Below, in pieces: positions 1 through 57,338 of a DNA stretch of 57,338 nt. The DNA is from a virus. Location: positions 1-57,338 of IMG/VR virus record IMGVR_UViG_3300044630_003005; one strand, given 5' to 3'. The notes beneath the pieces are model-generated. The model ran no database searches. It was not told the origin of the DNA and saw only the letters and a program-made list of their open reading frames with translations. Each line of letters begins with the position of its first letter. Positions within the stretch are counted from its first letter, which is position 1. Made by a program: the position numbers and the translations under genes.

Positions 1-83
1 ACTTTGTAGAATGTTAATTCGGATGTGTATTGAATTGTACCGCGAGCTACTGCTGTTGGATTTGTTCTTGTGAATGTTGCCAT
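1..83 (-). CDS. 5' end of an unrecognised phage gene (partial)
   Basis: An open frame starts with ATG at 83 on the minus strand and leaves the window at base 1, giving 27 codons (MATFTRTNPTAVARG...). The start is supported by an AAGGAG Shine-Dalgarno motif 7 bp upstream and by an exact late-type TATAAATA box at 159-166. I do not recognise the protein. The strong late promoter and neighbouring virion-type genes suggest a structural or other late product. Confidence 0.7.
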   Translation of the reverse strand, partial: MATFTRTNPTAVARGTIQYTSELTFYK

Positions 84-105
84 GATATGTTCTCCTTAAA
101 TCAAT

Positions 106-122
106 AGTCCCGCTCCGGGACT
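106..122 (-). terminator. 7-bp hairpin after the 201-1301 gene
   Basis: A perfect stem AGTCCCG/CGGGACT with a 3-nt loop lies between two minus-strand genes. It has no clear U-tract, so it may be a weak terminator of the upstream gene or a 5'-UTR hairpin of the next one. Confidence 0.35.
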
Positions 123-158
123 GGCATTGTATAAGAATCACCTCGATTCCTATGCAAG

Positions 159-166
159 TATTTATA
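159..166 (-). promoter_or_regulatory. T4-type late promoter box TATAAATA
   Basis: Exact TATAAATA on the minus strand, about 75 bp upstream of the partial gene starting at 83. It matches the -10 element of T4-family late promoters. Confidence 0.6.
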
Positions 167-200
167 TTGGATTGAAGAAATCACGCCAAAACGGCTGATT

Positions 201-1301
201 TTAGTCGGTTCTAAATGGAGTCCAGCGATCACGTGGCACTAATTTTGAACCACCTGCAACATAGCCTTCTCCGCCTGGTTTACCCCCTGTAGTTTGCTCT
301 ATGTCGCCGCCTGATGCATCCAGCTCACGAATTACTTCGTCTTTGGCCGCCATGATCTCACGCACCAGTTCAAACATCACATCCATGACTCCTGGGTGCT
401 GTTCACTGTGTGCTGCAATCTTGGCAGCTTTGGCAGGAGTCTTTTGCACAAAGGCCATGAAAGCTTCTGTGTTGATATTATCCAGTTGTTTTGTTTTGGA
501 TTGATTATTAACAAAGGTGTAGATTTCACTCTGTAGATAGCCCATACCAGCAACAGGTGCTAACAATTTATCAATGGCCTGTTGATTTTTAGCAAGTGCT
601 TCAATAGCAGCAAGATTGTCTGCACCCACTGCTGGTCTATAGCTAACACTGGTCAAGCCAAATACTTTTAATTCTGGATTGCCACTGAACTGATCAGGAT
701 TATCAAAGTCCTCACCTGTCTTGTCTCCAAAGTAACCAAACACCTTGTGAGCTGCCACTGCTATCTTGGCCTTGGCCAGGGCTCGACCAATTTCACTAGT
801 ACCAGCAACAGAGTAAGTGGTTTGATTAGGAGTAAATGTAATTTTGCCGTCAGCGCCGGTATATGGTTTGCCTGGGTGGAATAGGATATCTCCGTAGACA
901 TAACCACGGAATTCTGCAGGAGTTGCACGTTCAAATATGGGCCATAGTGCTGCCATATCTCCGGCGAACTTTTCACGCCAATCTTCGCCCTTGCCACGAC
1001 TCATGATAAACTGTTGGAGTTCTTCTGGACTGGAACTTTTGCCTTCTTCACGACCCCAATTGTTTTTACCCACTAGTCGGAAGGAGCCATCATCTTCACG
1101 TCCCCAATACACAGTGGGATTGCCGTCCCACTTGATTGTGATACTAGTTTCAGGACTGGCTAGATCTTTAAGTATCTTGATGGCCTTGTTAGCACCATTG
1201 GCTTCTGTGAACACAAGATCTTCTAGATGATTGAACTCACGCCCTACTTTCTTAGGAGGAGGTGCTGCTTCTGCTTCACGTAAAAATTCAAATGCTCTCA
1301 T
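201..1301 (-). CDS. Capsid-targeted, nucleotidyltransferase/ligase-like phage protein
   Basis: A 366-residue protein. A KWDG motif at residues 57-60 fits the KxDG lysine motif of covalent nucleotidyltransferases (DNA/RNA ligases, capping enzymes). A GYVYGD stretch near 132-137 and an EGYV...K stretch near the C-terminus could be motifs III and IV/V, but the spacing is unusual. The N-terminus MRAFEFLREAE resembles the T4 capsid-targeting peptide (MKTYQEFIAEA type) and contains an LxE site suited to prohead-protease cleavage. Start and upstream stop overlap as ATGA at 1298-1301. This is a widespread T4-like phage family without a known role. Inference: an internal head protein, perhaps injected, that may bind NTPs or nucleic-acid ends. 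Confidence 0.8.
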   Translation of the reverse strand: MRAFEFLREAEAAPPPKKVGREFNHLEDLVFTEANGANKAIKILKDLASPETSITIKWDGNPTVYWGREDDGSFRLVGKNNWGREEGKSSSPEELQQFIMSRGKGEDWREKFAGDMAALWPIFERATPAEFRGYVYGDILFHPGKPYTGADGKITFTPNQTTYSVAGTSEIGRALAKAKIAVAAHKVFGYFGDKTGEDFDNPDQFSGNPELKVFGLTSVSYRPAVGADNLAAIEALAKNQQAIDKLLAPVAGMGYLQSEIYTFVNNQSKTKQLDNINTEAFMAFVQKTPAKAAKIAAHSEQHPGVMDVMFELVREIMAAKDEVIRELDASGGDIEQTTGGKPGGEGYVAGGSKLVPRDRWTPFRTD

Positions 1302-2113
1302 TTAACTCGTTCCATCATTTTGCGGAACCAAGAGGGTGTTCCTGTTTGAGCACTTTCAAACGAAATAACATTTTCCGGCAGACTAATACCCTGCTTGCCC
1401 AGTGTTTCTCTTGCACCTGCAACTAGTTCTTCATAGTTAGGCAGTTTCTTGATATAGTTGAGAATTGCGTCAACTGATTTAATATCTTTGACTGTGGCAC
1501 TTTGTCCCAGCAAAACTTTGGCAATTTGATTCCAATCGTTACCATTGGGCAATAGTTCGTCTGTGGTAGCATTCAGTATTCCGTGCTTGGGACTGTACTT
1601 GATACCGCGGGCACGAGCAATTGAGCTTAGTACAATATGGCGATGCTCACCCCTATATTCACCTTGCCCACCAATCATGCTGCCTTGTTGAAATTTAGGA
1701 TTAGCGGAAAACATAAAATCTGCTTGCACAAATCCATTGTCTGGACTGCCCTTGATAGGCACCTTCCAGTGTACATTGTCTCCGCTGAGTTTGATATTTT
1801 CTTTGCCAAATTGTGCAATCAGTTTTTCAGCGAATGATTTTTTATCTACTTCGTTAGCGTCTACTGATAGGTCTAGATCGCCACTGCTGTTCTTTTCAAA
1901 GGTGCCATCTGGATCTTCTTTACGGCCTGTTGTGCCAAGCCATTTTACAGGCTTCTTGTCATCAAGATGTTTTTCTTTGGTAAAATCTAGGCCTGTGATC
2001 TTTTCAATGTAAAGAATGGTTTCCTCTACATCTCCTGTGGCGATACGCTGTGTTAGTGGTTGTTTTTCCGGGCCTTTGAATACATTGCCGCCTTCTGACA
2101 GTTTACTGATCAT
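1298..2113 (-). CDS. Nucleotidyltransferase-fold phage protein
   Basis: A 271-residue protein. A GDLDLSV stretch near residue 80, after a Gly-rich GTTGRKED loop, fits the GS/DxD signature of polymerase-beta-type nucleotidyltransferases. An FVQADFMF stretch near 130 could carry the third acidic residue. The N-terminus MISKLSEGG also has an LxE site, so it may be processed with the head. It sits between two minus-strand genes with which it overlaps (11 bp upstream, 4 bp downstream), so the three genes are probably translated together. Its pairing with the KxDG protein suggests both act on nucleotides or nucleic-acid ends. The substrate is unknown. Confidence 0.7.
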   Translation of the reverse strand: MISKLSEGGNVFKGPEKQPLTQRIATGDVEETILYIEKITGLDFTKEKHLDDKKPVKWLGTTGRKEDPDGTFEKNSSGDLDLSVDANEVDKKSFAEKLIAQFGKENIKLSGDNVHWKVPIKGSPDNGFVQADFMFSANPKFQQGSMIGGQGEYRGEHRHIVLSSIARARGIKYSPKHGILNATTDELLPNGNDWNQIAKVLLGQSATVKDIKSVDAILNYIKKLPNYEELVAGARETLGKQGISLPENVISFESAQTGTPSWFRKMMERVK

Positions 2114-2387
2114 TGCTTTCGTCCAATTTTTTCTTGAGTTTACGTGCTTCTGCTATTCTGCGAACACCACGTGTAAATTTTGCAGGGTCTTGGCCCTTGA
2201 TTGCATTAATAAACCTGCGTTCAAGTTCGTCTGCTGAAGCAGAATCATAATTTTTATGAATACTTTCCAAGAGATTGATAGCAGAATTAATGATGTTGGT
2301 AGCACGACTTTCTATCAACGAATCGGTGCTGCGCACATCGGCAATAGAATTTAGTTCTTGCAAAATCGATCTAGTTTGTAACTTCAT
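2103..2387 (-). CDS. Conserved hypothetical T4-like phage protein
   Basis: A 94-residue, charged, probably helical protein, rich in Arg/Lys near the C-terminus (RRIAEARKLKKKL). It is the first gene of a three-gene minus-strand operon. A TTAAATA late-type box lies about 18 bp before the start and an AGGAA motif about 9 bp before it. Function unknown. An LQEL stretch at residues 9-12 could be a prohead-protease site. Confidence 0.7.
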   Translation of the reverse strand: MKLQTRSILQELNSIADVRSTDSLIESRATNIINSAINLLESIHKNYDSASADELERRFINAIKGQDPAKFTRGVRRIAEARKLKKKLDESNDQ

Positions 2388-2405
2388 TGAAATATTCCTA
2401 TTGTG

Positions 2406-2412
2406 TATTTAA
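2406..2412 (-). promoter_or_regulatory. Late-type TTAAATA box
   Basis: TTAAATA on the minus strand, 18 bp upstream of the gene starting at 2387. A one-base variant of the late consensus. Confidence 0.4.
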
Positions 2413-2447
2413 CTCATTTTAAACAATAATAACATTGTACTGAAAAA

Positions 2448-2461
2448 TGTGCGATCGCACA
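2448..2461. promoter_or_regulatory. 14-bp perfect palindrome
   Basis: TGTGCGATCGCACA lies in the divergent interval between the minus-strand operon (start 2387) and the plus-strand genes from 2521. Perfect two-fold symmetry at a divergent promoter region suggests an operator. Confidence 0.4.
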
Positions 2462-2468
2462 AGAGCCG

Positions 2469-2496
2469 GATAAATAACTCAGTAGAAACACTGAGT
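2469..2496 (+). promoter_or_regulatory. Late-type GATAAATA box followed by 5'-UTR hairpin
   Basis: GATAAATA at 2469-2476 is followed at once by a hairpin (ACTCAGT/ACTGAGT, 6-nt loop, 2477-2496). The transcript to the gene at 2521 would therefore begin with or near a stem-loop, which could stabilise the mRNA. Confidence 0.45.
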
Positions 2497-2520
2497 CTAC
2501 ACTAACACACAGGAAACACA

Positions 2521-2697
2521 ATGAAATTTTTATCAGATCGAATGTTAGCTATTATGGAACGTCTATCCGAAATGTTCCCTGGATCTAGCTATCAAAGCCG
2601 CTTAGACGCATATCTAAGCACCAAAGGCATTACCGATGCCGCACAGTTGGAAAACTACATCCGACAATTCAATTCTCAAAAGGAAAGCTATCTATGA
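2521..2697 (+). CDS. Small hypothetical protein (58 aa)
   Basis: The frame MKFLSDRMLAIME... has 58 codons and an AGGAAACACA ribosome-binding region upstream. The C-terminal half (SRLDAYLSTKGITDAAQLE) weakly recalls short DUF3563-like bacterial proteins, but this is only a resemblance. It overlaps the next gene by ATGA, so the two are probably co-translated. Function unknown. Confidence 0.6.
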   Translation: MKFLSDRMLAIMERLSEMFPGSSYQSRLDAYLSTKGITDAAQLENYIRQFNSQKESYL

Positions 2698-2813
2698 AAA
2701 AACTATTAAATCTATTATACATTATTAGCACCAGTATGGGACAAGCCCGTGCTGCTTCAGCACTGGCTAGAGCAGGAATGTATGCAGAAGCCAAAGCCTT
2801 AATGACCAAGTAA
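2694..2813 (+). CDS. Small hypothetical protein (39 aa)
   Basis: The frame starts at the ATG inside the upstream stop (ATGA at 2694-2697) and encodes a short, basic, Ala/Leu-rich helix (MKKLLNLLYIISTSMGQARA...). The coupling to the 58-aa gene is the main support. It could be membrane-associated. I recognise no family. Confidence 0.5.
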   Translation: MKKLLNLLYIISTSMGQARAASALARAGMYAEAKALMTK

Positions 2814-2842
2814 CGTGTTGCAGCGCAAGAGATATATACACT

Positions 2843-3418
2843 ATGAACTTAGTTTATATACACGGTGCCAATGCCACCAGCGAAAGTTTTAATTATATCA
2901 GAAGTAAATTAGGCAAAGGGTTAGACATTAACTATGATAGCCGAAATGGCTTTGAAAACAACCTCAATGATATGCAGTCTACCTTAAAAGATTGCAATAA
3001 CATAGTGTTTGTTGCACATAGTCTAGGAGGTATCTACAGTTTGCATTTGGCCAACTCGATGCCCGGTGCTGTTAAGGGTGCTGTTACCCTAAGCACACCC
3101 TATGGTGGTGCAGAAGTAGCAGACTATGCCCAATACTTCCTACCGTTCAGCAGACTTATGCGTGACATTGGACCCAGTTCGTGGGTAATGAAGCAAGCTA
3201 GAAACATTAAGATACAGCACCCGTGGACTAACATTGTTACTGTAAAAGGGCAAAGTGCTTTTATGCATGAACCCAATGATGGTGTTGTAACCATTGCCAG
3301 TCAGAAGCATCATGAGGATATGGAACTAGTAGAAGTAGATTATAACCACTATGAGGTTGTGCTCAGTGACGTAGTGGTTAAACTTATTAAAGAACGAGTA
3401 AACAAGTTCAAGAAATAA
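2843..3418 (+). CDS. Alpha/beta hydrolase (lipase/esterase-like)
   Basis: A 191-residue, compact alpha/beta-hydrolase. An HG oxyanion motif (YIHGANA) lies near residue 6. The nucleophile elbow AHSLGG near 58-63 supplies Ser, NDG near 145-147 the likely Asp, and H168 (DYNHYE) the likely catalytic His. There is no signal peptide, so it is cytoplasmic or packaged. It could be a phospholipase-like, esterase or depolymerase enzyme; substrate unknown. No clear Shine-Dalgarno is seen before the ATG. It stands alone on the plus strand before a promoter at 3420. Confidence 0.85.
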   Translation: MNLVYIHGANATSESFNYIRSKLGKGLDINYDSRNGFENNLNDMQSTLKDCNNIVFVAHSLGGIYSLHLANSMPGAVKGAVTLSTPYGGAEVADYAQYFLPFSRLMRDIGPSSWVMKQARNIKIQHPWTNIVTVKGQSAFMHEPNDGVVTIASQKHHEDMELVEVDYNHYEVVLSDVVVKLIKERVNKFKK

Positions 3419-3419
3419 G

Positions 3420-3448
3420 TTGTTTTTTTATCACAAGGCATATATAAT
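3420..3448 (+). promoter_or_regulatory. Sigma70-like promoter
   Basis: TTGTTT, 17 bp, TATAAT. Precedes the gene at 3506. Confidence 0.55.
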
Positions 3449-3505
3449 AGTACATAGAGAAAAAGAAGTATCTATGCAAACAGACATTACACACAGGAGA
3501 TTAAT

Positions 3506-3781
3506 ATGTCAGAAATTTTTACAGCACCAAAATTACCAGAAGTTAAATTCAACAAGAACGGTTACGAAATCCGTACAGATATCTTGGGTATGGCCAAGAG
3601 CCTAGTACAAGATGACTTTCAAGCCAAATTTCAAGGTTGGGAAATGACTGCTACTCGCGATGAGAAGACTGGTCAAATTGTTACCAAAGTAGACATGCCA
3701 ACTTTCCCAGGATTGGAAAAAGTCCTAGAAACAGCAGAGAAAATGTACGCATTTGTAAATGCTGGCGCTACCAAAAAATAA
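3506..3781 (+). CDS. Conserved small phage protein (91 aa)
   Basis: A 91-residue soluble protein with an AGGAG site 6 bp before the ATG. The pattern KFNKNGYEIRTDILGMAK...WEMTATRDEKTG is typical of a small protein common in T4-like phages of aquatic bacteria. Its role is unknown. It is monocistronic, with a promoter at 3420 and a strong terminator at 3824-3847, which suggests high expression. Confidence 0.8.
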   Translation: MSEIFTAPKLPEVKFNKNGYEIRTDILGMAKSLVQDDFQAKFQGWEMTATRDEKTGQIVTKVDMPTFPGLEKVLETAEKMYAFVNAGATKK

Positions 3782-3823
3782 GCTATTGGCCGCATAGCGG
3801 TATTAAAATAAAAATAGTAAAAG

Positions 3824-3847
3824 AAAAGCACCTTCGGGTGCTTTTTC
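3824..3847. terminator. Bidirectional rho-independent terminator
   Basis: AAAAGCACC-TTCG-GGTGCTTTT: a 9-bp stem with UUCG tetraloop, A-tract before and T-tract after. It sits exactly between convergent genes ending at 3781 and 3848, so it can serve both. Confidence 0.93.
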
Positions 3848-4552
3848 TTATGTGCGTAGTTTGGCCAGTCTTAAGAACTGTAGAATTTGTATGTAGGTCC
3901 ACCCTATGTCAATTTCCCACCAACGGTGTTTGAATTTAGCACTGGCTCCATCTGCGTGATGATTGTTGTGTAGTTCTTCACCGCCAATCCATATGCCCCA
4001 AGGCACTAGATTACGGCTGGTGTCTTTGGTATCAGTGTTGCGATAGCCAACCCAATGTGCTACGCCATTAACTACTCCTGCGGCCCACAGTGGTATCCAT
4101 ATCATTTGAATACCCCACACTACTAGTCCGATAGGGCCAAAAACAACAAGGTCTATGACCAACATGATTAGAATCCCTAAGCGGCTGTGTGGAGTATAAA
4201 GTTTACGCTCAATCCAGTCGTTGGGTGTACCTATGCCCAACTTCTCGACCATTGCGGTGTCTTTGCTGGCATCGTGATATAAAATCCAGCCTTTGAATAG
4301 CACACGCCAAATTCCGTAAATCTGTGGGCTGTGTGGATCCCCTTCTTGGTCCGAACGTTGATGATGTCGGCGATGTATGGCTACCCATTGACGAGTAACC
4401 ATGCCTGTTGTTAGCCAAAGCCAACCACGCATAAAATGTTCTACTACTGGATGAAATGTTACTGCTCTATGTGCCTGGCTTCTATGTAGGAATAGAGTAA
4501 CACAGGCAATGGTAATTTGAACCATTACCAAAGTTGCGATTATTATAGTCAT
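3848..4552 (-). CDS. Fatty acid desaturase (acyl-CoA delta-9 type)
   Basis: A 234-residue membrane di-iron desaturase. The three histidine boxes are intact: HRSQAH (23-28), HRRHH (60-64) and HNNHH (195-199). Hydrophobic segments lie at 2-22, 43-53 and 125-165. The protein is shorter than cellular delta-9 desaturases, mainly at the N-terminus, where one helix precedes box 1; phage-borne versions are often compact. It would introduce a double bond into host acyl chains and so change membrane fluidity or lipid signalling during infection. Desaturase genes are known from aquatic T4-like phages. Confidence 0.92.
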   Translation of the reverse strand: MTIIIATLVMVQITIACVTLFLHRSQAHRAVTFHPVVEHFMRGWLWLTTGMVTRQWVAIHRRHHQRSDQEGDPHSPQIYGIWRVLFKGWILYHDASKDTAMVEKLGIGTPNDWIERKLYTPHSRLGILIMLVIDLVVFGPIGLVVWGIQMIWIPLWAAGVVNGVAHWVGYRNTDTKDTSRNLVPWGIWIGGEELHNNHHADGASAKFKHRWWEIDIGWTYIQILQFLRLAKLRT

Positions 4553-4567
4553 CTTTTACTTAGCCCG

Positions 4568-4596
4568 TTGACACAGAGGTTAAAGTATGTTATAAT
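4568..4596 (+). promoter_or_regulatory. Consensus sigma70 promoter
   Basis: TTGACA, 17 bp, TATAAT: both hexamers perfect. The ATG of the gene at 4602 begins 6 bp after the -10 box, so the transcript would be essentially leaderless. Confidence 0.85.
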
Positions 4597-4601
4597 ATGG
4601 T

Positions 4602-5186
4602 ATGAAAAACAAACTTATACTCACAGACGCAGACGGTGTTCTACTAGATTGGGAATGGGCATTCTCAGTTTGGATGCAAGAACGTGGTTATACGCTAACC
4701 GCCGATAATAAGAAAAGCTATTATCTGCATGATCACTACAATGAGCTAGAAGAAAAAGACTCAAAAAAAGTCATTAAGACATTCAACGAATCAGCGGCTA
4801 TTGGATTTCTTCCTGCGCTACGTGATAGTGCTCACTATGTTAAAAGACTGCACGAAGAACACGGCTATGAATTCCGGGTGATCACCAGTCTAAGTCTAGA
4901 CAAGAACGCAGGCCGACTGCGTGAAATGAATCTGCGCAAGTTGTTTGGCAATGCAATTGAATCAGTGATTTGTTTAGATACAGGTGCAGACAAAGACGAC
5001 GCACTTGCACCTTATCGAGATAGTGGACTATGGTGGATTGAAGACAAGCCGGCTAATGCTGATGTTGGCTACCAGTTAGGACTGCGTTCTATCTTAATCG
5101 AACACGGACACAATATGCATCATCTTTGCAATTACCCTGTGGTCAAGAATTGGCGTAAACTCTACGAAATAATTCTAGCAGAATAA
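4602..5186 (+). CDS. HAD-superfamily phosphatase (5'-nucleotidase-like)
   Basis: A 194-residue HAD fold. Motif I is DADGVLLDW (residues 8-16, nucleophile D8). Motif II is the ITSLS stretch near 91. A Lys/Asp-rich DKDDALAPY lies near 126, and motif IV is WIEDKPANAD near 143. The size and pattern fit deoxyribonucleotidase or polynucleotide 3'-phosphatase-like HADs, which salvage nucleotides or repair ends. The ATG is at the predicted transcription start of a perfect promoter and has no Shine-Dalgarno, so leaderless translation is likely. Confidence 0.82.
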   Translation: MKNKLILTDADGVLLDWEWAFSVWMQERGYTLTADNKKSYYLHDHYNELEEKDSKKVIKTFNESAAIGFLPALRDSAHYVKRLHEEHGYEFRVITSLSLDKNAGRLREMNLRKLFGNAIESVICLDTGADKDDALAPYRDSGLWWIEDKPANADVGYQLGLRSILIEHGHNMHHLCNYPVVKNWRKLYEIILAE

Positions 5187-5304
5187 AAAAGCCACTATTT
5201 AAACGATACATTCCGGGCACGACTCCGATATCATTTGGGCTAGTGGCCAACCCACACACAAACCGTTACGAATAACGGGTCCTAAGGTGTGTTCTGTTCT
5301 TAAA
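5187..5304. other. Convergent intergenic region with hairpins
   Basis: The interval lies between convergent genes. GCCACTA (5191-5197) can pair with TAGTGGC (5241-5247), and CCGTT/AACGG forms a small hairpin at 5263-5278. These may end transcription from both sides, but neither has a clean U-tract. No gene seen. Confidence 0.35.
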
Positions 5305-5745
5305 TTAATTGCACCAGCTTTGTTTAGCGTCACCGTAATACTCACGGGCATGACCATTACTGATAAGTCCCTGACGAATGCTTTGTCCGTTTACCAAGAT
5401 GTCTCCCAATATACGGCCACCAAACTTATCCCATCCGTAGATAATAACTTGATGCTTTGGGTGGGATTGTAAGGCTTGAGTTGTAAATTTACTCGCCAAT
5501 TGCGCTCGCTGGTCTTCTTGTGGACATTGAGCTCTGTGTCCTTTTTCTGGTGTGTCAACTCCGTAGATCCTAACAGCAAGTTCGGGCTTGAGAGGCTGTG
5601 GTAGAAAGGGAGCGGCGATTACAATAGTATCGCCATCACTCACTCTAATAACTTGTGCATCGTATGTTGCTGACTTTGCAGGCATCTTGCCTTGTGCAAA
5701 TGCTAGTGCAGGTACTGCCAACAACAATAATAAAAACTTTTTCAT
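5305..5745 (-). CDS. Secreted thermonuclease-like nuclease (SNase fold)
   Basis: A 146-residue SNase-family protein. Residues 1-17 form a signal peptide (KKFLLLLLAVPALAFA) with likely cleavage after AFA. The fold hallmarks follow: RVSDGDTIVI (34-43, Ca2+ Asp), VRIYGVDTPE (58-67, catalytic Arg) and KFGGRILGDILVNG (near 107-120). It would degrade DNA/RNA in the periplasm or outside the cell. A periplasmic nuclease could block superinfecting DNA or feed nucleotide salvage. A late-type box lies at 5767-5774 and a GGAG site before the start. Confidence 0.9.
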   Translation of the reverse strand: MKKFLLLLLAVPALAFAQGKMPAKSATYDAQVIRVSDGDTIVIAAPFLPQPLKPELAVRIYGVDTPEKGHRAQCPQEDQRAQLASKFTTQALQSHPKHQVIIYGWDKFGGRILGDILVNGQSIRQGLISNGHAREYYGDAKQSWCN

Positions 5746-5766
5746 ATCAACTCCAATAAGTGCTAG

Positions 5767-5774
5767 TATTTATG
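5767..5774 (-). promoter_or_regulatory. Late-type CATAAATA box
   Basis: CATAAATA on the minus strand, about 21 bp upstream of the nuclease start at 5745. It lies inside the 3' end of the next minus-strand gene. Confidence 0.5.
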
Positions 5775-6411
5775 CCCAAGCAACCATTTTGAATCGCTCT
5801 TCGGGGATGCCAAAGTAACTGCACTTCCACGCACTCTGAGCAAAGAAGTCTAAGTGATGCCACGAATCTTTATTAGCTAGGATATTCTGTGCAGCGTCTT
5901 GCCAATCAATGGCTTTTAGTACCGGCTCTATCTCTAACTTAACTGCCTGTATCTCTTCATAGTCAAAGCTGTCCCATTCCCAATGCAGTACTTCAAATGC
6001 ATTGCCCGCACGGTCAACATAGTCCATAGAGAAGTCTAGTCCCCACTTAGGGCGGATGGCAATTACTTTATTGATTAGGGGCAGTGCTCGTGCCCAGTGT
6101 TGCAATTCTTCTAGGGCAGCACCTGCGTAGCCCTTGCGTTCAAATAGCAGGCTGTGATTGAGATGTGCGCCTTCTACTGTGTGTTCTTGCGTAAACCAGG
6201 GCTGCTTCAGTGCTACTCGATGTTCGCGATGTTTCTTGGGCTTGTTCCAATTGCTGTAGGCATAGTGCTTTTCTAGATCAGTAAGGTCATAACCATTCTG
6301 ATCAAATAGAGCAACATCTTCAGGAGTAGGAAGATAGATTATCTTTTCTACAGGATTTGTCCAGTAGCCGTTAGCGTCAAACTGACTATCAGTTATAACC
6401 ACGGTTGTCAT
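5770..6411 (-). CDS. Conserved hypothetical phage protein (213 aa)
   Basis: A 213-residue soluble protein, rich in Trp/Tyr/His. It has recurring patterns such as WGLDFSMDYVD and FEVLHWEWDSFDYEE (about 120-155). I do not recognise a domain. The length, codon use and neighbours support a real gene. It follows a Cys-rich small gene that overlaps its start by about 23 bp. Confidence 0.7.
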   Translation of the reverse strand: MTTVVITDSQFDANGYWTNPVEKIIYLPTPEDVALFDQNGYDLTDLEKHYAYSNWNKPKKHREHRVALKQPWFTQEHTVEGAHLNHSLLFERKGYAGAALEELQHWARALPLINKVIAIRPKWGLDFSMDYVDRAGNAFEVLHWEWDSFDYEEIQAVKLEIEPVLKAIDWQDAAQNILANKDSWHHLDFFAQSAWKCSYFGIPEERFKMVAWA

Positions 6412-6547
6412 TTTTGTCTAAACAATCACTACACTGGCATTCATTACAATCGCAATCATCTGTCATACAACTTGATCCGCAGTGTCCGGTGCACCAGCAT
6501 ACACATTTAGGTTTTAATCTTTGATAGCTTGTGTCGTTGTCTTCCAA
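6389..6547 (-). CDS. Cys-rich metallothionein-like peptide (52 aa, TTG start)
   Basis: An unlisted minus-strand frame with a TTG start at 6547, 4-5 bp after an AAGGAGCG Shine-Dalgarno and directly after the stop of the upstream gene (6558). It has ten Cys and one His within residues 14-42: CVCWC, HCGSSC, CDC, CQC and SDC clusters. The CxC and CxxC spacing resembles metal-thiolate cluster proteins (metallothioneins). Its stop lies inside the 5' end of the 6411 gene, suggesting coupling. It could bind Zn, Cu or Fe-S, or be a zinc-ribbon-like domain. No ATG is available in frame upstream. Confidence 0.6.
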   Translation of the reverse strand: MEDNDTSYQRLKPKCVCWCTGHCGSSCMTDDCDCNECQCSDCLDKNDNRGYN

Positions 6548-6557
6548 GGTTCGCTCC

Positions 6558-6962
6558 TTATTTTACTATCGGCCCGCCGGTGATCCATAGTTCACAGCTA
6601 CGAGTTCCTGCGCATTTGAAGTGTAGTAGATTACAGTAGCCTAGATCAGCTGCTTCACGAGTCTTTTCAGCATCATAAGCCTCTTTGCCCATACCGTCGT
6701 GTATGCACTTGTACATTGCATCGGTGATGTTGAAAGCCGCACAGTTAGCGCACTGCATTGTCTTAGCTGTCTTTTCGTCAATGTTCCATTGCTTGGCAGC
6801 ATCCTTCCAATAGCTTCCAGGCTCGTCGGGATTGGCAGGACCGTAGTGATGCTTGTCTATAGCAGTCTGACGGTTCTTGACATTTACTTCTAGATCGTGT
6901 GTGGCAATGGGACAGCCTTTGTTGGCTGCTTCTACAATGTTGATATATTTTCTATAGGTCAT
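6558..6962 (-). CDS. Cys-containing phage protein, HiPIP-like motif
   Basis: A 134-residue protein whose C-terminal half has CANCAAF (about 71-77), MYKC, GYCNLLHFKC and SCELWITGGP. This ordered set of Cys near aromatic residues is reminiscent of high-potential iron-sulfur proteins and of a small family found in T4-like aquatic phages. The N-terminal part looks like a short helical extension. Inference: it binds a [4Fe-4S] cluster or zinc. It lies just upstream of the Cys-rich peptide, so the two may share a metal-related role. Confidence 0.7.
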   Translation of the reverse strand: MTYRKYINIVEAANKGCPIATHDLEVNVKNRQTAIDKHHYGPANPDEPGSYWKDAAKQWNIDEKTAKTMQCANCAAFNITDAMYKCIHDGMGKEAYDAEKTREAADLGYCNLLHFKCAGTRSCELWITGGPIVK

Positions 6963-6969
6963 ATATTGA

Positions 6970-8175
6970 TTAAGGGTTAGCTACTAACAATATCTCATAG
7001 TTCACAGCCGTTTTACCCGACCCTGCTTCTATTACAGTATACATGTCAGTCTTTTCCGGCAATGGCATTGGGAATGGAAAGTCGTAGATATAAGTGCTGT
7101 TGTCCACAATGGCCACGTGAACAACCATAAATGCCTTACCAAAGTAGCGAGCCATAAAGTTTACCACAGTAGCCGCTGTTGAGCTGGCATCACCTTTGAA
7201 CAAGTATCCAGTATAACCTGCGGGTATGGTATACACACCTGCTTGAGCACTGCCTCTACCTGCTGATATTTTAGAAACCAATGTGCCAGTTCCTGAAGTA
7301 ACAGTTGTAAGAATGTCACCCACGTTGGTGTCTGTGCCATTACACATAATGCTGTGAATACGTAAGAATTGTTTGGTTGATGCGACTGCTGTTCTTGAGT
7401 CCGAAGCATTTAGTGTCACCACTTCGGTTTGATTATTATAGCTAGAATCCAATCCGTCAATAAGAAATGGCATACTTCTGTCAGTGGCATTGTTGGTAGA
7501 ACTTTTTAGATACAGGGTCTGTGCTGTGGTAAAACTACTCCACGGATATGCTGTTCCACCTGACCATACAGCATCACCTGCTGATGTAGAGGGATTGTAT
7601 CCTGTAACTTGTTCTACAGTATGTCCGGCAATCAATCCTTGTGCAATCTGCATGGTCCATAGTTTACCTTGAGCACTACCACCAATAGTAGTCACACTGC
7701 CTGTAACTGTTATTGGATTGCCTGCGTCGTTCTTGATCTCTACTTCTGGAAGTGAGGCGATACTAACTGGTTGTGTTGCCTGCCAGAATGTACCTGTTAC
7801 TGCTTGAGTAGCGGGAAAGTTAGATACTGATACACTACCGTCTACTGTTAAACTACCGTTGTTGTCTGTTACTGCCACAGGTTGATTTACGGTAACTGTG
7901 CCGCCTACGGGCAAGTAAGCAGTGGTCAATTCACCGCTGGTACCTACTTCTGTAATGTGGGTGTGAACGGGATCTGCTGGTGTTGAGTTAACTGTAACCG
8001 TACCGGGAATGTTAACATCGCCGTTGATATTGATATCGCTTCCAATGTCAACACGCAGAACTGGTTTACCAGCTACATCATACTCCATGGCATTTTCAAT
8101 CCTATGGAGATGAGGATCCCTAGGATGCACGTAGTCCGAAGTGTTTACCGGTTGATCGTTAGGATTGAATGCCAT
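6970..8175 (-). CDS. Tail-fibre/virion appendage-like protein
   Basis: A 401-residue, Thr/Val/Ser-rich protein. Residues about 40-165 are short beta repeats (INGDVNIPGTVTVN, GTVTVNQPVAV, VTGTFWQATQPVSI) as in phage fibre or collar proteins. The C-terminal half (about 170-401) is a receptor-domain-like beta-rich region. It has no signal peptide. It directly follows the PA14 protein gene (3 bp spacing), so both are probably assembled on the same virion structure. Confidence 0.75.
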   Translation of the reverse strand: MAFNPNDQPVNTSDYVHPRDPHLHRIENAMEYDVAGKPVLRVDIGSDININGDVNIPGTVTVNSTPADPVHTHITEVGTSGELTTAYLPVGGTVTVNQPVAVTDNNGSLTVDGSVSVSNFPATQAVTGTFWQATQPVSIASLPEVEIKNDAGNPITVTGSVTTIGGSAQGKLWTMQIAQGLIAGHTVEQVTGYNPSTSAGDAVWSGGTAYPWSSFTTAQTLYLKSSTNNATDRSMPFLIDGLDSSYNNQTEVVTLNASDSRTAVASTKQFLRIHSIMCNGTDTNVGDILTTVTSGTGTLVSKISAGRGSAQAGVYTIPAGYTGYLFKGDASSTAATVVNFMARYFGKAFMVVHVAIVDNSTYIYDFPFPMPLPEKTDMYTVIEAGSGKTAVNYEILLVANP

Positions 8176-8178
8176 TAA

Positions 8179-9126
8179 TTAGAATCCGTTAGTGGCAGTA
8201 TTGTAGAAAACTTTGCCGGTCCATACTTGTGTCTTGGCCTGTCCTGAGTGTGCGTAACTGGCAAATAGTTGTCCAGGACCCGAAGGACCATTGCCAAACT
8301 GTATACGTATAGGATAGTATGTGCCAGCAACTAAACTTATGGTAGCACTAACCTCACTGAGAGCATGTAAGCCACCGTTCTGCACCAAGGCATTGGCAGT
8401 GGTAAATCCAGTTAATGCCGTTGGTCCAATCCATAACCAACTGCCATCATCTGAGTTTAGATAAAAAGTATGTGTTCCAGTATAAGTAGCAAGAAAGTAA
8501 CCCTTGTATTCAATACTGGTGTTGTTTAATAAGGTTGGTTCGCTGATAGTTGTATCAGTGCCGTTGTAGTCGTTAGGTGCGGCCTTCAATGCGGCTGTGG
8601 CAAAGAATGAAGGCGTATCGTTGAAGTAGAGTTCGTAGTCTGTGCGCCAGATATTTGGTGCAAATGCAATGCCTGCATAGTTTACCCAAGGGCGGCCTTG
8701 TAACAATCCTCCGGTATTGGCGTTATCATCTGCGTCAGTGGCATAGGTGTCCGGTAATAGAGTGATATCAAAAGTGTTGTTTACACGATAGTAAGGTTTA
8801 GTAACGTCGCCAAATGCTTGTTTTTTTGCCTGAGCAATGTATAGTTTTCTTAGCTGCCGTTCTTGTTTAGATTCATTTTGTTGAGGAGTACACAACACAG
8901 TATCTCCATCGACAACACCCATTGCTGATAACTTTGTAGAACTATCACCAAAGGTAATGCTGTTTTTACTGGGATCTCTTAAAAGACTCCAGTGATAATA
9001 ATCTGCTGGTAGTCCTTCGTCTGCGGCAATGGCAGTGATTAGTGTATCAACTGTGGCAGTGGCTAGAGTGATTCCGGTAACGCTGCGTTTTGTTCCTGTG
9101 AGTCCCCAATAGTTAATATCAGCCAT
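8179..9126 (-). CDS. PA14-domain virion protein
   Basis: A 315-residue protein. Residues 1-80 look like a small ubiquitin-like domain (GDTVLCTPQ near 74). A linker follows at about 85-145. Residues about 150-315 show the PA14/GLEYA pattern: YKGYFLATYTGTHTFYLNSD, DGSWLWIG, GTYYPIRIQFGNG. PA14 domains bind carbohydrate. Inference: a host-surface-binding appendage. Its start overlaps the stop of the 131-aa gene by one base (position 9126). Confidence 0.85.
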   Translation of the reverse strand: MADINYWGLTGTKRSVTGITLATATVDTLITAIAADEGLPADYYHWSLLRDPSKNSITFGDSSTKLSAMGVVDGDTVLCTPQQNESKQERQLRKLYIAQAKKQAFGDVTKPYYRVNNTFDITLLPDTYATDADDNANTGGLLQGRPWVNYAGIAFAPNIWRTDYELYFNDTPSFFATAALKAAPNDYNGTDTTISEPTLLNNTSIEYKGYFLATYTGTHTFYLNSDDGSWLWIGPTALTGFTTANALVQNGGLHALSEVSATISLVAGTYYPIRIQFGNGPSGPGQLFASYAHSGQAKTQVWTGKVFYNTATNGF

Positions 9127-9521
9127 TATGCTTTCCTATAAATTGAAAAACTATTACCTCTGATATCATCTGGGTGCTTTGGACCATTAAGTCCGCCGCC
9201 TGCTCCTGTAGTTACACTTTCTATACTGGCATATTCTTCTTTGGGATTATTAGAATACTCTGTCTGCTGTTTATCAGCAAGATCGACAATCTGACGGAAT
9301 CTGCGAATGTCATCGTTAACAGCTGGTTCTTTTGCAGGATCACCTTGCTTTTGCATAAAACCTACGATTTGATCATAGTCAGCCATAGTAACAACACCCT
9401 CTTGTGATAATTTGATCACAGCTTCTGCAACATCGTGCAGATCAGCATCCTGTTTGACGTCTTCACGAGCCAGCTCAAGCAGGCGTATAAACAAAGGCAC
9501 ATCTAATTTAATTATATCCAT
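9126..9521 (-). CDS. Conserved T4-like phage protein (131 aa)
   Basis: A 131-residue, largely helical protein. The N-terminus IIKLDVPLFIRLLELAREDVK followed by an acidic helix is typical of a family in aquatic T4-like phages, adjacent to virion genes. The Gly-rich tail (TTGAGGGLNGP) may be flexible. Function unknown; a small structural or assembly protein is likely. An AATAAATA box lies 7 bp before the ATG, so the late transcript would be nearly leaderless. Confidence 0.75.
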   Translation of the reverse strand: MDIIKLDVPLFIRLLELAREDVKQDADLHDVAEAVIKLSQEGVVTMADYDQIVGFMQKQGDPAKEPAVNDDIRRFRQIVDLADKQQTEYSNNPKEEYASIESVTTGAGGGLNGPKHPDDIRGNSFSIYRKA

Positions 9522-9528
9522 AGTCAGT

Positions 9529-9536
9529 TATTTATT
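9529..9536 (-). promoter_or_regulatory. Late-type AATAAATA box
   Basis: AATAAATA on the minus strand, 7 bp upstream of the ATG at 9521. Confidence 0.5.
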
Positions 9537-9575
9537 GCTTTTCATCTACGGAACAGTTCCTTTAATTATTGATTT

Positions 9576-10379
9576 TTATGTTGGTGCTTGCCAACCCGCT
9601 TGCAACCAATGCCAATAGTGGGGTTTGAATTCCCAAGGTATCAGCGTGGTAGGTGCATGGTCTACAAACACATGTGAAGTGAGATGGTCACACCAAATGC
9701 CTTGTGCCTGCAGGCTTTGCGCCAAGCCCTGGCTGTAAGTGGCGTCTATATAGCGTGGACATACGTTTTGACGCACAGCTTGCATGTGTGCATCTTGTTG
9801 TGTAGGGCCCGACAGCAAATCATGCACACTGCCCCAATCGCGCCCCTTTAATGTGGTTTTGAGTGCGCGGAGATCTTGTTCCACTTGCACTTGATCACGT
9901 ATGCGGTAGAGGTGTTGCCCCAGCATGTTGTCAAACCAGATGCTGGCTTGAGGATGTGTTGCTAGTATTTCAGGCAAAAGCGCCATAGCATCTTGGCGGT
10001 GGTGAGTGATTTGCGTGTTGCTTTTGTGCAGCGCAGGTCCATGCCGCCAATTAAACAAGTGTTGGGCGAGTGGATCTAAGTCGTAGGCATCAATTTGCTT
10101 GAACTGGGTAAGCCATGCCGTGGGCATCATCCAACCCGCACTGCTGCCCATCAGCAGCAAATGGGTGTGGCGTGGTTGGCAGTGCATTAAAAAGTCAGTA
10201 ATATGCGCCACTGTGGGTTGCCAACGCTTGCGAGACTCAAAGGCCTGCACATGCCAATTCAGCTTCAGCCCATCGGTGCCTCCGACATCTACCAAGTCTC
10301 TCAGTACGGCTATCAATCGCATGAATTCTTGATCGTCTAGTTCAGTCACTGAACGACATCTTTCATCTGGTAATGTCAT
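9576..10379 (-). CDS. Class I SAM-methyltransferase-like protein
   Basis: A 267-residue protein. LLLMGSSAGWMMP (about 74-86) could be the SAM-binding loop after beta-1, and IDAYDLDP (about 96-103) the acidic end of beta-2. WFDNMLGQHL near 146 is reminiscent of a motif IV region. It has many Gln, His and Trp residues. Its first 22 coding bases are identical to those of the small gene at 34533 (both begin MTLPDER). The start follows an AGGAGACC site and an exact TATAAATA box about 75 bp upstream. Substrate unknown. Confidence 0.7.
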   Translation of the reverse strand: MTLPDERCRSVTELDDQEFMRLIAVLRDLVDVGGTDGLKLNWHVQAFESRKRWQPTVAHITDFLMHCQPRHTHLLLMGSSAGWMMPTAWLTQFKQIDAYDLDPLAQHLFNWRHGPALHKSNTQITHHRQDAMALLPEILATHPQASIWFDNMLGQHLYRIRDQVQVEQDLRALKTTLKGRDWGSVHDLLSGPTQQDAHMQAVRQNVCPRYIDATYSQGLAQSLQAQGIWCDHLTSHVFVDHAPTTLIPWEFKPHYWHWLQAGWQAPT

Positions 10380-10448
10380 TGGTCTCCTAAATCTTCTTTA
10401 CGGACTCGACTAAACAGATAAGCACATCAAGTTTAGTAATATCCAACT

Positions 10449-11678
10449 ATGGATATTTATAGTGTAAATAAAGTTATGATTAATAAAGTTCCCTTTAATG
10501 CTCTGCTTAAAACACTCAAAGACACGGGAAAATACCGTGTGTTCAACGATATCATACGCGAAAAGGGCAAGTTCCCTTCAGCCATGTGGTACGGACCCTA
10601 CAACATCAAAACCATCACCAACTGGTGCAGCAATGATTATCTAGGTATGGGTCAGCATAAAGTTGTACTAGATGCCATGCACACTGCGCTAGATCACACA
10701 GGAGCAGGCAGTGGAGGCACTCGCAATATTGCAGGTACCAGCCACTATCACGTGGCACTGGAACACGAACTGGCCACCTTGCACAACAAGGCCCGGGCTC
10801 TGCTGTTTTCATCAGCCTATGTGGCCAATGAGTGGACCTTGATTGCACTGAGCAAGATTATACCTAACATACATTTTGTAAGTGACAGTGAGAATCACAA
10901 CAGCCTAGTGATCGGTATGGTACACAGCCGTGCGCCAAAGACTGTGTTTCGTCACAACGATCTCGATCACCTAGAAGATATATTAACCAGTATACAGCTC
11001 ACAGGAAACGTGCCCTGTATAGTATTTGAATCAGTTTACTCAATGGATGGCGATGTTGGACACATCAAAGAGATCTGCGACCTAGCAGATCGTTATGGTG
11101 CTATAACATATATCGATGAAGTTCATGCGGTAGGACTCTATGGTCCCCACGGTGGTGGGAAAGTTGAAGAACTTGGGCTACAATCCCGTATTGACATAGT
11201 CAATGGTACATTAGGGAAAGCCTATGGAGTCCAAGGTGGCTATATAGCTGCCGATGTAGAAGTCATTGACGCCATCCGTTCAGTAGCTGCGGGCTTTATC
11301 TTTACCACATCAATGAGTCCTGTGGCCTGTGCTGGTGCGTTGGCTGCGGTCAAGTACCTAAAGGATCACAATGAATTGCGTGACAAACATCAAGAACGGG
11401 CTCGCAAACTAAAGCATCGTTTAAGTGTGGCAGGTATGCCTGCGATGGAATGTACTACCACACACATTGTGCCCATACTGGTTGGAGAAGCTGTTCGTTG
11501 TAAGGCCATCAGTGATGAGTTGTTAAACGAGCATAACATCTACATCCAGCCTATTAATTCACCTACAGTTGCCGTAGGCACAGAGCGGTTACGTATTGCT
11601 CCCACTCCGTTTCACGATGATGGCATGATCGAAGATCTAATTACTGCTCTTCAAGCATCATTTAACAAGACTTATTGA
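10449..11678 (+). CDS. hemA: 5-aminolevulinate synthase
   Basis: A 409-residue PLP enzyme of the alpha-oxoamine synthase family. It has the features of ALAS: RYRVF-like start, [11 protein letters not shown] (58-68), [10 protein letters not shown] (85-94), [10 protein letters not shown] (223-232, D223/H226) and the PLP lysine K257 in [12 protein letters not shown] condenses glycine and succinyl-CoA to 5-aminolevulinate, the first haem/tetrapyrrole precursor. In bacteria this route is typical of alpha-proteobacteria, and in antibiotic clusters it makes the C5N unit. No clear Shine-Dalgarno is seen; M10 (10476) is an alternative start. Lone plus-strand gene between minus-strand genes. KBL or BioF remain less likely because the active-site patterns fit ALAS best. 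Confidence 0.93.
10454..10461 (-). promoter_or_regulatory. Late-type TATAAATA box within the hemA start
   Basis: Exact TATAAATA on the minus strand, overlapping the first codons of hemA. It faces the methyltransferase-like gene at 10379. Confidence 0.5.
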
Positions 11679-12329
11679 TTCTACAAATGCTGCAAGATCA
11701 TCAAACACCTTGGTCTTGCTCTTGATATCTCGATAGGTCCACTTGTCTAATTCTTTTTCTGTTTCTAGACCGTAGCCAGTTCGTACCAGCACAGGTATTG
11801 CGCCAATTTTATGTGCTGCTTTGAGATCAGACATTTTATCACCTACAAAATATCCTTTATTAAATTTAATATGTTTGATTTCGTCTTCGCATCGTTTAAA
11901 CATTCCAATATTTGGTTTAGCAAATATATCACTTCTTAAATTAGTGTTGCTATAAAACAATCCGTCTATGCTAAGGCATCCTGCCTGCCCCAATAATTGA
12001 AACATATGTTCATGCACACGTTCAACATCGGCTGAAGTGTACAATCCTTTTCCAATTCCGGACTGGTTAGTGATAACAACAATTTTATGACCCTCTCTTC
12101 GTAGCTTGGCCATGGCTTCTAAGCTACCAGGGATAGGTATAAAGTCTTCCGGACGAAAGGTATATGTTCCACGATCAACATTAATAACCCCATCACGGTC
12201 TAGGCCTATAACACACTTAGGGGCAATGTTTTTATTATCGTAAAATGGTATTCCTTGGACACTAGAACCTGAGTCCTGCACTGGCGGAACATCAGAGGTC
12301 CATTTAATCTTTGACGACGGATTTTGCAT
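11658..12329 (-). CDS. HAD phosphatase, heptose-1,7-bisphosphatase (GmhB)-like
   Basis: A HAD-IIIA phosphatase of 223 residues from the ATG at 12329; an upstream ATG at 12392 would extend it further into the cupin gene. Motif I is [11 protein letters not shown], motif II VITNQSG, and motif [12 protein letters not shown]. It also has the [10 protein letters not shown] region typical of GmhB/HisB-N phosphatases. GmhB dephosphorylates D-glycero-manno-heptose-1,7-bisphosphate in LPS-core precursor synthesis. A sugar-phosphate role fits the neighbouring cupin. Its 3' end overlaps the end of hemA by 21 bp (convergent). Confidence 0.82.
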
Positions 12330-12693
12330 TTTGAGTATCACCGGGCGCAAGTCTAAAACGATCTTCCGCATAGTCTCCAGTGCCAACTTCAAATATCACA
12401 CTGTTGGCCACTAGAGATTCTACTTGATGTGGCCCTAACTGCCCAAAGTCAGCAGTCTGTCCTTCTTCTAGCACAGCTTCCTTTACTTCTCCAGTAGCCA
12501 CATCAATAAATTTAACTTTGAACTTGCCTGCATTCACAAACCAACTCTTGGCTTTTTCTTTGTGAAACACCAAACTGGTTTTGGCACCTGCACGTTCAAA
12601 TACCAATAGCTTGCCGCAGTATTTGTCGTTGTTGGCAAATACCAATTCAAATCCCCAACCCTTGTCTATTTTACCCAATGTCTGTAAGTTCAT
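12304..12693 (-). CDS. Cupin, sugar-isomerase-like
   Basis: A 129-residue single cupin domain. It shows KGWGFELVFANNDKYCGKLLVFERAGAKTSLVFHKEKAKSWFV (about 11-53) and QLGPHQVESL (about 85-94), the two conserved cupin blocks. It resembles the C-terminal domain of type II mannose-6-phosphate isomerases. It lies between ClpP (TAATG overlap) and a GmhB-like phosphatase, so it could help make a nucleotide-sugar precursor. Only some metal-binding His/Glu are kept, so a binding role is possible. Confidence 0.8.
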   Translation of the reverse strand: MNLQTLGKIDKGWGFELVFANNDKYCGKLLVFERAGAKTSLVFHKEKAKSWFVNAGKFKVKFIDVATGEVKEAVLEEGQTADFGQLGPHQVESLVANSVIFEVGTGDYAEDRFRLAPGDTQNAKSVVKD

Positions 12694-13277
12694 TATCTCT
12701 CCGTTATAATTTTGTCGATGAGTCCGTAGGCCAATGCTTCGTCGGCACTCATAAATTTGTCTCGTTCCATATCAGCAGTCATCTGTGCAAAAGTTTTGCC
12801 CTGGCTGTTGTGCTTGACATAGATTTCAGTCAAACTCTTTTTCATTTTAATAATCTCTTCAACTTGAATCTGCATATCGGTGGCTTGTCCACGTGCGCCA
12901 CCGCTGGGCTGATGTATCATGTGTCGAGCATTGGGCAACATAAAACGTTTGCCTTTGGCTCCGGCAGTGGCCAACAATGATCCCATTGAACAGGCCTGTC
13001 CCATAACATAAGTTGATACATCGGGTTTGATAAACTGCATGGTGTCATAGATGCTCATACCTGCTGTGACAACTCCGCCAGGACTGTTGATAAACAGGCT
13101 GATGTCTTTGTCTGGATTTTCACTTTCCAAAAACAGTAGTTGTGCTACAATAATATTGGCCATTTGATCCTCCACAGGACCATTTAGCATGATGATGCGT
13201 TCTTTAAGCAAGCGACTGTAGATGTCGTAGGCCCGTTCGCCTTTACTAGATGATTCAATTACCATTGGTACTAACAT
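12693..13277 (-). CDS. clpP: ClpP protease subunit
   Basis: A 194-residue ClpP with intact catalytic triad: S97 (GQACSMGS), H122 ([10 protein letters not shown]) and D173 ([11 protein letters not shown]). The oligomerisation region [18 protein letters not shown] is at 65-82. The length equals the mature bacterial protein, without a propeptide. It would form a barrel with host or phage ClpP and partner with a host unfoldase. Phage ClpPs are common in aquatic T4-like phages; proposed roles are host protein turnover or prohead processing. It is followed by the cupin gene with a TAATG overlap. Confidence 0.95.
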
Positions 13278-13329
13278 TAACTAATCCCTTTATAAATTTG
13301 CTGTATCATATATTTTATACAAATTTGTC

Positions 13330-13358
13330 TTGCTTTGCAAGTAATCTGAGTATATAAT
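13330..13358 (+). promoter_or_regulatory. Sigma70-like promoter
   Basis: TTGCTT, 17 bp, TATAAT upstream of the HNH gene. A GTG at 13360 is too close to the -10 box to be the start. Confidence 0.55.
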
Positions 13359-13410
13359 AGTGAAACAACTTAAATACTTGACTACGAGAATTTTTGGATT
13401 TGAAGATCAA

Positions 13411-13920
13411 ATGAGTACATTATTATTAAACGCAGATATGCAGCCGGTCAGTCTTTTACCATTGAGTACAGTAGACTGGCAAGAAGCCGTACGATATCTC
13501 GTGCTGGACAAAGTTGAGGTACTAGAATGGTACGACGATTGGGTAGTTCACTCTGCTCGATGGAGTACTCGTGTGCCCGCTATTGTCATGCTTAGAGAAT
13601 ATCAAAAACCAAAGAGTTCAATTCGCCTAAGCAAACGCAACATTTTCCTAAGAGACGAATACTGTTGCCAGTATTGTGGAGTTCAAGTGACTGAACAAAA
13701 TGCAACACTAGATCACGTTCTGCCTGTGAGCAAGGGTGGAAAGACCACTTGGGAAAACTCAGCCACTGCCTGCAAGACCTGCAACTATCGCAAGGCCGCA
13801 AGTACCAAAATGAAACCAAAACATCTGCCCTACAAGCCGCATTTTTGGGATCTAGTTGAAAAACGCAAAAAACGTGGGTTCCACCTACAGCATCCTAGCT
13901 GGTCCAACTATTTGGGCTAA
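13411..13920 (+). CDS. HNH endonuclease
   Basis: A 169-residue protein from the ATG at 13411. This start is chosen because family members begin VLLLN(A)xxxP and because a longer GTG frame (13360) would start inside the promoter. The N-terminal domain (1-75) matches the phage/bacterial HNH family with LLLNADMQPVSLLPL and a VLEWYDD stretch. The nuclease domain follows: YCCQYCG, LDHVLPVSKGG, ENSATACKTCNYRK, with two CxxC zinc pairs and the His-Asn-His core. It could be homing-type or involved in DNA packaging or degradation. It is followed closely by the capsid-targeted 512-aa gene. Confidence 0.88.
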   Translation: MSTLLLNADMQPVSLLPLSTVDWQEAVRYLVLDKVEVLEWYDDWVVHSARWSTRVPAIVMLREYQKPKSSIRLSKRNIFLRDEYCCQYCGVQVTEQNATLDHVLPVSKGGKTTWENSATACKTCNYRKAASTKMKPKHLPYKPHFWDLVEKRKKRGFHLQHPSWSNYLG

Positions 13921-13923
13921 ATA
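13916..13923 (+). promoter_or_regulatory. Late-type GCTAAATA box, 5 bp before ATG
   Basis: TAAATA-N5-ATG arrangement at the 512-aa gene. It overlaps the stop codon of the HNH gene. Confidence 0.4.
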
Positions 13924-13928
13924 TTACT

Positions 13929-15467
13929 ATGAGATTTTTCGAATTGTCTGAAGCCAAACCAAAACCACCTATAGCACCCGGTGCTGAACAGCCCGCTGTT
14001 GAGCCATCTGTACAACCTGCACCAGAAGCACCTGCAGACCAAACTAAACAACCACATCCTGCGGACAAGGTAAAACCAAATTATGCAGACAATAAAAATC
14101 TAAAAGCTGCCGCGGCATTTCTACAACAACAACTACCAGATGGTAAGTTTTCTGTGCAAAATGCAGGCGGTACTAAACAGGTTAGTTCCATTAGAGCTAG
14201 AGGCATCTCGCTGGCTGCATTGAAACAGGCAATGACTGCATTTGGAGCTGCTACAGGAGCAACAGATACTACACAGTCTACTGCTAGTAGTTCTTTTCCT
14301 GCACATAGTTTTGAAAAGGCCGGAGAACTTTATACTGTTGTTATTGGTATGAAGGGTGTTAAAGGTGACGACGAATCATCTGTTGGGCTTGCTAGGAAAG
14401 AACTAACTCCTACAGGGTTAGGCATTGCTGGTGGATTCTTCGACAAGGAAGAATTAATCAACGATACTAAGAAAGCTGTAGAATCTAAGATTAGAAAAAG
14501 AGATGCTGTGCTAGCTGATGCACTCATTGCCTTAGTAGATAGTGCAGCCGCAGGTGGAAAAAACCCAATTGCTCCAGAATTGATGGCACACATTTCTCCT
14601 TATCTTGGAACAGTAAGTCAAGATTTCGGAGAAATCCTTGCTCCTATTTTGATTCTTGAGCCTGGACAGAAAGCAGAATTACCAAAAGGCAATGAACCTC
14701 TAGTTGATGTTAAGATTCCGGGAATGAATCTTAGCATTAAGGCACTAACTGGTTCGGGTACTAGTTTTAGATCCATTTCTAATCTAATGGACAAGTATGA
14801 ATCTACTATTGCCGACGACAAAGAGTCTAAAAAACACTTTGAAGTATTAAAGGCTTTTCATCCCAGTGCCGGCGGCAAGAATGTAGACAAGATTATCAAA
14901 GCGGCGGCCAAAGCCAATATCAAAGAATACAAAGAAGCTGTTAGGAAGTTTGGCAGCTTTGACGACTTTGCTAGTCTATTTAGACGTGCCAGTACGTTCA
15001 ATTGGCGAGATGGCAGTGTTGAAAGCTATCGTGACTTTTTGAATTTATCATTAGATGTGTTCACAGCTTCAGACAGTGGCGGAACCAAATTTGTTGGGAT
15101 GCCGGCAGATGGTAAATTCTATTTAGGTAGCGGAAAGAAAAGTTCTTCTCCTCGAGAAAAGGCAGCCGGATATGCAAGTTTCCGTGCTAATCCATTTAAA
15201 GCTGCTGCTGATATTATTACCTATTCGCTAGGTGTTGGTCTTCTCAATTATGTCAAAGGCGGCAAGAACGCTGAAAAATACAGAACAATGATGACCGACA
15301 TTGTAAACAAGGCCGATGCTGTGATTGGACATATCACTGTTAGCAAAGACGGCACAATGAGTTTGGTTACCAAACCGTTTAGCACATTACAATTCCAATT
15401 TCAATATCACGCACCTAGCCACATTCCGGGCAACAACCTTCCAGGATTCATTGCTCTTTTAGATTAA
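13929..15467 (+). CDS. Large capsid-targeted protein, possible PD-(D/E)xK fold
   Basis: A 512-residue protein. The N-terminus MRFFELSEAK matches a T4-type capsid-targeting peptide with an LxE site. A Pro/Ala-rich linker follows (about 10-60). In the centre, FGEILAPILIL (about 234), PLVDVKIPG (about 256) and SIKALTGSGTSFRSI (about 269) have the order Glu, Asp, (S/x)xK seen in restriction-endonuclease-like nucleases. That reading is tentative. The C-terminal 150 residues have no recognised domain. Inference: an internal head protein injected with DNA, perhaps a nuclease. The adjacent gene is a DNA methyltransferase (18 bp gap). Confidence 0.8.
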   Translation: MRFFELSEAKPKPPIAPGAEQPAVEPSVQPAPEAPADQTKQPHPADKVKPNYADNKNLKAAAAFLQQQLPDGKFSVQNAGGTKQVSSIRARGISLAALKQAMTAFGAATGATDTTQSTASSSFPAHSFEKAGELYTVVIGMKGVKGDDESSVGLARKELTPTGLGIAGGFFDKEELINDTKKAVESKIRKRDAVLADALIALVDSAAAGGKNPIAPELMAHISPYLGTVSQDFGEILAPILILEPGQKAELPKGNEPLVDVKIPGMNLSIKALTGSGTSFRSISNLMDKYESTIADDKESKKHFEVLKAFHPSAGGKNVDKIIKAAAKANIKEYKEAVRKFGSFDDFASLFRRASTFNWRDGSVESYRDFLNLSLDVFTASDSGGTKFVGMPADGKFYLGSGKKSSSPREKAAGYASFRANPFKAAADIITYSLGVGLLNYVKGGKNAEKYRTMMTDIVNKADAVIGHITVSKDGTMSLVTKPFSTLQFQFQYHAPSHIPGNNLPGFIALLD

Positions 15468-15479
15468 TCGTGCTATAAT
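15451..15479 (+). promoter_or_regulatory. Sigma70-like promoter with strong -10
   Basis: TTGCTC, 17 bp, TATAAT. The ATG at 15486 is 6 bp after the -10 box, so the transcript is predicted leaderless. Confidence 0.55.
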
Positions 15480-15485
15480 TATAGT

Positions 15486-16439
15486 ATGACTACTCTTATT
15501 CACGGCGACTGTACCGAAATTGCAGATCAAATCAAAGATGCTTCTGTTGATTTTCTCTTAACAGATCCTCCCTACAACATATCCAATGACGGTGCCAAAC
15601 CTGTTTGGATTGACAAAGAAACGGGTGAAAACAAAAACACCATCCACAGTCAAAAATTCAGTGAGAGCTTTGATGAAGATTGGGATGCTGTCACACACGA
15701 ACAGTTCTTGTTCCAGCTAACACAGTGGAGTGAGATGTGGTATAAGAAAGTACGCAAAGGTGGATCCTTTGCTGTGTTTATCAGTGACCAATATGTCAGC
15801 TATCTTTGGAAAGTTATGGCCGATACAGGGTTCGAACCAAAACGTGTTTGGTCTTGGAAGAAGCCTGCGGCAGTTCCGTTCAATCGACACGTTAATCCTG
15901 TCAGTGGTTGTGAGTATATACTTTGGGGCATCAAGCCAGGAGGCAAGAGAACATTTAACAGTGACACAGATCTAAACAGTATTGTTGATCGATATGCTGT
16001 GGCAGACAAGGTATCCAGCATTGTCTACAGAGAAGTCAAAGACGGACTGGGTAATCGCAGTTTGGATGCCATCTTTGCAGATGCCAAACGAGAAGCCGAA
16101 GCAATGATTCTCAGTCGTAAACAAAGCAACGGCAAGGTGCAGGCAATCATTCCAAATACCATTACCTACAGTGGAGGATTGGGCAAAGACAAAATCCATC
16201 CTACACAAAAGCCCACGGAGATATTGGAATACTTTATTGAACTGTGTACCAATCCAGGCGATGTTGTTTTGGATACATTTGCAGGATCGGGCAGTACCGG
16301 TATCGCGGCAAAGAACACAGGACGAGACTGCATTCTCATAGAGCGTGACGCCAAGATGTTTGCCAAAATGAGCGAACGATTTACAGATCGATCCAATCCT
16401 GCTCAATCACATCCAACGCTATTCATAGAAACTGATTGA
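15486..16439 (+). CDS. DNA adenine/cytosine-N4 methyltransferase, beta class
   Basis: A 317-residue DNA methyltransferase. The catalytic motif LLTDPPYNIS (24-33) precedes the SAM-binding motif LDTFAGSGSTGIAAK near the C-terminus, the beta-class order (CcrM/HinfI type). IHPTQKP, another family mark, lies just before it. DPPY fits N6-adenine or N4-cytosine methylation. The target is unknown. It could protect phage DNA from host restriction, or from the putative nuclease encoded next door. The ATG lies at the predicted +1 of a TATAAT box with no Shine-Dalgarno. Its stop TGA lies within the -35 box of the next promoter. Confidence 0.93.
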   Translation: MTTLIHGDCTEIADQIKDASVDFLLTDPPYNISNDGAKPVWIDKETGENKNTIHSQKFSESFDEDWDAVTHEQFLFQLTQWSEMWYKKVRKGGSFAVFISDQYVSYLWKVMADTGFEPKRVWSWKKPAAVPFNRHVNPVSGCEYILWGIKPGGKRTFNSDTDLNSIVDRYAVADKVSSIVYREVKDGLGNRSLDAIFADAKREAEAMILSRKQSNGKVQAIIPNTITYSGGLGKDKIHPTQKPTEILEYFIELCTNPGDVVLDTFAGSGSTGIAAKNTGRDCILIERDAKMFAKMSERFTDRSNPAQSHPTLFIETD

Positions 16440-16464
16440 CAAAACTCTCCTATGGTGCTATACT
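16436..16464 (+). promoter_or_regulatory. Sigma70 promoter for DNA ligase
   Basis: TTGACA, 17 bp, TATACT. The TTGACA provides the stop codon of the methyltransferase gene. Confidence 0.8.
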
Positions 16465-16494
16465 AGTAGCACAGTAAACAACTAGGAGTAGATT

Positions 16495-17808
16495 TTGCGA
16501 ACGCAACCAGAATACCTTATTCGGCAATTGGAAATACACAATAGCCGCATTAACAAAGAACAGATACTCGAAGCTGCCGTTGAAGAAGGTCTAGAAGAAT
16601 TCTTCGAAGGACTGCGTATGGCACTGGATGGCCTATACACCTTTGGAGTCAAGCAGGTTCCTACAAAAGACAAAGATGAAGGACAAGGTCTTAGCTGGAC
16701 TAACTTTGTGGAACTTGCAGACAGTCTCTATCGCCGCAAACTTACAGGACACGATGCTCGTGATGCTATTCAATTGGCTATGGATGTGTCTACGCAAGGT
16801 CAATGGAACGATTGGTATCGTCGCATACTGATCAAAGACCTACGTTGCGGTGTCAGCGAGAAAACAGTCAACAAGGTACTCAAGGGCAAGACCATTGCAT
16901 CTGTACCTGTGTTTGAATGCATGCTGGCACACGACGGAGCCAACCACGAAAAGAAGATCACAGGCAAGAAACTACTTGAGCCCAAGCTCGACGGTGTTCG
17001 TGCTATCACTGTGGTAGACTACGAATCTAAAACTGTTACTATGTACACACGTAACGGTAAAGTACTTGAAAACTTTGCTCACATCACTAGCTACCTAGAA
17101 GGCTACATCGAAGAGATTGGTCGCAGTATGGTGTTTGATGGTGAGGTTGTTAGTCATTCATTCCAGGACCTTATGAAACAGGTTCATAGAAAAAGCAATG
17201 TTCAGGCACAGGATGCCCGCTTGTGTTTGTTCGATGCTGTTCCACTTGTAGAGTTTAAAGCTGGCAAGAGTGTGATGGGACAACGTCGACGTTCTAATCT
17301 GCTAAAGAATTGGGCTAACATCTTTGCAGACAGTGGATGCGTTGAGATCATTCCGCAGATTGAAGTTAATCTTGACGAGTTCTTGGGAGAGATCGAATAC
17401 AAGGACTACAACAAGAAAATGGTCGCAGAAGGTTTTGAAGGTATAATGATTAAGGATCCGGATGCCAAATATGAATGTAAAAGATCTGTTTCGTGGCTCA
17501 AACAAAAGCCCTTTATCGAAGTTAGTCTTTCGATCACATCCGTGGAAGAAGGTACCGGAAGAAATATTGGCCGTCTTGGTGCTTTGGTCTGCGAGGGTGT
17601 CGATGATGGTAAGACAATTTGCGTCAATGTGGGTAGTGGTTTTAGTGATGGGGATCGTGATTCTTATTGGCAAGAACGTGATACAGTGGTGGGGCAGGTA
17701 GTAGAAGTACGTGCCGATGCTGTCACACAGAATCAAGACGGCACCTACAGTTTGCGCTTTCCTCGCTTCCTACGCTTTCGTGGCTTCAAGGCAGGAGAGA
17801 AGATCTAA
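16495..17808 (+). CDS. ATP-dependent DNA ligase
   Basis: A 437-residue ATP-dependent ligase. The nucleotidyl-lysine motif is EPKLDGVRA (K164). DGEVVSHSF fits motif III, EGIMIKDPDAKYECKRS motif IV, and WLKQKP motif V. The N-terminal 150 residues form the DNA-binding helical domain and the C-terminal part an OB fold. Size and arrangement match T4 gp30-like ligases that seal Okazaki fragments and repair nicks. The start is TTG at 16495, with GGAG about 7 bp before. A TAATG overlap links it to the next membrane gene. Confidence 0.94.
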   Translation: MRTQPEYLIRQLEIHNSRINKEQILEAAVEEGLEEFFEGLRMALDGLYTFGVKQVPTKDKDEGQGLSWTNFVELADSLYRRKLTGHDARDAIQLAMDVSTQGQWNDWYRRILIKDLRCGVSEKTVNKVLKGKTIASVPVFECMLAHDGANHEKKITGKKLLEPKLDGVRAITVVDYESKTVTMYTRNGKVLENFAHITSYLEGYIEEIGRSMVFDGEVVSHSFQDLMKQVHRKSNVQAQDARLCLFDAVPLVEFKAGKSVMGQRRRSNLLKNWANIFADSGCVEIIPQIEVNLDEFLGEIEYKDYNKKMVAEGFEGIMIKDPDAKYECKRSVSWLKQKPFIEVSLSITSVEEGTGRNIGRLGALVCEGVDDGKTICVNVGSGFSDGDRDSYWQERDTVVGQVVEVRADAVTQNQDGTYSLRFPRFLRFRGFKAGEKI

Positions 17809-18071
17809 TGAAAGAGATTCTAGAGTTTATTAGTTGGCAATGGTGTAAATGGGAAATCTGGCAAAAAGGTTTTATCATTGGTTCGTTCTTTGCAGGGGCC
17901 GGTGTGTTTGCACCCAAACCCTATGATCTATATCTATTTGCTATTCCTATGATTGTGCTGTTCATTTGGACTGGCAAATGGTGTGTTTGGGATCAAGTTA
18001 AGGAAAGCTGGGTCAAATACAAAACGGAAAAACAACAACTTTTTACCACTATCAAGGACAGCCACAAATGA
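17808..18071 (+). CDS. Small membrane protein (87 aa)
   Basis: An 87-residue protein, rich in Trp, with two hydrophobic segments (about 22-38 and 44-56) and a charged C-terminal tail. It starts at the TAATG overlap with the ligase stop and ends with an ATGA overlap into the next gene. Probably inner-membrane; function unknown. Confidence 0.72.
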   Translation: MKEILEFISWQWCKWEIWQKGFIIGSFFAGAGVFAPKPYDLYLFAIPMIVLFIWTGKWCVWDQVKESWVKYKTEKQQLFTTIKDSHK

Positions 18072-18301
18072 CTGTTAACATTACTGCCAGTAAGAGTTTT
18101 ATAAAAACTTTTAGACCCGGTGATCCGGAATTTACTATCATCGACGGATTTATGACCAGTCCTCGAGCAGGATTTGAAATTAGCAATAATTGTCCTGCTG
18201 AATACAAAAGTATCTTTATCACAGCTATCAATGCAGGATGGCTCAAGCCTGTAGCCCATATGCACGAACGAGAAGTTCTTATTTCAGGATTAGCACGATG
18301 A
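18068..18301 (+). CDS. Hypothetical protein (77 aa)
   Basis: A 77-residue soluble protein with a compact alpha/beta pattern (FRPGDPEFTIIDGFMTSPRA). No recognised family. ATGA overlaps at both ends place it in the ligase operon. Confidence 0.68.
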   Translation: MTVNITASKSFIKTFRPGDPEFTIIDGFMTSPRAGFEISNNCPAEYKSIFITAINAGWLKPVAHMHEREVLISGLAR

Positions 18302-18552
18302 GCAGTTATAACTTTCAACCATTACAGAATGTAATGAATAATTGGGGCAAAGAATCATCCAAAGAATTAACAGTTGGTGAACTCAATCCTAACACTATCA
18401 CCTGCGTTGCAGGAGGTACTGAGATGCTGAAGGTAGCTGACGATGGTTTTTATGTTCGCGGAACAAAAGTCCCAATGGATGACAAAGAAGCAGAAACAGT
18501 TTATAATGCTTTTAAAGAGTTCCTAGTTTGGAGCAGATTGAGTAGAGAATGA
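18298..18552 (+). CDS. Hypothetical protein (84 aa)
   Basis: The start at 18298 is chosen over an upstream ATG because it makes the ATGA overlap seen throughout the operon. The protein begins MSSYNFQPLQNVMNNW and has a beta-hairpin-like centre (LKVADDGFYVRGTKVPMDDKE). Function unknown. Confidence 0.7.
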   Translation: MSSYNFQPLQNVMNNWGKESSKELTVGELNPNTITCVAGGTEMLKVADDGFYVRGTKVPMDDKEAETVYNAFKEFLVWSRLSRE

Positions 18553-18827
18553 AACCACTATTACTTGTTCTATTGTTATCTGGCTGTGCAACTGCACAGC
18601 ATAACAGTGCCAGTCCCAATCACGCAATACAACCGCTTCAGGTTGATTGTAGATATGGACACATGATGTCAGCAGACCTAGAAGCGATAATTTCTAATCC
18701 GCAGATTGAAAACCCTACTTGGCAGGGGACGTTTGCTACAATATCCGGCAATCAAACTGCTATACAACGAACACAGTCAGCAAAGGTAGTCTTATGGACA
18801 ATAAGAACACAGTGTCAAGGATTCTAA
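18549..18827 (+). CDS. Small lipoprotein (92 aa)
   Basis: A 92-residue protein with a lipobox: MKPLLLVLLLSGC, Cys at residue 13, followed by a mostly Ser/Asn/Gln-rich periplasmic domain. It overlaps the previous gene by ATGA and the next by about 34 bp. A small lipoprotein nested with a second exported protein recalls the Rz/Rz1 spanin arrangement, but no long periplasmic coiled coil is seen. Its role could be lysis or surface modification. Confidence 0.7.
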   Translation: MKPLLLVLLLSGCATAQHNSASPNHAIQPLQVDCRYGHMMSADLEAIISNPQIENPTWQGTFATISGNQTAIQRTQSAKVVLWTIRTQCQGF

Positions 18828-19378
18828 CCAGTTTGATATTGCTTTCTGCCGCAACTGTGCAGGCAGAGTGTTATACTCGTTCGTCTACCGTGAGCAAACT
18901 GACTGCATCAATTGAACAGATTGCAGACGTAGAACGAAAAGTGTTGCCCGAAGGCAACGGTAAGAACTTGTGCCGCATCACGTTTCGAGCCTATATCAAC
19001 AACAAATGGCACACTGCTCAAGGTGAGGAAATTGGCAGTGTCAATGACAGTTTGGATACTATCTGTGCCAAAGCATTGAATTCCGGACGTGTGAGTATTT
19101 TGGAATCTGTAAGTGGTACCAAAATTACAGGCAGTCAAGAATTGATTTGTACAGATGAACCCAAACCCAAACAAAAGGCCTCTGTGTCTATAGGTGATTT
19201 GGTTTGGGAAAGTGAAGTTCAAGTGCATCCTGCCTACAAAAATGTATTTAGATACCGAGGTAGTTTTTGTAAATGGTTTATTGAATCTAATCCAAATATT
19301 GGAAAAATTGATATGCATCAAGGAATCATATGTCGAAGCCCCGATCAAAAGGTTTGGCGAGTGGTTGACAAGTGGTAA
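18794..19378 (+). CDS. Exported hypothetical protein (194 aa)
   Basis: The start at 18794 (MDNKNTVSRILTSLILL...) gives a good signal peptide ending VQA before ECYTRS. The AAGG upstream supports it. A longer frame from 18719 would bury the signal peptide. The mature protein of about 170 residues has several Cys (disulfides likely), with no recognised domain. It overlaps the lipoprotein gene. Probably periplasmic. Confidence 0.7.
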   Translation: MDNKNTVSRILTSLILLSAATVQAECYTRSSTVSKLTASIEQIADVERKVLPEGNGKNLCRITFRAYINNKWHTAQGEEIGSVNDSLDTICAKALNSGRVSILESVSGTKITGSQELICTDEPKPKQKASVSIGDLVWESEVQVHPAYKNVFRYRGSFCKWFIESNPNIGKIDMHQGIICRSPDQKVWRVVDKW

Positions 19379-19393
19379 GTTTCACGTTATAAT
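19365..19393 (+). promoter_or_regulatory. Consensus sigma70 promoter
   Basis: TTGACA, 17 bp, TATAAT overlapping the 3' end of the exported-protein gene. Drives 19421 onwards. Confidence 0.85.
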
Positions 19394-19420
19394 ATTAACA
19401 TCACACACAGAAAGGCTCAT

Positions 19421-19549
19421 ATGAGAAACTTTATTATAGGCACAGTCTTTGGACTTATACTAGCAACTGTTGGATTCTCCGGCATTGCTCGTATGCTTGA
19501 CAAGGGCGTAGACACAGTTAAAACACACTCACAGGAGATGGCAAAATGA
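19421..19549 (+). CDS. Small membrane protein (42 aa)
   Basis: A 42-residue frame (MRNFIIGTVFGLILA...) with one hydrophobic helix at about 4-22, preceded by AAAGG. It is typical of tiny single-pass proteins conserved in aquatic T4-like phages. Its stop overlaps the next start (ATGA at 19546-19549), so it is coupled to the lipoprotein gene. Confidence 0.75.
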   Translation: MRNFIIGTVFGLILATVGFSGIARMLDKGVDTVKTHSQEMAK

Positions 19550-20307
19550 AAAAGTCGTTGGCATTAACACTAATCGCTACTGCAATTCTTGCAGGATGCA
19601 GTACCACTAAACCCGCAGAGACAAAGATCTCAAGTCCGACACCGGCAGTTAAAGAAGTTCAGGTGTTGCCTGCACCGGGCAAAATTGAAGCTCCGTTGAC
19701 TATCGATGTACCGCCCTGGTACGTTAAGGCTCCTGCTAGCACAGACGAGTATATGTTTATAACTGGTACTGGCCTTAGTTCAGACTTGTCTATGAGTCGG
19801 GCCAAAGCCTTGTTGGATGCTCAACATCAGTTGGCTTCTAAGCTAAACGGTGTTATTGATGCCGCAACTAGACAGCAACGTAAAGACACTGCCGGCACAG
19901 TCAATAGTGATTATACCAGTATAACTATTCGAAAGAATATTATTGAAACTGCTATCACTGGTCACCATTTAGAAGACAGCAAGATTCAAGCAGAGAATCG
20001 CGGATACAGAACATTTGTATTGGTTCGATATCCCGTAGGCGATGCTAATAAATTGTTACGTCAGCAAGAGCAACGAGATTCTAAGAAACAAGACGAAGAC
20101 TCGATGATTGATAAAGAACTCGGTAAGTCCCAATCCAAAGTTGTTTCAGTAGTTGTTCCGGAAGCAAAGCCTGTGGCAATTGAATCTAAAGCTGTTCCAA
20201 TCAGTGAGCTTAAACTAATGGAAGTAGACAACGAAGAATATAAGAAGCGTCGAGCCGAAGCATTACAGAAGCCGGGTGCTGTTGTGGGCAATGTAACATA
20301 TCGTTGA
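19546..20307 (+). CDS. LPP20-like lipoprotein
   Basis: A 253-residue lipoprotein. The lipobox is LAGC (Cys18). A Pro-rich linker (25-55) is followed by a domain with PPWYVKAP...YMFITGTGLSSDLSMSRAKALLDAQHQLASKL (about 55-110), the hallmark of LPP20-type lipoproteins, then a charged coiled tail with many Gln/Glu/Lys. Probably anchored in the outer membrane facing the periplasm. Phage versions occur in aquatic T4-like phages. The role is unknown; envelope remodelling or superinfection control are possible. Confidence 0.82.
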   Translation: MKKSLALTLIATAILAGCSTTKPAETKISSPTPAVKEVQVLPAPGKIEAPLTIDVPPWYVKAPASTDEYMFITGTGLSSDLSMSRAKALLDAQHQLASKLNGVIDAATRQQRKDTAGTVNSDYTSITIRKNIIETAITGHHLEDSKIQAENRGYRTFVLVRYPVGDANKLLRQQEQRDSKKQDEDSMIDKELGKSQSKVVSVVVPEAKPVAIESKAVPISELKLMEVDNEEYKKRRAEALQKPGAVVGNVTYR

Positions 20308-20323
20308 TTGTTAGGTATTAAAA

Positions 20324-20674
20324 ATGCGTTATTATATTGTTAGCTGGGATATGCATGGTGTGGAGTTCTTTGAAGAGATCACAGAACATCATCCCGACAA
20401 TTGGGCCAAAGGCCATTTGTTTGATTCAATCAAACAAAGCAAGCGGGTTGAAAAGCCTATGAGCTTTAGTATTCAATCGCTAAAACTCCGAGCTCAAGCT
20501 AACGGTCATCGCCACTATGAAATCTACGTATTCACCAGCAATGACGACATTACAAAAACAGACATCCAAGATTGGTTTACCACAGATGCTCAGAGCTTTG
20601 CCAATTGGGTGCGCAAGAATCATAGCTACAAGATCTGGGATGAACGAGCCATAGAGCAAGCAGTAATTGTATGA
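20324..20674 (+). CDS. Hypothetical protein (116 aa)
   Basis: A 116-residue soluble protein starting MRYYIVSWDMHGVEFFEE, with a charged alpha/beta pattern. No domain recognised. Its stop overlaps the next start (ATGA). Weak ribosome-binding sequence before the ATG. Confidence 0.68.
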   Translation: MRYYIVSWDMHGVEFFEEITEHHPDNWAKGHLFDSIKQSKRVEKPMSFSIQSLKLRAQANGHRHYEIYVFTSNDDITKTDIQDWFTTDAQSFANWVRKNHSYKIWDERAIEQAVIV

Positions 20675-20865
20675 ACGAACGAATTCAAAAACTTGCTGAA
20701 CAGGCTGGATACACAACGGATATGTTTGGTGTTGGACACTGGGACATGCCAGAGTGTCAAAAGTTCGCCGAGTTGATTGTTCGGGAATGTGCCAATGTTG
20801 CCGCCGAACACGATGCATTGGACATTTACGAGGAGATTCGGGAACATTTCGGAGTTGAAGAATGA
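20671..20865 (+). CDS. Conserved small phage protein (64 aa)
   Basis: A 64-residue acidic protein with MNERIQKLAEQAG at the start and KFAELIVRECANVA...EIREHFGVE at the end. This is the pattern of a very common T4-family small protein. It may bind a partner through its helical hairpin. Function unknown. ATGA overlaps with both neighbours. Confidence 0.82.
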   Translation: MNERIQKLAEQAGYTTDMFGVGHWDMPECQKFAELIVRECANVAAEHDALDIYEEIREHFGVEE

Positions 20866-21098
20866 GCGGTACCCCAGCAAGCTCTAGTCCGGGCATAACG
20901 GGCTTTATTGAAATCTTTGAAGGTCGCTTGAATAAAATGAAGCTACACCTTAAAGAAGAATTAAGTAAGGCCAAAAGCGAACGAAATCGTAAGTTGATTA
21001 AAAGTCAGCTGGCTGATGCCAAGAAACTAAATCGGACACTGAAGGAAATGCGTAATGCCAATACCAAACTGTGTCCACATTGTGGAGAAAAACTATGA
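20862..21098 (+). CDS. Hypothetical protein with C-terminal CPHCGEKL knuckle
   Basis: A 78-residue protein: flexible N-terminus, a long Lys/Glu-rich helix (about 22-65), then CPHCGEKL at the end, half of a zinc ribbon. A second zinc-binding pair would have to come from a partner. A later ATG at 20937 is possible, but the overlap with the upstream stop favours 20862. Confidence 0.65.
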   Translation: MSGTPASSSPGITGFIEIFEGRLNKMKLHLKEELSKAKSERNRKLIKSQLADAKKLNRTLKEMRNANTKLCPHCGEKL

Positions 21099-21271
21099 CT
21101 TACAAAGAAATATTCATCAGCGTATGGTTTATATCCTTGATGTTTTTTACTATAACAACAGGTCTGGCTATGTACAAGACCGAGGGAGGATTGGCAACGA
21201 CTATATTCACTTCAATGATGAGTGTGGTATTTGTTATTTCTTTATTTGCAACTGTGTTTTTAATTACCTAA
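21095..21271 (+). CDS. Small membrane protein (58 aa)
   Basis: A 58-residue frame from the ATGA overlap at 21095, with two hydrophobic helices (about 5-24 and 33-57). Likely an inner-membrane protein. Function unknown. Confidence 0.68.
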   Translation: MTYKEIFISVWFISLMFFTITTGLAMYKTEGGLATTIFTSMMSVVFVISLFATVFLIT

Positions 21272-21281
21272 AGGACAAGAA

Positions 21282-21797
21282 ATGATTACAATGAAAGAAT
21301 GGATGGAATTGGTAGGCTATCGCATTACAGAAGGTAGCGACTATATGTGGCAATGCTACGGTTCCGATGCTTATGCACTAGATTCGTGGAACGGGGAGCA
21401 AGATGGTCATAGCTTTACTGTGATCTTTGATACCAAGACTCAAGTGGTTTATGAAGTACAGGCTCACGACTATGTACATGATCGTGCCTATCGTATGATT
21501 AATCCAGACTTTCAAAAAAAGAATCGTAAAGAAGCCAAGAAGAGAGACATTGACAAAGACAATGCCTGGGACGATGTTGACTATGTTGATTTGGACGTAG
21601 ACGACGACTTTATTCAAAAGTGTCTAGCTATTCGAGCAGGCGAAGACTACGATACTCGTGTAAGTGTTCCTATGGAGTTTTCCGATCAAGAACTTCTTAT
21701 CTATATGAAACTGGCACACGAACAAGATATCACTTTTAATCAATTAGTTGAACGAGCCCTGCGTGAAGCACTCGAACGAGAAGGAATTACTGTTTAG
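21282..21797 (+). CDS. Conserved phage protein (171 aa)
   Basis: A 171-residue protein with AAGGA before the ATG. The N-terminal half is an alpha/beta domain (YMWQCYGSDAYALDSWNG...). A very acidic linker (DDVDYVDLDVDDDF, about 97-110) follows. The C-terminal 45 residues (DQELLIYMKLAHEQDITFNQLVERALREALE) look like a ribbon-helix-helix DNA-binding or dimerisation segment. Inference: a small regulator. Its end overlaps the convergent radical-SAM gene by 11 bp. Confidence 0.75.
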   Translation: MITMKEWMELVGYRITEGSDYMWQCYGSDAYALDSWNGEQDGHSFTVIFDTKTQVVYEVQAHDYVHDRAYRMINPDFQKKNRKEAKKRDIDKDNAWDDVDYVDLDVDDDFIQKCLAIRAGEDYDTRVSVPMEFSDQELLIYMKLAHEQDITFNQLVERALREALEREGITV

Positions 21798-22674
21798 TAG
21801 CGTGTATGTCAAAGCCGTTGCGACAGGCATCAGCTTTGCAAATTACAGGCACCTGAACTCCTGTAAATTCTATTCCTAGTTTTCCAATGAGGCCACCTTG
21901 ACCACAGTGGCCTCTTTTTATACGGCCCCAAGCATCAATGATCAGTTGTTCAATGCCTGCCTGACACGTTTGATTTTGAAACTTATTTTTACCTTCCAAA
22001 ATTAAAGTTTGAAAATCTGTAAATTCTTCTTCACCATGATCATTAACATAAATCAAATTTTCGTGTTGGCGTTTTAATTTTATTGTGTGTTCCAGTTTGT
22101 ATTCCATAGGCTGTTTGTTGATAGCAGGATCTTCAAACAGCATCTTTCTATGAACGGATTGATCCGGCCACATTTTTTTTATTTTAGTAATAGTATCTTC
22201 TAGTTCTTGCCAGCGGTCCGGCAACATACTCACTGTTATACTCACGTTTACATTTTTCTTTTTAGCGGCATATAAACAAAGCATAAAATGACTGATAGGT
22301 GTATGTTCTGAATGCACTTCTAGATTGATGCTATCAACTGTATCCAACAGCCGTTGCCATTCTGCAATAGGAATACTGGCATTAGTTCTTATGCATACAC
22401 TACTGTTTTTTGTTTTGATATGTTTTATTAAATCCACAAGCCATGGCCATTGCGTAACTTCGCCTCCTGTAAAATAATAACTACAGGTCTTGCCTAGAGT
22501 TTTGGCAAAATTATTAACTTGATTAACAAATTCCAAACAGTGTTCTATGTTTGGCAAGTCAATGCTACCACTTTTTATAATATCAGGACAGTAACTGCAA
22601 TTGTAATTGCAGTGATTCATTAACCACCAATCAATATAGAGATATTTGCTATCCCTAGTACTGCGGAGTTGCAT
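21787..22674 (-). CDS. Radical SAM enzyme with C-terminal Cys cluster
   Basis: A 295-residue radical SAM protein. CNYNCSYC (22-29) binds the [4Fe-4S]-SAM cluster and TGGEVT (about 69-74) is the SAM-binding GGE motif. The C-terminus (C238...C258...C278...C283, from CQAGIEQLIIDAWGRIKRGHC onward) looks like a SPASM/twitch domain for auxiliary clusters. Substrate unknown; SPASM enzymes often act on peptides or sugars. It is the last gene of the 33389-21787 minus-strand block, with its start directly after the YqgE stop. Confidence 0.9.
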   Translation of the reverse strand: MQLRSTRDSKYLYIDWWLMNHCNYNCSYCPDIIKSGSIDLPNIEHCLEFVNQVNNFAKTLGKTCSYYFTGGEVTQWPWLVDLIKHIKTKNSSVCIRTNASIPIAEWQRLLDTVDSINLEVHSEHTPISHFMLCLYAAKKKNVNVSITVSMLPDRWQELEDTITKIKKMWPDQSVHRKMLFEDPAINKQPMEYKLEHTIKLKRQHENLIYVNDHGEEEFTDFQTLILEGKNKFQNQTCQAGIEQLIIDAWGRIKRGHCGQGGLIGKLGIEFTGVQVPVICKADACRNGFDIHATKQ

Positions 22675-23232
22675 CTAGGCCATCCAACTGTCAGTGGCCT
22701 GTTCTCCGCATAGCTGTGTAGAGTCTATCCACATTTCTTTAGTATTAGTTTCTAAAAGCCAAACTGGGTCAGGTGTTTTTAGCGTTAGCCAACTTTGTTG
22801 TCTGCTCCACGGTGGATCGCCTAGCAGTTCGCCTTCAAGTTGTCCCGGTCCCCAACTGCTCTGTCCAAAGAATATTCTAAAACGCTCTGGGTAATCGTTG
22901 TCGGCTAGATGATGAAACATACCAACATTGCTGGTCACCGACCAATCGGCATTGACCCTGTGAGTCGAGTCCATCTTCCAATTACTGTCGTGTAACATCC
23001 AAACTGTGTTAAGTCCTACTGGGCCTCCCCAATAGAGATTAAAATTTTGCGATAGTTCTATGTTTATTTCTTTAAGGACGCTGTTTATTGAATGGCTTGT
23101 TGGTCGATTCACACAAAGTGCCAACGATCCTTGATTTGTATTACGAGTAACTAATAATACACTTTTGTCGAATCTCGAATCGCTCATATTAGGAGGAGCT
23201 ATTAACAGATCTCCTTTTCCGATTCTATGCAT
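22675..23232 (-). CDS. YqgE/AlgH family protein (UPF0301)
   Basis: A 185-residue UPF0301 member. GDLLIAPPNMSD (7-18), LALCVNRPTSHSIN (about 37-50), LYWGGPVG (about 67-74) and FFGQSSWGPGQLEGEL (about 120-135) are the conserved blocks. AlgH was first noted as a regulator of alginate in Pseudomonas; its biochemical role is unclear. Phage copies occur in aquatic T4-like phages. It may modulate host transcription. Gap to the preceding gene is 5 bp. Confidence 0.92.
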   Translation of the reverse strand: MHRIGKGDLLIAPPNMSDSRFDKSVLLVTRNTNQGSLALCVNRPTSHSINSVLKEINIELSQNFNLYWGGPVGLNTVWMLHDSNWKMDSTHRVNADWSVTSNVGMFHHLADNDYPERFRIFFGQSSWGPGQLEGELLGDPPWSRQQSWLTLKTPDPVWLLETNTKEMWIDSTQLCGEQATDSWMA

Positions 23233-23237
23233 CTAGA

Positions 23238-23480
23238 TCAACTCCAGTCTGGAAGTGGGCCGCCATATTTCTTGCCCTTGATTCTTTTGCCTTTTACTGT
23301 GGTGCGTTCATTGCCAATCTTGTGTGATTTATTACCGTGTCGACCACGATAGCCCTGACTCTTGCAGCTAGCCAGTTGACTGGCACCTAAAGCAGCATTT
23401 GGCTTGCCTGATGTGCAAAGAGCTCGGCTTGCGGGCTCTTCGTCTAATTCTTTATTTTGGATAACTTCAAATATTCGCAT
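23238..23480 (-). CDS. Small basic capsid-targeted-type protein
   Basis: An 80-residue basic protein with the ATG at 23480. The N-terminus MRIFEVIQNKEL is of the MRxFE capsid-targeting type. The body is Lys/Gly/Ser-rich (ALGASQLASCKSQGYRGRHG...KGKRIKGKKYGGPLPDW), a pattern shared by a small T4-like phage family. An AATAAATA box lies 4 bp before the ATG. Inference: a DNA-binding internal head protein. Confidence 0.78.
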   Translation of the reverse strand: MRIFEVIQNKELDEEPASRALCTSGKPNAALGASQLASCKSQGYRGRHGNKSHKIGNERTTVKGKRIKGKKYGGPLPDWS

Positions 23481-23484
23481 CAAG

Positions 23485-23492
23485 TATTTATT
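23485..23492 (-). promoter_or_regulatory. Late-type AATAAATA box, 4 bp before ATG
   Basis: AATAAATA on the minus strand just before the ATG at 23480. The transcript is predicted leaderless or nearly so. Confidence 0.5.
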
Positions 23493-23533
23493 AGGAATTA
23501 AAAGTTTTGTTCCAAAATAAAAATGGTAGTGTT

Positions 23534-23555
23534 GTACCAGCAGAAATGCTGGTAC
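23534..23555 (-). terminator. 9-bp hairpin after the tandem methyltransferase gene
   Basis: GTACCAGCA/TGCTGGTAC with a 4-nt loop (GAAA on the plus strand), between the methyltransferase gene and the MRIFE gene. Downstream on the minus strand is a loose U-rich stretch, so termination is plausible. Confidence 0.5.
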
Positions 23556-23584
23556 TTGAACACATTATTAATTGTAAACTGAGA

Positions 23585-25210
23585 TTAAGCAGTTATTTTG
23601 CCAATAATAGTATATCTAGTGCCTTTTTCATGTTCCGATTCGTCTTCAAACATTACTTCTACATTTAGTGGAAGTTGTGTTTTGAATTCATCTAGGGAAG
23701 TGACACAATTAGTAAGTCCATCTTTGTTAGATGAATTATTTGATTGGAATACAACGTGTGATCCTGTTTTGAATCTCTTCCAAGATTCCCATTCATTCAT
23801 AGGCGGCATGTGTTCGCATATGGTATTAATCGTTAGATCTGCATCTTCGAATCGTTTTGCATTTTTAGTAATTACGTCAGCATCAATAATTTCTATATTA
23901 GAATACTGTTCGAGTACGTTATGTTTTAACGATCTAACTAAAGAATCGTCGCTGTCAAAGCCTGACACTCTTTTTTTGCCTTCAGCTAATGTGGTCATTA
24001 GTTCAACCGTATGTTTACATCCAAACACAACTATCTCAGATTTGTCATCCAAGATAGATAGGCCGTTAATAAATTCCAGCATTTTTGTCTGAGACTGATC
24101 TAGTGTTCCGTTTTCTTTTAAATCATTTGCCATATCAATTTCCTTTTTTTTGATTTTTTGTTGTTCTAACAACTTTTTTTGTTGCCTCAGCTCTTCCTCT
24201 AACTTTCGTTTTTGTTGCCGCTTCAGCTCTTCCTCTAACTTAATCTGTCGTCTTGCTTCTATCTCTGCTTCTTTCTTAAGACGTCTTGCTTCTTCTTCTG
24301 CTTCTTTCTTAAGACGTCTTGCTTCTATCTCTTGTAGCTTGATCTGACGTCTTTCTTCTATCTCTACTGCTTTTGCCCACCACCTTTTTTCTTCTTCTGC
24401 TGCTTTTGCAACACGCCGTTCTATCTCTGCTTCTTTCTTAAGACGTCTTGCTTCTTCTTCTGCTTCTTTCTTAAGACGTCTTGCTTCTATCTCTGCTGCT
24501 TTCTGTAGTTTTGGTAAATCTCTTTCTTGAATAGCCTGGTTTGACCATATCTTGCCTACAAGTGTAAATCTAGTGCCTCGATCGTCAGTTAATTCTTCTT
24601 GATGTAAAACTTCAGCATGTGCTGGCAGTTGTTTTTTAAAATCCTCTATAGTATCAACACAATTAATATGTCCCTGAATGCCATACATATTATTAGATTG
24701 AAATGCAAAATATGCATCGTCACTTACTTTTGACCAACTAGGCCAATCTTTCATTGCGGGCATATGTTCGCACGAAGTATTTATGAACAGCTTGGCTGTG
24801 CCATAATTTTTTCGAAAGCTGGCAAACGCATCTCCTTCGATCAGTTTAATTTTAGAGTTATCCTTCCAAAATTTATTCTTTGCAATATGTATCACTTGTT
24901 TATCAAGATCAATACCGTAGATACTTTTTACTCTCTTGGCCAATTTAGGTATAATAACGCTACCATACCAACAACCAAATATAACCACTTCAGATTCGCT
25001 ATCTAAACATTCCATTTGGTCTATTAGATCTACTAACAGTGATTTGGCTGCAAATTGATTTCTACCAAATGAGTCCTTGATGTCATGTGCTAGCTCTGGA
25101 TTATCTCTCATAGTAGACAGGATGTTTTTTAGTAAAGACAAGTCTACAGAAGCATTATTCTGTAAATGTAAAACATTTCCAACAAACTCTAGGTCTTCAG
25201 TATCGATCAT
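23585..25210 (-). CDS. Tandem methyltransferase-like protein with repeat coiled coil
   Basis: A 541-residue protein in three parts. Residues about 1-225 form a class I methyltransferase-like domain (VVIFGCWYGS, GIDLDKQ, INTSCEHMPAM). Residues about 226-365 form a Glu/Lys/Arg coiled coil built of ARRLKKEAEEE repeats. Residues about 366-541 form a second, related domain (IVVFGCKHTV, GFDSDD, INTICEHMPPM). Each half ends GTR(F/Y)T(L/I)xGKI. The coding DNA of the coil contains a 76-bp perfect direct repeat (24257-24332 and 24419-24494). Either half may methylate a small molecule or glycan. It is coupled to the carbamoyltransferase gene by ATGA. Confidence 0.85.
   Translation of the reverse strand: MIDTEDLEFVGNVLHLQNNASVDLSLLKNILSTMRDNPELAHDIKDSFGRNQFAAKSLLVDLIDQMECLDSESEVVIFGCWYGSVIIPKLAKRVKSIYGIDLDKQVIHIAKNKFWKDNSKIKLIEGDAFASFRKNYGTAKLFINTSCEHMPAMKDWPSWSKVSDDAYFAFQSNNMYGIQGHINCVDTIEDFKKQLPAHAEVLHQEELTDDRGTRFTLVGKIWSNQAIQERDLPKLQKAAEIEARRLKKEAEEEARRLKKEAEIERRVAKAAEEEKRWWAKAVEIEERRQIKLQEIEARRLKKEAEEEARRLKKEAEIEARRQIKLEEELKRQQKRKLEEELRQQKKLLEQQKIKKKEIDMANDLKENGTLDQSQTKMLEFINGLSILDDKSEIVVFGCKHTVELMTTLAEGKKRVSGFDSDDSLVRSLKHNVLEQYSNIEIIDADVITKNAKRFEDADLTINTICEHMPPMNEWESWKRFKTGSHVVFQSNNSSNKDGLTNCVTSLDEFKTQLPLNVEVMFEDESEHEKGTRYTIIGKITA
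24257..24494 (-). repeat. 76-bp perfect direct repeat inside the coiled-coil region
   Basis: Two identical 76-bp copies (24257-24332 and 24419-24494), 162 bp apart start to start, in the same orientation and reading frame. Each contains two shorter internal units. Recombination between them would remove 162 bp (54 codons) and keep the frame. Confidence 0.92.
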
Positions 25211-26718
25211 TTTTTTACTACATAGTCATTTATTACTAACATGTCTAGCCCACATTTTTTAAATGTATTTACAGCATGTTCGGGTGTTTCCACAATAGGC
25301 TCTTGACAGTTAAAGCTGGTGTTGAGCAGCATTGGAATTCTGGTGACTTTATAAAAGGCATTTATCAGATTATAATAATTATGATTAAACTCTTTATTAA
25401 CAGTTTGAATTCTTGCGGTACCGTCTACGTGTGTTACTCCCGGAATCTTATCTGATATCACAGGCATGATCCTCGACATAAACGGGCTAGGTTGATTAGT
25501 ATCAAAGTAGTCTTTGTAATGTTCTTCTAACACACTGGGAGCAAAAGGTCTAAAGTCTTCACGCATTTTAATACGACTATTAATAATAGTTTTGATATCT
25601 GGGTTTCTAGGATCAGCTAAAATACTTCTATTACCTAATGCTCGATTGCCCGACTCACTTTTACCTTGAAACCATCCAACAATATCACCGTTGGCAATGG
25701 CATCGGCTACCTCAACATAGATTTCGTCCATTGGCTTTTGTTGATAGGTCAATCCCTTAAAAATTTCAGGGTTGACAGTATACTCTTTTCCTGCATATAC
25801 ATTGGGTATATGAATGTTTTTATTTAGAACATAGTCGGCATGCATATATGTTCCAATTGATTGTCCCTCATCGCCTGCAGCAGGTGGAACGTGAACATTT
25901 ACATAATGTTTTGTAAATTCTTCGTTCATATATCCATTATAAGCAACTCCTCCAGCAATGCATAGATTATCTGATGTTTTAAGAGGGTATACAAATTTCT
26001 TAACAATTTCAATAGTCACATACTGTAGTGTGAATGCTACATTTTCTTTAGGGATCCGTTTTAGAATTTCTTTTGCATTACCAGGCAGTCTATGATTGGG
26101 AGTTTTCAAATACTCATGAATCATTGTATAGACTTCTTCGTTGTATTCTCCATACCCTACTAGGCCCATTACTTTGCCTGCATCAAGATATCCAAATCCA
26201 AGATCCTGCGCCAGCCTGTTCCACAAGCCGCCTATCGACATTTTTTCAGACAAGTTTGTAATAGTGCCTTGCTTGTCAACAAAAATACAATTAAATTGCC
26301 AGCCCCTACCATCAATTGCTAAAATATCTGATTCAGCGAATCCTGAACTTAGAAATGCATAAGCAGCATGACTTTGATGATGGTCAATATAATAATATTT
26401 TTCAGTGTGCAACTTATCCCATAAGTTAGTTGGGTTAAACGCCAAGAAATCTGTATCCGGCAATGTAGCTTGCAGTAAGTCTAGTACAAATTCCTGCCCT
26501 AGATTAGAAACAGTAAAGGCAAACACATCATCATTGGCTGTGTTAACATAATTGGGTAAGAAGTGTTCATTAAAGAACTCTCTACTATAGGTAGGATCGT
26601 GCGAATTCTTTCGATTGAGATTATGCTTTCTTCTATTATGACGTTCTACTTGATTATGAACTACTCCGTCATAGGTGTTATGATCGTGAATATTCACTGC
26701 AACTGAAAAAATATTCAT
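25207..26718 (-). CDS. Carbamoyltransferase (NodU/TobZ family)
   Basis: A 503-residue carbamoyltransferase. The N-terminal domain has HHQSHAAYAF (113-122) and AIDGRGW (134-140), as in the metal/ATP site of Kae1/HypF-like folds. The C-terminal part has GWFQGKSESGNRALGNRSILADPR (about 361-384) and NTSFNCQEPIVETPEHA (about 466-482), typical of NodU. The family transfers a carbamoyl group from carbamoyl phosphate to hydroxyls of sugars, antibiotics or other acceptors. It overlaps both neighbours (ATGA), within a block of radical SAM, aminotransferase and methyltransferase genes. Confidence 0.95.
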   Translation of the reverse strand: MNIFSVAVNIHDHNTYDGVVHNQVERHNRRKHNLNRKNSHDPTYSREFFNEHFLPNYVNTANDDVFAFTVSNLGQEFVLDLLQATLPDTDFLAFNPTNLWDKLHTEKYYYIDHHQSHAAYAFLSSGFAESDILAIDGRGWQFNCIFVDKQGTITNLSEKMSIGGLWNRLAQDLGFGYLDAGKVMGLVGYGEYNEEVYTMIHEYLKTPNHRLPGNAKEILKRIPKENVAFTLQYVTIEIVKKFVYPLKTSDNLCIAGGVAYNGYMNEEFTKHYVNVHVPPAAGDEGQSIGTYMHADYVLNKNIHIPNVYAGKEYTVNPEIFKGLTYQQKPMDEIYVEVADAIANGDIVGWFQGKSESGNRALGNRSILADPRNPDIKTIINSRIKMREDFRPFAPSVLEEHYKDYFDTNQPSPFMSRIMPVISDKIPGVTHVDGTARIQTVNKEFNHNYYNLINAFYKVTRIPMLLNTSFNCQEPIVETPEHAVNTFKKCGLDMLVINDYVVKK

Positions 26719-27572
26719 TGGTCGGCTACTTGTAATTTTTGCAATTCTTCTTCTTTAAGTATTTCAATAATACGATTTCTTTGAGCAGTTGGTCGCTTTG
26801 GAATAATATCAAGACATTTCTCACAATACTTTTCAAAGTCAAACAGTTTGTAATTCATCATCTTATCAATGTTTTCTTTGGTAACGTCAAACTGTCTTGA
26901 ACCGTTAATAACCTTTCTGCTACAATGGCGAATTTTTTGTATTTCAAAATCAAACACTGGTACTAGCGGAAACTTGGCACACACTTTACGATCGAGCTCA
27001 GGCGCCTTTACCGGTATATGATCTGTGAAAAAGTCAGGTGATCTAGAATTGTACTCTTTAAATTCAGTGTTCTTATGTTTGAGATAGGATAGATCGTGCT
27101 CGTCTTTGTATTTAAAGTAGCCCGGAGTTTCAATAATCAAATTATAGTTGTTTAAATCGTTGGGTTCAAAGAACGGAAAGTTGCCTAATTTTTCAATACG
27201 GTCTTCGTAAAAATCCAACACCAAATGTTCGATGTAGATAATTTCGGGATCTTCCAATACTTCCGGATAAAATTTGCGTATCAGTGAGTTGGACAATACT
27301 TGAATTACAAGATTGGGATGTTTCTTTATTTCGGCAATGACTTCTCTGAGATTCTTAACAAGTCCCGGCTCGCCGCCTAACAGGCAAATGCGTGTCTTAT
27401 AAGGACTTAATCCATCTAAAATAGTTCTTAGAAAATCCATGTCTACATGGAGATTACGCATTTCCAGAGTCCAAGCGGTGCAGTAATGACAGGACTTGTT
27501 ACATGACTTTGTCATATAAAAGTCAACTGTACGATATTCTGATCCTTTTAGGTCAGCTAGTGTCTTGATCAT
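26715..27572 (-). CDS. Radical SAM protein with C-terminal Cys residues
   Basis: A 285-residue radical SAM protein. CNKSCHYC (24-31) and LLGGEPG (about 64-70) are canonical. The C-terminal third has C199, C217, and CEKC near 250, compatible with a SPASM-like auxiliary cluster. The substrate is unknown. It is coupled to the carbamoyltransferase (ATGA) and follows the nitroreductase pair. Alternative: a tRNA- or nucleobase-modifying radical SAM; the Cys set is unlike MiaB or QueE. Confidence 0.9.
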   Translation of the reverse strand: MIKTLADLKGSEYRTVDFYMTKSCNKSCHYCTAWTLEMRNLHVDMDFLRTILDGLSPYKTRICLLGGEPGLVKNLREVIAEIKKHPNLVIQVLSNSLIRKFYPEVLEDPEIIYIEHLVLDFYEDRIEKLGNFPFFEPNDLNNYNLIIETPGYFKYKDEHDLSYLKHKNTEFKEYNSRSPDFFTDHIPVKAPELDRKVCAKFPLVPVFDFEIQKIRHCSRKVINGSRQFDVTKENIDKMMNYKLFDFEKYCEKCLDIIPKRPTAQRNRIIEILKEEELQKLQVADQ

Positions 27573-27602
27573 TTCTTATCCTGAATGTTTCTTAATTAAT
27601 AC

Positions 27603-28277
27603 TTATTTGACAAAGTTTACAATGCGGTTATAATCTGGCCTAAGATCTAGTTTCTCTAGTGCAGTATACTCGTCCCGAAGATATTCTAGTGCTTTGCCAA
27701 CTGTCATAATGAAAACTGGTTTTTGCTCTAAGAATTCAAATCCGGGTTCCTGCCAATGTTCTATAGTTTTAGGAAGGCATAGTGTATAAGATACATCCAA
27801 TTGAGATTCTATACACAGTGCGGCAAATGTATTACAAAACATTCCAATTTCCAAAAGTGCATTGCTGTAGTGTTCCCCTAATTTATTAGGATCTGTTTGT
27901 GTATAATTTCTTCCGAGAGCAATTAGCTCTTGTTGGTGTGCATTTGGTTGATCTTCGACACGTTGCGTGAAGATCAACAAGTAATGGCAAGATACTATGT
28001 TATGAAATCTTGGCATTTTAGGAGAAGGAACAGTAAGATGGTCTTGATCATCTTGATGCTTTAACGCCTTTTCGTATGCTTTATCTTTTAAATCTTGGTG
28101 TTGTGGGCCTAATACGTGTAATTTGTATGGCATGAAATTATTTTTTGACGGAGTTACTTTCCAGGTTCGTTGCAGTAAATCGTCTATAACCGATTGTGGA
28201 ACATCCCGACTTCGGTCGTACGTTTTTACATATTTGTAATGTTTTAAAACGTTGTCTATCATGTTATTCTGTTCCAC
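27603..28277 (-). CDS. Nitroreductase-family flavoprotein
   Basis: A 224-residue nitroreductase-like protein. RDVPQSVIDDLLQRTWKVTPSKNNFMPYKLHVLGP (about 24-58) is the FMN-binding and fold signature. GMFCNTFAALC and TVGKALEYLRDEY occur later. These FMN enzymes reduce nitro groups, quinones or enoates, or oxidise peptide azolines. It shares blocks with the neighbouring 387-aa protein (CTQRVEDQ/FTQRVEDQ, RPDxxRIVxF). The two overlap by 14 bp and probably form a heterodimer, since members are dimeric. Confidence 0.85.
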   Translation of the reverse strand: MEQNNMIDNVLKHYKYVKTYDRSRDVPQSVIDDLLQRTWKVTPSKNNFMPYKLHVLGPQHQDLKDKAYEKALKHQDDQDHLTVPSPKMPRFHNIVSCHYLLIFTQRVEDQPNAHQQELIALGRNYTQTDPNKLGEHYSNALLEIGMFCNTFAALCIESQLDVSYTLCLPKTIEHWQEPGFEFLEQKPVFIMTVGKALEYLRDEYTALEKLDLRPDYNRIVNFVK

Positions 28278-29427
28278 TTATAAATTTTACAATTCTTTCA
28301 AAGTCGGGTCTGTAGTCCATTCCGTGTGTTAAATCTGGGTAAAAATCTCTACGATATTCTTTTCCAAATCCAGCTGATAGGATCAATTGAGGTGGATTTT
28401 CTAAAAAACTAAATTCCGGTTCGGTCCAAAAGTCCATAGTGGTTGGCAAACATCTGGTATGAGAAACATCAATATTGTGTTTTAAACACAAGTTTGAAAA
28501 TGCTTGCGTAAACATACCAATTTCTATCATGGCTAGTCCTTGTGCGCGATTTTTTCTTTTGGGATCTGTTTGCCATTCTCTAGTTGTCTGCTCAAAATTA
28601 AAACCTTTAGACTGCTGTAGTTTATTAAAAGGATTTACTTGATCTTCTACTCTCTGCGTACAAATTAGTATATAAGGAGCAGTTTTATAATTTAGGTACT
28701 GAGGCGGTGACCGATGACTCAAGAAGGCCTTTTCAACTGCCACGGGATCTTTTACATCAACATCCCATTTTGGAAAATTAGTTTCGTATTCTCTAACCAA
28801 CGCTTTATAATAAATCATTTCTTTAATTTTTGTATCACCGGGTCCTAGCACAAATATGTTGTAAGGCATGAATTGTTGTTTGGATGGAGTACTGGACCAC
28901 GCTTCGTATAACGATTGCTTTATTATAAAAGGATCCGGCAACTTTTCAGTGTCGTATTTCATTACATACTGATATTTGTGCATATGACTGTAATTCATAT
29001 ACTTGGGTCCGGTTTTTATAGTTTCGATTAAAATAGATTTTAAATTAACCAGTTCATCTGCTGTTACCTGCCGATTCTGTGGAGTTAATAGAAGATCAAA
29101 CGCCAGCCCGAAAGTCTGTACTTGACCAATTGTTTGACTATCTCGATCGACTAGCATACGCTCCATCATATAATTGTGTACGGCTATCTCCGTTTCGTAG
29201 TTTTGTATTTGTCGTTTATTGTCGAACCAATATTTAGATGCTATATAGGTGATATTTCTTGTGGTTTCAAAAGTCAAATCATCTATGTAGGCATCAAAAA
29301 CAAAATTTAGATCTCTAGTGCATTTGGCAAGACTTCGTGATTTTGGAATTCGATGATTAATTTTCTGCCAACTTATAGTTTCTTTTATAATTAGTGATTT
29401 ATTGTTTTTTAATGTTTGAATGTTCAT
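28264..29427 (-). CDS. Nitroreductase-like protein fused to a virion-type domain
   Basis: A 387-residue protein. Residues about 30-150 resemble a helical domain repeated in T4-like phage virion proteins: KCTRDLNFVFDAYIDDLTFETTRN...ASKYWFDN. Residues about 155-387 form the nitroreductase fold, paralogous to the 224-aa neighbour (TPSKQQFMPYNIFVLGP, CTQRVEDQ). Together the fusion suggests an FMN protein attached to a virion or membrane scaffold. The N-terminal match is from memory, not a search, so treat it as tentative. Inference: product transfer between partners or packaging. Confidence 0.75.
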   Translation of the reverse strand: MNIQTLKNNKSLIIKETISWQKINHRIPKSRSLAKCTRDLNFVFDAYIDDLTFETTRNITYIASKYWFDNKRQIQNYETEIAVHNYMMERMLVDRDSQTIGQVQTFGLAFDLLLTPQNRQVTADELVNLKSILIETIKTGPKYMNYSHMHKYQYVMKYDTEKLPDPFIIKQSLYEAWSSTPSKQQFMPYNIFVLGPGDTKIKEMIYYKALVREYETNFPKWDVDVKDPVAVEKAFLSHRSPPQYLNYKTAPYILICTQRVEDQVNPFNKLQQSKGFNFEQTTREWQTDPKRKNRAQGLAMIEIGMFTQAFSNLCLKHNIDVSHTRCLPTTMDFWTEPEFSFLENPPQLILSAGFGKEYRRDFYPDLTHGMDYRPDFERIVKFISGTE

Positions 29428-29436
29428 ATTATTCCT

Positions 29437-29763
29437 TTAGAAATGTATTCTTAGATCCGTATTTTCTATATGTTTATTAGTAATCTTGCCACTACAATGA
29501 TGCCAACAGGCTTTAGGAGCATGCAGAGGCTCGTTTTTTAGTGTCATCATAAATTTATTCCAATACTCACCTTCGATGATAGTGGCTGGATCAGCGTGAT
29601 TATTTATGTTTAAGCTGGGGTCAAAAAAACCTTCTACAAGGGGATCTGCTTTACGAGCATCTTCGGCATCAAACCAGCAGCATGGAGTAAAATATCCTGC
29701 AGCATTTAGGCATATTTCTTCTCGAGTATTGAGACACTTTGGAACAAGCTCTCTATCATTCAT
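29437..29763 (-). CDS. Stand-alone SPASM-like Cys protein (copy 2)
   Basis: A 108-residue protein from the ATG at 29763 (an upstream ATG at 29781 is inside the radical SAM gene). CLNTREEICLNAAGYFTPCCWFD (about 10-32) and CWHHC near 86-90 form a Cys set like the auxiliary-cluster domain of SPASM proteins. It has no radical SAM core of its own. It overlaps the radical SAM gene at 29756-30379 by 8 bp, so the two probably act as a split enzyme. Paralogue of 32188-32538. Confidence 0.78.
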   Translation of the reverse strand: MNDRELVPKCLNTREEICLNAAGYFTPCCWFDAEDARKADPLVEGFFDPSLNINNHADPATIIEGEYWNKFMMTLKNEPLHAPKACWHHCSGKITNKHIENTDLRIHF

Positions 29764-30379
29764 CGTAAGTCCTCCAATCATATTTTTTATTTATAGGAGC
29801 AAAACCGTCTGGTAATCCTCTTGCACTAAGTTTAAAATAAATTTTTATACCTTTAGATTGTGCCAATTCTCTACATCGTTCAACATCATTCTCATTATAG
29901 CTGAAAACAAGATATTGCCAGTGCGCATCTATTCCTAATTCTTTAGCTAGGCACATCATATTAAACAAATGTACACCATCTTGATTTATTCTATATAAAT
30001 GACTTAGTTCGGGAGGGCCATCAATACCAAAGCTCCAACGTGCATCAGTATTTGCAAGAAATGCTTCGCGCCACCATGTTTCTGGTTTATGCGAAGCAGC
30101 GGTATGTACTTCTGTAGGTACATTGCTATCCTTACAGACTTTTAACATTTCTATAAAGTGTTGTCCAAATATAGGATCAGAATGTTGACCACAGAAATTT
30201 ATACTATTAAAATATTTCAAACATTTTTTTAATTGATCGGGCGTAATGTCGCTTCCGGGTAAGGGCACATTCTGCCCGTACTTAATTTTAAACTTGGTGC
30301 GTTTACAACAAGCACACTGCAAGGTGCATCTTGGACTATTTTCGATGTTTAAACTCTTATGTCTAAAACTTACACTCAT
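29756..30379 (-). CDS. Radical SAM core protein (copy 2)
   Basis: A 207-residue protein with the cluster motif CTLQCACC (CxxxCxxC, about residues 18-25) and a FCGQHSDPIFG stretch. It lacks the SPASM domain, which is encoded next door. It closely resembles the 248-aa protein at 31458-32204, sharing CGQ(H/I)SDPI and WQYxxFxYNE(N/H). It follows the aminotransferase gene by 8 bp. The reaction and substrate are unknown. Confidence 0.85.
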   Translation of the reverse strand: MSVSFRHKSLNIENSPRCTLQCACCKRTKFKIKYGQNVPLPGSDITPDQLKKCLKYFNSINFCGQHSDPIFGQHFIEMLKVCKDSNVPTEVHTAASHKPETWWREAFLANTDARWSFGIDGPPELSHLYRINQDGVHLFNMMCLAKELGIDAHWQYLVFSYNENDVERCRELAQSKGIKIYFKLSARGLPDGFAPINKKYDWRTYDE

Positions 30380-30387
30380 ATTACACT

Positions 30388-31461
30388 CTAAAATTGTTTT
30401 TTAACTGTATTGATTATTGTGGATATCTCGTCATCAGTCAGCCATGCATGAATGGGCAAAGAAATTATTGTGTCAGCTACTAATTTTGAATTTACACAAT
30501 TATCTTTTCTATATTGGTGTGTGTTGTACATGCCATTTTCAGACAAGGGTTTTTCGTAATGCACACTGGCTTTCAAGGCATCTTTTACACGCTTTCTAAC
30601 ATCTTTATTTTGAAATCTAATGGTATATTTATGGTAGTTATGGGACAGCCCTTCTTGACCCTGCTGTGTAAAAACTGGCAAATCTTTAAACGCTTGATTG
30701 TACTGTTGCGCAATTTGTTGACGTCTTGCTTGATTCCTTTCGGCATTTTGCAGTCGAAGATTAATAACTTCAGCGTTAAGCACATACATACGACTGTTAA
30801 ATCCCAGCATCTCAAAATCTTTATCTTTGCCGTGACGCCTAATCTTTTTGACCAACTTTGCTTTGGATTCGTCATCGGTTAGGAAAACACCTCCGCCATT
30901 AATCCCCGAAATCACTTTGTTGCTGTTAAAGCTGTAGACACTACAGTCGCCGATGGTGCCTGCTCGAACATTGTTTAGACTTGCTCCCAAGGCCTGAGCA
31001 GCATCTTCAAAAAACACTAGGCCTTTTTCTTTACAAAACTCTCGAATCTCAGTGGTATCTGTCATATTACCAAAAAGGTGTACATATACAATTGCCTTGG
31101 TCTTTTCGGAATACATTCGTTTGATGCTGTCCAGATTCATGTGATAGCTGTCTAGATCTATTTCACAGAACACAGGTGTAGCACCCACATGACTCACACA
31201 GGCAGCTGAAGTAATCCAACTGAAGTCTGTCACAAGTACCTCGTCACCTGCACCAATGCCATATGCCAATAGTGCAAAGTGCAGTGCATCGGTGGCACTG
31301 GCCACACTGACTGCATACTTGCGACCTACCCGTTTGGCAAAACTTTCTTCCCAGGCTTCGTTGTTTTCGTAGTTGAGTTGCGACATAAATCTGTCGAACA
31401 GGTCTAGATATGCCTGTTTGTTTTCTTGGTACTCTCGGTCCCAGCCGTCATATGATGTCAT
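30388..31461 (-). CDS. DegT/DnrJ/EryC1-type aminotransferase
   Basis: A 357-residue PLP sugar aminotransferase. DEVLVTDFSWITSAACVSHVGATPVF (about 73-98), FFEDAAQALGA (about 149-159) and SFNSNKVISGINGGGV (about 178-193, with the PLP lysine) mark the family. Members transaminate keto-sugars (nucleotide-linked) for LPS, S-layer glycans or antibiotics. It sits between two radical-SAM/SPASM pairs and overlaps the upstream gene by ATGA. The sugar and its activated form are unknown. Confidence 0.93.
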   Translation of the reverse strand: MTSYDGWDREYQENKQAYLDLFDRFMSQLNYENNEAWEESFAKRVGRKYAVSVASATDALHFALLAYGIGAGDEVLVTDFSWITSAACVSHVGATPVFCEIDLDSYHMNLDSIKRMYSEKTKAIVYVHLFGNMTDTTEIREFCKEKGLVFFEDAAQALGASLNNVRAGTIGDCSVYSFNSNKVISGINGGGVFLTDDESKAKLVKKIRRHGKDKDFEMLGFNSRMYVLNAEVINLRLQNAERNQARRQQIAQQYNQAFKDLPVFTQQGQEGLSHNYHKYTIRFQNKDVRKRVKDALKASVHYEKPLSENGMYNTHQYRKDNCVNSKLVADTIISLPIHAWLTDDEISTIINTVKKQF

Positions 31462-32204
31462 AGTGATTCCAATTTTTTATGTGATATCTTGCGCCAAAGA
31501 TCAAGGCTTTTGGATTTATAGCCCCAGTACTCTTTTTTAACTCTTTCTTCAGTGTGTTTCTTATCGGGACTGGTCAAGGTAAAATCCACACTTTTTCTCA
31601 GCAGGGGATTGTCTGATCTGAATCCTCTGTTGGTGTTTATTAACAGTAGACTAAAATCTTCTTGTTTGGCAATTTCTATAGCACGATCTATTTCGTGTTC
31701 ATTGTAGCCAAAAATAATGTATTGCCACACTATGACATGTCCAAGATCTCTACCCTGCTGCATACGCTTCCAAACGTCTTCAAAGTTTGAACCCACACGA
31801 TACAATTCACTCTTTTTGTCAATGCCGTCTACACCAAAGTACCAGGCGTTTTCGCCCACACCATAGCTGTAGGCTTCGTCCCACCAGGCATCACTTTTGC
31901 CACTGCCCACTGTGGCAATCCTAATGGCCTTGCCCTGTCCGTCGCACATTTTCAACAGCTTGAGAAAGTTGGGATGATAGATAGGGTCAGATATTTGTCC
32001 GCAGAAGGTGATACCATTGTCATAGTAATCCAGTATCTTTTTAAAATTGTGTTCTTCCAGATCAAAGGATCTACGTATCTGCTCTTGGCTGGAAGTTTTT
32101 TGACGTATGCACTGGGGACACTTGAACACGCACCTGTGTGACGTATCTATGTTAGGTCGCACAAATCGTTGATACTTGACATAATCATCAGTTATTCTTG
32201 CCAT
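31458..32204 (-). CDS. Radical SAM core protein (copy 1)
   Basis: A 248-residue protein with CVFKCPQC (about 25-32) and a FCGQISDPIYHPNFLKLLKMC stretch. It is paralogous to the 207-aa protein at 29756-30379. It overlaps the SPASM-like gene upstream (by 17 bp) and the aminotransferase downstream (ATGA). Inference: with the separate SPASM-like protein it makes a split radical SAM enzyme. Confidence 0.87.
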   Translation of the reverse strand: MARITDDYVKYQRFVRPNIDTSHRCVFKCPQCIRQKTSSQEQIRRSFDLEEHNFKKILDYYDNGITFCGQISDPIYHPNFLKLLKMCDGQGKAIRIATVGSGKSDAWWDEAYSYGVGENAWYFGVDGIDKKSELYRVGSNFEDVWKRMQQGRDLGHVIVWQYIIFGYNEHEIDRAIEIAKQEDFSLLLINTNRGFRSDNPLLRKSVDFTLTSPDKKHTEERVKKEYWGYKSKSLDLWRKISHKKLESL

Positions 32205-32538
32205 TGGCCTGCTCCTTTACTTCAATTCGTTCCTCGTCTCTAACTGCGTTTTTATCTATGTCTACCCCGCACTTCTTTTTGCACATATATGAAGCATTTT
32301 CAGGATCCGTTAGCAGTGTCTGAAAAAAGTTTTCCCACTGATCAGATGCAAAAATATCTTCCAATCTGTCATTACGAGATAACAGTAGTTCCTCATCTTT
32401 TAGGCCGCACTGTTTGACATAGCGATAGACCGGGGGATCGTCCAGCCAGCAACAGGGCAGCATGTATCCGTCTGATGTGTATGCAGCCCCTTTGTTATCT
32501 GTGGATCTATAGTTGAGGCATTTGGGTTTTATTTTCAT
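32188..32538 (-). CDS. Stand-alone SPASM-like Cys protein (copy 1)
   Basis: A 116-residue protein with CLNYRSTDNKGAAYTSDGYMLPCCW (7-31) and YMCKKKC (about 84-90). It is paralogous to 29437-29763 and shares PKCLN and PCCW. It overlaps the glycosyltransferase-like gene (ATGA) and the radical SAM gene, so it is translated with them. No radical SAM motif is present. Confidence 0.8.
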   Translation of the reverse strand: MKIKPKCLNYRSTDNKGAAYTSDGYMLPCCWLDDPPVYRYVKQCGLKDEELLLSRNDRLEDIFASDQWENFFQTLLTDPENASYMCKKKCGVDIDKNAVRDEERIEVKEQANGKNN

Positions 32539-33389
32539 TGTAATTGCTCTAGGGCAGCCAGTATTGGTGCTGCATCGGGTTCTGCTATATCACGTGTGTA
32601 GTACACACTACCCCCGTCATGTATGGCAGGGTCTCTTAGGTAAATCAAGCCCTTGTTGAAATATTTACATTCTTGCACAATTCTAGGGGCTGGGTCAAAT
32701 GTTTCTTTCACATACACATAGGTATCAAAGATACCCAGAAGGTTTTCTACGGGTGCAAATATGTTGTTGTAGTTGATGTTAACATATTTTTCACGATAGG
32801 TCAATATGCCATGGTCAGGGTACTGATCAAGAAACTTTTCTGCTGTGGCATAGTATTGCTCATTAGAGCCCTGGAATAGATATCGAAATTGAACACTGTC
32901 CGTGTGGGGTTTGTACAGTGCAAAATTGATGCGCTTTTCAAAATGCAGCCCCTGACCCTCAGGGTAGACTTCTCGATCACATAGATCCACTACCTGCTGG
33001 GGCCTGTAAAACGCCAGGGCCTGTGGGTAGAGTTCAGGGTGGTTTTCAGAATACACACTGATCACCCTTGAGCCAAATACTGATCGCAGGGTCTCCTGCT
33101 GGGTGCTGTTATAGTCTTTGAAGGCCTGCCAGCTGAGTGTGATCATGCTGCGACCCATAACCAGGGTGACATCATTGGGATTGGGCTGATACTGATCAAA
33201 CACCACGTGTTCAAATAGGGTATACTTGTTGGTAATTGCAGTGCGATAGCTAGAGGGAGTGTAGCGGCGATGGCTGACAATGATCAACCTAGCTGATATA
33301 CCCAAACTATTCAAGAGACAGCAGTATTCGTAGCTGTAGTATAACAAGCCGTCAATGGGTTTGCTGGTGCATATGATGTTAACAGTCAT
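32535..33389 (-). CDS. Glycosyltransferase-like protein
   Basis: A 284-residue protein. A Rossmann-like N-terminus (NIICTSKPIDGLLYYSYEYCCLL) and a C-terminal domain ending LRDPAIHDGGSVYYTRD, with a Pro-rich VxETFDPAPRIVQE segment before it, recall GT-B glycosyltransferases of T4-like phages. There is no signal peptide. It is the first gene of the biosynthetic block, with a late-type box 4 bp before the ATG. It could glycosylate DNA bases, a small molecule or virion proteins. Assignment is moderate. Confidence 0.7.
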   Translation of the reverse strand: MTVNIICTSKPIDGLLYYSYEYCCLLNSLGISARLIIVSHRRYTPSSYRTAITNKYTLFEHVVFDQYQPNPNDVTLVMGRSMITLSWQAFKDYNSTQQETLRSVFGSRVISVYSENHPELYPQALAFYRPQQVVDLCDREVYPEGQGLHFEKRINFALYKPHTDSVQFRYLFQGSNEQYYATAEKFLDQYPDHGILTYREKYVNINYNNIFAPVENLLGIFDTYVYVKETFDPAPRIVQECKYFNKGLIYLRDPAIHDGGSVYYTRDIAEPDAAPILAALEQLQ

Positions 33390-33393
33390 CTAG

Positions 33394-33401
33394 TATTTAA
33401 C
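33394..33401 (-). promoter_or_regulatory. Late-type GTTAAATA box
   Basis: GTTAAATA on the minus strand, 4 bp before the ATG at 33389. It probably starts the block running to 21787. Confidence 0.45.
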
Positions 33402-33416
33402 TGAGCTGTTAACTCT

Positions 33417-33445
33417 ACCAGCCACGAAGTGGTAGCGAAGCTGCC
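33417..33445. terminator. Tandem small hairpins
   Basis: CCAC-GAA-GTGG and GGTAGC-GAA-GCTGCC adjoin or overlap between two minus-strand genes. Possibly an attenuator or terminator. Confidence 0.35.
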
Positions 33446-33452
33446 AAAATTT

Positions 33453-33668
33453 TCAAATCAAATCCAGGTTATACTGACGTGTGAGTTCGGGATAGGCCAA
33501 AGCAAACAGCACTTGATATTCAACGGGTACAAAGTAGTCTATACAGTCATTGCGTATGGAGATATGGCCTCCGTGTCGCTGTACAAAACTCCATACAGCT
33601 TCACAGTCATAGTCGTGTGTCCAGGCCTGATAACGATAGCAAACAGCAGTGACTTCAGAATGTTGCAT
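33453..33668 (-). CDS. Small hypothetical protein (71 aa)
   Basis: A 71-residue protein beginning MQHSEVTAVCYRYQAWTHDYDCEAV, aromatic-rich, ending AYPELTRQYNLDLI. A GTAAATA box lies 5 bp before the ATG. Function unknown. It is the last minus-strand gene before the strand switch. Confidence 0.62.
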   Translation of the reverse strand: MQHSEVTAVCYRYQAWTHDYDCEAVWSFVQRHGGHISIRNDCIDYFVPVEYQVLFALAYPELTRQYNLDLI

Positions 33669-33730
33669 AGTGTTATTTACATCAAAAGATTACAGAACGA
33701 TTATAGTGATCTAAACCCAAATACGCACAT

Positions 33731-33743
33731 AGGCCCCGCTGCT
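33731..33743 (+). repeat. Dispersed 13-mer AGGCCCCGCTGCT, copy 1
   Basis: One of five identical, same-orientation copies (33731, 33899, 34198, 43145, 47767). Confidence 0.85.
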
Positions 33744-33898
33744 GATAAAGAGTGTATGTGTGTATTAGCGAGTGTGAGTATATGTATAGTATACACAACA
33801 GTGAGCGCAAGGTGTTGACTATACTATACAGTGTGTGAGTGAGTGATCACGCTGGGGGGTCAGCGAGTTGACTCTGGCAGAACAACCATATTGGCACA

Positions 33899-33911
33899 AG
33901 GCCCCGCTGCT
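33899..33911 (+). repeat. Dispersed 13-mer AGGCCCCGCTGCT, copy 2
   Basis: Identical to copy 1; in the strand-switch region. Confidence 0.85.
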
Positions 33912-34029
33912 GAGTATTATGAATTATAGTGAATTATGGAGAACTATCGGGAATTATACTAGAACACAGTGTATAGAGTGGGAGACTGGGTGGCACCATT
34001 TGAACTATGCCTCATCAACCACGGTTCTC

Positions 34030-34065
34030 GAAAGTGCAAAATAGTGCAATAAAGTGCAATTTTGC
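34030..34065 (+). repeat. Short iteron-like AGTGCAA repeats
   Basis: Three AGTGCAA units with A-rich spacers at a 10-11 bp period, about one helical turn. Typical of iterons or cooperative protein-binding sites. Confidence 0.7.
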
Positions 34066-34197
34066 CCACCAAACGATGGAAACGGCCTAGTTTACAGGCT
34101 GGTCTAACGGTGCTACCAGTATTTATCTACACTAAATCCACGGTGAAATAGCAGCGACTCTTCACTATATAGGACCGAGATCCCACTATACACACAT

Positions 34198-34210
34198 AGG
34201 CCCCGCTGCT
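34198..34210 (+). repeat. Dispersed 13-mer AGGCCCCGCTGCT, copy 3
   Basis: Identical to copy 1. Copies 1 and 3 also share an upstream ACAT. Confidence 0.85.
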
Positions 34211-34253
34211 TGATATGTGATCACATACAGTAAATACACTACTAGGAGCGACC

Positions 34254-34481
34254 TTGTCACAGAATCACATTAAGGCCATAGCAGATCACATACAGGGCAC
34301 TGTCTCAGTGCTAAATCCACACGGTGATACCAGACTTAATACCTTATATACACAGGGATTCATACTGGGACATCTGGCATCAATCTTCTCAAACGATGCC
34401 ATACTCTACCGAGAGTTCCTGGAACACTGTGAACATCTTGCTCAAAAACAACACAAAAAGATTGACACGCACCGTAAATGA
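34254..34481 (+). CDS. Small hypothetical protein (75 aa, TTG start)
   Basis: The frame starts with TTG at 34254, 5 bp after AGGAGCG, the leader typical of the early arm. It encodes MSQNHIKAIADHIQGTV... Its 3' part overlaps the promoter at 34462-34490. It is helical and basic, with no recognised family. First gene of the plus-strand arm. Confidence 0.65.
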   Translation: MSQNHIKAIADHIQGTVSVLNPHGDTRLNTLYTQGFILGHLASIFSNDAILYREFLEHCEHLAQKQHKKIDTHRK

Positions 34482-34490
34482 TCATATAAT
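34462..34490 (+). promoter_or_regulatory. Consensus sigma70 promoter
   Basis: TTGACA, 17 bp, TATAAT inside the 3' end of the previous gene; drives 34533 and possibly the tRNAs. Confidence 0.85.
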
Positions 34491-34532
34491 AAGTATATGC
34501 TGAAGAAAAGGCAGTTAAGTAGGAGCAGAGAC

Positions 34533-34778
34533 ATGACATTACCAGATGAAAGATACCGTGCAGTCAAGGCAGCAGCACAGTTTCTAGCACGACTAGCGGG
34601 TGGGGAATATCCCCGTGTGCCCAAGGCAGTTCGTGCAGAAGCTCGCAGCGTGTTGAGACACTATCCACTAGACTGGGATTTGAAGCAGGCAGCTGATGCA
34701 GCGCCACACGTATTCCAAGAACGAATGGAACCTTTACATAGAATGGTTCTGCAGCACCAACAACAGCAGCAGGAGTAA
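34533..34778 (+). CDS. BPSL0761-like small protein (81 aa)
   Basis: An 81-residue protein from the ATG at 34533 (AGGAG upstream). MTLPDERYRAVKAAAQFLARLAGGEYPRVPKAVRAEARSVLRHYP is close to a small protein family (BPSL0761-like) that I associate with beta-proteobacteria and their phages. It ends in a Gln-rich tail. Its first 22 bases are identical to those of the methyltransferase-like gene at 10379. Function unknown. The family resemblance is the main hint to the host class. Confidence 0.82.
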   Translation: MTLPDERYRAVKAAAQFLARLAGGEYPRVPKAVRAEARSVLRHYPLDWDLKQAADAAPHVFQERMEPLHRMVLQHQQQQQE

Positions 34779-34787
34779 CAGATTAAC

Positions 34788-34865
<78 letters not shown>

Positions 34866-34869
34866 ACAA

Positions 34870-34955
34870 GCTCGGATGGTGAAATAGGTAGACACAAGAG
34901 ACTTAAAATCTCTCGCTGTAATGGCGTCCCGGTTCGATTCCGGGTCCGAGCACCA
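34870..34955 (+). tRNA. tRNA-Leu (UAA)
   Basis: Acceptor GCTCGGA/TCCGAGC, anticodon loop CTTAAAA (UAA) and a long type II variable arm. CCA encoded. The phage AT-rich Leu codon UUA would be served. Confidence 0.95.
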
Positions 34956-34959
34956 CGTT

Positions 34960-35036
34960 CAGACAGTAGCTCAGTTGGATAGAGCAACGCCCTTCTAAGG
35001 CGTCGGTCGGGGGTTCGAATCCCTCCTGTCTGGCCA
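34960..35036 (+). tRNA. tRNA-Arg (UCU)
   Basis: Acceptor CAGACAG/CTGTCTG, anticodon loop CTTCTAA (UCU), T-loop TTCGAAT and encoded CCA. Would read AGA/AGG codons. Confidence 0.94.
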
Positions 35037-35175
35037 TGCAGCGTCAAGCTGAAGTGCCTTGATTTAGCCCAAAGTGTGGCTGTTTGGCTACACATTGGAT
35101 AAGCTGTGGATAAGTCTGCAGCGTCTCGCAGCTAACGAGAAACCCTAGAGTCATCAGGGTCATTTGGTCGTTTGG
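35037..35175 (+). other. Intergenic region with DnaA-box-like site and hairpin
   Basis: A perfect DnaA box TGTGGATAA (TTATCCACA on the other strand) lies at 35105-35113, and a GGATAA occurs 10 bp before it. A short hairpin ACCCT/AGGGT is at about 35142-35160. No gene is seen. A single DnaA box is not proof of an origin. Confidence 0.35.
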
Positions 35176-35204
35176 TTGACGCTTTCACCAAAATGCGCTA
35201 TAAT
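35176..35204 (+). promoter_or_regulatory. Sigma70 promoter
   Basis: TTGACG, 17 bp, TATAAT; the ATG at 35211 is 6 bp after the -10 box (leaderless). Confidence 0.83.
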
Positions 35205-35210
35205 AGCGAC

Positions 35211-35549
35211 ATGGACACAAAAAACACACCCCGCAAGAAGCGAGCAGATCGCAATCATATCATATATGAACTGCGAGTCAACGGCTTGAACTACATTGGC
35301 GTCACAGCCAAGACTGAAAGCACTATTAATAAGAGTGTTCTTAGCCGTGCGGCCAAGCACTTCTATCGTGCCAAAACAGAGACCAAGAACTGGCTCTTGT
35401 GCCAAGAACTCCGCAAGCTGGCTGACAAGAGCGAGATCGAAGTATACGTACACGAAGTGATTCGTGGCAAGGCGGCGGCCCACAAGCGTGAGGTAGAGCT
35501 TCGCCGTGCTATTAACCCTGCACTGAATACGGACATTCGTGGGGACTGA
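35211..35549 (+). CDS. GIY-YIG nuclease-like protein
   Basis: A 112-residue protein from the ATG at 35211, at the predicted +1. YELRVNGLNYIGV (19-31) is the GIY-YIG motif, with LSRAAKHFYRA following and EVELRRAINPALNTD near the end (an Asn/Glu set as in GIY-YIG). The domain makes single- or double-strand cuts in DNA. It is compact, with no DNA-binding tail. It may be a free-standing homing-type nuclease or a repair/recombination enzyme. Its stop is 2 bp before the next -35 box. Confidence 0.85.
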   Translation: MDTKNTPRKKRADRNHIIYELRVNGLNYIGVTAKTESTINKSVLSRAAKHFYRAKTETKNWLLCQELRKLADKSEIEVYVHEVIRGKAAAHKREVELRRAINPALNTDIRGD

Positions 35550-35578
35550 TTGACAAGGTGACCGTTTGGTGCTATAAT
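35550..35578 (+). promoter_or_regulatory. Consensus sigma70 promoter
   Basis: TTGACA, 17 bp, TATAAT; precedes 35606. Confidence 0.88.
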
Positions 35579-35605
35579 AGACACATAGACAACAAAGGAG
35601 CGGCA

Positions 35606-35887
35606 ATGAAACAAGATTACACCATGTACATCTACAAGGCGGACAAGCGTACCAAAACTGGTGAACGCTTGTTTAGTACTACAGTGTGGACAGACCGTAC
35701 TGCGGAAGCTATGCGCAATGAGTGCAATGGACTCTACTGGTTGTACCCTGCCAAGGAGGGCTGGCGCTTTGAGTGTGTGCCCTCGATGAAGACTGTACGC
35801 AACTTGATGACGGGCAAAGATGTGCAGATAGCACACGACACACCTCGTAGTTGTGACCCTTCAAGCGAACTCTACTGGAGCATGTGA
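35606..35887 (+). CDS. Hypothetical protein (93 aa)
   Basis: The start at 35606 follows an AAAGGAGCG site; an upstream in-frame ATG lies in the promoter. The 93-residue protein is Tyr/Trp-rich with a basic N-terminal beta region (MKQDYTMYIYKADKRTKTGE). Function unknown. Likely early. Confidence 0.75.
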   Translation: MKQDYTMYIYKADKRTKTGERLFSTTVWTDRTAEAMRNECNGLYWLYPAKEGWRFECVPSMKTVRNLMTGKDVQIAHDTPRSCDPSSELYWSM

Positions 35888-36087
35888 TGATCAAATGGGA
35901 ATGCCAGATGTTCTACAAGGACAAGCTGTACTCAGGACACTATTGGGGTGACGAGCTCAGCTTGGCCCGTGCTCGCCGCAAGGTAGTGGAACTGCAACGT
36001 ATGCATCCACCAATGCGATTTGTATTGACAGATTGGCAAAAAGGCAGTATAATTAGCATAGACAAACACACAAAGGAACTGGTATGA
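35887..36087 (+). CDS. Hypothetical protein (66 aa) with promoter-encoded tail
   Basis: A 66-residue protein from the ATG at 35887, overlapping the previous stop (TGATG). MIKWECQMFYKDKLYSGHYWGDE is followed by a basic helix. The last about 20 residues are encoded by the promoter at 36025-36053 and its leader. Function unknown. Confidence 0.72.
   Translation: MIKWECQMFYKDKLYSGHYWGDELSLARARRKVVELQRMHPPMRFVLTDWQKGSIISIDKHTKELV
36025..36053 (+). promoter_or_regulatory. Consensus sigma70 promoter inside the 35887 gene
   Basis: TTGACA, 17 bp, TATAAT; drives 36084. Confidence 0.85.
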
Positions 36088-36473
36088 CTAGACACTACGA
36101 AGAACTGGCTGTATACGAGCGTGAAGGCTACGAGATCATTGTGGACAAGACCTGGGAAGATATCAGTGTTGCAGACTGCTTTGATGACACTCAGTTCGAC
36201 ATTGCAGAGATCAACCACAACATTGAACACGGCCACTTGGATTGGTTCGTGTTGCGGGTACGTGTCTTGGTTGAAGGACTTGAGCTGGATTCAGAACACT
36301 TGGGCGGTATGCTCTACGAAGACGCTAAGGAGTGTCTCACAGACGGAACAGCAGAGGATCTTATTACACAGAGCCTAGACAATGCTAAACAGCAGGTGTA
36401 CAGACTCTACAGGAAGTTCCAGGACTTGAGCTGGGAACTAGATGCTGCAGGGGTTGACAGGTCCACAGTTTGA
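36084..36473 (+). CDS. Acidic hypothetical protein (129 aa)
   Basis: A 129-residue acidic protein, helical, with several Trp (HLDWFVLRVRVLVEGLELD in the centre). Acidic small phage proteins may mimic DNA, but this is not shown. AAGGA before the ATG. The stop codon falls inside the spacer of the next promoter. Confidence 0.75.
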   Translation: MTRHYEELAVYEREGYEIIVDKTWEDISVADCFDDTQFDIAEINHNIEHGHLDWFVLRVRVLVEGLELDSEHLGGMLYEDAKECLTDGTAEDLITQSLDNAKQQVYRLYRKFQDLSWELDAAGVDRSTV

Positions 36474-36482
36474 AGCTATAAT
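36454..36482 (+). promoter_or_regulatory. Consensus sigma70 promoter
   Basis: TTGACA, 17 bp, TATAAT; drives 36510. Confidence 0.88.
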
Positions 36483-36509
36483 AGATACTTAGACACAAAG
36501 GAGCGCGAT

Positions 36510-36764
36510 ATGATTACAGCAGACACAATAAAGGTACTTGCCTCGTATAGCCCACAGTACCTGACTAAGGCCGCACAGCTAGCAGGCTACAAGGGTGCTA
36601 ACTTCACAGCCTGTAAGTTCCTGGGCATTACCAACGGCGGACAGTTCTGCTACACAGCAGTCTTTCCGGTCAAGGGCGGAACAGATAGTACTAAAGTATT
36701 TCTTAGCTATGACCACGATGAAGATAGGGTTATTGCTGACATCCAGTTGACAGAACTTGCATAA
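36510..36764 (+). CDS. Hypothetical protein (84 aa)
   Basis: An 84-residue protein, helical at the N-terminus and beta in its second half (FLGITNGGQFCYTAVFPV). AAAGGAGCG leader. Its stop lies in the spacer of the next promoter. Function unknown. Confidence 0.75.
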   Translation: MITADTIKVLASYSPQYLTKAAQLAGYKGANFTACKFLGITNGGQFCYTAVFPVKGGTDSTKVFLSYDHDEDRVIADIQLTELA

Positions 36765-36775
36765 GCTGTTATAAT
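36747..36775 (+). promoter_or_regulatory. Consensus sigma70 promoter
   Basis: TTGACA, 17 bp, TATAAT; drives 36808. Confidence 0.88.
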
Positions 36776-36807
36776 TGATACTTACACAAACACATTAGGA
36801 GCGACAA

Positions 36808-37293
36808 ATGGGAACTAGAAGCACTATTGCATTGGAATTCGCAGACGGCACAGTACAGGCAGTCTACTGTCACTGGGATGGTTATCTTGCACACAATGGG
36901 CAGATCTTGCTCAAGCACTACTCAAACCCTTTCATCCTGCGGGACTTGATTGACTTGGGAGACATCAGTTCACTCAAGAGCACAATCGGTACCAAGCATG
37001 CCTTTAGCCAATTTGAATTGCGGGCTGAAGAAGTTGCAGGCTTCAAATTGTTGACTGAGAATATGACTACCTTCTACGGACGCGATCGTGGCGAGACAGG
37101 TACAAGTGCCAAAAAGTTCAAAGACTACGAGGACTATGTGGCCAATCACCAGTATGAGGAATACGACTACATCCTGCGCAATGACAACGGTGTGGCTGTT
37201 TGGTTCGTTTGCGATCACGACGGCGCCTATGTTACATTGGAGTCAGCTATTATGGACGAACAAGATCGAATTGCACAAGAGGAAACAGCATGA
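36808..37293 (+). CDS. Conserved phage protein of the MGTRSTIALE type (161 aa)
   Basis: A 161-residue protein starting MGTRSTIALEFADGTVQAVYCHWDGYLAHNG, the signature of a family widespread in phages of many hosts. The second half (DYILRNDNGVAVWFVCDHDGAYVTLES) is conserved too. No function is known. AGGAGCGAC leader. ATGA overlap to the next gene. Confidence 0.87.
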   Translation: MGTRSTIALEFADGTVQAVYCHWDGYLAHNGQILLKHYSNPFILRDLIDLGDISSLKSTIGTKHAFSQFELRAEEVAGFKLLTENMTTFYGRDRGETGTSAKKFKDYEDYVANHQYEEYDYILRNDNGVAVWFVCDHDGAYVTLESAIMDEQDRIAQEETA

Positions 37294-37466
37294 GCATTAT
37301 GAAAGACTTGGCCTACGACATTCAAGAACTCTACATTGAGGGTTTCAACAGCAGAGCAATTGCACAGGAACTAGGGTGCCCCATAGAGATTGTATTGGGT
37401 GCGCTGGAAGCAATGAATGTGGCAGATGCGCCACACGAAGAATACAGTCCCTACTACGGGGCTTGA
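37290..37466 (+). CDS. Small HTH-like protein (58 aa)
   Basis: A 58-residue protein from the ATGA overlap. IQELYIEGFNSRAIAQELGCPIEIVLGALEAM fits a helix-turn-helix like that of sigma-70 region 4 or resolvases. It probably binds DNA as a small regulator. Its TGA stop is part of the -35 box of the next promoter. Confidence 0.8.
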   Translation: MSIMKDLAYDIQELYIEGFNSRAIAQELGCPIEIVLGALEAMNVADAPHEEYSPYYGA

Positions 37467-37491
37467 CACATTGAGCTTTCTTTGCTATAAT
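37463..37491 (+). promoter_or_regulatory. Consensus sigma70 promoter
   Basis: TTGACA, 17 bp, TATAAT; contains the stop codon of the previous gene; drives 37523. Confidence 0.9.
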
Positions 37492-37522
37492 AGAGACTTA
37501 CTAACACACAGGAGCGAACAAA

Positions 37523-38575
37523 ATGGCTACACTAGTTGAGATTACAGAAGGTGCTTACGGTGCCCGCAAGAACATGATTACTCCAGGCATCCGCTTGCAG
37601 ATGATCAAGGACTTTGACGGCGAGGCAATCACCTGCTTGGCTGGCGATGAAATTGAAGGTGGTCGCAACCCCTACAAGAAGATCCGTGTTAAAGTGCCAG
37701 GCATTAGTGCCTACCGTGTAGTATCACACATTGACGAAGCTCCTGTAGGAGACAACAGTTTGGTTCAGCTCAAGATAGCTGATACGGCTGTAGCACATAT
37801 TAGCGATGAAGATCTCATCGAGAAGACTCGTGCTCGCTTCCAAGTACTTACAGACATGACTAAGGCTGTTAAGGCTGGTGATGTACGTGCTATGATTGTG
37901 ACAGGCCCTCCGGGTGTTGGCAAATCGTTTGGCGTAGAAGAAGTGCTGACTAAGGACGACTTGTTCAATACGCTAGGCGAGCGCAAGCCACGCTATGAGA
38001 TTGTGAAAGGTGCTATGAGTGCCATTGGCTTGTACAGCAAGCTCTACGAGTTCTCAAGCGAGAAGAATGTTATTGTGTTTGATGACTGTGACTCAGTACT
38101 GTTAGATGACCTGAGCCTGAACATCTTGAAGGCCGCTTTGGACAGTTCCAAGAAGCGTACTATCTCTTGGAACACTGACAGCCGTATCTTGCGTTCAGAA
38201 GGCATCCCAGATCGCTTCGAGTTCAAAGCAGGTGCGATCTTTATTACCAACATCAAGTTTGAGAATGTACGCTCTAAGAAGTTGCAGGATCACTTGGCAG
38301 CTTTGGAAAGTCGTTGCCACTACATTGATCTGCAGATGGACACAGATCGTGAGAAGGTCTTGCGTATCAAGCAGATCGTTGCAGACGGTATGTTGGACGA
38401 GTACGAGCTGAGCGATGTGGCCAAGATCGATGTTGTGGACTTTGTGTCTAACAACCGTGCTAAACTGCGCGAGCTGAGCCTGCGTACGGTGTTGAAGGTT
38501 GCACAATTGCGTAAGGCGTTTGCTAGCAACTGGGAAGCAATGGCTGAAGTTACTGTTATGAAGCGAGGTGCCTAA
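37523..38575 (+). CDS. AAA+ ATPase
   Basis: A 350-residue protein. The N-terminal about 100 residues have a small beta domain (EGGRNPYKKIRVKVPGISAYRVV). Walker A is GPPGVGKS (128-135) and Walker B is VIVFDDCD (183-190), followed by a sensor-like TN (IFITN). It lacks an obvious peptidase or helicase domain. Similar AAA+ proteins are widespread in T4-like phages; the role may be remodelling of a host complex. AGGAGCG leader. It is followed by a GcrA-like zinc protein with a TAATG overlap. Confidence 0.87.
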   Translation: MATLVEITEGAYGARKNMITPGIRLQMIKDFDGEAITCLAGDEIEGGRNPYKKIRVKVPGISAYRVVSHIDEAPVGDNSLVQLKIADTAVAHISDEDLIEKTRARFQVLTDMTKAVKAGDVRAMIVTGPPGVGKSFGVEEVLTKDDLFNTLGERKPRYEIVKGAMSAIGLYSKLYEFSSEKNVIVFDDCDSVLLDDLSLNILKAALDSSKKRTISWNTDSRILRSEGIPDRFEFKAGAIFITNIKFENVRSKKLQDHLAALESRCHYIDLQMDTDREKVLRIKQIVADGMLDEYELSDVAKIDVVDFVSNNRAKLRELSLRTVLKVAQLRKAFASNWEAMAEVTVMKRGA

Positions 38576-38805
38576 TGGCAACAGACACCTTAGGGTGCCA
38601 GTGGATTGGTTCGGAGCAGACCCAGGCTCCGTTCCACTCCTGTGGTAAGAAAGTGTTCCCGGGCAAGAGCTACTGTGAAGATCACGTGTGGCTGGTCTAC
38701 AAAAAGAACACTAACAAAGGCAACAAACGCAAGATCAATGAGATCGAGAAAGAGTTGGCTGAGATCAAACGTATTGAAGAAGTTGAGGAGATCATAAATG
38801 CTTAA
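38575..38805 (+). CDS. Zinc-binding phage protein (GcrA-like zinc motif)
   Basis: A 76-residue protein. CQWIGSEQTQAPFHSCGKKVFPGKSYCEDHVWLVY (8-42) supplies C, C, C, H in the spacing C-x(14)-C...YCEDH, as in the C-terminal part of GcrA-type regulators. A Lys/Glu coiled tail follows. GcrA activates sigma70 promoters in alpha-proteobacteria, but only the zinc motif matches here. It overlaps the AAA+ gene (TAATG). Confidence 0.78.
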   Translation: MATDTLGCQWIGSEQTQAPFHSCGKKVFPGKSYCEDHVWLVYKKNTNKGNKRKINEIEKELAEIKRIEEVEEIINA

Positions 38806-38983
38806 AATTATTCTAGTCATTGCCCTAATCATCTTCCTGTTGGCTATTGGGCCGTTCCTAGTCATTTGGAGTTGGAACGTGTTGTTTGGGACATCTTTGA
38901 TGATCGCTTACAATTTGGAGACCTGGGCCGCTGTGGTTCTGTTGGGAGCCTTCCTTCGAGCTAACGTAACAGTAAAACGGTAA
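38798..38983 (+). CDS. Small membrane protein (61 aa)
   Basis: A 61-residue protein with two hydrophobic helices (about 2-24 and 40-55); overlaps the previous gene by 8 bp. This is a common small membrane protein type in T4-like phages. Function unknown. Confidence 0.75.
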   Translation: MLKIILVIALIIFLLAIGPFLVIWSWNVLFGTSLMIAYNLETWAAVVLLGAFLRANVTVKR

Positions 38984-38992
38984 AACTGATCG

Positions 38993-39021
38993 TTGACCTT
39001 AACCGATCAAGACGCTATACT
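38993..39021 (+). promoter_or_regulatory. Sigma70 promoter
   Basis: TTGACC, 17 bp, TATACT; drives 39067. Confidence 0.75.
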
Positions 39022-39066
39022 AGTTAAACGCTGTTAGGGAACAGCCACAACAAAGGAAACTTAAAA

Positions 39067-39339
39067 ATGAAAAGATTCAATCCAGAAACAAAGACTTTCA
39101 AAGTCTTCACCGCACTGTACAATGGTCAGGCCCTGACCGCCAGTGAAGCCAAGAAGCGTTTTGGCGTAGGTAACTTGGCAGCAGAAGCCAGCCGCATCCG
39201 TCAGAGCGGTTATGCTGTTTATGCCAACAGCCGCAAAGCAGGCAACGGTGTTCAGGTCACTGAGTATGTGATGGGCAAGCCATCACGTGAGATCGTTGCT
39301 CTAGGCTACAAGGCCGCCGCAATGGGCATCACTCTTTAA
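39067..39339 (+). CDS. Winged-HTH-like small protein (90 aa)
   Basis: A 90-residue basic protein: TKTFKVFTALYNGQALTASEAKKRFGVGNLAAEASRIRQSGYAVYAN fits a winged helix-turn-helix. This type is common in phages of aquatic bacteria. It could be a transcription or packaging factor. A strong terminator follows at 39384. Confidence 0.78.
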   Translation: MKRFNPETKTFKVFTALYNGQALTASEAKKRFGVGNLAAEASRIRQSGYAVYANSRKAGNGVQVTEYVMGKPSREIVALGYKAAAMGITL

Positions 39340-39358
39340 TTAGGGTTTCAAAGACAAG

Positions 39359-39373
39359 CCGATTCGCTCCCGG
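39359..39373 (+). repeat. 15-mer CCGATTCGCTCCCGG, copy 1
   Basis: Identical 15-mer at 46260-46274; both copies follow a stop codon and precede a terminator. Confidence 0.8.
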
Positions 39374-39383
39374 GGCGTCTTTG

Positions 39384-39415
39384 GGGTGTTGTAGAAATAC
39401 AACACCCTTTCTTTT
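39384..39415 (+). terminator. Rho-independent terminator
   Basis: GGGTGTTGTA-GAAA-TACAACACCC with a 10-bp perfect stem, followed by TTTCTTTT. Confidence 0.92.
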
Positions 39416-39417
39416 GG

Positions 39418-39446
39418 TTGACAGTTTGGACTAAAGACAGTATAAT
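39418..39446 (+). promoter_or_regulatory. Consensus sigma70 promoter
   Basis: TTGACA, 17 bp, TATAAT; drives 39476. Confidence 0.9.
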
Positions 39447-39475
39447 AGATACATACAGACACAACAGGAGCCGAG

Positions 39476-39868
39476 ATGACAACATTAGAATTTAGACCCA
39501 AGTGTATCAATCATGGTTGCACTAAGCCCGTAACATATAGTCACAAAGATGAGCAAGGAAACAAACGCTGGAGAATTCATTGCGGGCATTGCCAAGGAGC
39601 CAGCTACGGACGGCACGCTCATGCTTCTGGGGTAACACCATTCAAGACTGGCTACTGCTCTAACAGTGATAGTCATTTAGGGTTTGCTTGTGCTATTAAC
39701 TACAAGAAAGCTCCTTGGGCAATAGGCATGACAGAGATAGATCACAAGAATGGTGATTGCACTGACAATCGTGTTAAGAACTTAGACGAGCTGTGCCCGA
39801 TGTGCCATAAACGTAAAGGTCGACTACTCGGAGACTATAACAACATGAAACACTATCGTGTGGCGTAA
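39476..39868 (+). CDS. HNH endonuclease (130 aa)
   Basis: A 130-residue protein with two zinc-binding Cys pairs (CINHGC, CGHC) and the HNH core TEIDHKNGDCTDNRVKNLDELCPMCHKRKG (about 85-115). Fits a free-standing homing-type HNH nuclease. GGAGC leader. It lies between two genes with their own promoters, as expected for an inserted nuclease. Confidence 0.87.
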   Translation: MTTLEFRPKCINHGCTKPVTYSHKDEQGNKRWRIHCGHCQGASYGRHAHASGVTPFKTGYCSNSDSHLGFACAINYKKAPWAIGMTEIDHKNGDCTDNRVKNLDELCPMCHKRKGRLLGDYNNMKHYRVA

Positions 39869-39900
39869 GAGCCACACTGCCGGCACTCCAATCCCAGGGG

Positions 39901-39929
39901 TTGACAGTTTGGGCAAGAGGCTATATAAT
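39901..39929 (+). promoter_or_regulatory. Consensus sigma70 promoter
   Basis: TTGACA, 17 bp, TATAAT; drives 39959. Confidence 0.9.
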
Positions 39930-39958
39930 AGAGACATACAGCAACAACGGAGCGAACC

Positions 39959-40609
39959 ATGTTTACAGCAGATCAAGTTTGGGGATTAGCGGTAGCGGCA
40001 GATCGTATCAATGAGGGCTACTTCAAAGAGCCTGTGTGGACTCAACCCGACAACGATCTAACAGGTCCTATGGTTCTGGTTAAAGATGCCAACAAGTTGA
40101 TGGTCAAACAATGGCTCCGCGCCAATAACTTTACAGCAGCTTCAGAAGCTGACATCGAGAAGGGTCGTGAGATTCGTCATTACTTCAACGGCTTCTTGCT
40201 CAAAGAACTATCGGGCAAGATCAACGACTTCGAGCGACAGGCACTCCGCATCGCCCAAATAGATGAGTTCACCAACAAGAACCTCCTGGAGTTTGCTATT
40301 GTAAGCTGCTTGCCCAGCACTCAACGGCGTGATGTTGACAAGAATGTCCTGGCTGCTGAAGTTAGGAACAGCACCCAGCTGACGGGCGAAGTTGGTGACA
40401 AGATACAGGGCGAGATCGAGATCGTTAAGAGCTACTACTCACAAGAGTACAATAAATTTAGAATCACAGCTAAACTGGTTGACAGCTTCGTTGATTTCTG
40501 GTATAATACTAACATGGACACAGGAAGTAGGGTGTCTATTAAAGCAAAGATTAAAAGTGTGCGTGGCGACAATACAACACAGTTAAACTTTGTAAAGAGA
40601 ATTGGTTGA
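39959..40609 (+). CDS. Conserved phage protein (216 aa)
   Basis: A 216-residue protein. The N-terminal two thirds are helical (VKQWLRANNFTAASEADIEKG...ELSGKINDFERQALRIAQIDEF) and the C-terminus is a small beta region (SRVSIKAKIKSVRGDNTTQLNFVK) that looks OB-like. It resembles a family of aquatic T4-like phages, perhaps nucleic-acid-binding. A perfect promoter lies inside (40479-40507). Its TGA stop is part of the next -35 box. Confidence 0.77.
   Translation: MFTADQVWGLAVAADRINEGYFKEPVWTQPDNDLTGPMVLVKDANKLMVKQWLRANNFTAASEADIEKGREIRHYFNGFLLKELSGKINDFERQALRIAQIDEFTNKNLLEFAIVSCLPSTQRRDVDKNVLAAEVRNSTQLTGEVGDKIQGEIEIVKSYYSQEYNKFRITAKLVDSFVDFWYNTNMDTGSRVSIKAKIKSVRGDNTTQLNFVKRIG
40479..40507 (+). 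promoter_or_regulatory. Consensus sigma70 promoter inside a coding region
   Basis: TTGACA, 17 bp, TATAAT within the 39959 gene. An in-frame ATG at 40514 sits at the predicted +1. Confidence 0.7.
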
Positions 40610-40634
40610 CACTGAGCTGAGTTGGTGTTATACT
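40606..40634 (+). promoter_or_regulatory. Sigma70 promoter
   Basis: TTGACA, 17 bp, TATACT; contains the stop codon of the previous gene; drives 40670. Confidence 0.85.
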
Positions 40635-40669
40635 ATTAAAACTGAGAAACAACTTAAAGAGGTCTTAAA

Positions 40670-41755
40670 ATGGCAAAGAGCACAGATATTTCCGTCCGCC
40701 AAGTCGGTCCAAAAGCCGCAAAGCGTTCTATCCGCAAGGCGATTCAAACACGCCGCCCAGTGTTCCTGTGGGGTCCCCCAGGCATTGGTAAATCCGACAT
40801 TGTCAAGCAGATTGGCCAGGACGCAGGCCGTGATGTTATCGACGTTCGACTGGCTCTGTGGGAACCTACAGACATTAAAGGTATTCCTTATTACGATGCC
40901 AGCAAGGGCACAATGGTTTGGGCTCCTCCAGGTGAACTGCCTATGGATCCAGAGAGTACCGCAATCATCTTCTTGGACGAGTTGAACTCCGCTCCTCCAG
41001 CTGTTCAGGCCGCTGCCTATCAGTTGATCCTTAACCGCAAGGTTGGTACTTACCACTTGCCTAAGGGTGTTGACATTGTTGCCGCTGGTAACCGTGAAGG
41101 CGATCGTGGCGTGACATATCGTATGCCTGCTCCGCTGGCTAACCGTTTCATTCACTTGGAAGCCAAGGTAGACTTTGATGACTTCCAAGAGTGGGCTGTG
41201 ATGAACAATGTGCATCCAGAGGTTGTAGGCTATGTAGGCTTTGCCAAGCAGGACCTGTACGACTTCGATCCCAAGAGCCCTTCAAAGGCCTTTGCTACTC
41301 CACGCTCGTGGGTGTTTGTAAGCGACCTGCTCTGGGAAGACGACACTGACATTGATACTCTGCACAACCTGATCGCAGGTGCCGTAGGTGATGGCTTGGC
41401 TGTGAAGTTCATGGCTCACCGCAAGATTGCAGGTCGCTTGCCTAAAGCAGAAGACATCCTTAAGGGCAAGGTCAAGGACCTGCAGATTAAGGAAGTGTCA
41501 GCGATGTATTCTTTGACTGTTAGCCTGTGCTACGAGTTGAAGGATCAAGCAGAGAAGAAGGCCAAGGACTTTGATTCTCAGGCTGATAACTTCTTCCGCT
41601 ACATGATGGATAACTTCCCAACAGAGTTGGTAGTAATGGGTGCTAAGACAGGCCTGACAAACTACAACCTGCCATTGGATGCAACAAAGATGAAGAGCTT
41701 TGACGAGTTCCACAAGCGATTCGGTAAGTATGTTTTGAGTGCAATGGAGAATTAA
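40670..41755 (+). CDS. MoxR-type AAA+ ATPase
   Basis: A 361-residue MoxR AAA+. Walker A is GPPGIGKS (35-42) and Walker B IIFLDELN (99-106). PPGELPMDP lies between them, and AGNREGDRGVTYRMPAPLANRF supplies sensor 1 and the Arg finger. MoxR ATPases act with von Willebrand A proteins to insert metals or assemble complexes. The VWA gene is the next gene (41903), so the two probably form a chaperone pair. Found in many T4-like phages. A terminator-like GC hairpin follows. Confidence 0.92.
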   Translation: MAKSTDISVRQVGPKAAKRSIRKAIQTRRPVFLWGPPGIGKSDIVKQIGQDAGRDVIDVRLALWEPTDIKGIPYYDASKGTMVWAPPGELPMDPESTAIIFLDELNSAPPAVQAAAYQLILNRKVGTYHLPKGVDIVAAGNREGDRGVTYRMPAPLANRFIHLEAKVDFDDFQEWAVMNNVHPEVVGYVGFAKQDLYDFDPKSPSKAFATPRSWVFVSDLLWEDDTDIDTLHNLIAGAVGDGLAVKFMAHRKIAGRLPKAEDILKGKVKDLQIKEVSAMYSLTVSLCYELKDQAEKKAKDFDSQADNFFRYMMDNFPTELVVMGAKTGLTNYNLPLDATKMKSFDEFHKRFGKYVLSAMEN

Positions 41756-41763
41756 GACCTCGC

Positions 41764-41785
41764 CCTTGCAGGGGCGGGGAGCTTC
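41764..41785 (+). terminator. GC hairpin after the MoxR gene
   Basis: A CGCCC/GGGCG stem just after the stop; no T-tract, so a weak terminator or processing site. Confidence 0.4.
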
Positions 41786-41817
41786 TCAGGGCTTGCCCGC
41801 CCACCTATAGAGTGCCA

Positions 41818-41843
41818 GGGTGTTGCGTAAATACAACATCCTG
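41818..41843 (+). terminator. Hairpin GGTGTTG...CAACATCC
   Basis: An AT-rich loop and a 7-bp stem. A sibling of the 39384 terminator but without a T-tract. Confidence 0.45.
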
Positions 41844-41848
41844 GCCAC

Positions 41849-41877
41849 TTGACAACTTCGTCGTTTGGTGCTATAAT
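41849..41877 (+). promoter_or_regulatory. Consensus sigma70 promoter
   Basis: TTGACA, 17 bp, TATAAT; drives 41903. Confidence 0.9.
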
Positions 41878-41902
41878 ATATACATACTAAGGAGAGCGAC
41901 AC

Positions 41903-43111
41903 ATGGACCCGATCATCGATAAACTAACTACTGCTAGAGTAGGCCTACTGCTCAAAGCACCCTTCTTCGGCAATATGGCAACTCGTATGCAATTGATCGA
42001 AGCAGACGACTGGTGCCCGACTGCGGCTACTAATGGTCGCAATTTCTATTACAATACCAAGTTCGTGCAGAAGCTCTCAGTCAAGAAGCTGGAGTTCCTA
42101 TTCGGACACGAGATCTGCCATTGCGTGTTTGATCACTTTGGTCGTGTAGGTAGCAGAGATCGTATGCTGTCTAACATCGCACAAGACTACGCTGTCAACC
42201 AGATACTGGTAGACGAACGCATTGGTGAGAAGATTACAGAAGTTAAGATCTGCTACGATGCCAAGTACCGCGGTATGGCTTGGGAAGAGATCTACGACGA
42301 GCTCTGGGAAAAAGCAGAAAAGATCTCTTTGCCTGACCTGCTCAAGCAATTGGGCGACTTGTTGGACGAGCACATCAACGAAGATGGTTCGGGCCCAGGC
42401 AAAGAAGGTGATGGAGACAAGCAGGGCAAAGGTATGCCCACTATGACTAAAGAAGAAGCACAACAGATCCGCGATGAGATCAAAGAAGCCATGATCCAAA
42501 GTGCCGCGGCAGCAGGTGCAGGCAAGACTCCTATGGGTATCCAGCGCCTGATCAAAGATATGACTGAACCCAAGATTAGCTGGCGCGATCTTGTGCGTCA
42601 AGAGATCCAAAGCATCATCCGCAATGACTACACATTCACTCGCCCAAGCCGTAAGGGACAGATGTCAGGTGCTATCCTGCCTGGTATGAAAGAAGCAACT
42701 ACCATTGACGTAGGCATCTGCATTGATATGTCGGGCTCCATTGGTGAAGAGGATGCAACTGTATTCCTTTCAGAAGTCAAAGGCATTATGGATCAATACG
42801 AGGACTTCAAGATCAACCTGTGGTGCTTTGATACTGCTATCTATAATCACAAAGAGATCTCGCAAGACAACAGTCACGATCTTGAAGAGTATGAGCCACA
42901 AGGTGGCGGTGGTACTGACTTTGAAGTCAACTGGGACTTTATGAAAGATAATGGCATTGCTCCCAAGAAGTTCATTATGTTCACAGACGGCTACCCTTGC
43001 GGCAGTTGGGGCGATGAGGATTATTGCGACACTATCTTTATTGTCAAAGGCAATACAGAAGCAGAAGCACCTTTTGGCCAGACTGTTATCTACGAGAAAG
43101 AAGCGGCATAA
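41903..43111 (+). CDS. VWA-domain metallopeptidase-like protein
   Basis: A 402-residue protein. The N-terminal half has HEICH (69-73), an HExxH-like zinc site as in VWA-like metallopeptidases (DUF2201 type). Residues about 160-210 are a low-complexity linker. The C-terminal VWA domain has the MIDAS motif DMSGS (275-279), then GGGGTDFEVNW and MFTDGYP. The partner MoxR ATPase is directly upstream. The pair could assemble or dismantle a host complex during early infection. Confidence 0.9.
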   Translation: MDPIIDKLTTARVGLLLKAPFFGNMATRMQLIEADDWCPTAATNGRNFYYNTKFVQKLSVKKLEFLFGHEICHCVFDHFGRVGSRDRMLSNIAQDYAVNQILVDERIGEKITEVKICYDAKYRGMAWEEIYDELWEKAEKISLPDLLKQLGDLLDEHINEDGSGPGKEGDGDKQGKGMPTMTKEEAQQIRDEIKEAMIQSAAAAGAGKTPMGIQRLIKDMTEPKISWRDLVRQEIQSIIRNDYTFTRPSRKGQMSGAILPGMKEATTIDVGICIDMSGSIGEEDATVFLSEVKGIMDQYEDFKINLWCFDTAIYNHKEISQDNSHDLEEYEPQGGGGTDFEVNWDFMKDNGIAPKKFIMFTDGYPCGSWGDEDYCDTIFIVKGNTEAEAPFGQTVIYEKEAA

Positions 43112-43144
43112 TGGAAGTGCCGGGCTGTGTGGCTTTTTAGCAAC

Positions 43145-43157
43145 AGGCCCCGCTGCT
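43145..43157 (+). repeat. Dispersed 13-mer AGGCCCCGCTGCT, copy 4
   Basis: After the VWA gene and before a terminator. Confidence 0.85.
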
Positions 43158-43171
43158 ATACGTGTACAAAG

Positions 43172-43196
43172 ACCCTAGAACTTCTAGGGTTTCTTT
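43172..43196 (+). terminator. Rho-independent terminator
   Basis: ACCCTAGAA/TTCTAGGGT near-perfect palindrome followed by TTCTTTT. Confidence 0.85.
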
Positions 43197-43205
43197 TGAC
43201 TTTGG

Positions 43206-43234
43206 TTGACGGAATCGCCAAAAGGCATTATAAT
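43206..43234 (+). promoter_or_regulatory. Sigma70 promoter
   Basis: TTGACG, 17 bp, TATAAT; drives 43267. Confidence 0.87.
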
Positions 43235-43266
43235 TAATGCTTACACACACTAAACAGGAGCTAGAT

Positions 43267-43620
43267 ATGCAAGCAGTCGCAACAGTTATCACAGAGCAGT
43301 TGGTACAGGACGCAACCAACGAGGCAGGCATCCAGGCCCGCTCAGCGGCTAAGGCATTCCACGCCAAGCATGGCGATCGTGACGCTTGTGGCTTTGCCTG
43401 GGTAAACGTCTACGGTGTTCGTAGCAACTCTAAGTTGGGCAAGTGGTTGGCAGCCGCAGGCTTCCGCAAAGACTACACGGGTGCATTGTGCCTGTGGAAT
43501 CCAAGCGGCTTTCCTACACAATCGATCAGCATCCTGGAAGCAGGCGCTGAGGCCTACGCAGAAGTGATCAAGACCAAGTTGGGCTTGGACAAGGTCTACG
43601 CAGGAAGCAGGTTGGATTAA
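43267..43620 (+). CDS. Conserved phage protein (117 aa)
   Basis: A 117-residue protein from the ATG at 43267 (AGGAGCTAG leader). Segments ARSAAKAFHAKHGDRDACGFAWVNVYG and SISILEAGAEAYAEVIKTKLGLDKVY are typical of a small family common in phages. Function unknown. TAATG overlap with the next gene. Confidence 0.82.
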   Translation: MQAVATVITEQLVQDATNEAGIQARSAAKAFHAKHGDRDACGFAWVNVYGVRSNSKLGKWLAAAGFRKDYTGALCLWNPSGFPTQSISILEAGAEAYAEVIKTKLGLDKVYAGSRLD

Positions 43621-43940
43621 TGGAAGCCCTCCGGGAAACAACCGGGGGTGCCTTTCCCCCGCACATATATCTACTAGATGGAAACAATCTAGTATCGTAT
43701 ATAAAGAGTGGAGAATCAGAACCATTCTATTTTAAGAATCCTATTAAAGGGTTTGATAAACGTGGTAGGAAGTTTGCAACTGTAACTCCTAATCCGTTTA
43801 AAGTCAAAGTACAAAGTAATTTAATAACAGTAAAAGGCTCCAATGACAAAGAATACACAATCGATCCAGATGCAAAAACCTGTACCTGTCCAGGGTTCAC
43901 TTTCCGAGGTGCCTGCAAACACTTGGCCAGCAATAGTTAA
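43620..43940 (+). CDS. SWIM zinc-finger protein
   Basis: A 106-residue protein starting at the TAATG overlap. The C-terminus TCTCPGFTFRGACKHL has CxC...CxH, the SWIM motif of DNA- or protein-binding zinc fingers. The N-terminal part is a small beta domain (KVKVQSNLITVKGSNDKEYTID). Possibly a nucleic-acid-binding adapter. Confidence 0.85.
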   Translation: MEALRETTGGAFPPHIYLLDGNNLVSYIKSGESEPFYFKNPIKGFDKRGRKFATVTPNPFKVKVQSNLITVKGSNDKEYTIDPDAKTCTCPGFTFRGACKHLASNS

Positions 43941-43958
43941 ACGACTGCTGAGTGGCAA

Positions 43959-44186
43959 ATGAAACGATTCACCTTTTGGCGTAATTCCATCATATCAGAA
44001 GTCTACGTGGTTGAGTGCGAGACTGAGGAGCAGGCCCGAACCATGCTGAACGACGGTGAAGTGGATGTATTCTCAGAGGAGTGGGTGGACTGGGCAACTA
44101 GGGACTACGAGCTAGAGCACGAAGAGATCATAGACCCTTTGTACCGTATGGTTAAAGACTACGAATCGGTTGACAGTTTGGGCTAA
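43959..44186 (+). CDS. Hypothetical protein (75 aa)
   Basis: A 75-residue acidic protein with MKRFTFWRNSIISEVYVVECETEEQARTML; alpha/beta. Its stop falls in the promoter spacer at 44184-44186. Function unknown. Confidence 0.72.
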   Translation: MKRFTFWRNSIISEVYVVECETEEQARTMLNDGEVDVFSEEWVDWATRDYELEHEEIIDPLYRMVKDYESVDSLG

Positions 44187-44198
44187 TGGCAGTATAAT
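44170..44198 (+). promoter_or_regulatory. Consensus sigma70 promoter
   Basis: TTGACA, 17 bp, TATAAT; drives 44227. Confidence 0.9.
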
Positions 44199-44226
44199 AA
44201 ACACATACACACAAACAGGAGCTGAA

Positions 44227-44412
44227 ATGATCAAACTCAAAGACATCCGTGAAGGCAGCGTGGTCATCGTGCGTGGCGCATTTGGCAGTGGGCCTGAGGA
44301 GCGTGTCAAAGTAGAAGAGGTTCACGCAGACGTAAAGAACGGCCGTCCAGGCATTGACTACGAAGGTAGCTGGGCATATCTTACCCAGGTTCAGCGTGTG
44401 GTTACCTACTGA
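44227..44412 (+). CDS. Hypothetical protein (61 aa)
   Basis: A 61-residue beta-rich protein from the ATG at 44227 after AGGAGCTGA (an ATG at 44170 lies in the promoter). MIKLKDIREGSVVIVRGAFGSGPEERVKVEEV looks SH3/KOW-like. Function unknown. Confidence 0.75.
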   Translation: MIKLKDIREGSVVIVRGAFGSGPEERVKVEEVHADVKNGRPGIDYEGSWAYLTQVQRVVTY

Positions 44413-44416
44413 TTGG

Positions 44417-44445
44417 TTGACACTTTGGGCGTTTGGCAGTATAAT
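44417..44445 (+). promoter_or_regulatory. Consensus sigma70 promoter
   Basis: TTGACA, 17 bp, TATAAT; drives 44473. Confidence 0.9.
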
Positions 44446-44472
44446 AAACACATACACACAAAGGAGCGATAG

Positions 44473-44739
44473 ATGAAAGCATTAGAGAAGTTTTTAAAAG
44501 ACAAGAATCACTGGAACTCATTCTTCAAGGGTCCCCAGTATAGCCTCAACAGTGCCAAGGACCGTCAGGCTGTGGCAGACATGATTGACTCAGCCTTGAG
44601 TCCAGAGAACTTGACCTGCGATGGCGAACTGAGCCGTACAGAGGTCAATCGTCGATACAAAGAGTTAATGACTGCGGCCAAGCAACTCAAGAAGTTTGAT
44701 CCAACAGTAACCTTTTACGAATACGAAACGGAGATCTAA
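44473..44739 (+). CDS. Hypothetical protein (88 aa)
   Basis: An 88-residue helical protein with AAGGAGCG before the ATG. Ends one base before the next gene. Function unknown. Confidence 0.75.
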   Translation: MKALEKFLKDKNHWNSFFKGPQYSLNSAKDRQAVADMIDSALSPENLTCDGELSRTEVNRRYKELMTAAKQLKKFDPTVTFYEYETEI

Positions 44740-44740
44740 G

Positions 44741-45373
44741 ATGCCTAATTGGTGTTCAAATCATATCACAGTGCGTGGCACTGATCCTGCGGCAATCAAG
44801 CGATTAGCCGATGCATTTGACAACGGTGAGTTCTGCGGTACAGTAGTGCCTATGCCAGAAGAACTCAACATTACATCAGGCTCGTTGGGTGATCCTGTAG
44901 AACAGGCTGAACTAGAGGCCAAGAGTGCGGCCAACTTAGAGAAACATGGATTCGCTAACTGGTATGACTTCAATGTGGCCAAGTGGGGAACCAAGTGGGA
45001 GATCGGCGGCAACGGTGATGTTGCAGAGATTGATGTGGATGGCTTGAGCTTCTCTGCACCCTTTGAAAGTGCCTGGAGCCCACCCATTGGTGTATGTGAA
45101 GCATTGGCTGAACAGGGCTTCGACGTCACCCTTTACTACTACGAACCCGGCATGGGCTTTGTGGGCAAGTGGGAAGATGGTTTTGATGACTACTACGAAT
45201 ATGCAGGCGAGAACTCCAAGACTGTGAGAGCCGCTATTGGTGATGAGCTAGACGATATGTTTGGCATCAGTGAGTCAATGGCTGAATACGAAGCAGAGAA
45301 TGAAGAAGAGGAAGAACTCACCGAATGGCTCAAGGATGGCATTGACAAAAAAGCTCAGTTGGTTGCATTATGA
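44741..45373 (+). CDS. DUF1281-like (YubB/ferredoxin-like fold) protein
   Basis: A 210-residue acidic protein beginning MPNWCSNHITVRGTDPAAIKRL, the mark of the DUF1281/YubB-type family found in phages and plasmids. FSAPFESAWSPPIGV near 110 is the second conserved block. The C-terminal 50 residues are extremely acidic. A ferredoxin-like fold is assumed for the family. ATGA overlap with the next gene. Confidence 0.85.
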   Translation: MPNWCSNHITVRGTDPAAIKRLADAFDNGEFCGTVVPMPEELNITSGSLGDPVEQAELEAKSAANLEKHGFANWYDFNVAKWGTKWEIGGNGDVAEIDVDGLSFSAPFESAWSPPIGVCEALAEQGFDVTLYYYEPGMGFVGKWEDGFDDYYEYAGENSKTVRAAIGDELDDMFGISESMAEYEAENEEEEELTEWLKDGIDKKAQLVAL

Positions 45374-45663
45374 AAGTAATCAAACTGGATCGACGTTACA
45401 GTGGCTACGGCACTTGGACACATAGGACCAATGGTGGTTATTGGCAGGGTGAAGAAGCTCGTGCCAAAGGACTAATGGACTTCTACGATATGAGATGCTA
45501 TATGACGCAGATGAATGGCCCGGGTTGTTTCATACACGAAGCCTGGGCCATTAAGAAGCATGGACAGGCAGTGCCTGATTGGGCTTGGGATACGGACGGC
45601 AATGTGTTCTTTCGTGACTCAGCTTTGGTTAACTTCACTTTGGCAAAGGATAGATGGCAATGA
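45370..45663 (+). CDS. Hypothetical protein (97 aa)
   Basis: A 97-residue Trp-rich protein, co-translated with the previous gene (ATGA). GTWTHRTNGGYWQGEEARAKGLMDFYDMR is the most distinctive segment. No family recognised. Confidence 0.7.
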   Translation: MKVIKLDRRYSGYGTWTHRTNGGYWQGEEARAKGLMDFYDMRCYMTQMNGPGCFIHEAWAIKKHGQAVPDWAWDTDGNVFFRDSALVNFTLAKDRWQ

Positions 45664-45839
45664 GTAGACTATACACGTTCGTGTTCACTGTTGAGTGTGC
45701 ATCAACCGGCTCTCCAGATCTAAGTAGAGCGGAAGAAATGATACATCTGAACATGCAAGAACTGGTTTATGATGACGAGTTCATCGCGGCCCTAGATGAA
45801 AAGGAGAGCGTGACAATTCAAGTTAATTTGGTAAAATGA
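45660..45839 (+). CDS. Hypothetical protein (59 aa)
   Basis: A 59-residue protein from the ATGA overlap; an alternative ATG 6 bp upstream is possible. Acidic, alpha/beta. The stop is 4 bp before the next -35 box. Function unknown. Confidence 0.65.
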   Translation: MSRLYTFVFTVECASTGSPDLSRAEEMIHLNMQELVYDDEFIAALDEKESVTIQVNLVK

Positions 45840-45843
45840 ATGG

Positions 45844-45872
45844 TTGACGCCAAACCAAATTGGCGTTACAAT
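45844..45872 (+). promoter_or_regulatory. Sigma70 promoter
   Basis: TTGACG, 17 bp, TACAAT; drives 45929 through a longer leader. Confidence 0.75.
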
Positions 45873-45928
45873 AGTAATACGCTGCTAACACAGCTAATTT
45901 TTAACACACACAGAAAGAGATATTTAAA

Positions 45929-46258
45929 ATGGCTACAGATAAAAAATTCGCAGTCGCAGGTGCTTCAACGTTTGGTGGTGACACCAAGATCCGATTCGCT
46001 AACGATATGATGCGTACCAAGATCCTCCAGAAGAATGGTCACACTGACATTGACTTGGTTGACCTGCCCAAAGAGATGACCAAGGCTGAAATCGTTCAGC
46101 ACTTGAAGAGCATCAAGTTCGGTCAAGGCAATGCCGCTATCGAAGCTGCCATTGCCTACGCAGAGAAAAAGAATCCGTCAAGTACTAAGACGGTCAAGGC
46201 CAAGACTGCTACGGTCACGGCCACAGCGACTTCTGAATCAGAAGACGCACCGTTCTAA
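45929..46258 (+). CDS. Hypothetical protein (109 aa)
   Basis: A 109-residue protein: an alpha/beta domain (FGGDTKIRFANDMMRTKILQKNG) then a Thr/Ala-rich tail. A promoter upstream and a strong terminator downstream make it monocistronic. Function unknown. Confidence 0.75.
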   Translation: MATDKKFAVAGASTFGGDTKIRFANDMMRTKILQKNGHTDIDLVDLPKEMTKAEIVQHLKSIKFGQGNAAIEAAIAYAEKKNPSSTKTVKAKTATVTATATSESEDAPF

Positions 46259-46259
46259 A

Positions 46260-46274
46260 CCGATTCGCTCCCGG
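46260..46274 (+). repeat. 15-mer CCGATTCGCTCCCGG, copy 2
   Basis: Identical to 39359-39373. Confidence 0.8.
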
Positions 46275-46288
46275 CTAAGAACCTTGAT

Positions 46289-46321
46289 AGAGACCCTACT
46301 AACACTAGGGTCTCTTTTTTT
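46289..46321 (+). terminator. Rho-independent terminator
   Basis: AGAGACCCTA/TAGGGTCTCT 10-bp stem with 7-nt loop and T7 tract. Confidence 0.93.
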
Positions 46322-46323
46322 GG

Positions 46324-46352
46324 TTGACATTTTGGACATTGTGCGTTATAAT
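46324..46352 (+). promoter_or_regulatory. Consensus sigma70 promoter (island type)
   Basis: TTGACA, 17 bp (TTTTGGACATTGTGCGT), TATAAT; drives 46382. Confidence 0.9.
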
Positions 46353-46381
46353 AACAGCTTACACACACAAAAGGACACACA

Positions 46382-46633
46382 ATGTTTACAAATTGCATAG
46401 CATACGCAAAGCTAGTTTACAACAAAAAACTAAAAGCATACAAAGTACAATTTGCTTTTAACGTACACAAAAAGTTAGTAGGCACTGACTACAAATATAT
46501 ATTTCCTGTGCAAAGCAAATGCAACTATGTTAGTGGGGACTTACTTGCAGACAACTTGCAAAACGAGGTGCAACGCACTGTGGCATCTGCGCAACAAAGT
46601 TTGCGTACTACAAACATAGTATTTGTTGACTAA
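46382..46633 (+). CDS. Hypothetical protein (83 aa), GATC-free island
   Basis: An 83-residue basic protein (MFTNCIAYAKLVYNKKLKAYKVQFAF...). First of five genes with a codon style unlike the neighbours: no ATC for Ile, no GATC. AAAGGA leader. Function unknown. Confidence 0.72.
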   Translation: MFTNCIAYAKLVYNKKLKAYKVQFAFNVHKKLVGTDYKYIFPVQSKCNYVSGDLLADNLQNEVQRTVASAQQSLRTTNIVFVD

Positions 46634-46657
46634 ACTGTAGGGTTATACATAGCGCAT

Positions 46658-46686
46658 TTGACATTTTGGACAAAGTGCGCTATAAT
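46658..46686 (+). promoter_or_regulatory. Consensus sigma70 promoter (island type)
   Basis: TTGACA, 17 bp, TATAAT; drives the small gene at 46712. Confidence 0.9.
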
Positions 46687-46711
46687 AACAACTTAGCAAC
46701 AAAGGAACACA

Positions 46712-46855
46712 ATGCAAAATACTAAAAGCAAATTAGACAGTTTAATGTTACAGTTACAAGCAGTGCTAGAACAAGCAGGACTAGACGAACACGAGCGCAT
46801 ACAAAATGCTTTTAATGCACTTGCAATAGAACTAGACGACACAATTATAGCATAA
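46712..46855 (+). CDS. Small helical protein (47 aa)
   Basis: A 47-residue frame with AAAGGAACACA before the ATG. It is a two-helix pattern rich in Leu/Gln/Glu (LDSLMLQLQAVLEQAG...). The promoter and ribosome-binding site make it likely real. Function unknown. Confidence 0.72.
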   Translation: MQNTKSKLDSLMLQLQAVLEQAGLDEHERIQNAFNALAIELDDTIIA

Positions 46856-46887
46856 CACTACAGCGCATAGGGTTATTGCGCACACAC

Positions 46888-46916
46888 TTGACATTTTGGA
46901 CAGTGTGTGCTATAAT
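46888..46916 (+). promoter_or_regulatory. Consensus sigma70 promoter (island type)
   Basis: TTGACA, 17 bp, TATAAT; drives 46943. Confidence 0.9.
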
Positions 46917-46942
46917 TAACACTTAGCAACAAAGGAGTGTGT

Positions 46943-47164
46943 ATGCAAGTAGAAGTAGTGGACATTGAGGCGGATGGTTTTTACAAAGACGCTAATGTTA
47001 GCGGCAACTGCGTAAAGGTTACACTGCGCAAAGGCACAGAGGTTGCAAGCTGTAGGCAGATACTTATTTGGGATGAGGAGTACGCAGAGGACTGCTTTGA
47101 GGACTGGAAGGACTGCGCACTTGCAGGCGAAGAGGGATACACTTACACAGAAGGAGCGATATGA
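46943..47164 (+). CDS. Hypothetical protein (73 aa)
   Basis: A 73-residue acidic protein; the ATG at 46943 is preferred to a GTG at 46937 by its spacing to AAAGGAG. It has four Cys but no clear zinc motif. ATGA overlap with the next gene. Confidence 0.72.
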   Translation: MQVEVVDIEADGFYKDANVSGNCVKVTLRKGTEVASCRQILIWDEEYAEDCFEDWKDCALAGEEGYTYTEGAI

Positions 47165-47343
47165 AGACAGTTTTTGTAGTGCAAGCACAGGGCTTTGGAG
47201 ATGACGAGGACGCTTTTGAGAACATTGCGGCGTTTAGTACACTGGCTCTGGCAGACGCACACATTGCGGAACTGCAAGCACAGGACGCAGAGGAAGACAA
47301 CGAGTTTGTATACAATGTGGACGCAATAACCCTGCAGGCCTAA
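47161..47343 (+). CDS. Hypothetical protein (60 aa)
   Basis: A 60-residue acidic protein (MKTVFVVQAQGFGDDEDAFENI...), co-translated with the previous gene. GAAGGAGCGAT leader. A short hairpin AGGCC/GGCCT follows at 47336-47350. Function unknown. Confidence 0.72.
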   Translation: MKTVFVVQAQGFGDDEDAFENIAAFSTLALADAHIAELQAQDAEEDNEFVYNVDAITLQA

Positions 47344-47360
47344 GGGCCTTTATATTTTGG

Positions 47361-47389
47361 TTGACAGATTGGCTAAAGTGCGCTATAAT
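47361..47389 (+). promoter_or_regulatory. Consensus sigma70 promoter (island type)
   Basis: TTGACA, 17 bp, TATAAT; drives 47416. Confidence 0.9.
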
Positions 47390-47415
47390 TAACACTTAGC
47401 AACAAAGGACGTACA

Positions 47416-47754
47416 ATGTACAAAGTTAACGCAACACTAAACACAAACGGCAACGGCTATTGGAGCAGGACTGTAGCGGCTGTAGAGATTACACGACTGC
47501 AACTTGCGTACACTAACGACGAGTTGGACTTTGGCGAACTGCGTGTTTATTTTAACACTGCAACTTGGGATGTAAACAAGCAGGGGCTTATATACACAGA
47601 CAAGCAGTTTATGCGAGAGCTTAAAGAACTGTTAACTAGCAAGGGCTTTGACGCTAGCGATGTAAGCTACAGCGAGCAGGGAATGCAAGGGGACAATTAC
47701 GTTAGCTGTGACGTTGGCGAGCGTTTTATTAATACGTTTATGCAACAGGCATAA
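47416..47754 (+). CDS. Hypothetical protein (112 aa)
   Basis: A 112-residue alpha/beta protein (LQLAYTNDELDFGELRVYFNTATWDVNKQG in the centre); AAAGGA leader. Last gene of the GATC-free island. Function unknown. Confidence 0.72.
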   Translation: MYKVNATLNTNGNGYWSRTVAAVEITRLQLAYTNDELDFGELRVYFNTATWDVNKQGLIYTDKQFMRELKELLTSKGFDASDVSYSEQGMQGDNYVSCDVGERFINTFMQQA

Positions 47755-47766
47755 CAATAGGGGTGT

Positions 47767-47779
47767 AGGCCCCGCTGCT
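47767..47779 (+). repeat. Dispersed 13-mer AGGCCCCGCTGCT, copy 5
   Basis: At the right border of the GATC-free island. Confidence 0.85.
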
Positions 47780-47788
47780 TAACGCCGG

Positions 47789-47817
47789 TTGACAGCTAGC
47801 CAAAACCCTGCTATAAT
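47789..47817 (+). promoter_or_regulatory. Consensus sigma70 promoter
   Basis: TTGACA, 17 bp, TATAAT; drives 47848. Confidence 0.9.
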
Positions 47818-47847
47818 ACATTTACACTAACACACTTTGGAGCCAAG

Positions 47848-48138
47848 ATGAACATCACCCAAATCAACACAGCGATCCTGCAAGGTGGCTGGACCAATGA
47901 TCAACTGTCAAGTATGATCGATGCGGTCAAGTTCGCCCGAGCACGTCTCACAGAACAGACCAAACGAAACCTGCGTATCGGTGACAATGTCAACTTCAAC
48001 AGCACCAAACTGGGCCAGAACGTCACCGGCGTTGTGATCAAGATTGCTATCAAGTTTGTGACTGTTAAGACAGTGTCAGGCCTGTGGCGAGTGCCGGCCA
48101 ATATGCTTACAGTGATCGAAGACCGAGAATATGCGTAA
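47848..48138 (+). CDS. Conserved phage protein (96 aa)
   Basis: A 96-residue basic protein: helical start (QINTAILQGGWTNDQLSSMIDAVKFARARL) and a beta C-terminus (RIGDNVNFNSTKLGQNVTGVVIKI) resembling a KOW/SH3 barrel. This combination is common in T4-like phages. GGAGCC leader. Possibly RNA-binding. Confidence 0.78.
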   Translation: MNITQINTAILQGGWTNDQLSSMIDAVKFARARLTEQTKRNLRIGDNVNFNSTKLGQNVTGVVIKIAIKFVTVKTVSGLWRVPANMLTVIEDREYA

Positions 48139-48141
48139 ATA
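48134..48141 (+). promoter_or_regulatory. Late-type CGTAAATA box, 5 bp before ATG
   Basis: TAAATA-N5-ATG at the gene starting at 48147; a late box inside the early arm. Confidence 0.4.
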
Positions 48142-48146
48142 AACAT

Positions 48147-48389
48147 ATGAGCAGATTAGAATACTTTAACAGGCCCTTAGTGGCTTTTGATCCTTCCAAG
48201 AAAGAACATCGCGGTTTTTATGCAGAGTTCCTAAAGAAGGGCGGTTGGGGTCAATGTCCAGTAAGGTTCATTGTGCCCGAAGATTGTGGAGGAGACCTGA
48301 TCTCAATGATTAAGAACAGTCTTATACAATACTACATTGAACGAGAGTTTAATATCAAGGCCAGGGTAGGACGCCATTATGGAATTTGA
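48147..48389 (+). CDS. Hypothetical protein (80 aa)
   Basis: The start at 48147 is preferred to an upstream ATG (48084) that lies inside the previous gene. The 80-residue protein has MSRLEYFNRPLVAFDPSKKEHRGFYAEFLK. The late-type box before it and lack of a Shine-Dalgarno suggest leaderless late expression. Function unknown. Overlaps the next gene by 11 bp. Confidence 0.68.
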   Translation: MSRLEYFNRPLVAFDPSKKEHRGFYAEFLKKGGWGQCPVRFIVPEDCGGDLISMIKNSLIQYYIEREFNIKARVGRHYGI

Positions 48390-48768
48390 TCTGTTGGCCT
48401 TCTTGATCGGCTGTGTGATTGGCGGCATCGTAGGTTGGCGAGTGTGTGATCGCTTTCATACCTCGCTGACCACAGACCTACTCAAGGCTGTGGGAGTTGG
48501 TGAGAGTCAGCTGAAAAAAGCCATAGAGAATCTACAGGCCGAACTGCCGCAGGGCACTGAACCAGCACTACCTGGTGTAGAAGTTCGGGTTGAGTCTGTT
48601 GACAATCAACTGTATGTGTATCGTTTGGACACTATGGAGTTCCTTTGCCAGGGTGCCACTAGGGATGACATCATCAACTGTTTGGCCACAAGGTTCCACA
48701 AGGATTTCAAGATTATAGTGAGTGAAGAGCACGGTGCGCAATATCTAAAACCCAACCCTACTGCCTAA
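48379..48768 (+). CDS. Membrane-anchored hypothetical protein (129 aa)
   Basis: A 129-residue protein with a hydrophobic helix at 5-22 (LLAFLIGCVIGGIVGW) and a soluble C-terminal domain that ends SEEHGAQYLKPNPTA. Likely single-pass membrane. Function unknown. Confidence 0.7.
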   Translation: MEFDLLAFLIGCVIGGIVGWRVCDRFHTSLTTDLLKAVGVGESQLKKAIENLQAELPQGTEPALPGVEVRVESVDNQLYVYRLDTMEFLCQGATRDDIINCLATRFHKDFKIIVSEEHGAQYLKPNPTA

Positions 48769-48779
48769 AGGGGCTTTGA

Positions 48780-48808
48780 TTGACAGTGTGTCAGAATGGT
48801 GCTATAAT
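48780..48808 (+). promoter_or_regulatory. Consensus sigma70 promoter
   Basis: TTGACA, 17 bp, TATAAT; the ATG at 48815 lies 6 bp after the -10 box (leaderless). Confidence 0.88.
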
Positions 48809-48814
48809 AAACAC

Positions 48815-49051
48815 ATGACATACAAAAACATAGACAACATATTGCAGTGGACAGGTGCCGTGGCCATTGTGCTGGGACACGCCTTCAACGCCATGGGACC
48901 AGTGATGTATCCTTGGAACATCATTGTGTTTGCCATAGGAACTGTGATGTTTTTGCTGTGGGCTCTGCGAGTAGGCAATCGGCCACAGCTGATGGTCAAC
49001 GTGGTTTCGTTGGCCATAGGTATTTTGGGTCTTGTCAAGGCTATCAGTTGA
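48815..49051 (+). CDS. Small multi-pass membrane protein (78 aa)
   Basis: A 78-residue protein with three hydrophobic helices (about 8-25, 31-48, 56-76). The ATG at 48815 lies at the predicted +1; a longer frame starts in the promoter. The helix spacing resembles half of a small transporter (SemiSWEET/PnuC-like size), but no motif is certain. Confidence 0.68.
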   Translation: MTYKNIDNILQWTGAVAIVLGHAFNAMGPVMYPWNIIVFAIGTVMFLLWALRVGNRPQLMVNVVSLAIGILGLVKAIS

Positions 49052-49085
49052 TATTTGTAAACCAAACCAGCACCAAAGGCGTTAT

Positions 49086-49307
49086 ATGATTACACTAGAA
49101 GGTTTAAGTCAGCAACAGGTACAGATCGCTGAAATGTTGTGGAAATGCAACAGTCTTGAAGATGTTGATAGGTTGGTTAGGAATATGCCGCCTACCTATC
49201 GTCAAGATGCTGTGGTTGTGAAAGAGCTGTTGATAGCCGCTGGTTTGGATGACTACCAAGAAACTGATCTAGCCGAAAGGGCTTTGGTTGACATCTTTGG
49301 GCGGTAA
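49086..49307 (+). CDS. Hypothetical protein (73 aa)
   Basis: A 73-residue helical protein from the ATG at 49086 (LSQQQVQIAEMLWKCNSLEDVDRLVRN...). The stop lies in the next promoter spacer. Function unknown. Confidence 0.68.
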   Translation: MITLEGLSQQQVQIAEMLWKCNSLEDVDRLVRNMPPTYRQDAVVVKELLIAAGLDDYQETDLAERALVDIFGR

Positions 49308-49316
49308 TGTTACACT
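49288..49316 (+). promoter_or_regulatory. Sigma70 promoter
   Basis: TTGACA, 17 bp, TACACT; drives 49340. Confidence 0.75.
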
Positions 49317-49339
49317 GTAAACACAGTAAGGAGAACGCA

Positions 49340-49693
49340 ATGAAGAAGTTTGTATTAGCAATCATGATCACGGTCAGTTCTATCGGTTCAGCACAGGCCT
49401 GGGGCGATCGCGAACAAGGCGCCCTGGCAGGCCTAATCGTAGGTGCCATCGCACACAGAGCCTTTAGCCAACCTCAGCAGACGGGCTATCCACCTGTTCA
49501 GCAAGGCTTCCCCCAGCAGATGCCTACTCAGCAGTATCCTGTCTACTCCCCACAGCCACAGATCATTGTACAGGCTCCGGACATAATCTATCAGCCACAG
49601 CCTATGCAACGGCAGTGCCATACCTTTCCACAGTATGATGTCTACGGCCGCTTTCACGGCAACCGCACTGTGTGCCGTATGGTTCCTTACTGA
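49340..49693 (+). CDS. Exported Pro/Gln-rich protein (117 aa)
   Basis: A 117-residue protein with a signal peptide (MKKFVLAIMITVSSIGSAQA) and a short Gly-rich helix after it (GALAGLIVGAIAHRAF), then Pro/Gln-rich repeats and two Cys near the end. Probably periplasmic or surface exposed. AAGGAGAACG leader. Confidence 0.72.
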   Translation: MKKFVLAIMITVSSIGSAQAWGDREQGALAGLIVGAIAHRAFSQPQQTGYPPVQQGFPQQMPTQQYPVYSPQPQIIVQAPDIIYQPQPMQRQCHTFPQYDVYGRFHGNRTVCRMVPY

Positions 49694-49722
49694 TTGACTA
49701 GAATCACTTTTGGCGTTATAAT
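49694..49722 (+). promoter_or_regulatory. Sigma70 promoter
   Basis: TTGACT, 17 bp, TATAAT; drives 49751. Confidence 0.87.
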
Positions 49723-49750
49723 TAACACTTAGACACACTAGGAGCGCGAT

Positions 49751-49864
49751 ATGTTAAAGCTGATTGGATTCTGCACAGTGATATGGGCCTTGTTCTACTT
49801 TGGCATTGCTCAGTTGGCAGCCATCTGGGGCATGGTGGCCTTGAGTTCTGTGGCTAGTCTGTGA
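49751..49864 (+). CDS. Small membrane protein (37 aa)
   Basis: A 37-residue single hydrophobic protein (MLKLIGFCTVIWALFYFGIAQ...) with AGGAGCGCGAT before the ATG. It is coupled to the next gene by TGATG. Function unknown. Confidence 0.72.
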   Translation: MLKLIGFCTVIWALFYFGIAQLAAIWGMVALSSVASL

Positions 49865-50265
49865 TGCAGTATCACATAGAAGCTGGCGCTAAGACTCGCC
49901 AGTACATAGAAGCAGTCTTGCCCTCCATGCTCACACAGTTGGGACTGAACAGTAGCCGCAGACTGTTGGTCGTAAAGGTTGATCAAGATCTAGAAGAGAT
50001 GGGCACCACAGTGCCGCTCACAGGTATAGACACATTCCTGGTTGTGCTCAAGCCTACTCGCAACTGGGTGAACCTAGGAGTCACTTTGGCACACGAGTTG
50101 ACTCACGTGGCGCAGTTTGCCAAAGGTCTACTCAAACCCACAGCCAAGGGCAGGTTGTGGAAGGGCAAGCTCTACAAGAACAATCATCCTTATCTTGATC
50201 AACCCTGGGAAATACAGGCCTTTGCCAAGCAGGAAATCATATTCCGTAGGGCAATAGAGTTGTAA
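49864..50265 (+). CDS. Zinc-metallopeptidase-like protein (SprT-like)
   Basis: A 133-residue protein with AHELTHVAQ (about 78-86): the HExxH zinc motif followed by VAQFAKG. The compact size fits small SprT-like or HExxH phage proteins. The third ligand is not clear. Could cleave a host regulator or DNA-protein crosslinks. Coupled to the small membrane gene. Confidence 0.8.
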   Translation: MQYHIEAGAKTRQYIEAVLPSMLTQLGLNSSRRLLVVKVDQDLEEMGTTVPLTGIDTFLVVLKPTRNWVNLGVTLAHELTHVAQFAKGLLKPTAKGRLWKGKLYKNNHPYLDQPWEIQAFAKQEIIFRRAIEL

Positions 50266-50284
50266 AAATACAACACCATTTTGG

Positions 50285-50313
50285 TTGACTGATTGGGCTA
50301 ATGGCCGTATAAT
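50285..50313 (+). promoter_or_regulatory. Sigma70 promoter
   Basis: TTGACT, 17 bp, TATAAT; drives 50347. Confidence 0.88.
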
Positions 50314-50346
50314 TAACACATACACACAAACAAACAGGAACACACA

Positions 50347-50658
50347 ATGGCTAAACTGTTAATCACAACCCAGACATACGAGAACTACGGTGCCCACGAT
50401 TGGGACGGTGTTGGCGAGTGCCCACAGTACTGGAAAGCCAAGGGTGGTTCGGACTACGTGGTCAAGAACATCAACGTCAACAAGGTCACAGAGACCGTGA
50501 TGGGTGTGCGTGGTCAGATCGAGTGCGACAACTACGCTTTCCGCGAAACAATCATTGACTGGACTATCGTGGCTGACGATGCGCTCACAGAGTTTGAGCA
50601 GAGCCAGTTGGCTTACGAGGGCAAGATCCGTTATGGTTCTAAGGAGTTGGCATGGTAA
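50347..50658 (+). CDS. Conserved phage protein (103 aa)
   Basis: A 103-residue protein: MAKLLITTQTYENYGAHDWDGVGECPQYWKAKGG is characteristic of a family found in many phages. AGGAACACACA leader. Function unknown. Confidence 0.8.
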   Translation: MAKLLITTQTYENYGAHDWDGVGECPQYWKAKGGSDYVVKNINVNKVTETVMGVRGQIECDNYAFRETIIDWTIVADDALTEFEQSQLAYEGKIRYGSKELAW

Positions 50659-50747
50659 TTGAACAGGCTATTGTAAACCTAATCATAGTGTTTATCCCTG
50701 TAATCATTATGGGTATTGCTATCCTAGTGGTTGACGGATTGGACTAA
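50652..50747 (+). CDS. Tiny membrane protein (31 aa)
   Basis: A 31-residue hydrophobic frame (MVIEQAIVNLIIVFIPVIIMG...) overlapping the previous stop by 7 bp. The stop lies within the spacer of the next promoter. Plausible but short. Confidence 0.5.
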   Translation: MVIEQAIVNLIIVFIPVIIMGIAILVVDGLD

Positions 50748-50759
50748 TGATCGTATAAT
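50731..50759 (+). promoter_or_regulatory. Sigma70 promoter
   Basis: TTGACG, 17 bp, TATAAT; drives 50790. Confidence 0.87.
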
Positions 50760-50789
50760 AGATACATACAGACACAAAAGGAACACACG

Positions 50790-50873
50790 ATGACAGATAC
50801 ACAAATTATTGTAACAGTTCTAGTAGTAGCAGTTGTTTTTGCAGTTAAGGTATGGATTCTTACAAAGATCTAA
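50790..50873 (+). CDS. Tiny membrane protein (27 aa)
   Basis: A 27-residue hydrophobic frame (MTDTQIIVTVLVVAVVFAVK...) with AAAGGAACACACG before the ATG and its own promoter. Function unknown. Confidence 0.6.
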   Translation: MTDTQIIVTVLVVAVVFAVKVWILTKI

Positions 50874-50908
50874 TACACTGACAGGTTAAAGGGTTATTAT
50901 TTGTTTGG

Positions 50909-50937
50909 TTGACTGATTGGCAAATTGAACATATAAT
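50909..50937 (+). promoter_or_regulatory. Sigma70 promoter of the ncRNA
   Basis: TTGACT, 17 bp, TATAAT; predicted start about 50,944; no gene with a ribosome-binding site follows. Confidence 0.88.
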
Positions 50938-50943
50938 AGATAC

Positions 50944-51262
50944 AAGAAGAAACAAAAAGCAAGGCGATCCTCAAATGTAAGAACCCAGCAGAAATGCAAG
51001 CAGGGTTGTAACTAAAGGATACGAAGCGAGTTTAGAGACTCGGTCTAAGCAGAACAGTTAGAAAAGAGTTAGAGGTTACCTACACCGTTAGGGACTGTAA
51101 AGAGAGAAGCGAAGGGGCACCTACGCAATCTTACAGTCCAAGAAGGCAAGGCGAAAGCTGAGGTTGACGGATACGGTAGGAAGTAATGACCGGCACGGCC
51201 TGTGAGAGATGCGCTTACGGGTAGAGACAGAGAGTTGACAATGGTTCCTTTAATTCTTTTCT
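50944..51262 (+). ncRNA. Structured non-coding RNA, about 320 nt, unknown family
   Basis: A promoter is followed by about 320 nt with no open frame of note and no Shine-Dalgarno/ATG pair. Helices visible by eye: AACCC-A-GC/GC-A-GGGTT (50982-51007); CGAGT/ACTCG (51027-51042); GGACTGTAA/TTACAGTCC, 9 bp perfect (51092-51139); and CCTAC-ACCG (51079-51087) with CGGTAGG (51174-51180), which encloses the 9-bp stem. The purine-rich joints (GAAGCGAAGG, GGCGAAAGC) look like tetraloop or tertiary contacts. It ends before the next promoter at 51269. It is not obviously tmRNA, RNase P, 6S or a tRNA. It could be a group-I-like core or a new phage RNA class. Confidence 0.7.
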
Positions 51263-51268
51263 AACTGG

Positions 51269-51297
51269 TTGACACCTAGCCCAAAAGAACATATAAT
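51269..51297 (+). promoter_or_regulatory. Consensus sigma70 promoter
   Basis: TTGACA, 17 bp, TATAAT; drives 51327. Confidence 0.9.
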
Positions 51298-51326
51298 AGA
51301 TACATACAGACACAAAGGAGCACACA

Positions 51327-51485
51327 ATGACTAATCAACTTACCGTAGCACAACTGATCCAACTCTTGCAAGCCATTCCTAACCAGAACGCTCGTGTAGA
51401 TATGGCCATGAACCAAGAGTACCAAGATGCCGTTGAGGCTTCAGACATTAACGACTACGGCGATCTCGTTGTAATCGGCCAATAA
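51327..51485 (+). CDS. Small conserved phage protein (52 aa)
   Basis: A 52-residue frame with AAAGGAGCACACA before the ATG. MTNQLTVAQLIQLLQAIPNQNARVDMA... fits a small acidic family of phages and bacteria that begins with MTVxELIxxL. Function unknown. Confidence 0.75.
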   Translation: MTNQLTVAQLIQLLQAIPNQNARVDMAMNQEYQDAVEASDINDYGDLVVIGQ

Positions 51486-51493
51486 CCCAGCGG

Positions 51494-51522
51494 TTGACTG
51501 GGTTATCGTTTGACAGTATAAT
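51494..51522 (+). promoter_or_regulatory. Sigma70 promoter
   Basis: TTGACT, 17 bp, TATAAT; drives 51554. Confidence 0.88.
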
Positions 51523-51553
51523 AGACACATACAAACACACTAGGGAACACAAA

Positions 51554-51937
51554 ATGGCCAAAGTAAATTATGACGCATTCCGCTCATTCGACATTAACGA
51601 ATGCTGTGACCACTTTGACAGTGAGAAGCAGGCAAACTGGAAGAAGATTGGCAAGTTCATCGTAGCAGATGGACAAGACTACGCCCACATTATGGAGTCA
51701 GAATTCGACTTTGAAGACACAGGTGCAGGCGAGTACGAGGCCTTTGCCGCAGGCGTCAAGTATGCGCTCACAAAGATGAACATTGCATTTGAGGCAGCAG
51801 GTCTGGACTTGGAAGTTAAAGAAGCAGATTTGGTAGAAAGCATGGGATACATGTTGGTACTTGCTGACGATGAGCCTGAGGACTTTGTGAAACGTGTTAT
51901 GAAGAAGCCTGTGCTACACGTGGAAAGCTGGGTCTAA
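51554..51937 (+). CDS. Acidic hypothetical protein (127 aa)
   Basis: A 127-residue acidic protein from the ATG at 51554; a longer frame begins in the promoter. MAKVNYDAFRSFDINECCDHFDSE is distinctive. Function unknown. The next gene starts immediately after its stop. Confidence 0.73.
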   Translation: MAKVNYDAFRSFDINECCDHFDSEKQANWKKIGKFIVADGQDYAHIMESEFDFEDTGAGEYEAFAAGVKYALTKMNIAFEAAGLDLEVKEADLVESMGYMLVLADDEPEDFVKRVMKKPVLHVESWV

Positions 51938-52174
51938 ATGGGTTGGGTAGTATACGATGAGCGCACAGGGCATATGGAGAAGTACTACAAGAAGGCTGCC
52001 ACTGCCCGGCGCATAGTGACCCAGCACAATACAGAACGCCAGTACGATGGATGGACCTATCAGCCAAGTAGGATGTGGGCCTGTTGCTCATACAGAGACT
52101 ATGAAGGCATCCTACTGGGCCTCAAAGGTGAAGCACTCAAGATGTGGCAGTTTTGCAACACTCAACTTGGTTGA
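51938..52174 (+). CDS. Hypothetical protein (78 aa)
   Basis: A 78-residue basic protein. DERTGHMEKYYKKAATARRIVTQHN looks nucleic-acid-binding. Its TGA stop is part of the next -35 box. Function unknown. Confidence 0.72.
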   Translation: MGWVVYDERTGHMEKYYKKAATARRIVTQHNTERQYDGWTYQPSRMWACCSYRDYEGILLGLKGEALKMWQFCNTQLG

Positions 52175-52199
52175 CTGATTGGCTATCCTTTGCTATAAT
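52171..52199 (+). promoter_or_regulatory. Sigma70 promoter
   Basis: TTGACT, 17 bp, TATAAT; contains the stop codon of the previous gene; drives 52230. Confidence 0.9.
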
Positions 52200-52229
52200 A
52201 GACACATAGCAAGCAAAAAGGTAGCCAAA

Positions 52230-52709
52230 ATGATTAGACTGATTAGCACTGTAATTTTAGCGTTCACAGCATTCACAGCCCAGGCAGCTCAAGAACACAT
52301 GGAGTTCAAGACAGCACAAGATTGCCAGGCTGTGTTTACAGGCTTCCACACACAGACCAAACAGCTGGGCTTGACACGCTATGATCACCAAGGTCAAGCC
52401 TACTTTGTCAAAGACGGTTATGTGGGCTACTGGTCAGCTGGCAATGGCTGTGATCAAGCTGCCAAGTTGACTATGGAACCCGTGGCTGAATTCAAAGCAC
52501 GATTTGCTGCCAACAACAAGGCACAGGCTGACGAAGCATTTTGCTCCAGCATGACCTGCAAGGTATTGGTAGGTACAGCGGTAGTGGTTGTACTGGCAGC
52601 GGCTCTTAAGGGTGGTGCCAATGTTGGCTGTGTTCTTCCTAGCGATCGTGCTAGTGATGGTAGCCGTTGCGGTAACCGTGCTAGTTCTGTGCGTCCAGGC
52701 GGTAAGTGA
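52230..52709 (+). CDS. Exported hypothetical protein (159 aa)
   Basis: A 159-residue protein from the ATG at 52230, with a signal peptide (MIRLISTVILAFTAFTAQA) and a hydrophobic segment near 113-128 (VLVGTAVVVVLAAALKGG). It has several Cys. Probably periplasmic or inner-membrane-anchored. Function unknown. Confidence 0.7.
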   Translation: MIRLISTVILAFTAFTAQAAQEHMEFKTAQDCQAVFTGFHTQTKQLGLTRYDHQGQAYFVKDGYVGYWSAGNGCDQAAKLTMEPVAEFKARFAANNKAQADEAFCSSMTCKVLVGTAVVVVLAAALKGGANVGCVLPSDRASDGSRCGNRASSVRPGGK

Positions 52710-52713
52710 TTGG

Positions 52714-52742
52714 TTGACAAGTTATCCAAAAGACAGTATAAT
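52714..52742 (+). promoter_or_regulatory. Consensus sigma70 promoter
   Basis: TTGACA, 17 bp, TATAAT; drives 52769. Confidence 0.9.
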
Positions 52743-52768
52743 AAACACATACAAACAAAGGAGCACAT

Positions 52769-52990
52769 ATGTTTCATACAGACCAACAAGTAGAGTTCAA
52801 GCAGACACTGCGCAGGTTCACAGAAGCTGCCTACAACAACTATGGCGGTCACGCTTATGCCGCAGGCTACCTAGAGAGTATGGCTGTACAGATGCTGGCT
52901 GTAATGAGCAAGCGTGAACAGCAGGGCTTTATCCGTGCTATGCAAGACGCTGTTAAACAGCAACAGGCTCAAGCTAAGGAGCCAGTATGA
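52769..52990 (+). CDS. Hypothetical protein (73 aa)
   Basis: A 73-residue helical, Gln-rich protein with AAAGGAGCACAT before the ATG. ATGA overlap with the next gene. Function unknown. Confidence 0.73.
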   Translation: MFHTDQQVEFKQTLRRFTEAAYNNYGGHAYAAGYLESMAVQMLAVMSKREQQGFIRAMQDAVKQQQAQAKEPV

Positions 52991-53187
52991 GCTACACAGT
53001 ATTCAAACACAACCAAGAGTACGGGCCGCGCAAGGGACTAGAAGGCCCTTTTCACTACCCTAACGGACAGGTTCTGTACTATGATCCTAAGGCAGGTGAG
53101 TACTGGGATCCCCGTACAGACTTCTATGTGCCTCATGATGATGTCCATCGCCTTCAGAATTCAATCTTCGACTTGGTGAGAGGATGA
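52987..53187 (+). CDS. Hypothetical protein (66 aa)
   Basis: A 66-residue aromatic/Gly/Pro-rich protein (GPRKGLEGPFHYPNGQVLYYDPKAGEYWDPRTD). Co-translated with the previous gene. Function unknown. Confidence 0.7.
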   Translation: MSYTVFKHNQEYGPRKGLEGPFHYPNGQVLYYDPKAGEYWDPRTDFYVPHDDVHRLQNSIFDLVRG

Positions 53188-53371
53188 AGGTGAGGGGTAG
53201 GTTGGTGGTCGGTGACAGGTGGTGAGGGGTATAGGTTATAGTGTATACTATACTACTACTATTGTACTAGTGGTAGCAAATCACCACCTCAAAAGCAAAA
53301 GTACTCCACCCTAATTTTTTACGCAGCCTATTTTTTATCCCTGTAGACCCATTTGGTACACAAACTATACT
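53188..53371. other. Intergenic G-rich repeats and inverted repeat
   Basis: GGTGAGGGGTA-type G-rich repeats (about 53190-53235), then a perfect inverted repeat AGGTGGTGA (53217-53225)/TCACCACCT (53281-53289) around AT-rich TATACTATACTAC. It might be a terminator/processing region. No gene seen. Confidence 0.4.
53313..53360 (+). repeat. Imperfect about 47-bp direct repeat, left copy
   Basis: Shares CGCAG, TTTTTTATC and TAGACCCATTT blocks with 53656-53702. Confidence 0.7.
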
Positions 53372-53641
53372 ATGAATCACTCACTACATCACAGAGACAT
53401 TGCAGGTGCCCATCTTAATCCTGGAGACCACTGTCTAGTCACTGAGCACAATAGACTTATCCTAGCTAGAGTTGTTAAATGCTATGATGCCTCAAATGGC
53501 GTACAGCTACAGCCACTTAACAGCACAGCAGGTGGTCGTAGATCAAAGCCCAATCAAAAGCTGATCAGACGGGAGTGCTACAATGTATATCGTCTAGCGG
53601 ACACTGAAATCACCATGAGCATACTGAGAGGCGCAGTATAA
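53372..53641 (+). CDS. Hypothetical protein (89 aa)
   Basis: An 89-residue basic, beta-rich protein (HLNPGDHCLVTEHNRLILARVVKCYDASNG) flanked by the imperfect repeat. No Shine-Dalgarno before the ATG; a TATACT lies just upstream. Function unknown. Confidence 0.6.
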   Translation: MNHSLHHRDIAGAHLNPGDHCLVTEHNRLILARVVKCYDASNGVQLQPLNSTAGGRRSKPNQKLIRRECYNVYRLADTEITMSILRGAV

Positions 53642-53993
53642 ATCCCAGATCAAAAAAATTTGCGCAGGATTTTTTTATCACACTAGACCCATTTCGGTTC
53701 CACAGTACTAGCACACTAGATCGAGCACGATTGAACAAGAGTGCGGCCAGATCGTGTGCAGAATTAACTACTCTGATAACCCACTGAAAATCTGCTTTTT
53801 GCGCGGTGCGCTTCGCGCTCTCAGACTCTGGCTCCGACCTAATCACGCTAGGTAAATACTCGATGCGAATATTATACTCTTTTCTTAATCTTGCACCAGC
53901 ACCCTTGTTCTTTCTAGGGTTCATATACAGCCTACTTGCTCCCAGCTCACATTGTGGGTCGGATTGGAGTATGCCAGCCATGTGGTTTGTCAT
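53610..53993 (-). CDS. Doubtful hypothetical protein (127 aa)
   Basis: Minus-strand frame with a basic, possibly nucleic-acid-binding centre (MNPRKNKGAGARLRKEYNIRIEYLPS). It lacks a clear Shine-Dalgarno, overlaps the end of the 53372 gene and one copy of the repeat, and competes with a frame on the other strand. May be a remnant. Confidence 0.3.
   Translation of the reverse strand: MTNHMAGILQSDPQCELGASRLYMNPRKNKGAGARLRKEYNIRIEYLPSVIRSEPESESAKRTAQKADFQWVIRVVNSAHDLAALLFNRARSSVLVLWNRNGSSVIKKSCANFFDLGFILRLSVCSW
53656..53702 (+). repeat. Imperfect about 47-bp direct repeat, right copy
   Basis: See 53313-53360. The pair flanks the 53372 gene. Confidence 0.7.
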
Positions 53994-54021
53994 GTGCCTA
54001 GCACATTCATTTCCTTGGGTT

Positions 54022-54306
54022 TTACGCTTTCAACAATACTACCTTACCCGGAATTGAAAAACAGCAGTGATAAGCACCGTTGAGCACAGCCCAACTTTCC
54101 CAGTAGTAGATCTCCAATAAGTCTTGTCTATTGGGGGGACACCATACTAGATCGTGAATCTCAATAACGCCCACGGGGCCCTTGATGGTAACAGTACAAT
54201 GGTATTCTCCAGTAGTGGTCAACAGTTCAAGCATTACATACTTATGATCACAGATCGTTCGCTTTCTTGAATCAAATATGATTGCATTTGATATATACTC
54301 TAGCAT
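54022..54306 (-). CDS. Hypothetical protein (94 aa)
   Basis: A 94-residue frame on the minus strand. The beta-rich stretch YVMLELLTTTGEYHCTVTIKGPVGVIEIHDLVWCPP is protein-like. No strong ribosome-binding site. Divergent from the SGNH gene. Function unknown. Confidence 0.5.
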   Translation of the reverse strand: MLEYISNAIIFDSRKRTICDHKYVMLELLTTTGEYHCTVTIKGPVGVIEIHDLVWCPPNRQDLLEIYYWESWAVLNGAYHCCFSIPGKVVLLKA

Positions 54307-54336
54307 TGTACACTACAAAAACTGAGGATGCTCAAC

Positions 54337-55173
54337 ATGAAAACACTACACACCTTTGGCTGTTCTATAACACAAGGACACGCACTTCCGGACGTGGTAC
54401 GAGCTCCACCCAATGCTCACGAACTGGCTGCTTTGGGACGAGCTGCGCATTGGTCAGATGAGCATATACTTGCACCTAGTCAATATGCCTGGCCTCAGTT
54501 ACTGGCTGATCGATTGGGTATTCCTGTTCAAAATCATGCTCGTCGTGGCGCATGTTTTCAGCAGATTGCTCGCCAGTGCGCTGTGGCAGCTCCCAGCATT
54601 GAATCAGGTGATCTAGTGATTGTGATGTGGACCTATCTCAGCCGTGTGAGTCTGCAATGGCCCGCTAGAACAGCAGTGCCACTCACACACCTTGTGGACA
54701 CTGGTTTTTGGCGCACATATGTAAAACCGGGATTCAACAAGTTGTTTGGACTCAGCGTTTCAGATCGCAGCCACCCGGACATGGATGAACGCATCTATAC
54801 CTACATACACAATAGTTCAAGATACACATTTGATCCCATGGGCATCTACGATAGATACCACAACAGTCTACTGTTACAGACCATGTGTGACGGATTCCTC
54901 CAGGCACGTGGTGCCCGAGTCATACATCTCAGTGTGGAGCCTGAAACATATTTGACACAGCTTGAGGCAGCTAGATCTAATCTGGATCCATCATTGCAAG
55001 CACCCTGGGTGATTCCCGATCCAAACACTTGGTATAACCTTGATGTAGATCATCTCAGCTGTCAAGTGATACATGATCCTAGCATACCCACAGCAGGTGA
55101 TGACCATCACCCCAGTGTTCAACATCATATAAATTTTGCTGATCATATCCGTGAACAGCACTTTTCTAACTGA
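54337..55173 (+). CDS. SGNH/GDSL hydrolase-like protein
   Basis: A 278-residue protein from the ATG at 54337 (GAGG before it; an ATG at 54328 is also possible). HTFGCSITQG (about 4-13) is block I with the Ser of the SGNH fold. DDHHPSVQHH near the C-terminus supplies the Asp and His. It would hydrolyse esters or acetyl groups, perhaps on host polysaccharide. The Gly and Asn blocks are not obvious. It faces another SGNH gene. Confidence 0.8.
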   Translation: MKTLHTFGCSITQGHALPDVVRAPPNAHELAALGRAAHWSDEHILAPSQYAWPQLLADRLGIPVQNHARRGACFQQIARQCAVAAPSIESGDLVIVMWTYLSRVSLQWPARTAVPLTHLVDTGFWRTYVKPGFNKLFGLSVSDRSHPDMDERIYTYIHNSSRYTFDPMGIYDRYHNSLLLQTMCDGFLQARGARVIHLSVEPETYLTQLEAARSNLDPSLQAPWVIPDPNTWYNLDVDHLSCQVIHDPSIPTAGDDHHPSVQHHINFADHIREQHFSN

Positions 55174-55176
55174 TCC

Positions 55177-56022
55177 TTATTGACCTAGCAGGTGAGGTAT
55201 GAAGTGGTGAGCAATTAGCTTGTGCGCTTCGAGACTATAATGTTCTTCGTCAACTTTCATATGCTCGATATCAACACCTAGCTGTTGGTTGATCCACAGT
55301 TCTGCCGGTGTTTCCATAATTTTAATTGCCTGTAGATCTCTAAACTTGTTGGTCAGCGGAAGATGTACCCTTGCATTAATCCTCCATAGGTACACTGGTA
55401 TATCTCGTTCTGCACACATTGCATCGATCAAAGCAATGTCTTTGTGATAGTCTTCGTTGGTAATATGCGTTAGCAGATCGTTAAAGAGTTTAATCTGCAT
55501 ATAATTACGTTCGTATCCTTGCCAAGGAGTTGCGCCGCTGACTGGATAGTTGTCTTTGTAAGGTTTGATTTTTTCTATCCAATGAGGCTTTTCATTCCAC
55601 TCTACAATCTTTCCATCAATAGTTTTGTTGTCCTCGTAGAGAATAAACTTGTCAGACTTCAAGAACTGTTTTGTAAAATACTCCAAGGGCAGGTTAGGAA
55701 ATCCGAAGCCCGACGTGCCGTCTTCGGCGAGGTTACAGCCCATTACCCATCTATCCCAGTATGTGCCCTGCAGAGAAACTGCGGAAATATCCTTATGTTG
55801 TTCTAACATATGACGAATCCATCTTACATATTTTCTGTTTGGAGCACCGCCTTGAGAATACACATAACACTGACTACTGGCCAAGTGACAGGCATATATT
55901 GTAGAGTAGTTGTTCTCGGACCACAACCATACTTTATCAACTGATTTGTCGTACCAATACCCGTGACAGTGGCTGTCACCGATAAACAATACCTTTCCTT
56001 TATGATTCATAATTTTACTCAT
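55177..56022 (-). CDS. SGNH/GDSL hydrolase-like protein
   Basis: A 281-residue protein. KVLFIGDSHCHG (about 10-21) is the GDSx block I, and DEEHYSLEAH near the end is the catalytic Asp/His block. SQGGAPNRKYVRWI could hold block II/III. There is no signal peptide. Convergent with the previous gene (3-bp gap). The upstream AAAATTATG has no clear Shine-Dalgarno; M5 is an alternative start. The pair may remove acyl groups from surface sugars. Confidence 0.82.
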   Translation of the reverse strand: MSKIMNHKGKVLFIGDSHCHGYWYDKSVDKVWLWSENNYSTIYACHLASSQCYVYSQGGAPNRKYVRWIRHMLEQHKDISAVSLQGTYWDRWVMGCNLAEDGTSGFGFPNLPLEYFTKQFLKSDKFILYEDNKTIDGKIVEWNEKPHWIEKIKPYKDNYPVSGATPWQGYERNYMQIKLFNDLLTHITNEDYHKDIALIDAMCAERDIPVYLWRINARVHLPLTNKFRDLQAIKIMETPAELWINQQLGVDIEHMKVDEEHYSLEAHKLIAHHFIPHLLGQ

Positions 56023-56075
56023 TTATACTTAACTATAACAGATTGCTGCTTTATGGTCAAGAAATATTTAACCAC

Positions 56076-56083
56076 GATAAATA
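56076..56083 (+). promoter_or_regulatory. Late-type GATAAATA box, 5 bp before ATG
   Basis: TAAATA-N5-ATG at 56089. Confidence 0.5.
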
Positions 56084-56088
56084 ACTGC

Positions 56089-56298
56089 ATGAAAGAACAA
56101 TATCTACTACCTATGGCCCGAAGCACAGTCACCGGGCAAACTGTTAAAACACAGGATCTTACTGGCACACGTTTTGCACTCAATCAACGAAGATTGGCAC
56201 AAGACATGGCCGATCAAACAGCGGCCAAAATGTCTGCTAGAACCGGTGAGTCTTGGTTGGGATTCGTGCAACTGTATACCCCAACTCAGCGCCAATAA
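56089..56298 (+). CDS. Conserved T4-like phage protein (69 aa)
   Basis: A 69-residue protein: MARSTVTGQTVKTQDLTGTRFALNQRRLAQDMADQTAAKMSARTGESWLGFVQLYTPT is typical of a small family of aquatic T4-like phages. The start at 56089 follows a late box at leaderless distance; a longer frame (55963) would overlap the SGNH gene on the other strand. Ends inside a strong terminator. Confidence 0.8.
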   Translation: MKEQYLLPMARSTVTGQTVKTQDLTGTRFALNQRRLAQDMADQTAAKMSARTGESWLGFVQLYTPTQRQ

Positions 56299-56335
56299 CT
56301 ATCTGTACAGATAGTTCACTGAGTCGGGGTTTTCT
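56278..56335 (+). terminator. Long composite hairpin terminator
   Basis: Outer stem ACCCC-ACTCAG/CTGAGT-GGGGT (one mismatch), inner 20-bp palindrome (56297-56316) and a TTTTCT tail. It overlaps the stop codon of the 69-aa gene. Confidence 0.85.
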
Positions 56336-56421
56336 CTAAATATTTCCGCACCGTTTTTAAGGTAGAACTTGCCAGCTATTTCAGTCTTTGGGCTCAGAGT
56401 CACATCTTTAGCAGCCTTCAT
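56299..56421 (-). CDS. Possible small gene (40 aa)
   Basis: A minus-strand frame of 40 codons (MKAAKDVTLSPKTEIAGKFYL...) whose end overlaps the composite terminator. Protein-like composition but no Shine-Dalgarno. Otherwise the region 56336-56475 holds nothing I can support. Confidence 0.35.
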   Translation of the reverse strand: MKAAKDVTLSPKTEIAGKFYLKNGAEIFRENPDSVNYLYR

Positions 56422-56475
56422 GATTGCGTGTGTAAATAATCCATGTTACAAATAATTAATTGTTGAGAAAAAAAT

Positions 56476-57338
56476 ATGAACATTGCAATTTTAGGGGGTG
56501 GAAGTGCTGGATGGATCACGGCTCTTTTGACTCAAGCGTATCACCCATTTAATAGCATAACTGTAATTGAGAGCGAATCTATTGGAATTTTAGGAGCAGG
56601 AGAAGGCACTACTCCACAGTTTATTGATTTCCTCGATAGGGTTAATATACCCGTATCAGATCTAATTAAGAATTGCAAAGCAACAATTAAAAGTGGAATT
56701 AATTTTGAAAATTGGAATGGCGATAATAAAAAATACTTTCATTCTTTTGGACCAATTGGTCAAATATCAGAATGGAACGATATATTAATTGAAAACGCAA
56801 TAATAAACAATAATCAAATTGATACCTTAAGTTTTGCAAAAAAAACTTCTAGTTTAGAAAAAGTTGGATTTTCTTTTAAAGACGTTGTTTCAGACAACAG
56901 AAATCCAATTTCAAATTTTAATTATCATTGCATATATGCTTTGCATTTTGATGCTAGATTGTTAGCACAATACTTTAGAAAAATTGCTGAGGAACGAGGA
57001 ATTATTAGAGTAGAAGGAGAATTAAAATCAGTTGTAGCAGATGATTGTGGAAATATAAAACAAATACAATTGAAAAATAACAAACAAATTGACTGTGATT
57101 TTGTATTTGATTGTTCTGGGTTTGCAAGATTATTGATTGGCAAACATTTTCAAACAGAATGGATTTCTTATAACAAACATTTACCAATGAATACAGCCTT
57201 ACCATTTTTTATTGAACATGATGATAACGTATCACCTCAGACTGATGCAATTGCAATGAAGTATGGGTGGATTTGGAAAATACCAGTTCAGGGAAGATAT
57301 GGTTGTGGTTACGTCTTTGATTCTAATTTTATAAATGA
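56476..57338 (+). CDS. Flavin-dependent (tryptophan-type) halogenase, N-terminal part
   Basis: The frame starts with ATG at 56476 and runs off the right end of the window (at least 287 residues). It begins MNIAILGGGSAGWITALLTQ with the GxGxxG FAD motif, then GAGEGTTPQF. GWIWKIPVQGRYGCGYVF near the end is the GWxWxIP motif, which blocks monooxygenase activity in flavin-dependent halogenases. These use FADH2, O2 and halide to halogenate aromatic or enol substrates. Viral members are known in cyanophages (a halogenase that iodinates diverse substrates). Base composition is more AT-rich than its neighbours. Confidence 0.92.
   Translation, partial: MNIAILGGGSAGWITALLTQAYHPFNSITVIESESIGILGAGEGTTPQFIDFLDRVNIPVSDLIKNCKATIKSGINFENWNGDNKKYFHSFGPIGQISEWNDILIENAIINNNQIDTLSFAKKTSSLEKVGFSFKDVVSDNRNPISNFNYHCIYALHFDARLLAQYFRKIAEERGIIRVEGELKSVVADDCGNIKQIQLKNNKQIDCDFVFDCSGFARLLIGKHFQTEWISYNKHLPMNTALPFFIEHDDNVSPQTDAIAMKYGWIWKIPVQGRYGCGYVFDSNFIN

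Follow-up and report, generated by a model that had tools for sequence, protein, structure and literature searches.

The window analysed here is a 57,338-nucleotide stretch of viral DNA, positions 1 to 57,338 of IMG/VR record IMGVR_UViG_3300044630_003005. Its translation contains 14 tightly packed open reading frames at 21787-33389, all on the minus strand and all present in the order claimed by an earlier note made from the sequence. In order of transcription, the genes are named A to N:

A, 32535..33389, minus strand: predicted glycosyltransferase, GT-B fold, GT4-like (predicted structure)
B, 32188..32538, minus strand: SPASM/twitch-like protein lacking a radical SAM core (PF13186 sub-threshold, five invariant Cys)
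C, 31458..32204, minus strand: radical SAM core, presumed partner of B (PF04055, CxxxCxxC)
D, 30388..31461, minus strand: DegT/DnrJ/EryC1/StrS aminotransferase (PF01041, PDB 7b0d, Lys182)
E, 29756..30379, minus strand: second radical SAM core, presumed partner of F (phrog_21308, CxxxCxxC)
F, 29437..29781, minus strand: second SPASM/twitch-like protein (B family, five invariant Cys)
G, 28264..29427, minus strand: nitroreductase-like protein whose N-terminal domain is related to phage tail/structural proteins (H family, hhalign)
H, 27603..28277, minus strand: nitroreductase-like protein (PF00881 below cut-off)
I, 26715..27572, minus strand: twitch-type radical SAM protein (PF04055, C-terminal Cys, fold)
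J, 25207..26718, minus strand: O-carbamoyltransferase, NodU/TobZ type (phrog_1601, PDB GdmN/TobZ, motifs)
K, 23585..25210, minus strand: tandem methyltransferase with a charged linker between the copies (PF13649)
L, 23238..23483, minus strand: small basic protein, outside the conserved cassette (no family match)
M, 22675..23232, minus strand: YqgE/AlgH (DUF179) protein, outside the conserved cassette (PF02622)
N, 21787..22674, minus strand: fourth radical SAM protein, seldom present elsewhere (PF04055)

Genes overlap by 4 bp at four junctions (A/B, C/D, I/J and J/K), and the remaining junctions range from -26 bp, the overlap of E and F, to +30 bp, except for 104 bp before L. In a scan, promoter-like sites number 56 against 42.8 (sd 6.0) in shuffles, and terminator-like sites 10 against 9.4. 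The maximum 19-residue hydropathy among the cassette proteins is 1.36; no membrane segment is therefore expected, and an acceptor would be met within the cell.

Enzyme types encoded by the cluster

The CxxxCxxC motif is present in C, E, I and N, in line with the four radical SAM proteins proposed earlier. PF04055 scores over its cut-off of 29.5 bits for C (30.6 bits), I (31.9) and N (31.3), while E, a match to phrog_21308 (1.8e-7), falls below it; a PF04055 scan of the whole record returned only I and N. C also matches the twitch radical SAM model NF033640 weakly (22.9 bits against 170). B and F form one family, a gene of which directly adjoins 52 of 63 C/E genes. Their SPASM label held only in part: B reaches PF13186 at E 0.0097 and 16.6 bits, below the cut-off of 21.5, and F has no family match in Pfam, PHROGs or NCBIfam, but five cysteines are invariant in all 61 members, which suggests that both are Fe-S proteins, and nothing more specific. 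The SPASM-like proteins lie on genes separate from the radical SAM cores, and such split pairs offer a test case for an auxiliary Fe-S domain working in trans.

The radical SAM protein I carries four C-terminal cysteines in all 69 members over 250 aa. In the available part of PMC9012708, the auxiliary cluster is held by four cysteines in BtrN and by three in MoaA. The best VIA match of the predicted structure is BtrN (4m7t; Z 14.5, rmsd 3.7, 210 residues aligned, 15% identity over these), tied with SuiB, BlsE and anSME; in Foldseek a sactipeptide enzyme comes first and BtrN third. The peptide-modifying enzymes SuiB, anSME, EpeE and CteB are all among the structural matches. With the CxxxCxxC motif, a four-Cys auxiliary site and a twitch-type fold that is tied with SPASM enzymes, I is predicted to be a radical SAM protein of the twitch type that stands as close to BtrN as to others, peptide enzymes included. 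A viperin function for I and N was considered and rejected: the PADLOC pVip matches (E 1.6e-11 and 7.2e-12; 42 and 43 bits) and that of the I profile to a viperin-like PDB entry (E 9e-5) were weighed, the pVip matches cover only the core, and NF038283 gives 32 and 40 bits against a cut-off of 180.

The labels given earlier to D, J and M are borne out by Pfam (E 1.2e-87, 4.7e-66 and 2.5e-31). D matches PF01041 with 294.9 bits and, in the PDB, best a glutamine--scyllo-inositol transaminase (7b0d, 1.5e-60), and its PLP-site lysine, Lys182, is conserved in 61 of 61 aligned sequences. J belongs to phrog_1601 (E 1.1e-108), matches GdmN (7.6e-54) and TobZ (4.5e-44), and contains both PF02543 (78.3 bits) and PF16861, the carbamoyltransferase C-terminus (222 bits). 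Its motifs DHHxxH, GDEG, RPFAP and LNTSFN each occur in all 82 members and a fifth motif in 80; translations of four loci (L062, L066, L067, L068) show J fused to a radical SAM-like half. The first copy of K matches PF13649 (4e-8), the second was recognised by eye in the translation, and a separate single-copy methyltransferase family (f0) occurs in 67 of 82 sequences.

The label of A as glycosyltransferase-like rests on its predicted fold, as neither Pfam nor PHROGs at E up to 1 nor NCBIfam at 0.1 gives a glycosyltransferase family. The AlphaFold model (mean pLDDT 91.4) reaches Z 8 or higher against 409 chains in VIA-align, best with PimA (2gej; Z 15.8, rmsd 4.0, 251 aligned), and has the GT-B fold; A is thus predicted to be a GT4-like glycosyltransferase. 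J, D and A resemble enzymes acting on sugars or cyclitols.

The nitroreductase label of G and H survives in weakened form. H scores 20.4 bits with PF00881 (cut-off 23.5) and finds its best PDB profile match at E 0.09, and G has no Pfam match, but the C-terminal half of G clusters with H in one family. In hhalign, the N-terminal 94 residues of G align with a pair of repeats from a cyanophage structural protein (probability 95.5, E 1.6e-8), and G reaches phrog tail-fibre families at E 0.018 and 0.032. The cassette thus joins a domain akin to phage tail proteins to a nitroreductase-like protein.

Extent and distribution of the cassette

Eight core families were counted within 15 kb around carbamoyltransferase genes. 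At least six of them are found in 41 of 55 non-redundant loci, and all eight in 24. Anchored on J, the same threshold of six is reached in 57 of 80 loci, and anchored on A in 55 of 80, the two sets having contigs in common. At least eight genes within 15 kb, the conserved block that the earlier note regarded as support for a functional unit, occur in 32 of the 55 loci, the window's own group included, and in Pelagibacter phage Mosig EXVC030M (nine core-family genes). This supports a functional unit, and the gene combination is not peculiar to the window phage. The recurring unit is A-K rather than the A-N of that note: these eleven genes (23585-33389) are a modular cassette common to many uncultured viruses, of variable order and content and at times with missing members, with L, M and N for the most part added locally. 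L and M occur elsewhere only in an identical contig (L003), and the N family only in L003, L044, L045 and L046 among the J-anchored loci (4/80) and in 10/80 A-anchored loci. Neither D nor I was found in four loci (L089, L149, L150, L158), so no single route can hold for every locus.

The A family is present in 53 of 82 sequences examined. Among 50,697 phage records searched at E up to 1e-5, Mosig is the only one with A or I. Searching GTDB contigs with two peptide patterns placed I at three loci, all with the cassette; two of these contigs carry phage structural genes and the third is a 7.6-kb piece holding cassette genes only. The cellular scan for A covered 297 genomes of one order, that of a Pelagibacter MAG, and found A once, on the cassette contig of that MAG that also bears I; the same genomes gave I on this contig and in four fragmentary matches to 44 positions. 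A host origin of the cassette core was accordingly discarded, and A and I are almost confined to viruses in the collections searched.

Two virus lineages carry the cassette, and the tree of I separates pelagiphage-type loci from the others, contradicting a recent jump between lineages. Of 47 non-redundant cassette loci, 20, from both lineages, have supported tail or structural genes in the same stretch, as do 15 of the 30 loci of at least 17 kb (the 47 are the 55 groups minus eight with at most one of A, B/F, C/E, D and I; the unsupported families f12, f13 and f26 were not counted as tail genes). In many loci the cassette adjoins tail genes, which differ between the lineages; in the window no tail gene was recognised beside the cassette. 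Three neighbouring families (f1, f6, f8) tried as glycosyltransferases match no named family, and the count of 45/55 'GT-like' loci built on them was discarded.

A proposed sugar pathway and its alternatives

We give an even chance to the reading that the modular cassette A-K is specific to viruses and serves to make or tailor an unusual sugar, which is then attached to a target relevant for host recognition. It draws directly on the gene set, the motifs, the predicted folds of A and I, the conservation and the near-absence from cellular genomes; the reactions, their order, the sugar and the acceptor we infer. In the proposed pathway, the host would supply a sugar or cyclitol derivative, one hydroxyl of which I would oxidise to a ketone in the manner of BtrN, and D would then aminate the ketone. 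The B-C and E-F pairs, with G and H, would make further redox changes that vary between phages. Carbamoylation would fall to J and methylation to K, and A would transfer the product in the cytoplasm to a tail protein before assembly or to a host envelope glycan.

The BtrN-like role of I is favoured by the invariant four-Cys auxiliary motif, and a link to tails and host recognition by the tail-like domain of G, the tail genes near many cassettes and the position of the cassette in Mosig, between tail fibre genes and VrlC. Against the sugar reading stand the lack of a recognised tail gene beside the cassette in the window and in half of the long loci, the absence of a nucleotide-sugar dehydratase or cyclitol synthase from A-K with an epimerase near only a minority of loci, the sub-threshold nitroreductase and SPASM labels, the peptide enzymes among the matches of I, and the loci in which neither D nor I was found. 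Among the products offered by the earlier note (small molecule, glycan or modified base), a modified sugar or glycan fits best, and no base-modifying enzyme was seen in what was visible.

The cassette may instead alter the O-chain or another envelope glycan of the host, for instance excluding competing phages, with a virion free of the product; we regard this as possible, if doubtful. The host recognition cluster of pelagimyophages holds glycosyltransferases for which a change of O-antigen is proposed in the available part of PMC7029224, and annotations in Mosig include a UDP-2,3-diacylglucosamine hydrolase, glycosyltransferases and a sulfotransferase. All 15 pelagiphage-type loci have as a neighbour either a sub-threshold GT8-like family or a phage glycosyltransferase family, and an epimerase lies near 7 of these 15 and 1 of 25 others. 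Such a function would, however, leave the tail-protein-like domain of G without a role, and the cassette encodes no flippase, polymerase or other membrane protein.

A modification of proteins or peptides, RiPP-like or as crosslinking of tail proteins, in which phage protein side chains are the targets of the radical SAM/SPASM pairs and the sugar enzymes are secondary, appears unlikely. The SPASM-like partners, the peptide enzymes resembling I and the tail-related domain of G agree with it, but no small precursor gene is conserved: no gap within A-K exceeds 30 bp, and L is present only in the window and L003. A RiPP, named in the earlier note among the products of such gene clusters, was therefore rejected. 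To our knowledge, enzymes of the J and D types do not usually act on peptides.

Very little probability falls to an action on DNA or nucleotides, either glycosylation of phage DNA by A in the manner of T4 AGT or formation of a nucleotide analogue by the radical SAM enzymes. A shares its fold with AGT, viperin models match the core of both I and N, and a PP-loop (QueC-like) family (f5) occurs in 23 of 82 sequences; yet AGT is one of many GT-B matches, the viperin scores fall far below the NCBIfam cut-off, and the Mosig annotations viewed (all but about 50.0-54.1 kb of a genome estimated 75.7% complete) include a flavin-dependent thymidylate synthase and no base hydroxymethylase. That unrelated morons piled up without joint function is scarcely credible, since other viruses carry these genes together as well, in two lineages apart in the I tree and partly as fusion proteins, even if their order and content vary.

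Returning to the sugar reading, its boldest form is rather improbable: two lineages would share a virus-only radical route to a carbamoylated, methylated aminosugar, with auxiliary Fe-S proteins acting in trans, and would load it on their own tail proteins, the flavoenzyme being docked by a tail-protein domain. If true, the virion would bear a glycan of exclusively viral make. Phage glycan genes usually appear borrowed from bacteria; here A and I are nearly virus-confined, yet the cassette joins enzyme types known from antibiotic sugars.

Comparison with known systems

In enzyme types, I, D and J are like the tailoring of butirosin and other aminoglycosides (BtrN, inosose aminotransferase, TobZ); A-K differs in having no cyclitol synthase, exporter or resistance gene, and the enzymes are distant. 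J is a member of the Nol-like carbamoyltransferases of cyanophages (phrog_1601), whose listed copies are 31-41% identical to it; no match to I or A appears in any cyanophage record at E up to 1e-5. Campylobacter phage CP220 encodes, at 70.7-79.3 kb, flanked by a baseplate lysozyme gene on one side and a tail fibre gene on the other, five annotated radical SAM proteins and two proteins annotated with sugar-transferase domains. It differs from the window in an amidinotransferase-like gene in place of the carbamoyltransferase and in the lack of an annotated DegT. The A profile does not match the CP220 hypothetical proteins gp082, gp085 and gp100, the one sugar-transferase gene checked there is empty in Pfam, and the CP20 proteins matched by A in Foldseek were not located within the part of CP20 viewed.

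Literature searches gave no description of this gene set; the nearest is a mention in PMC7029224, whose available part names in passing, for the host recognition cluster of pelagimyophages, 'radical SAM' cassettes, without gene content or function. These are radical SAM genes inserted in the tail-fibre region of SAR11 myophages; the window phage belongs to another lineage. The genes of the Mosig cassette (MT647606, 60990-71305) are annotated as molybdenum cofactor enzymes or hypothetical, and the genome announcement (PMC7892664) does not discuss them; the Mosig culture as published also contained a second phage. Mosig differs from the window in a single methyltransferase instead of the tandem K, in having one radical SAM/SPASM pair, and in extra SGNH and glycosyltransferase-type genes. 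Both carry A, a radical SAM/SPASM pair, D, I, J, a methyltransferase and nitroreductase-like genes in one block, and because Mosig infects a cultured strain (HTCC1062) of SAR11, bacteria abundant in the ocean, the product of this shared block is open to direct search.

Conservation and extent of the cassette

The window is an uncultured virus record of 57,338 bases. Fourteen closely packed genes, A-N in order of transcription, occupy its minus strand at 21787-33389, and the gene order claimed in the earlier note is borne out for all 14. From A to K, intergenic gaps are at most 30 bp, with 4-bp overlaps at four junctions, and the CxxxCxxC motif is present in the radical SAM proteins C, E, I and N. 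By sequence, the DegT aminotransferase (D) and O-carbamoyltransferase (J) are secure members of their families; the nitroreductase-like G and H and SPASM-like B and F score poorly against curated cut-offs, their putative names coming from family clustering, conserved cysteines and resemblance. In the tandem methyltransferase K (23585-25210, minus strand), the glycine-rich motif of the second copy appears altered when the translation is inspected by eye, and this copy may be inactive.

Scanning IMG/VR with J gives 218 relatives. Among the best 80 of these, I and the methyltransferase each occur in 71/80, D in 63/80, G and H in 54/80 each, the glycosyltransferase A in 52/80, C and E in 51/80 each, B in 44/80, F in 37/80, N in 4/80, and the small basic L and the YqgE protein M in 1/80 each, with the paralogues B/F, C/E and G/H cross-matching in these counts. 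The sole locus with L and M (L003) lies on a contig identical to the window. When 80 of the 246 relatives of A are examined, D is present in 71/80, I in 61/80, J in 58/80 and N in 10/80. Collapsed at 95% DNA identity, 82 J genes (80 loci, the window and Pelagibacter phage Mosig EXVC030M) form 55 groups. All eight core families lie within 15 kb in 24/55 groups (23 without the window's own) and at least six in 41/55; 12 of the 14 groups with fewer than six lack any stretch of at least 17 kb. The check proposed earlier, at least eight genes together within 15 kb, finds at least eight core-family genes in 32/55 groups. The functional unit is well supported for A-K and loses N, L and M, which are rare. 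Judged by gene content, the cassette is real and consists of A-K.

The typical order is A, B-C, D, a variable middle, I, J and methyltransferase. The middle holds extra radical SAM/SPASM pairs, nitroreductase-like genes, PP-loop genes (f5), radical SAM family f2 and SGNH genes. Four f2 members exceed 700 aa, and a tested member of 744 aa combines a PP-loop-like with a radical SAM part. One uncommon feature is the B/F family of small proteins, with five invariant cysteines in 61/61 members; a B/F gene directly precedes or follows 52/63 radical SAM core genes of the C/E family. A single search of open literature gave no paper on stand-alone SPASM proteins.

Virus lineages and neighbouring tail genes

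The cassette is carried by two virus lineages, one comprising Mosig and its relatives, the pelagiphage type. In the tree of I (51 distinct full-length sequences, L003 dropped), a branch supported at 100/98 sets 14/14 pelagiphage-type rows apart from the rest. Many second-lineage contigs share the window gene 41903-43108 (16/29 records searched, window included). Among phages, this gene matches jumbo phages best, Phosso and PA5oct for example; the lineage's 'jumbo' label derives from neighbour genes, with no taxonomic assignment. Distant T4-type capsid genes occur on some of its contigs (7/29 records, the window not among them).

At E up to 1e-5, A or I matches only Mosig among 50,697 phage records. 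J alone is more widespread, matching 138 records (117 named Synechococcus phage, cyanophage or Prochlorococcus phage), with best-place identity below 60% in 138/138. Searching GTDB genome contigs with I returns 3 loci, and the cassette is present in 3/3. These three contigs, L084, L085 and L086, are assigned to bacterial MAGs; phage structural families are also present on L085 and L086, and L084 is a 7.6-kb piece with cassette genes only. In loci L014-L017, on contigs up to 300 kb, the J gene is 73% identical and lies in quite different surroundings common to all four, with NAD-synthase-like and radical-SAM-like genes seen by eye in L015.

With the count restricted to independently supported neighbour families (f14, f16, f29, f32), tail or structural genes accompany 20/47 non-redundant cassette loci, and 15/30 of those with at least 17 kb. 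The 20 comprise 8/15 pelagiphage-type loci and 12/25 of the other type; the 7 unassigned loci, the window included, have none. In Mosig, tail fibre genes start at 46.8 kb, the cassette follows at 61-71 kb, and VrlC lies beyond it at 74.6-80.8 kb. A second uncommon feature is in G, whose N-terminal 94 residues are similar to a domain that occurs as repeats in cyanophage structural proteins (hhalign probability 95.5, E 1.6e-8, two sequences on each side). Using tblastn at E up to 1, this domain finds four records (best E 0.2, not significant alone), annotated as structural protein, virion structural protein, tail fiber protein and large exoprotein; in L004 it is N-terminal on one such protein and C-terminal on the next. 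The resemblance, drawn from few sequences, hints at contact with tail proteins.

Predicted chemistry

The model of A adopts a GT-B fold (pLDDT 91.4) matching PimA (Z 15.8), and that of I a twitch radical SAM fold (pLDDT 88.4). For I, VIA places BtrN with substrate first (Z 14.5), with SuiB, BlsE and anSME within one unit; Foldseek ranks a sactipeptide enzyme first and BtrN third, and a peptide substrate instead of a sugar is the alternative. BtrN has a four-Cys cluster (PMC9012708), matched by four C-terminal cysteines of I conserved in 69/69 full-length members. The closest solved relative of D is glutamine--scyllo-inositol transaminase, and those of J are GdmN and TobZ. Taken together, the family resemblances of A, I, D and J suggest that the cassette would perform oxidation, transamination, carbamoylation, methylation and transfer. 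The translations of L062, L066, L067 and L068 show J joined to a radical SAM-like half, a link between carbamoylation and radical chemistry. Sugar tailoring is the best reading of the cassette, about as likely as not.

Other window genes and an analogous phage cassette

Further genes in the window include:
10449-11678, plus strand: class I/II aminotransferase (PF00155, 1.1e-60), which phage families scarcely match (phrog_2736, E 0.032)
19546-20307, plus strand: phage-encoded lipoprotein-like gene (sub-threshold LPP20 match, E 0.0024; lipobox-like start by eye)
34788-35036, plus strand: three tRNA genes (Met, Leu, Arg), just beyond the cassette start
56476-57338, plus strand: tryptophan halogenase (PF04820, 1.5e-73), cut off by the window end

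A perfect -35/-10 consensus lies near the tRNA genes (34462-34490, plus strand).

Positions 8691-17274 of locus L167, from Campylobacter phage CP220, contain five genes annotated as radical SAM, two with annotated sugar-transferase domains and one that is amidinotransferase-like, with baseplate genes nearby. This is a different cassette, though an analogous one.
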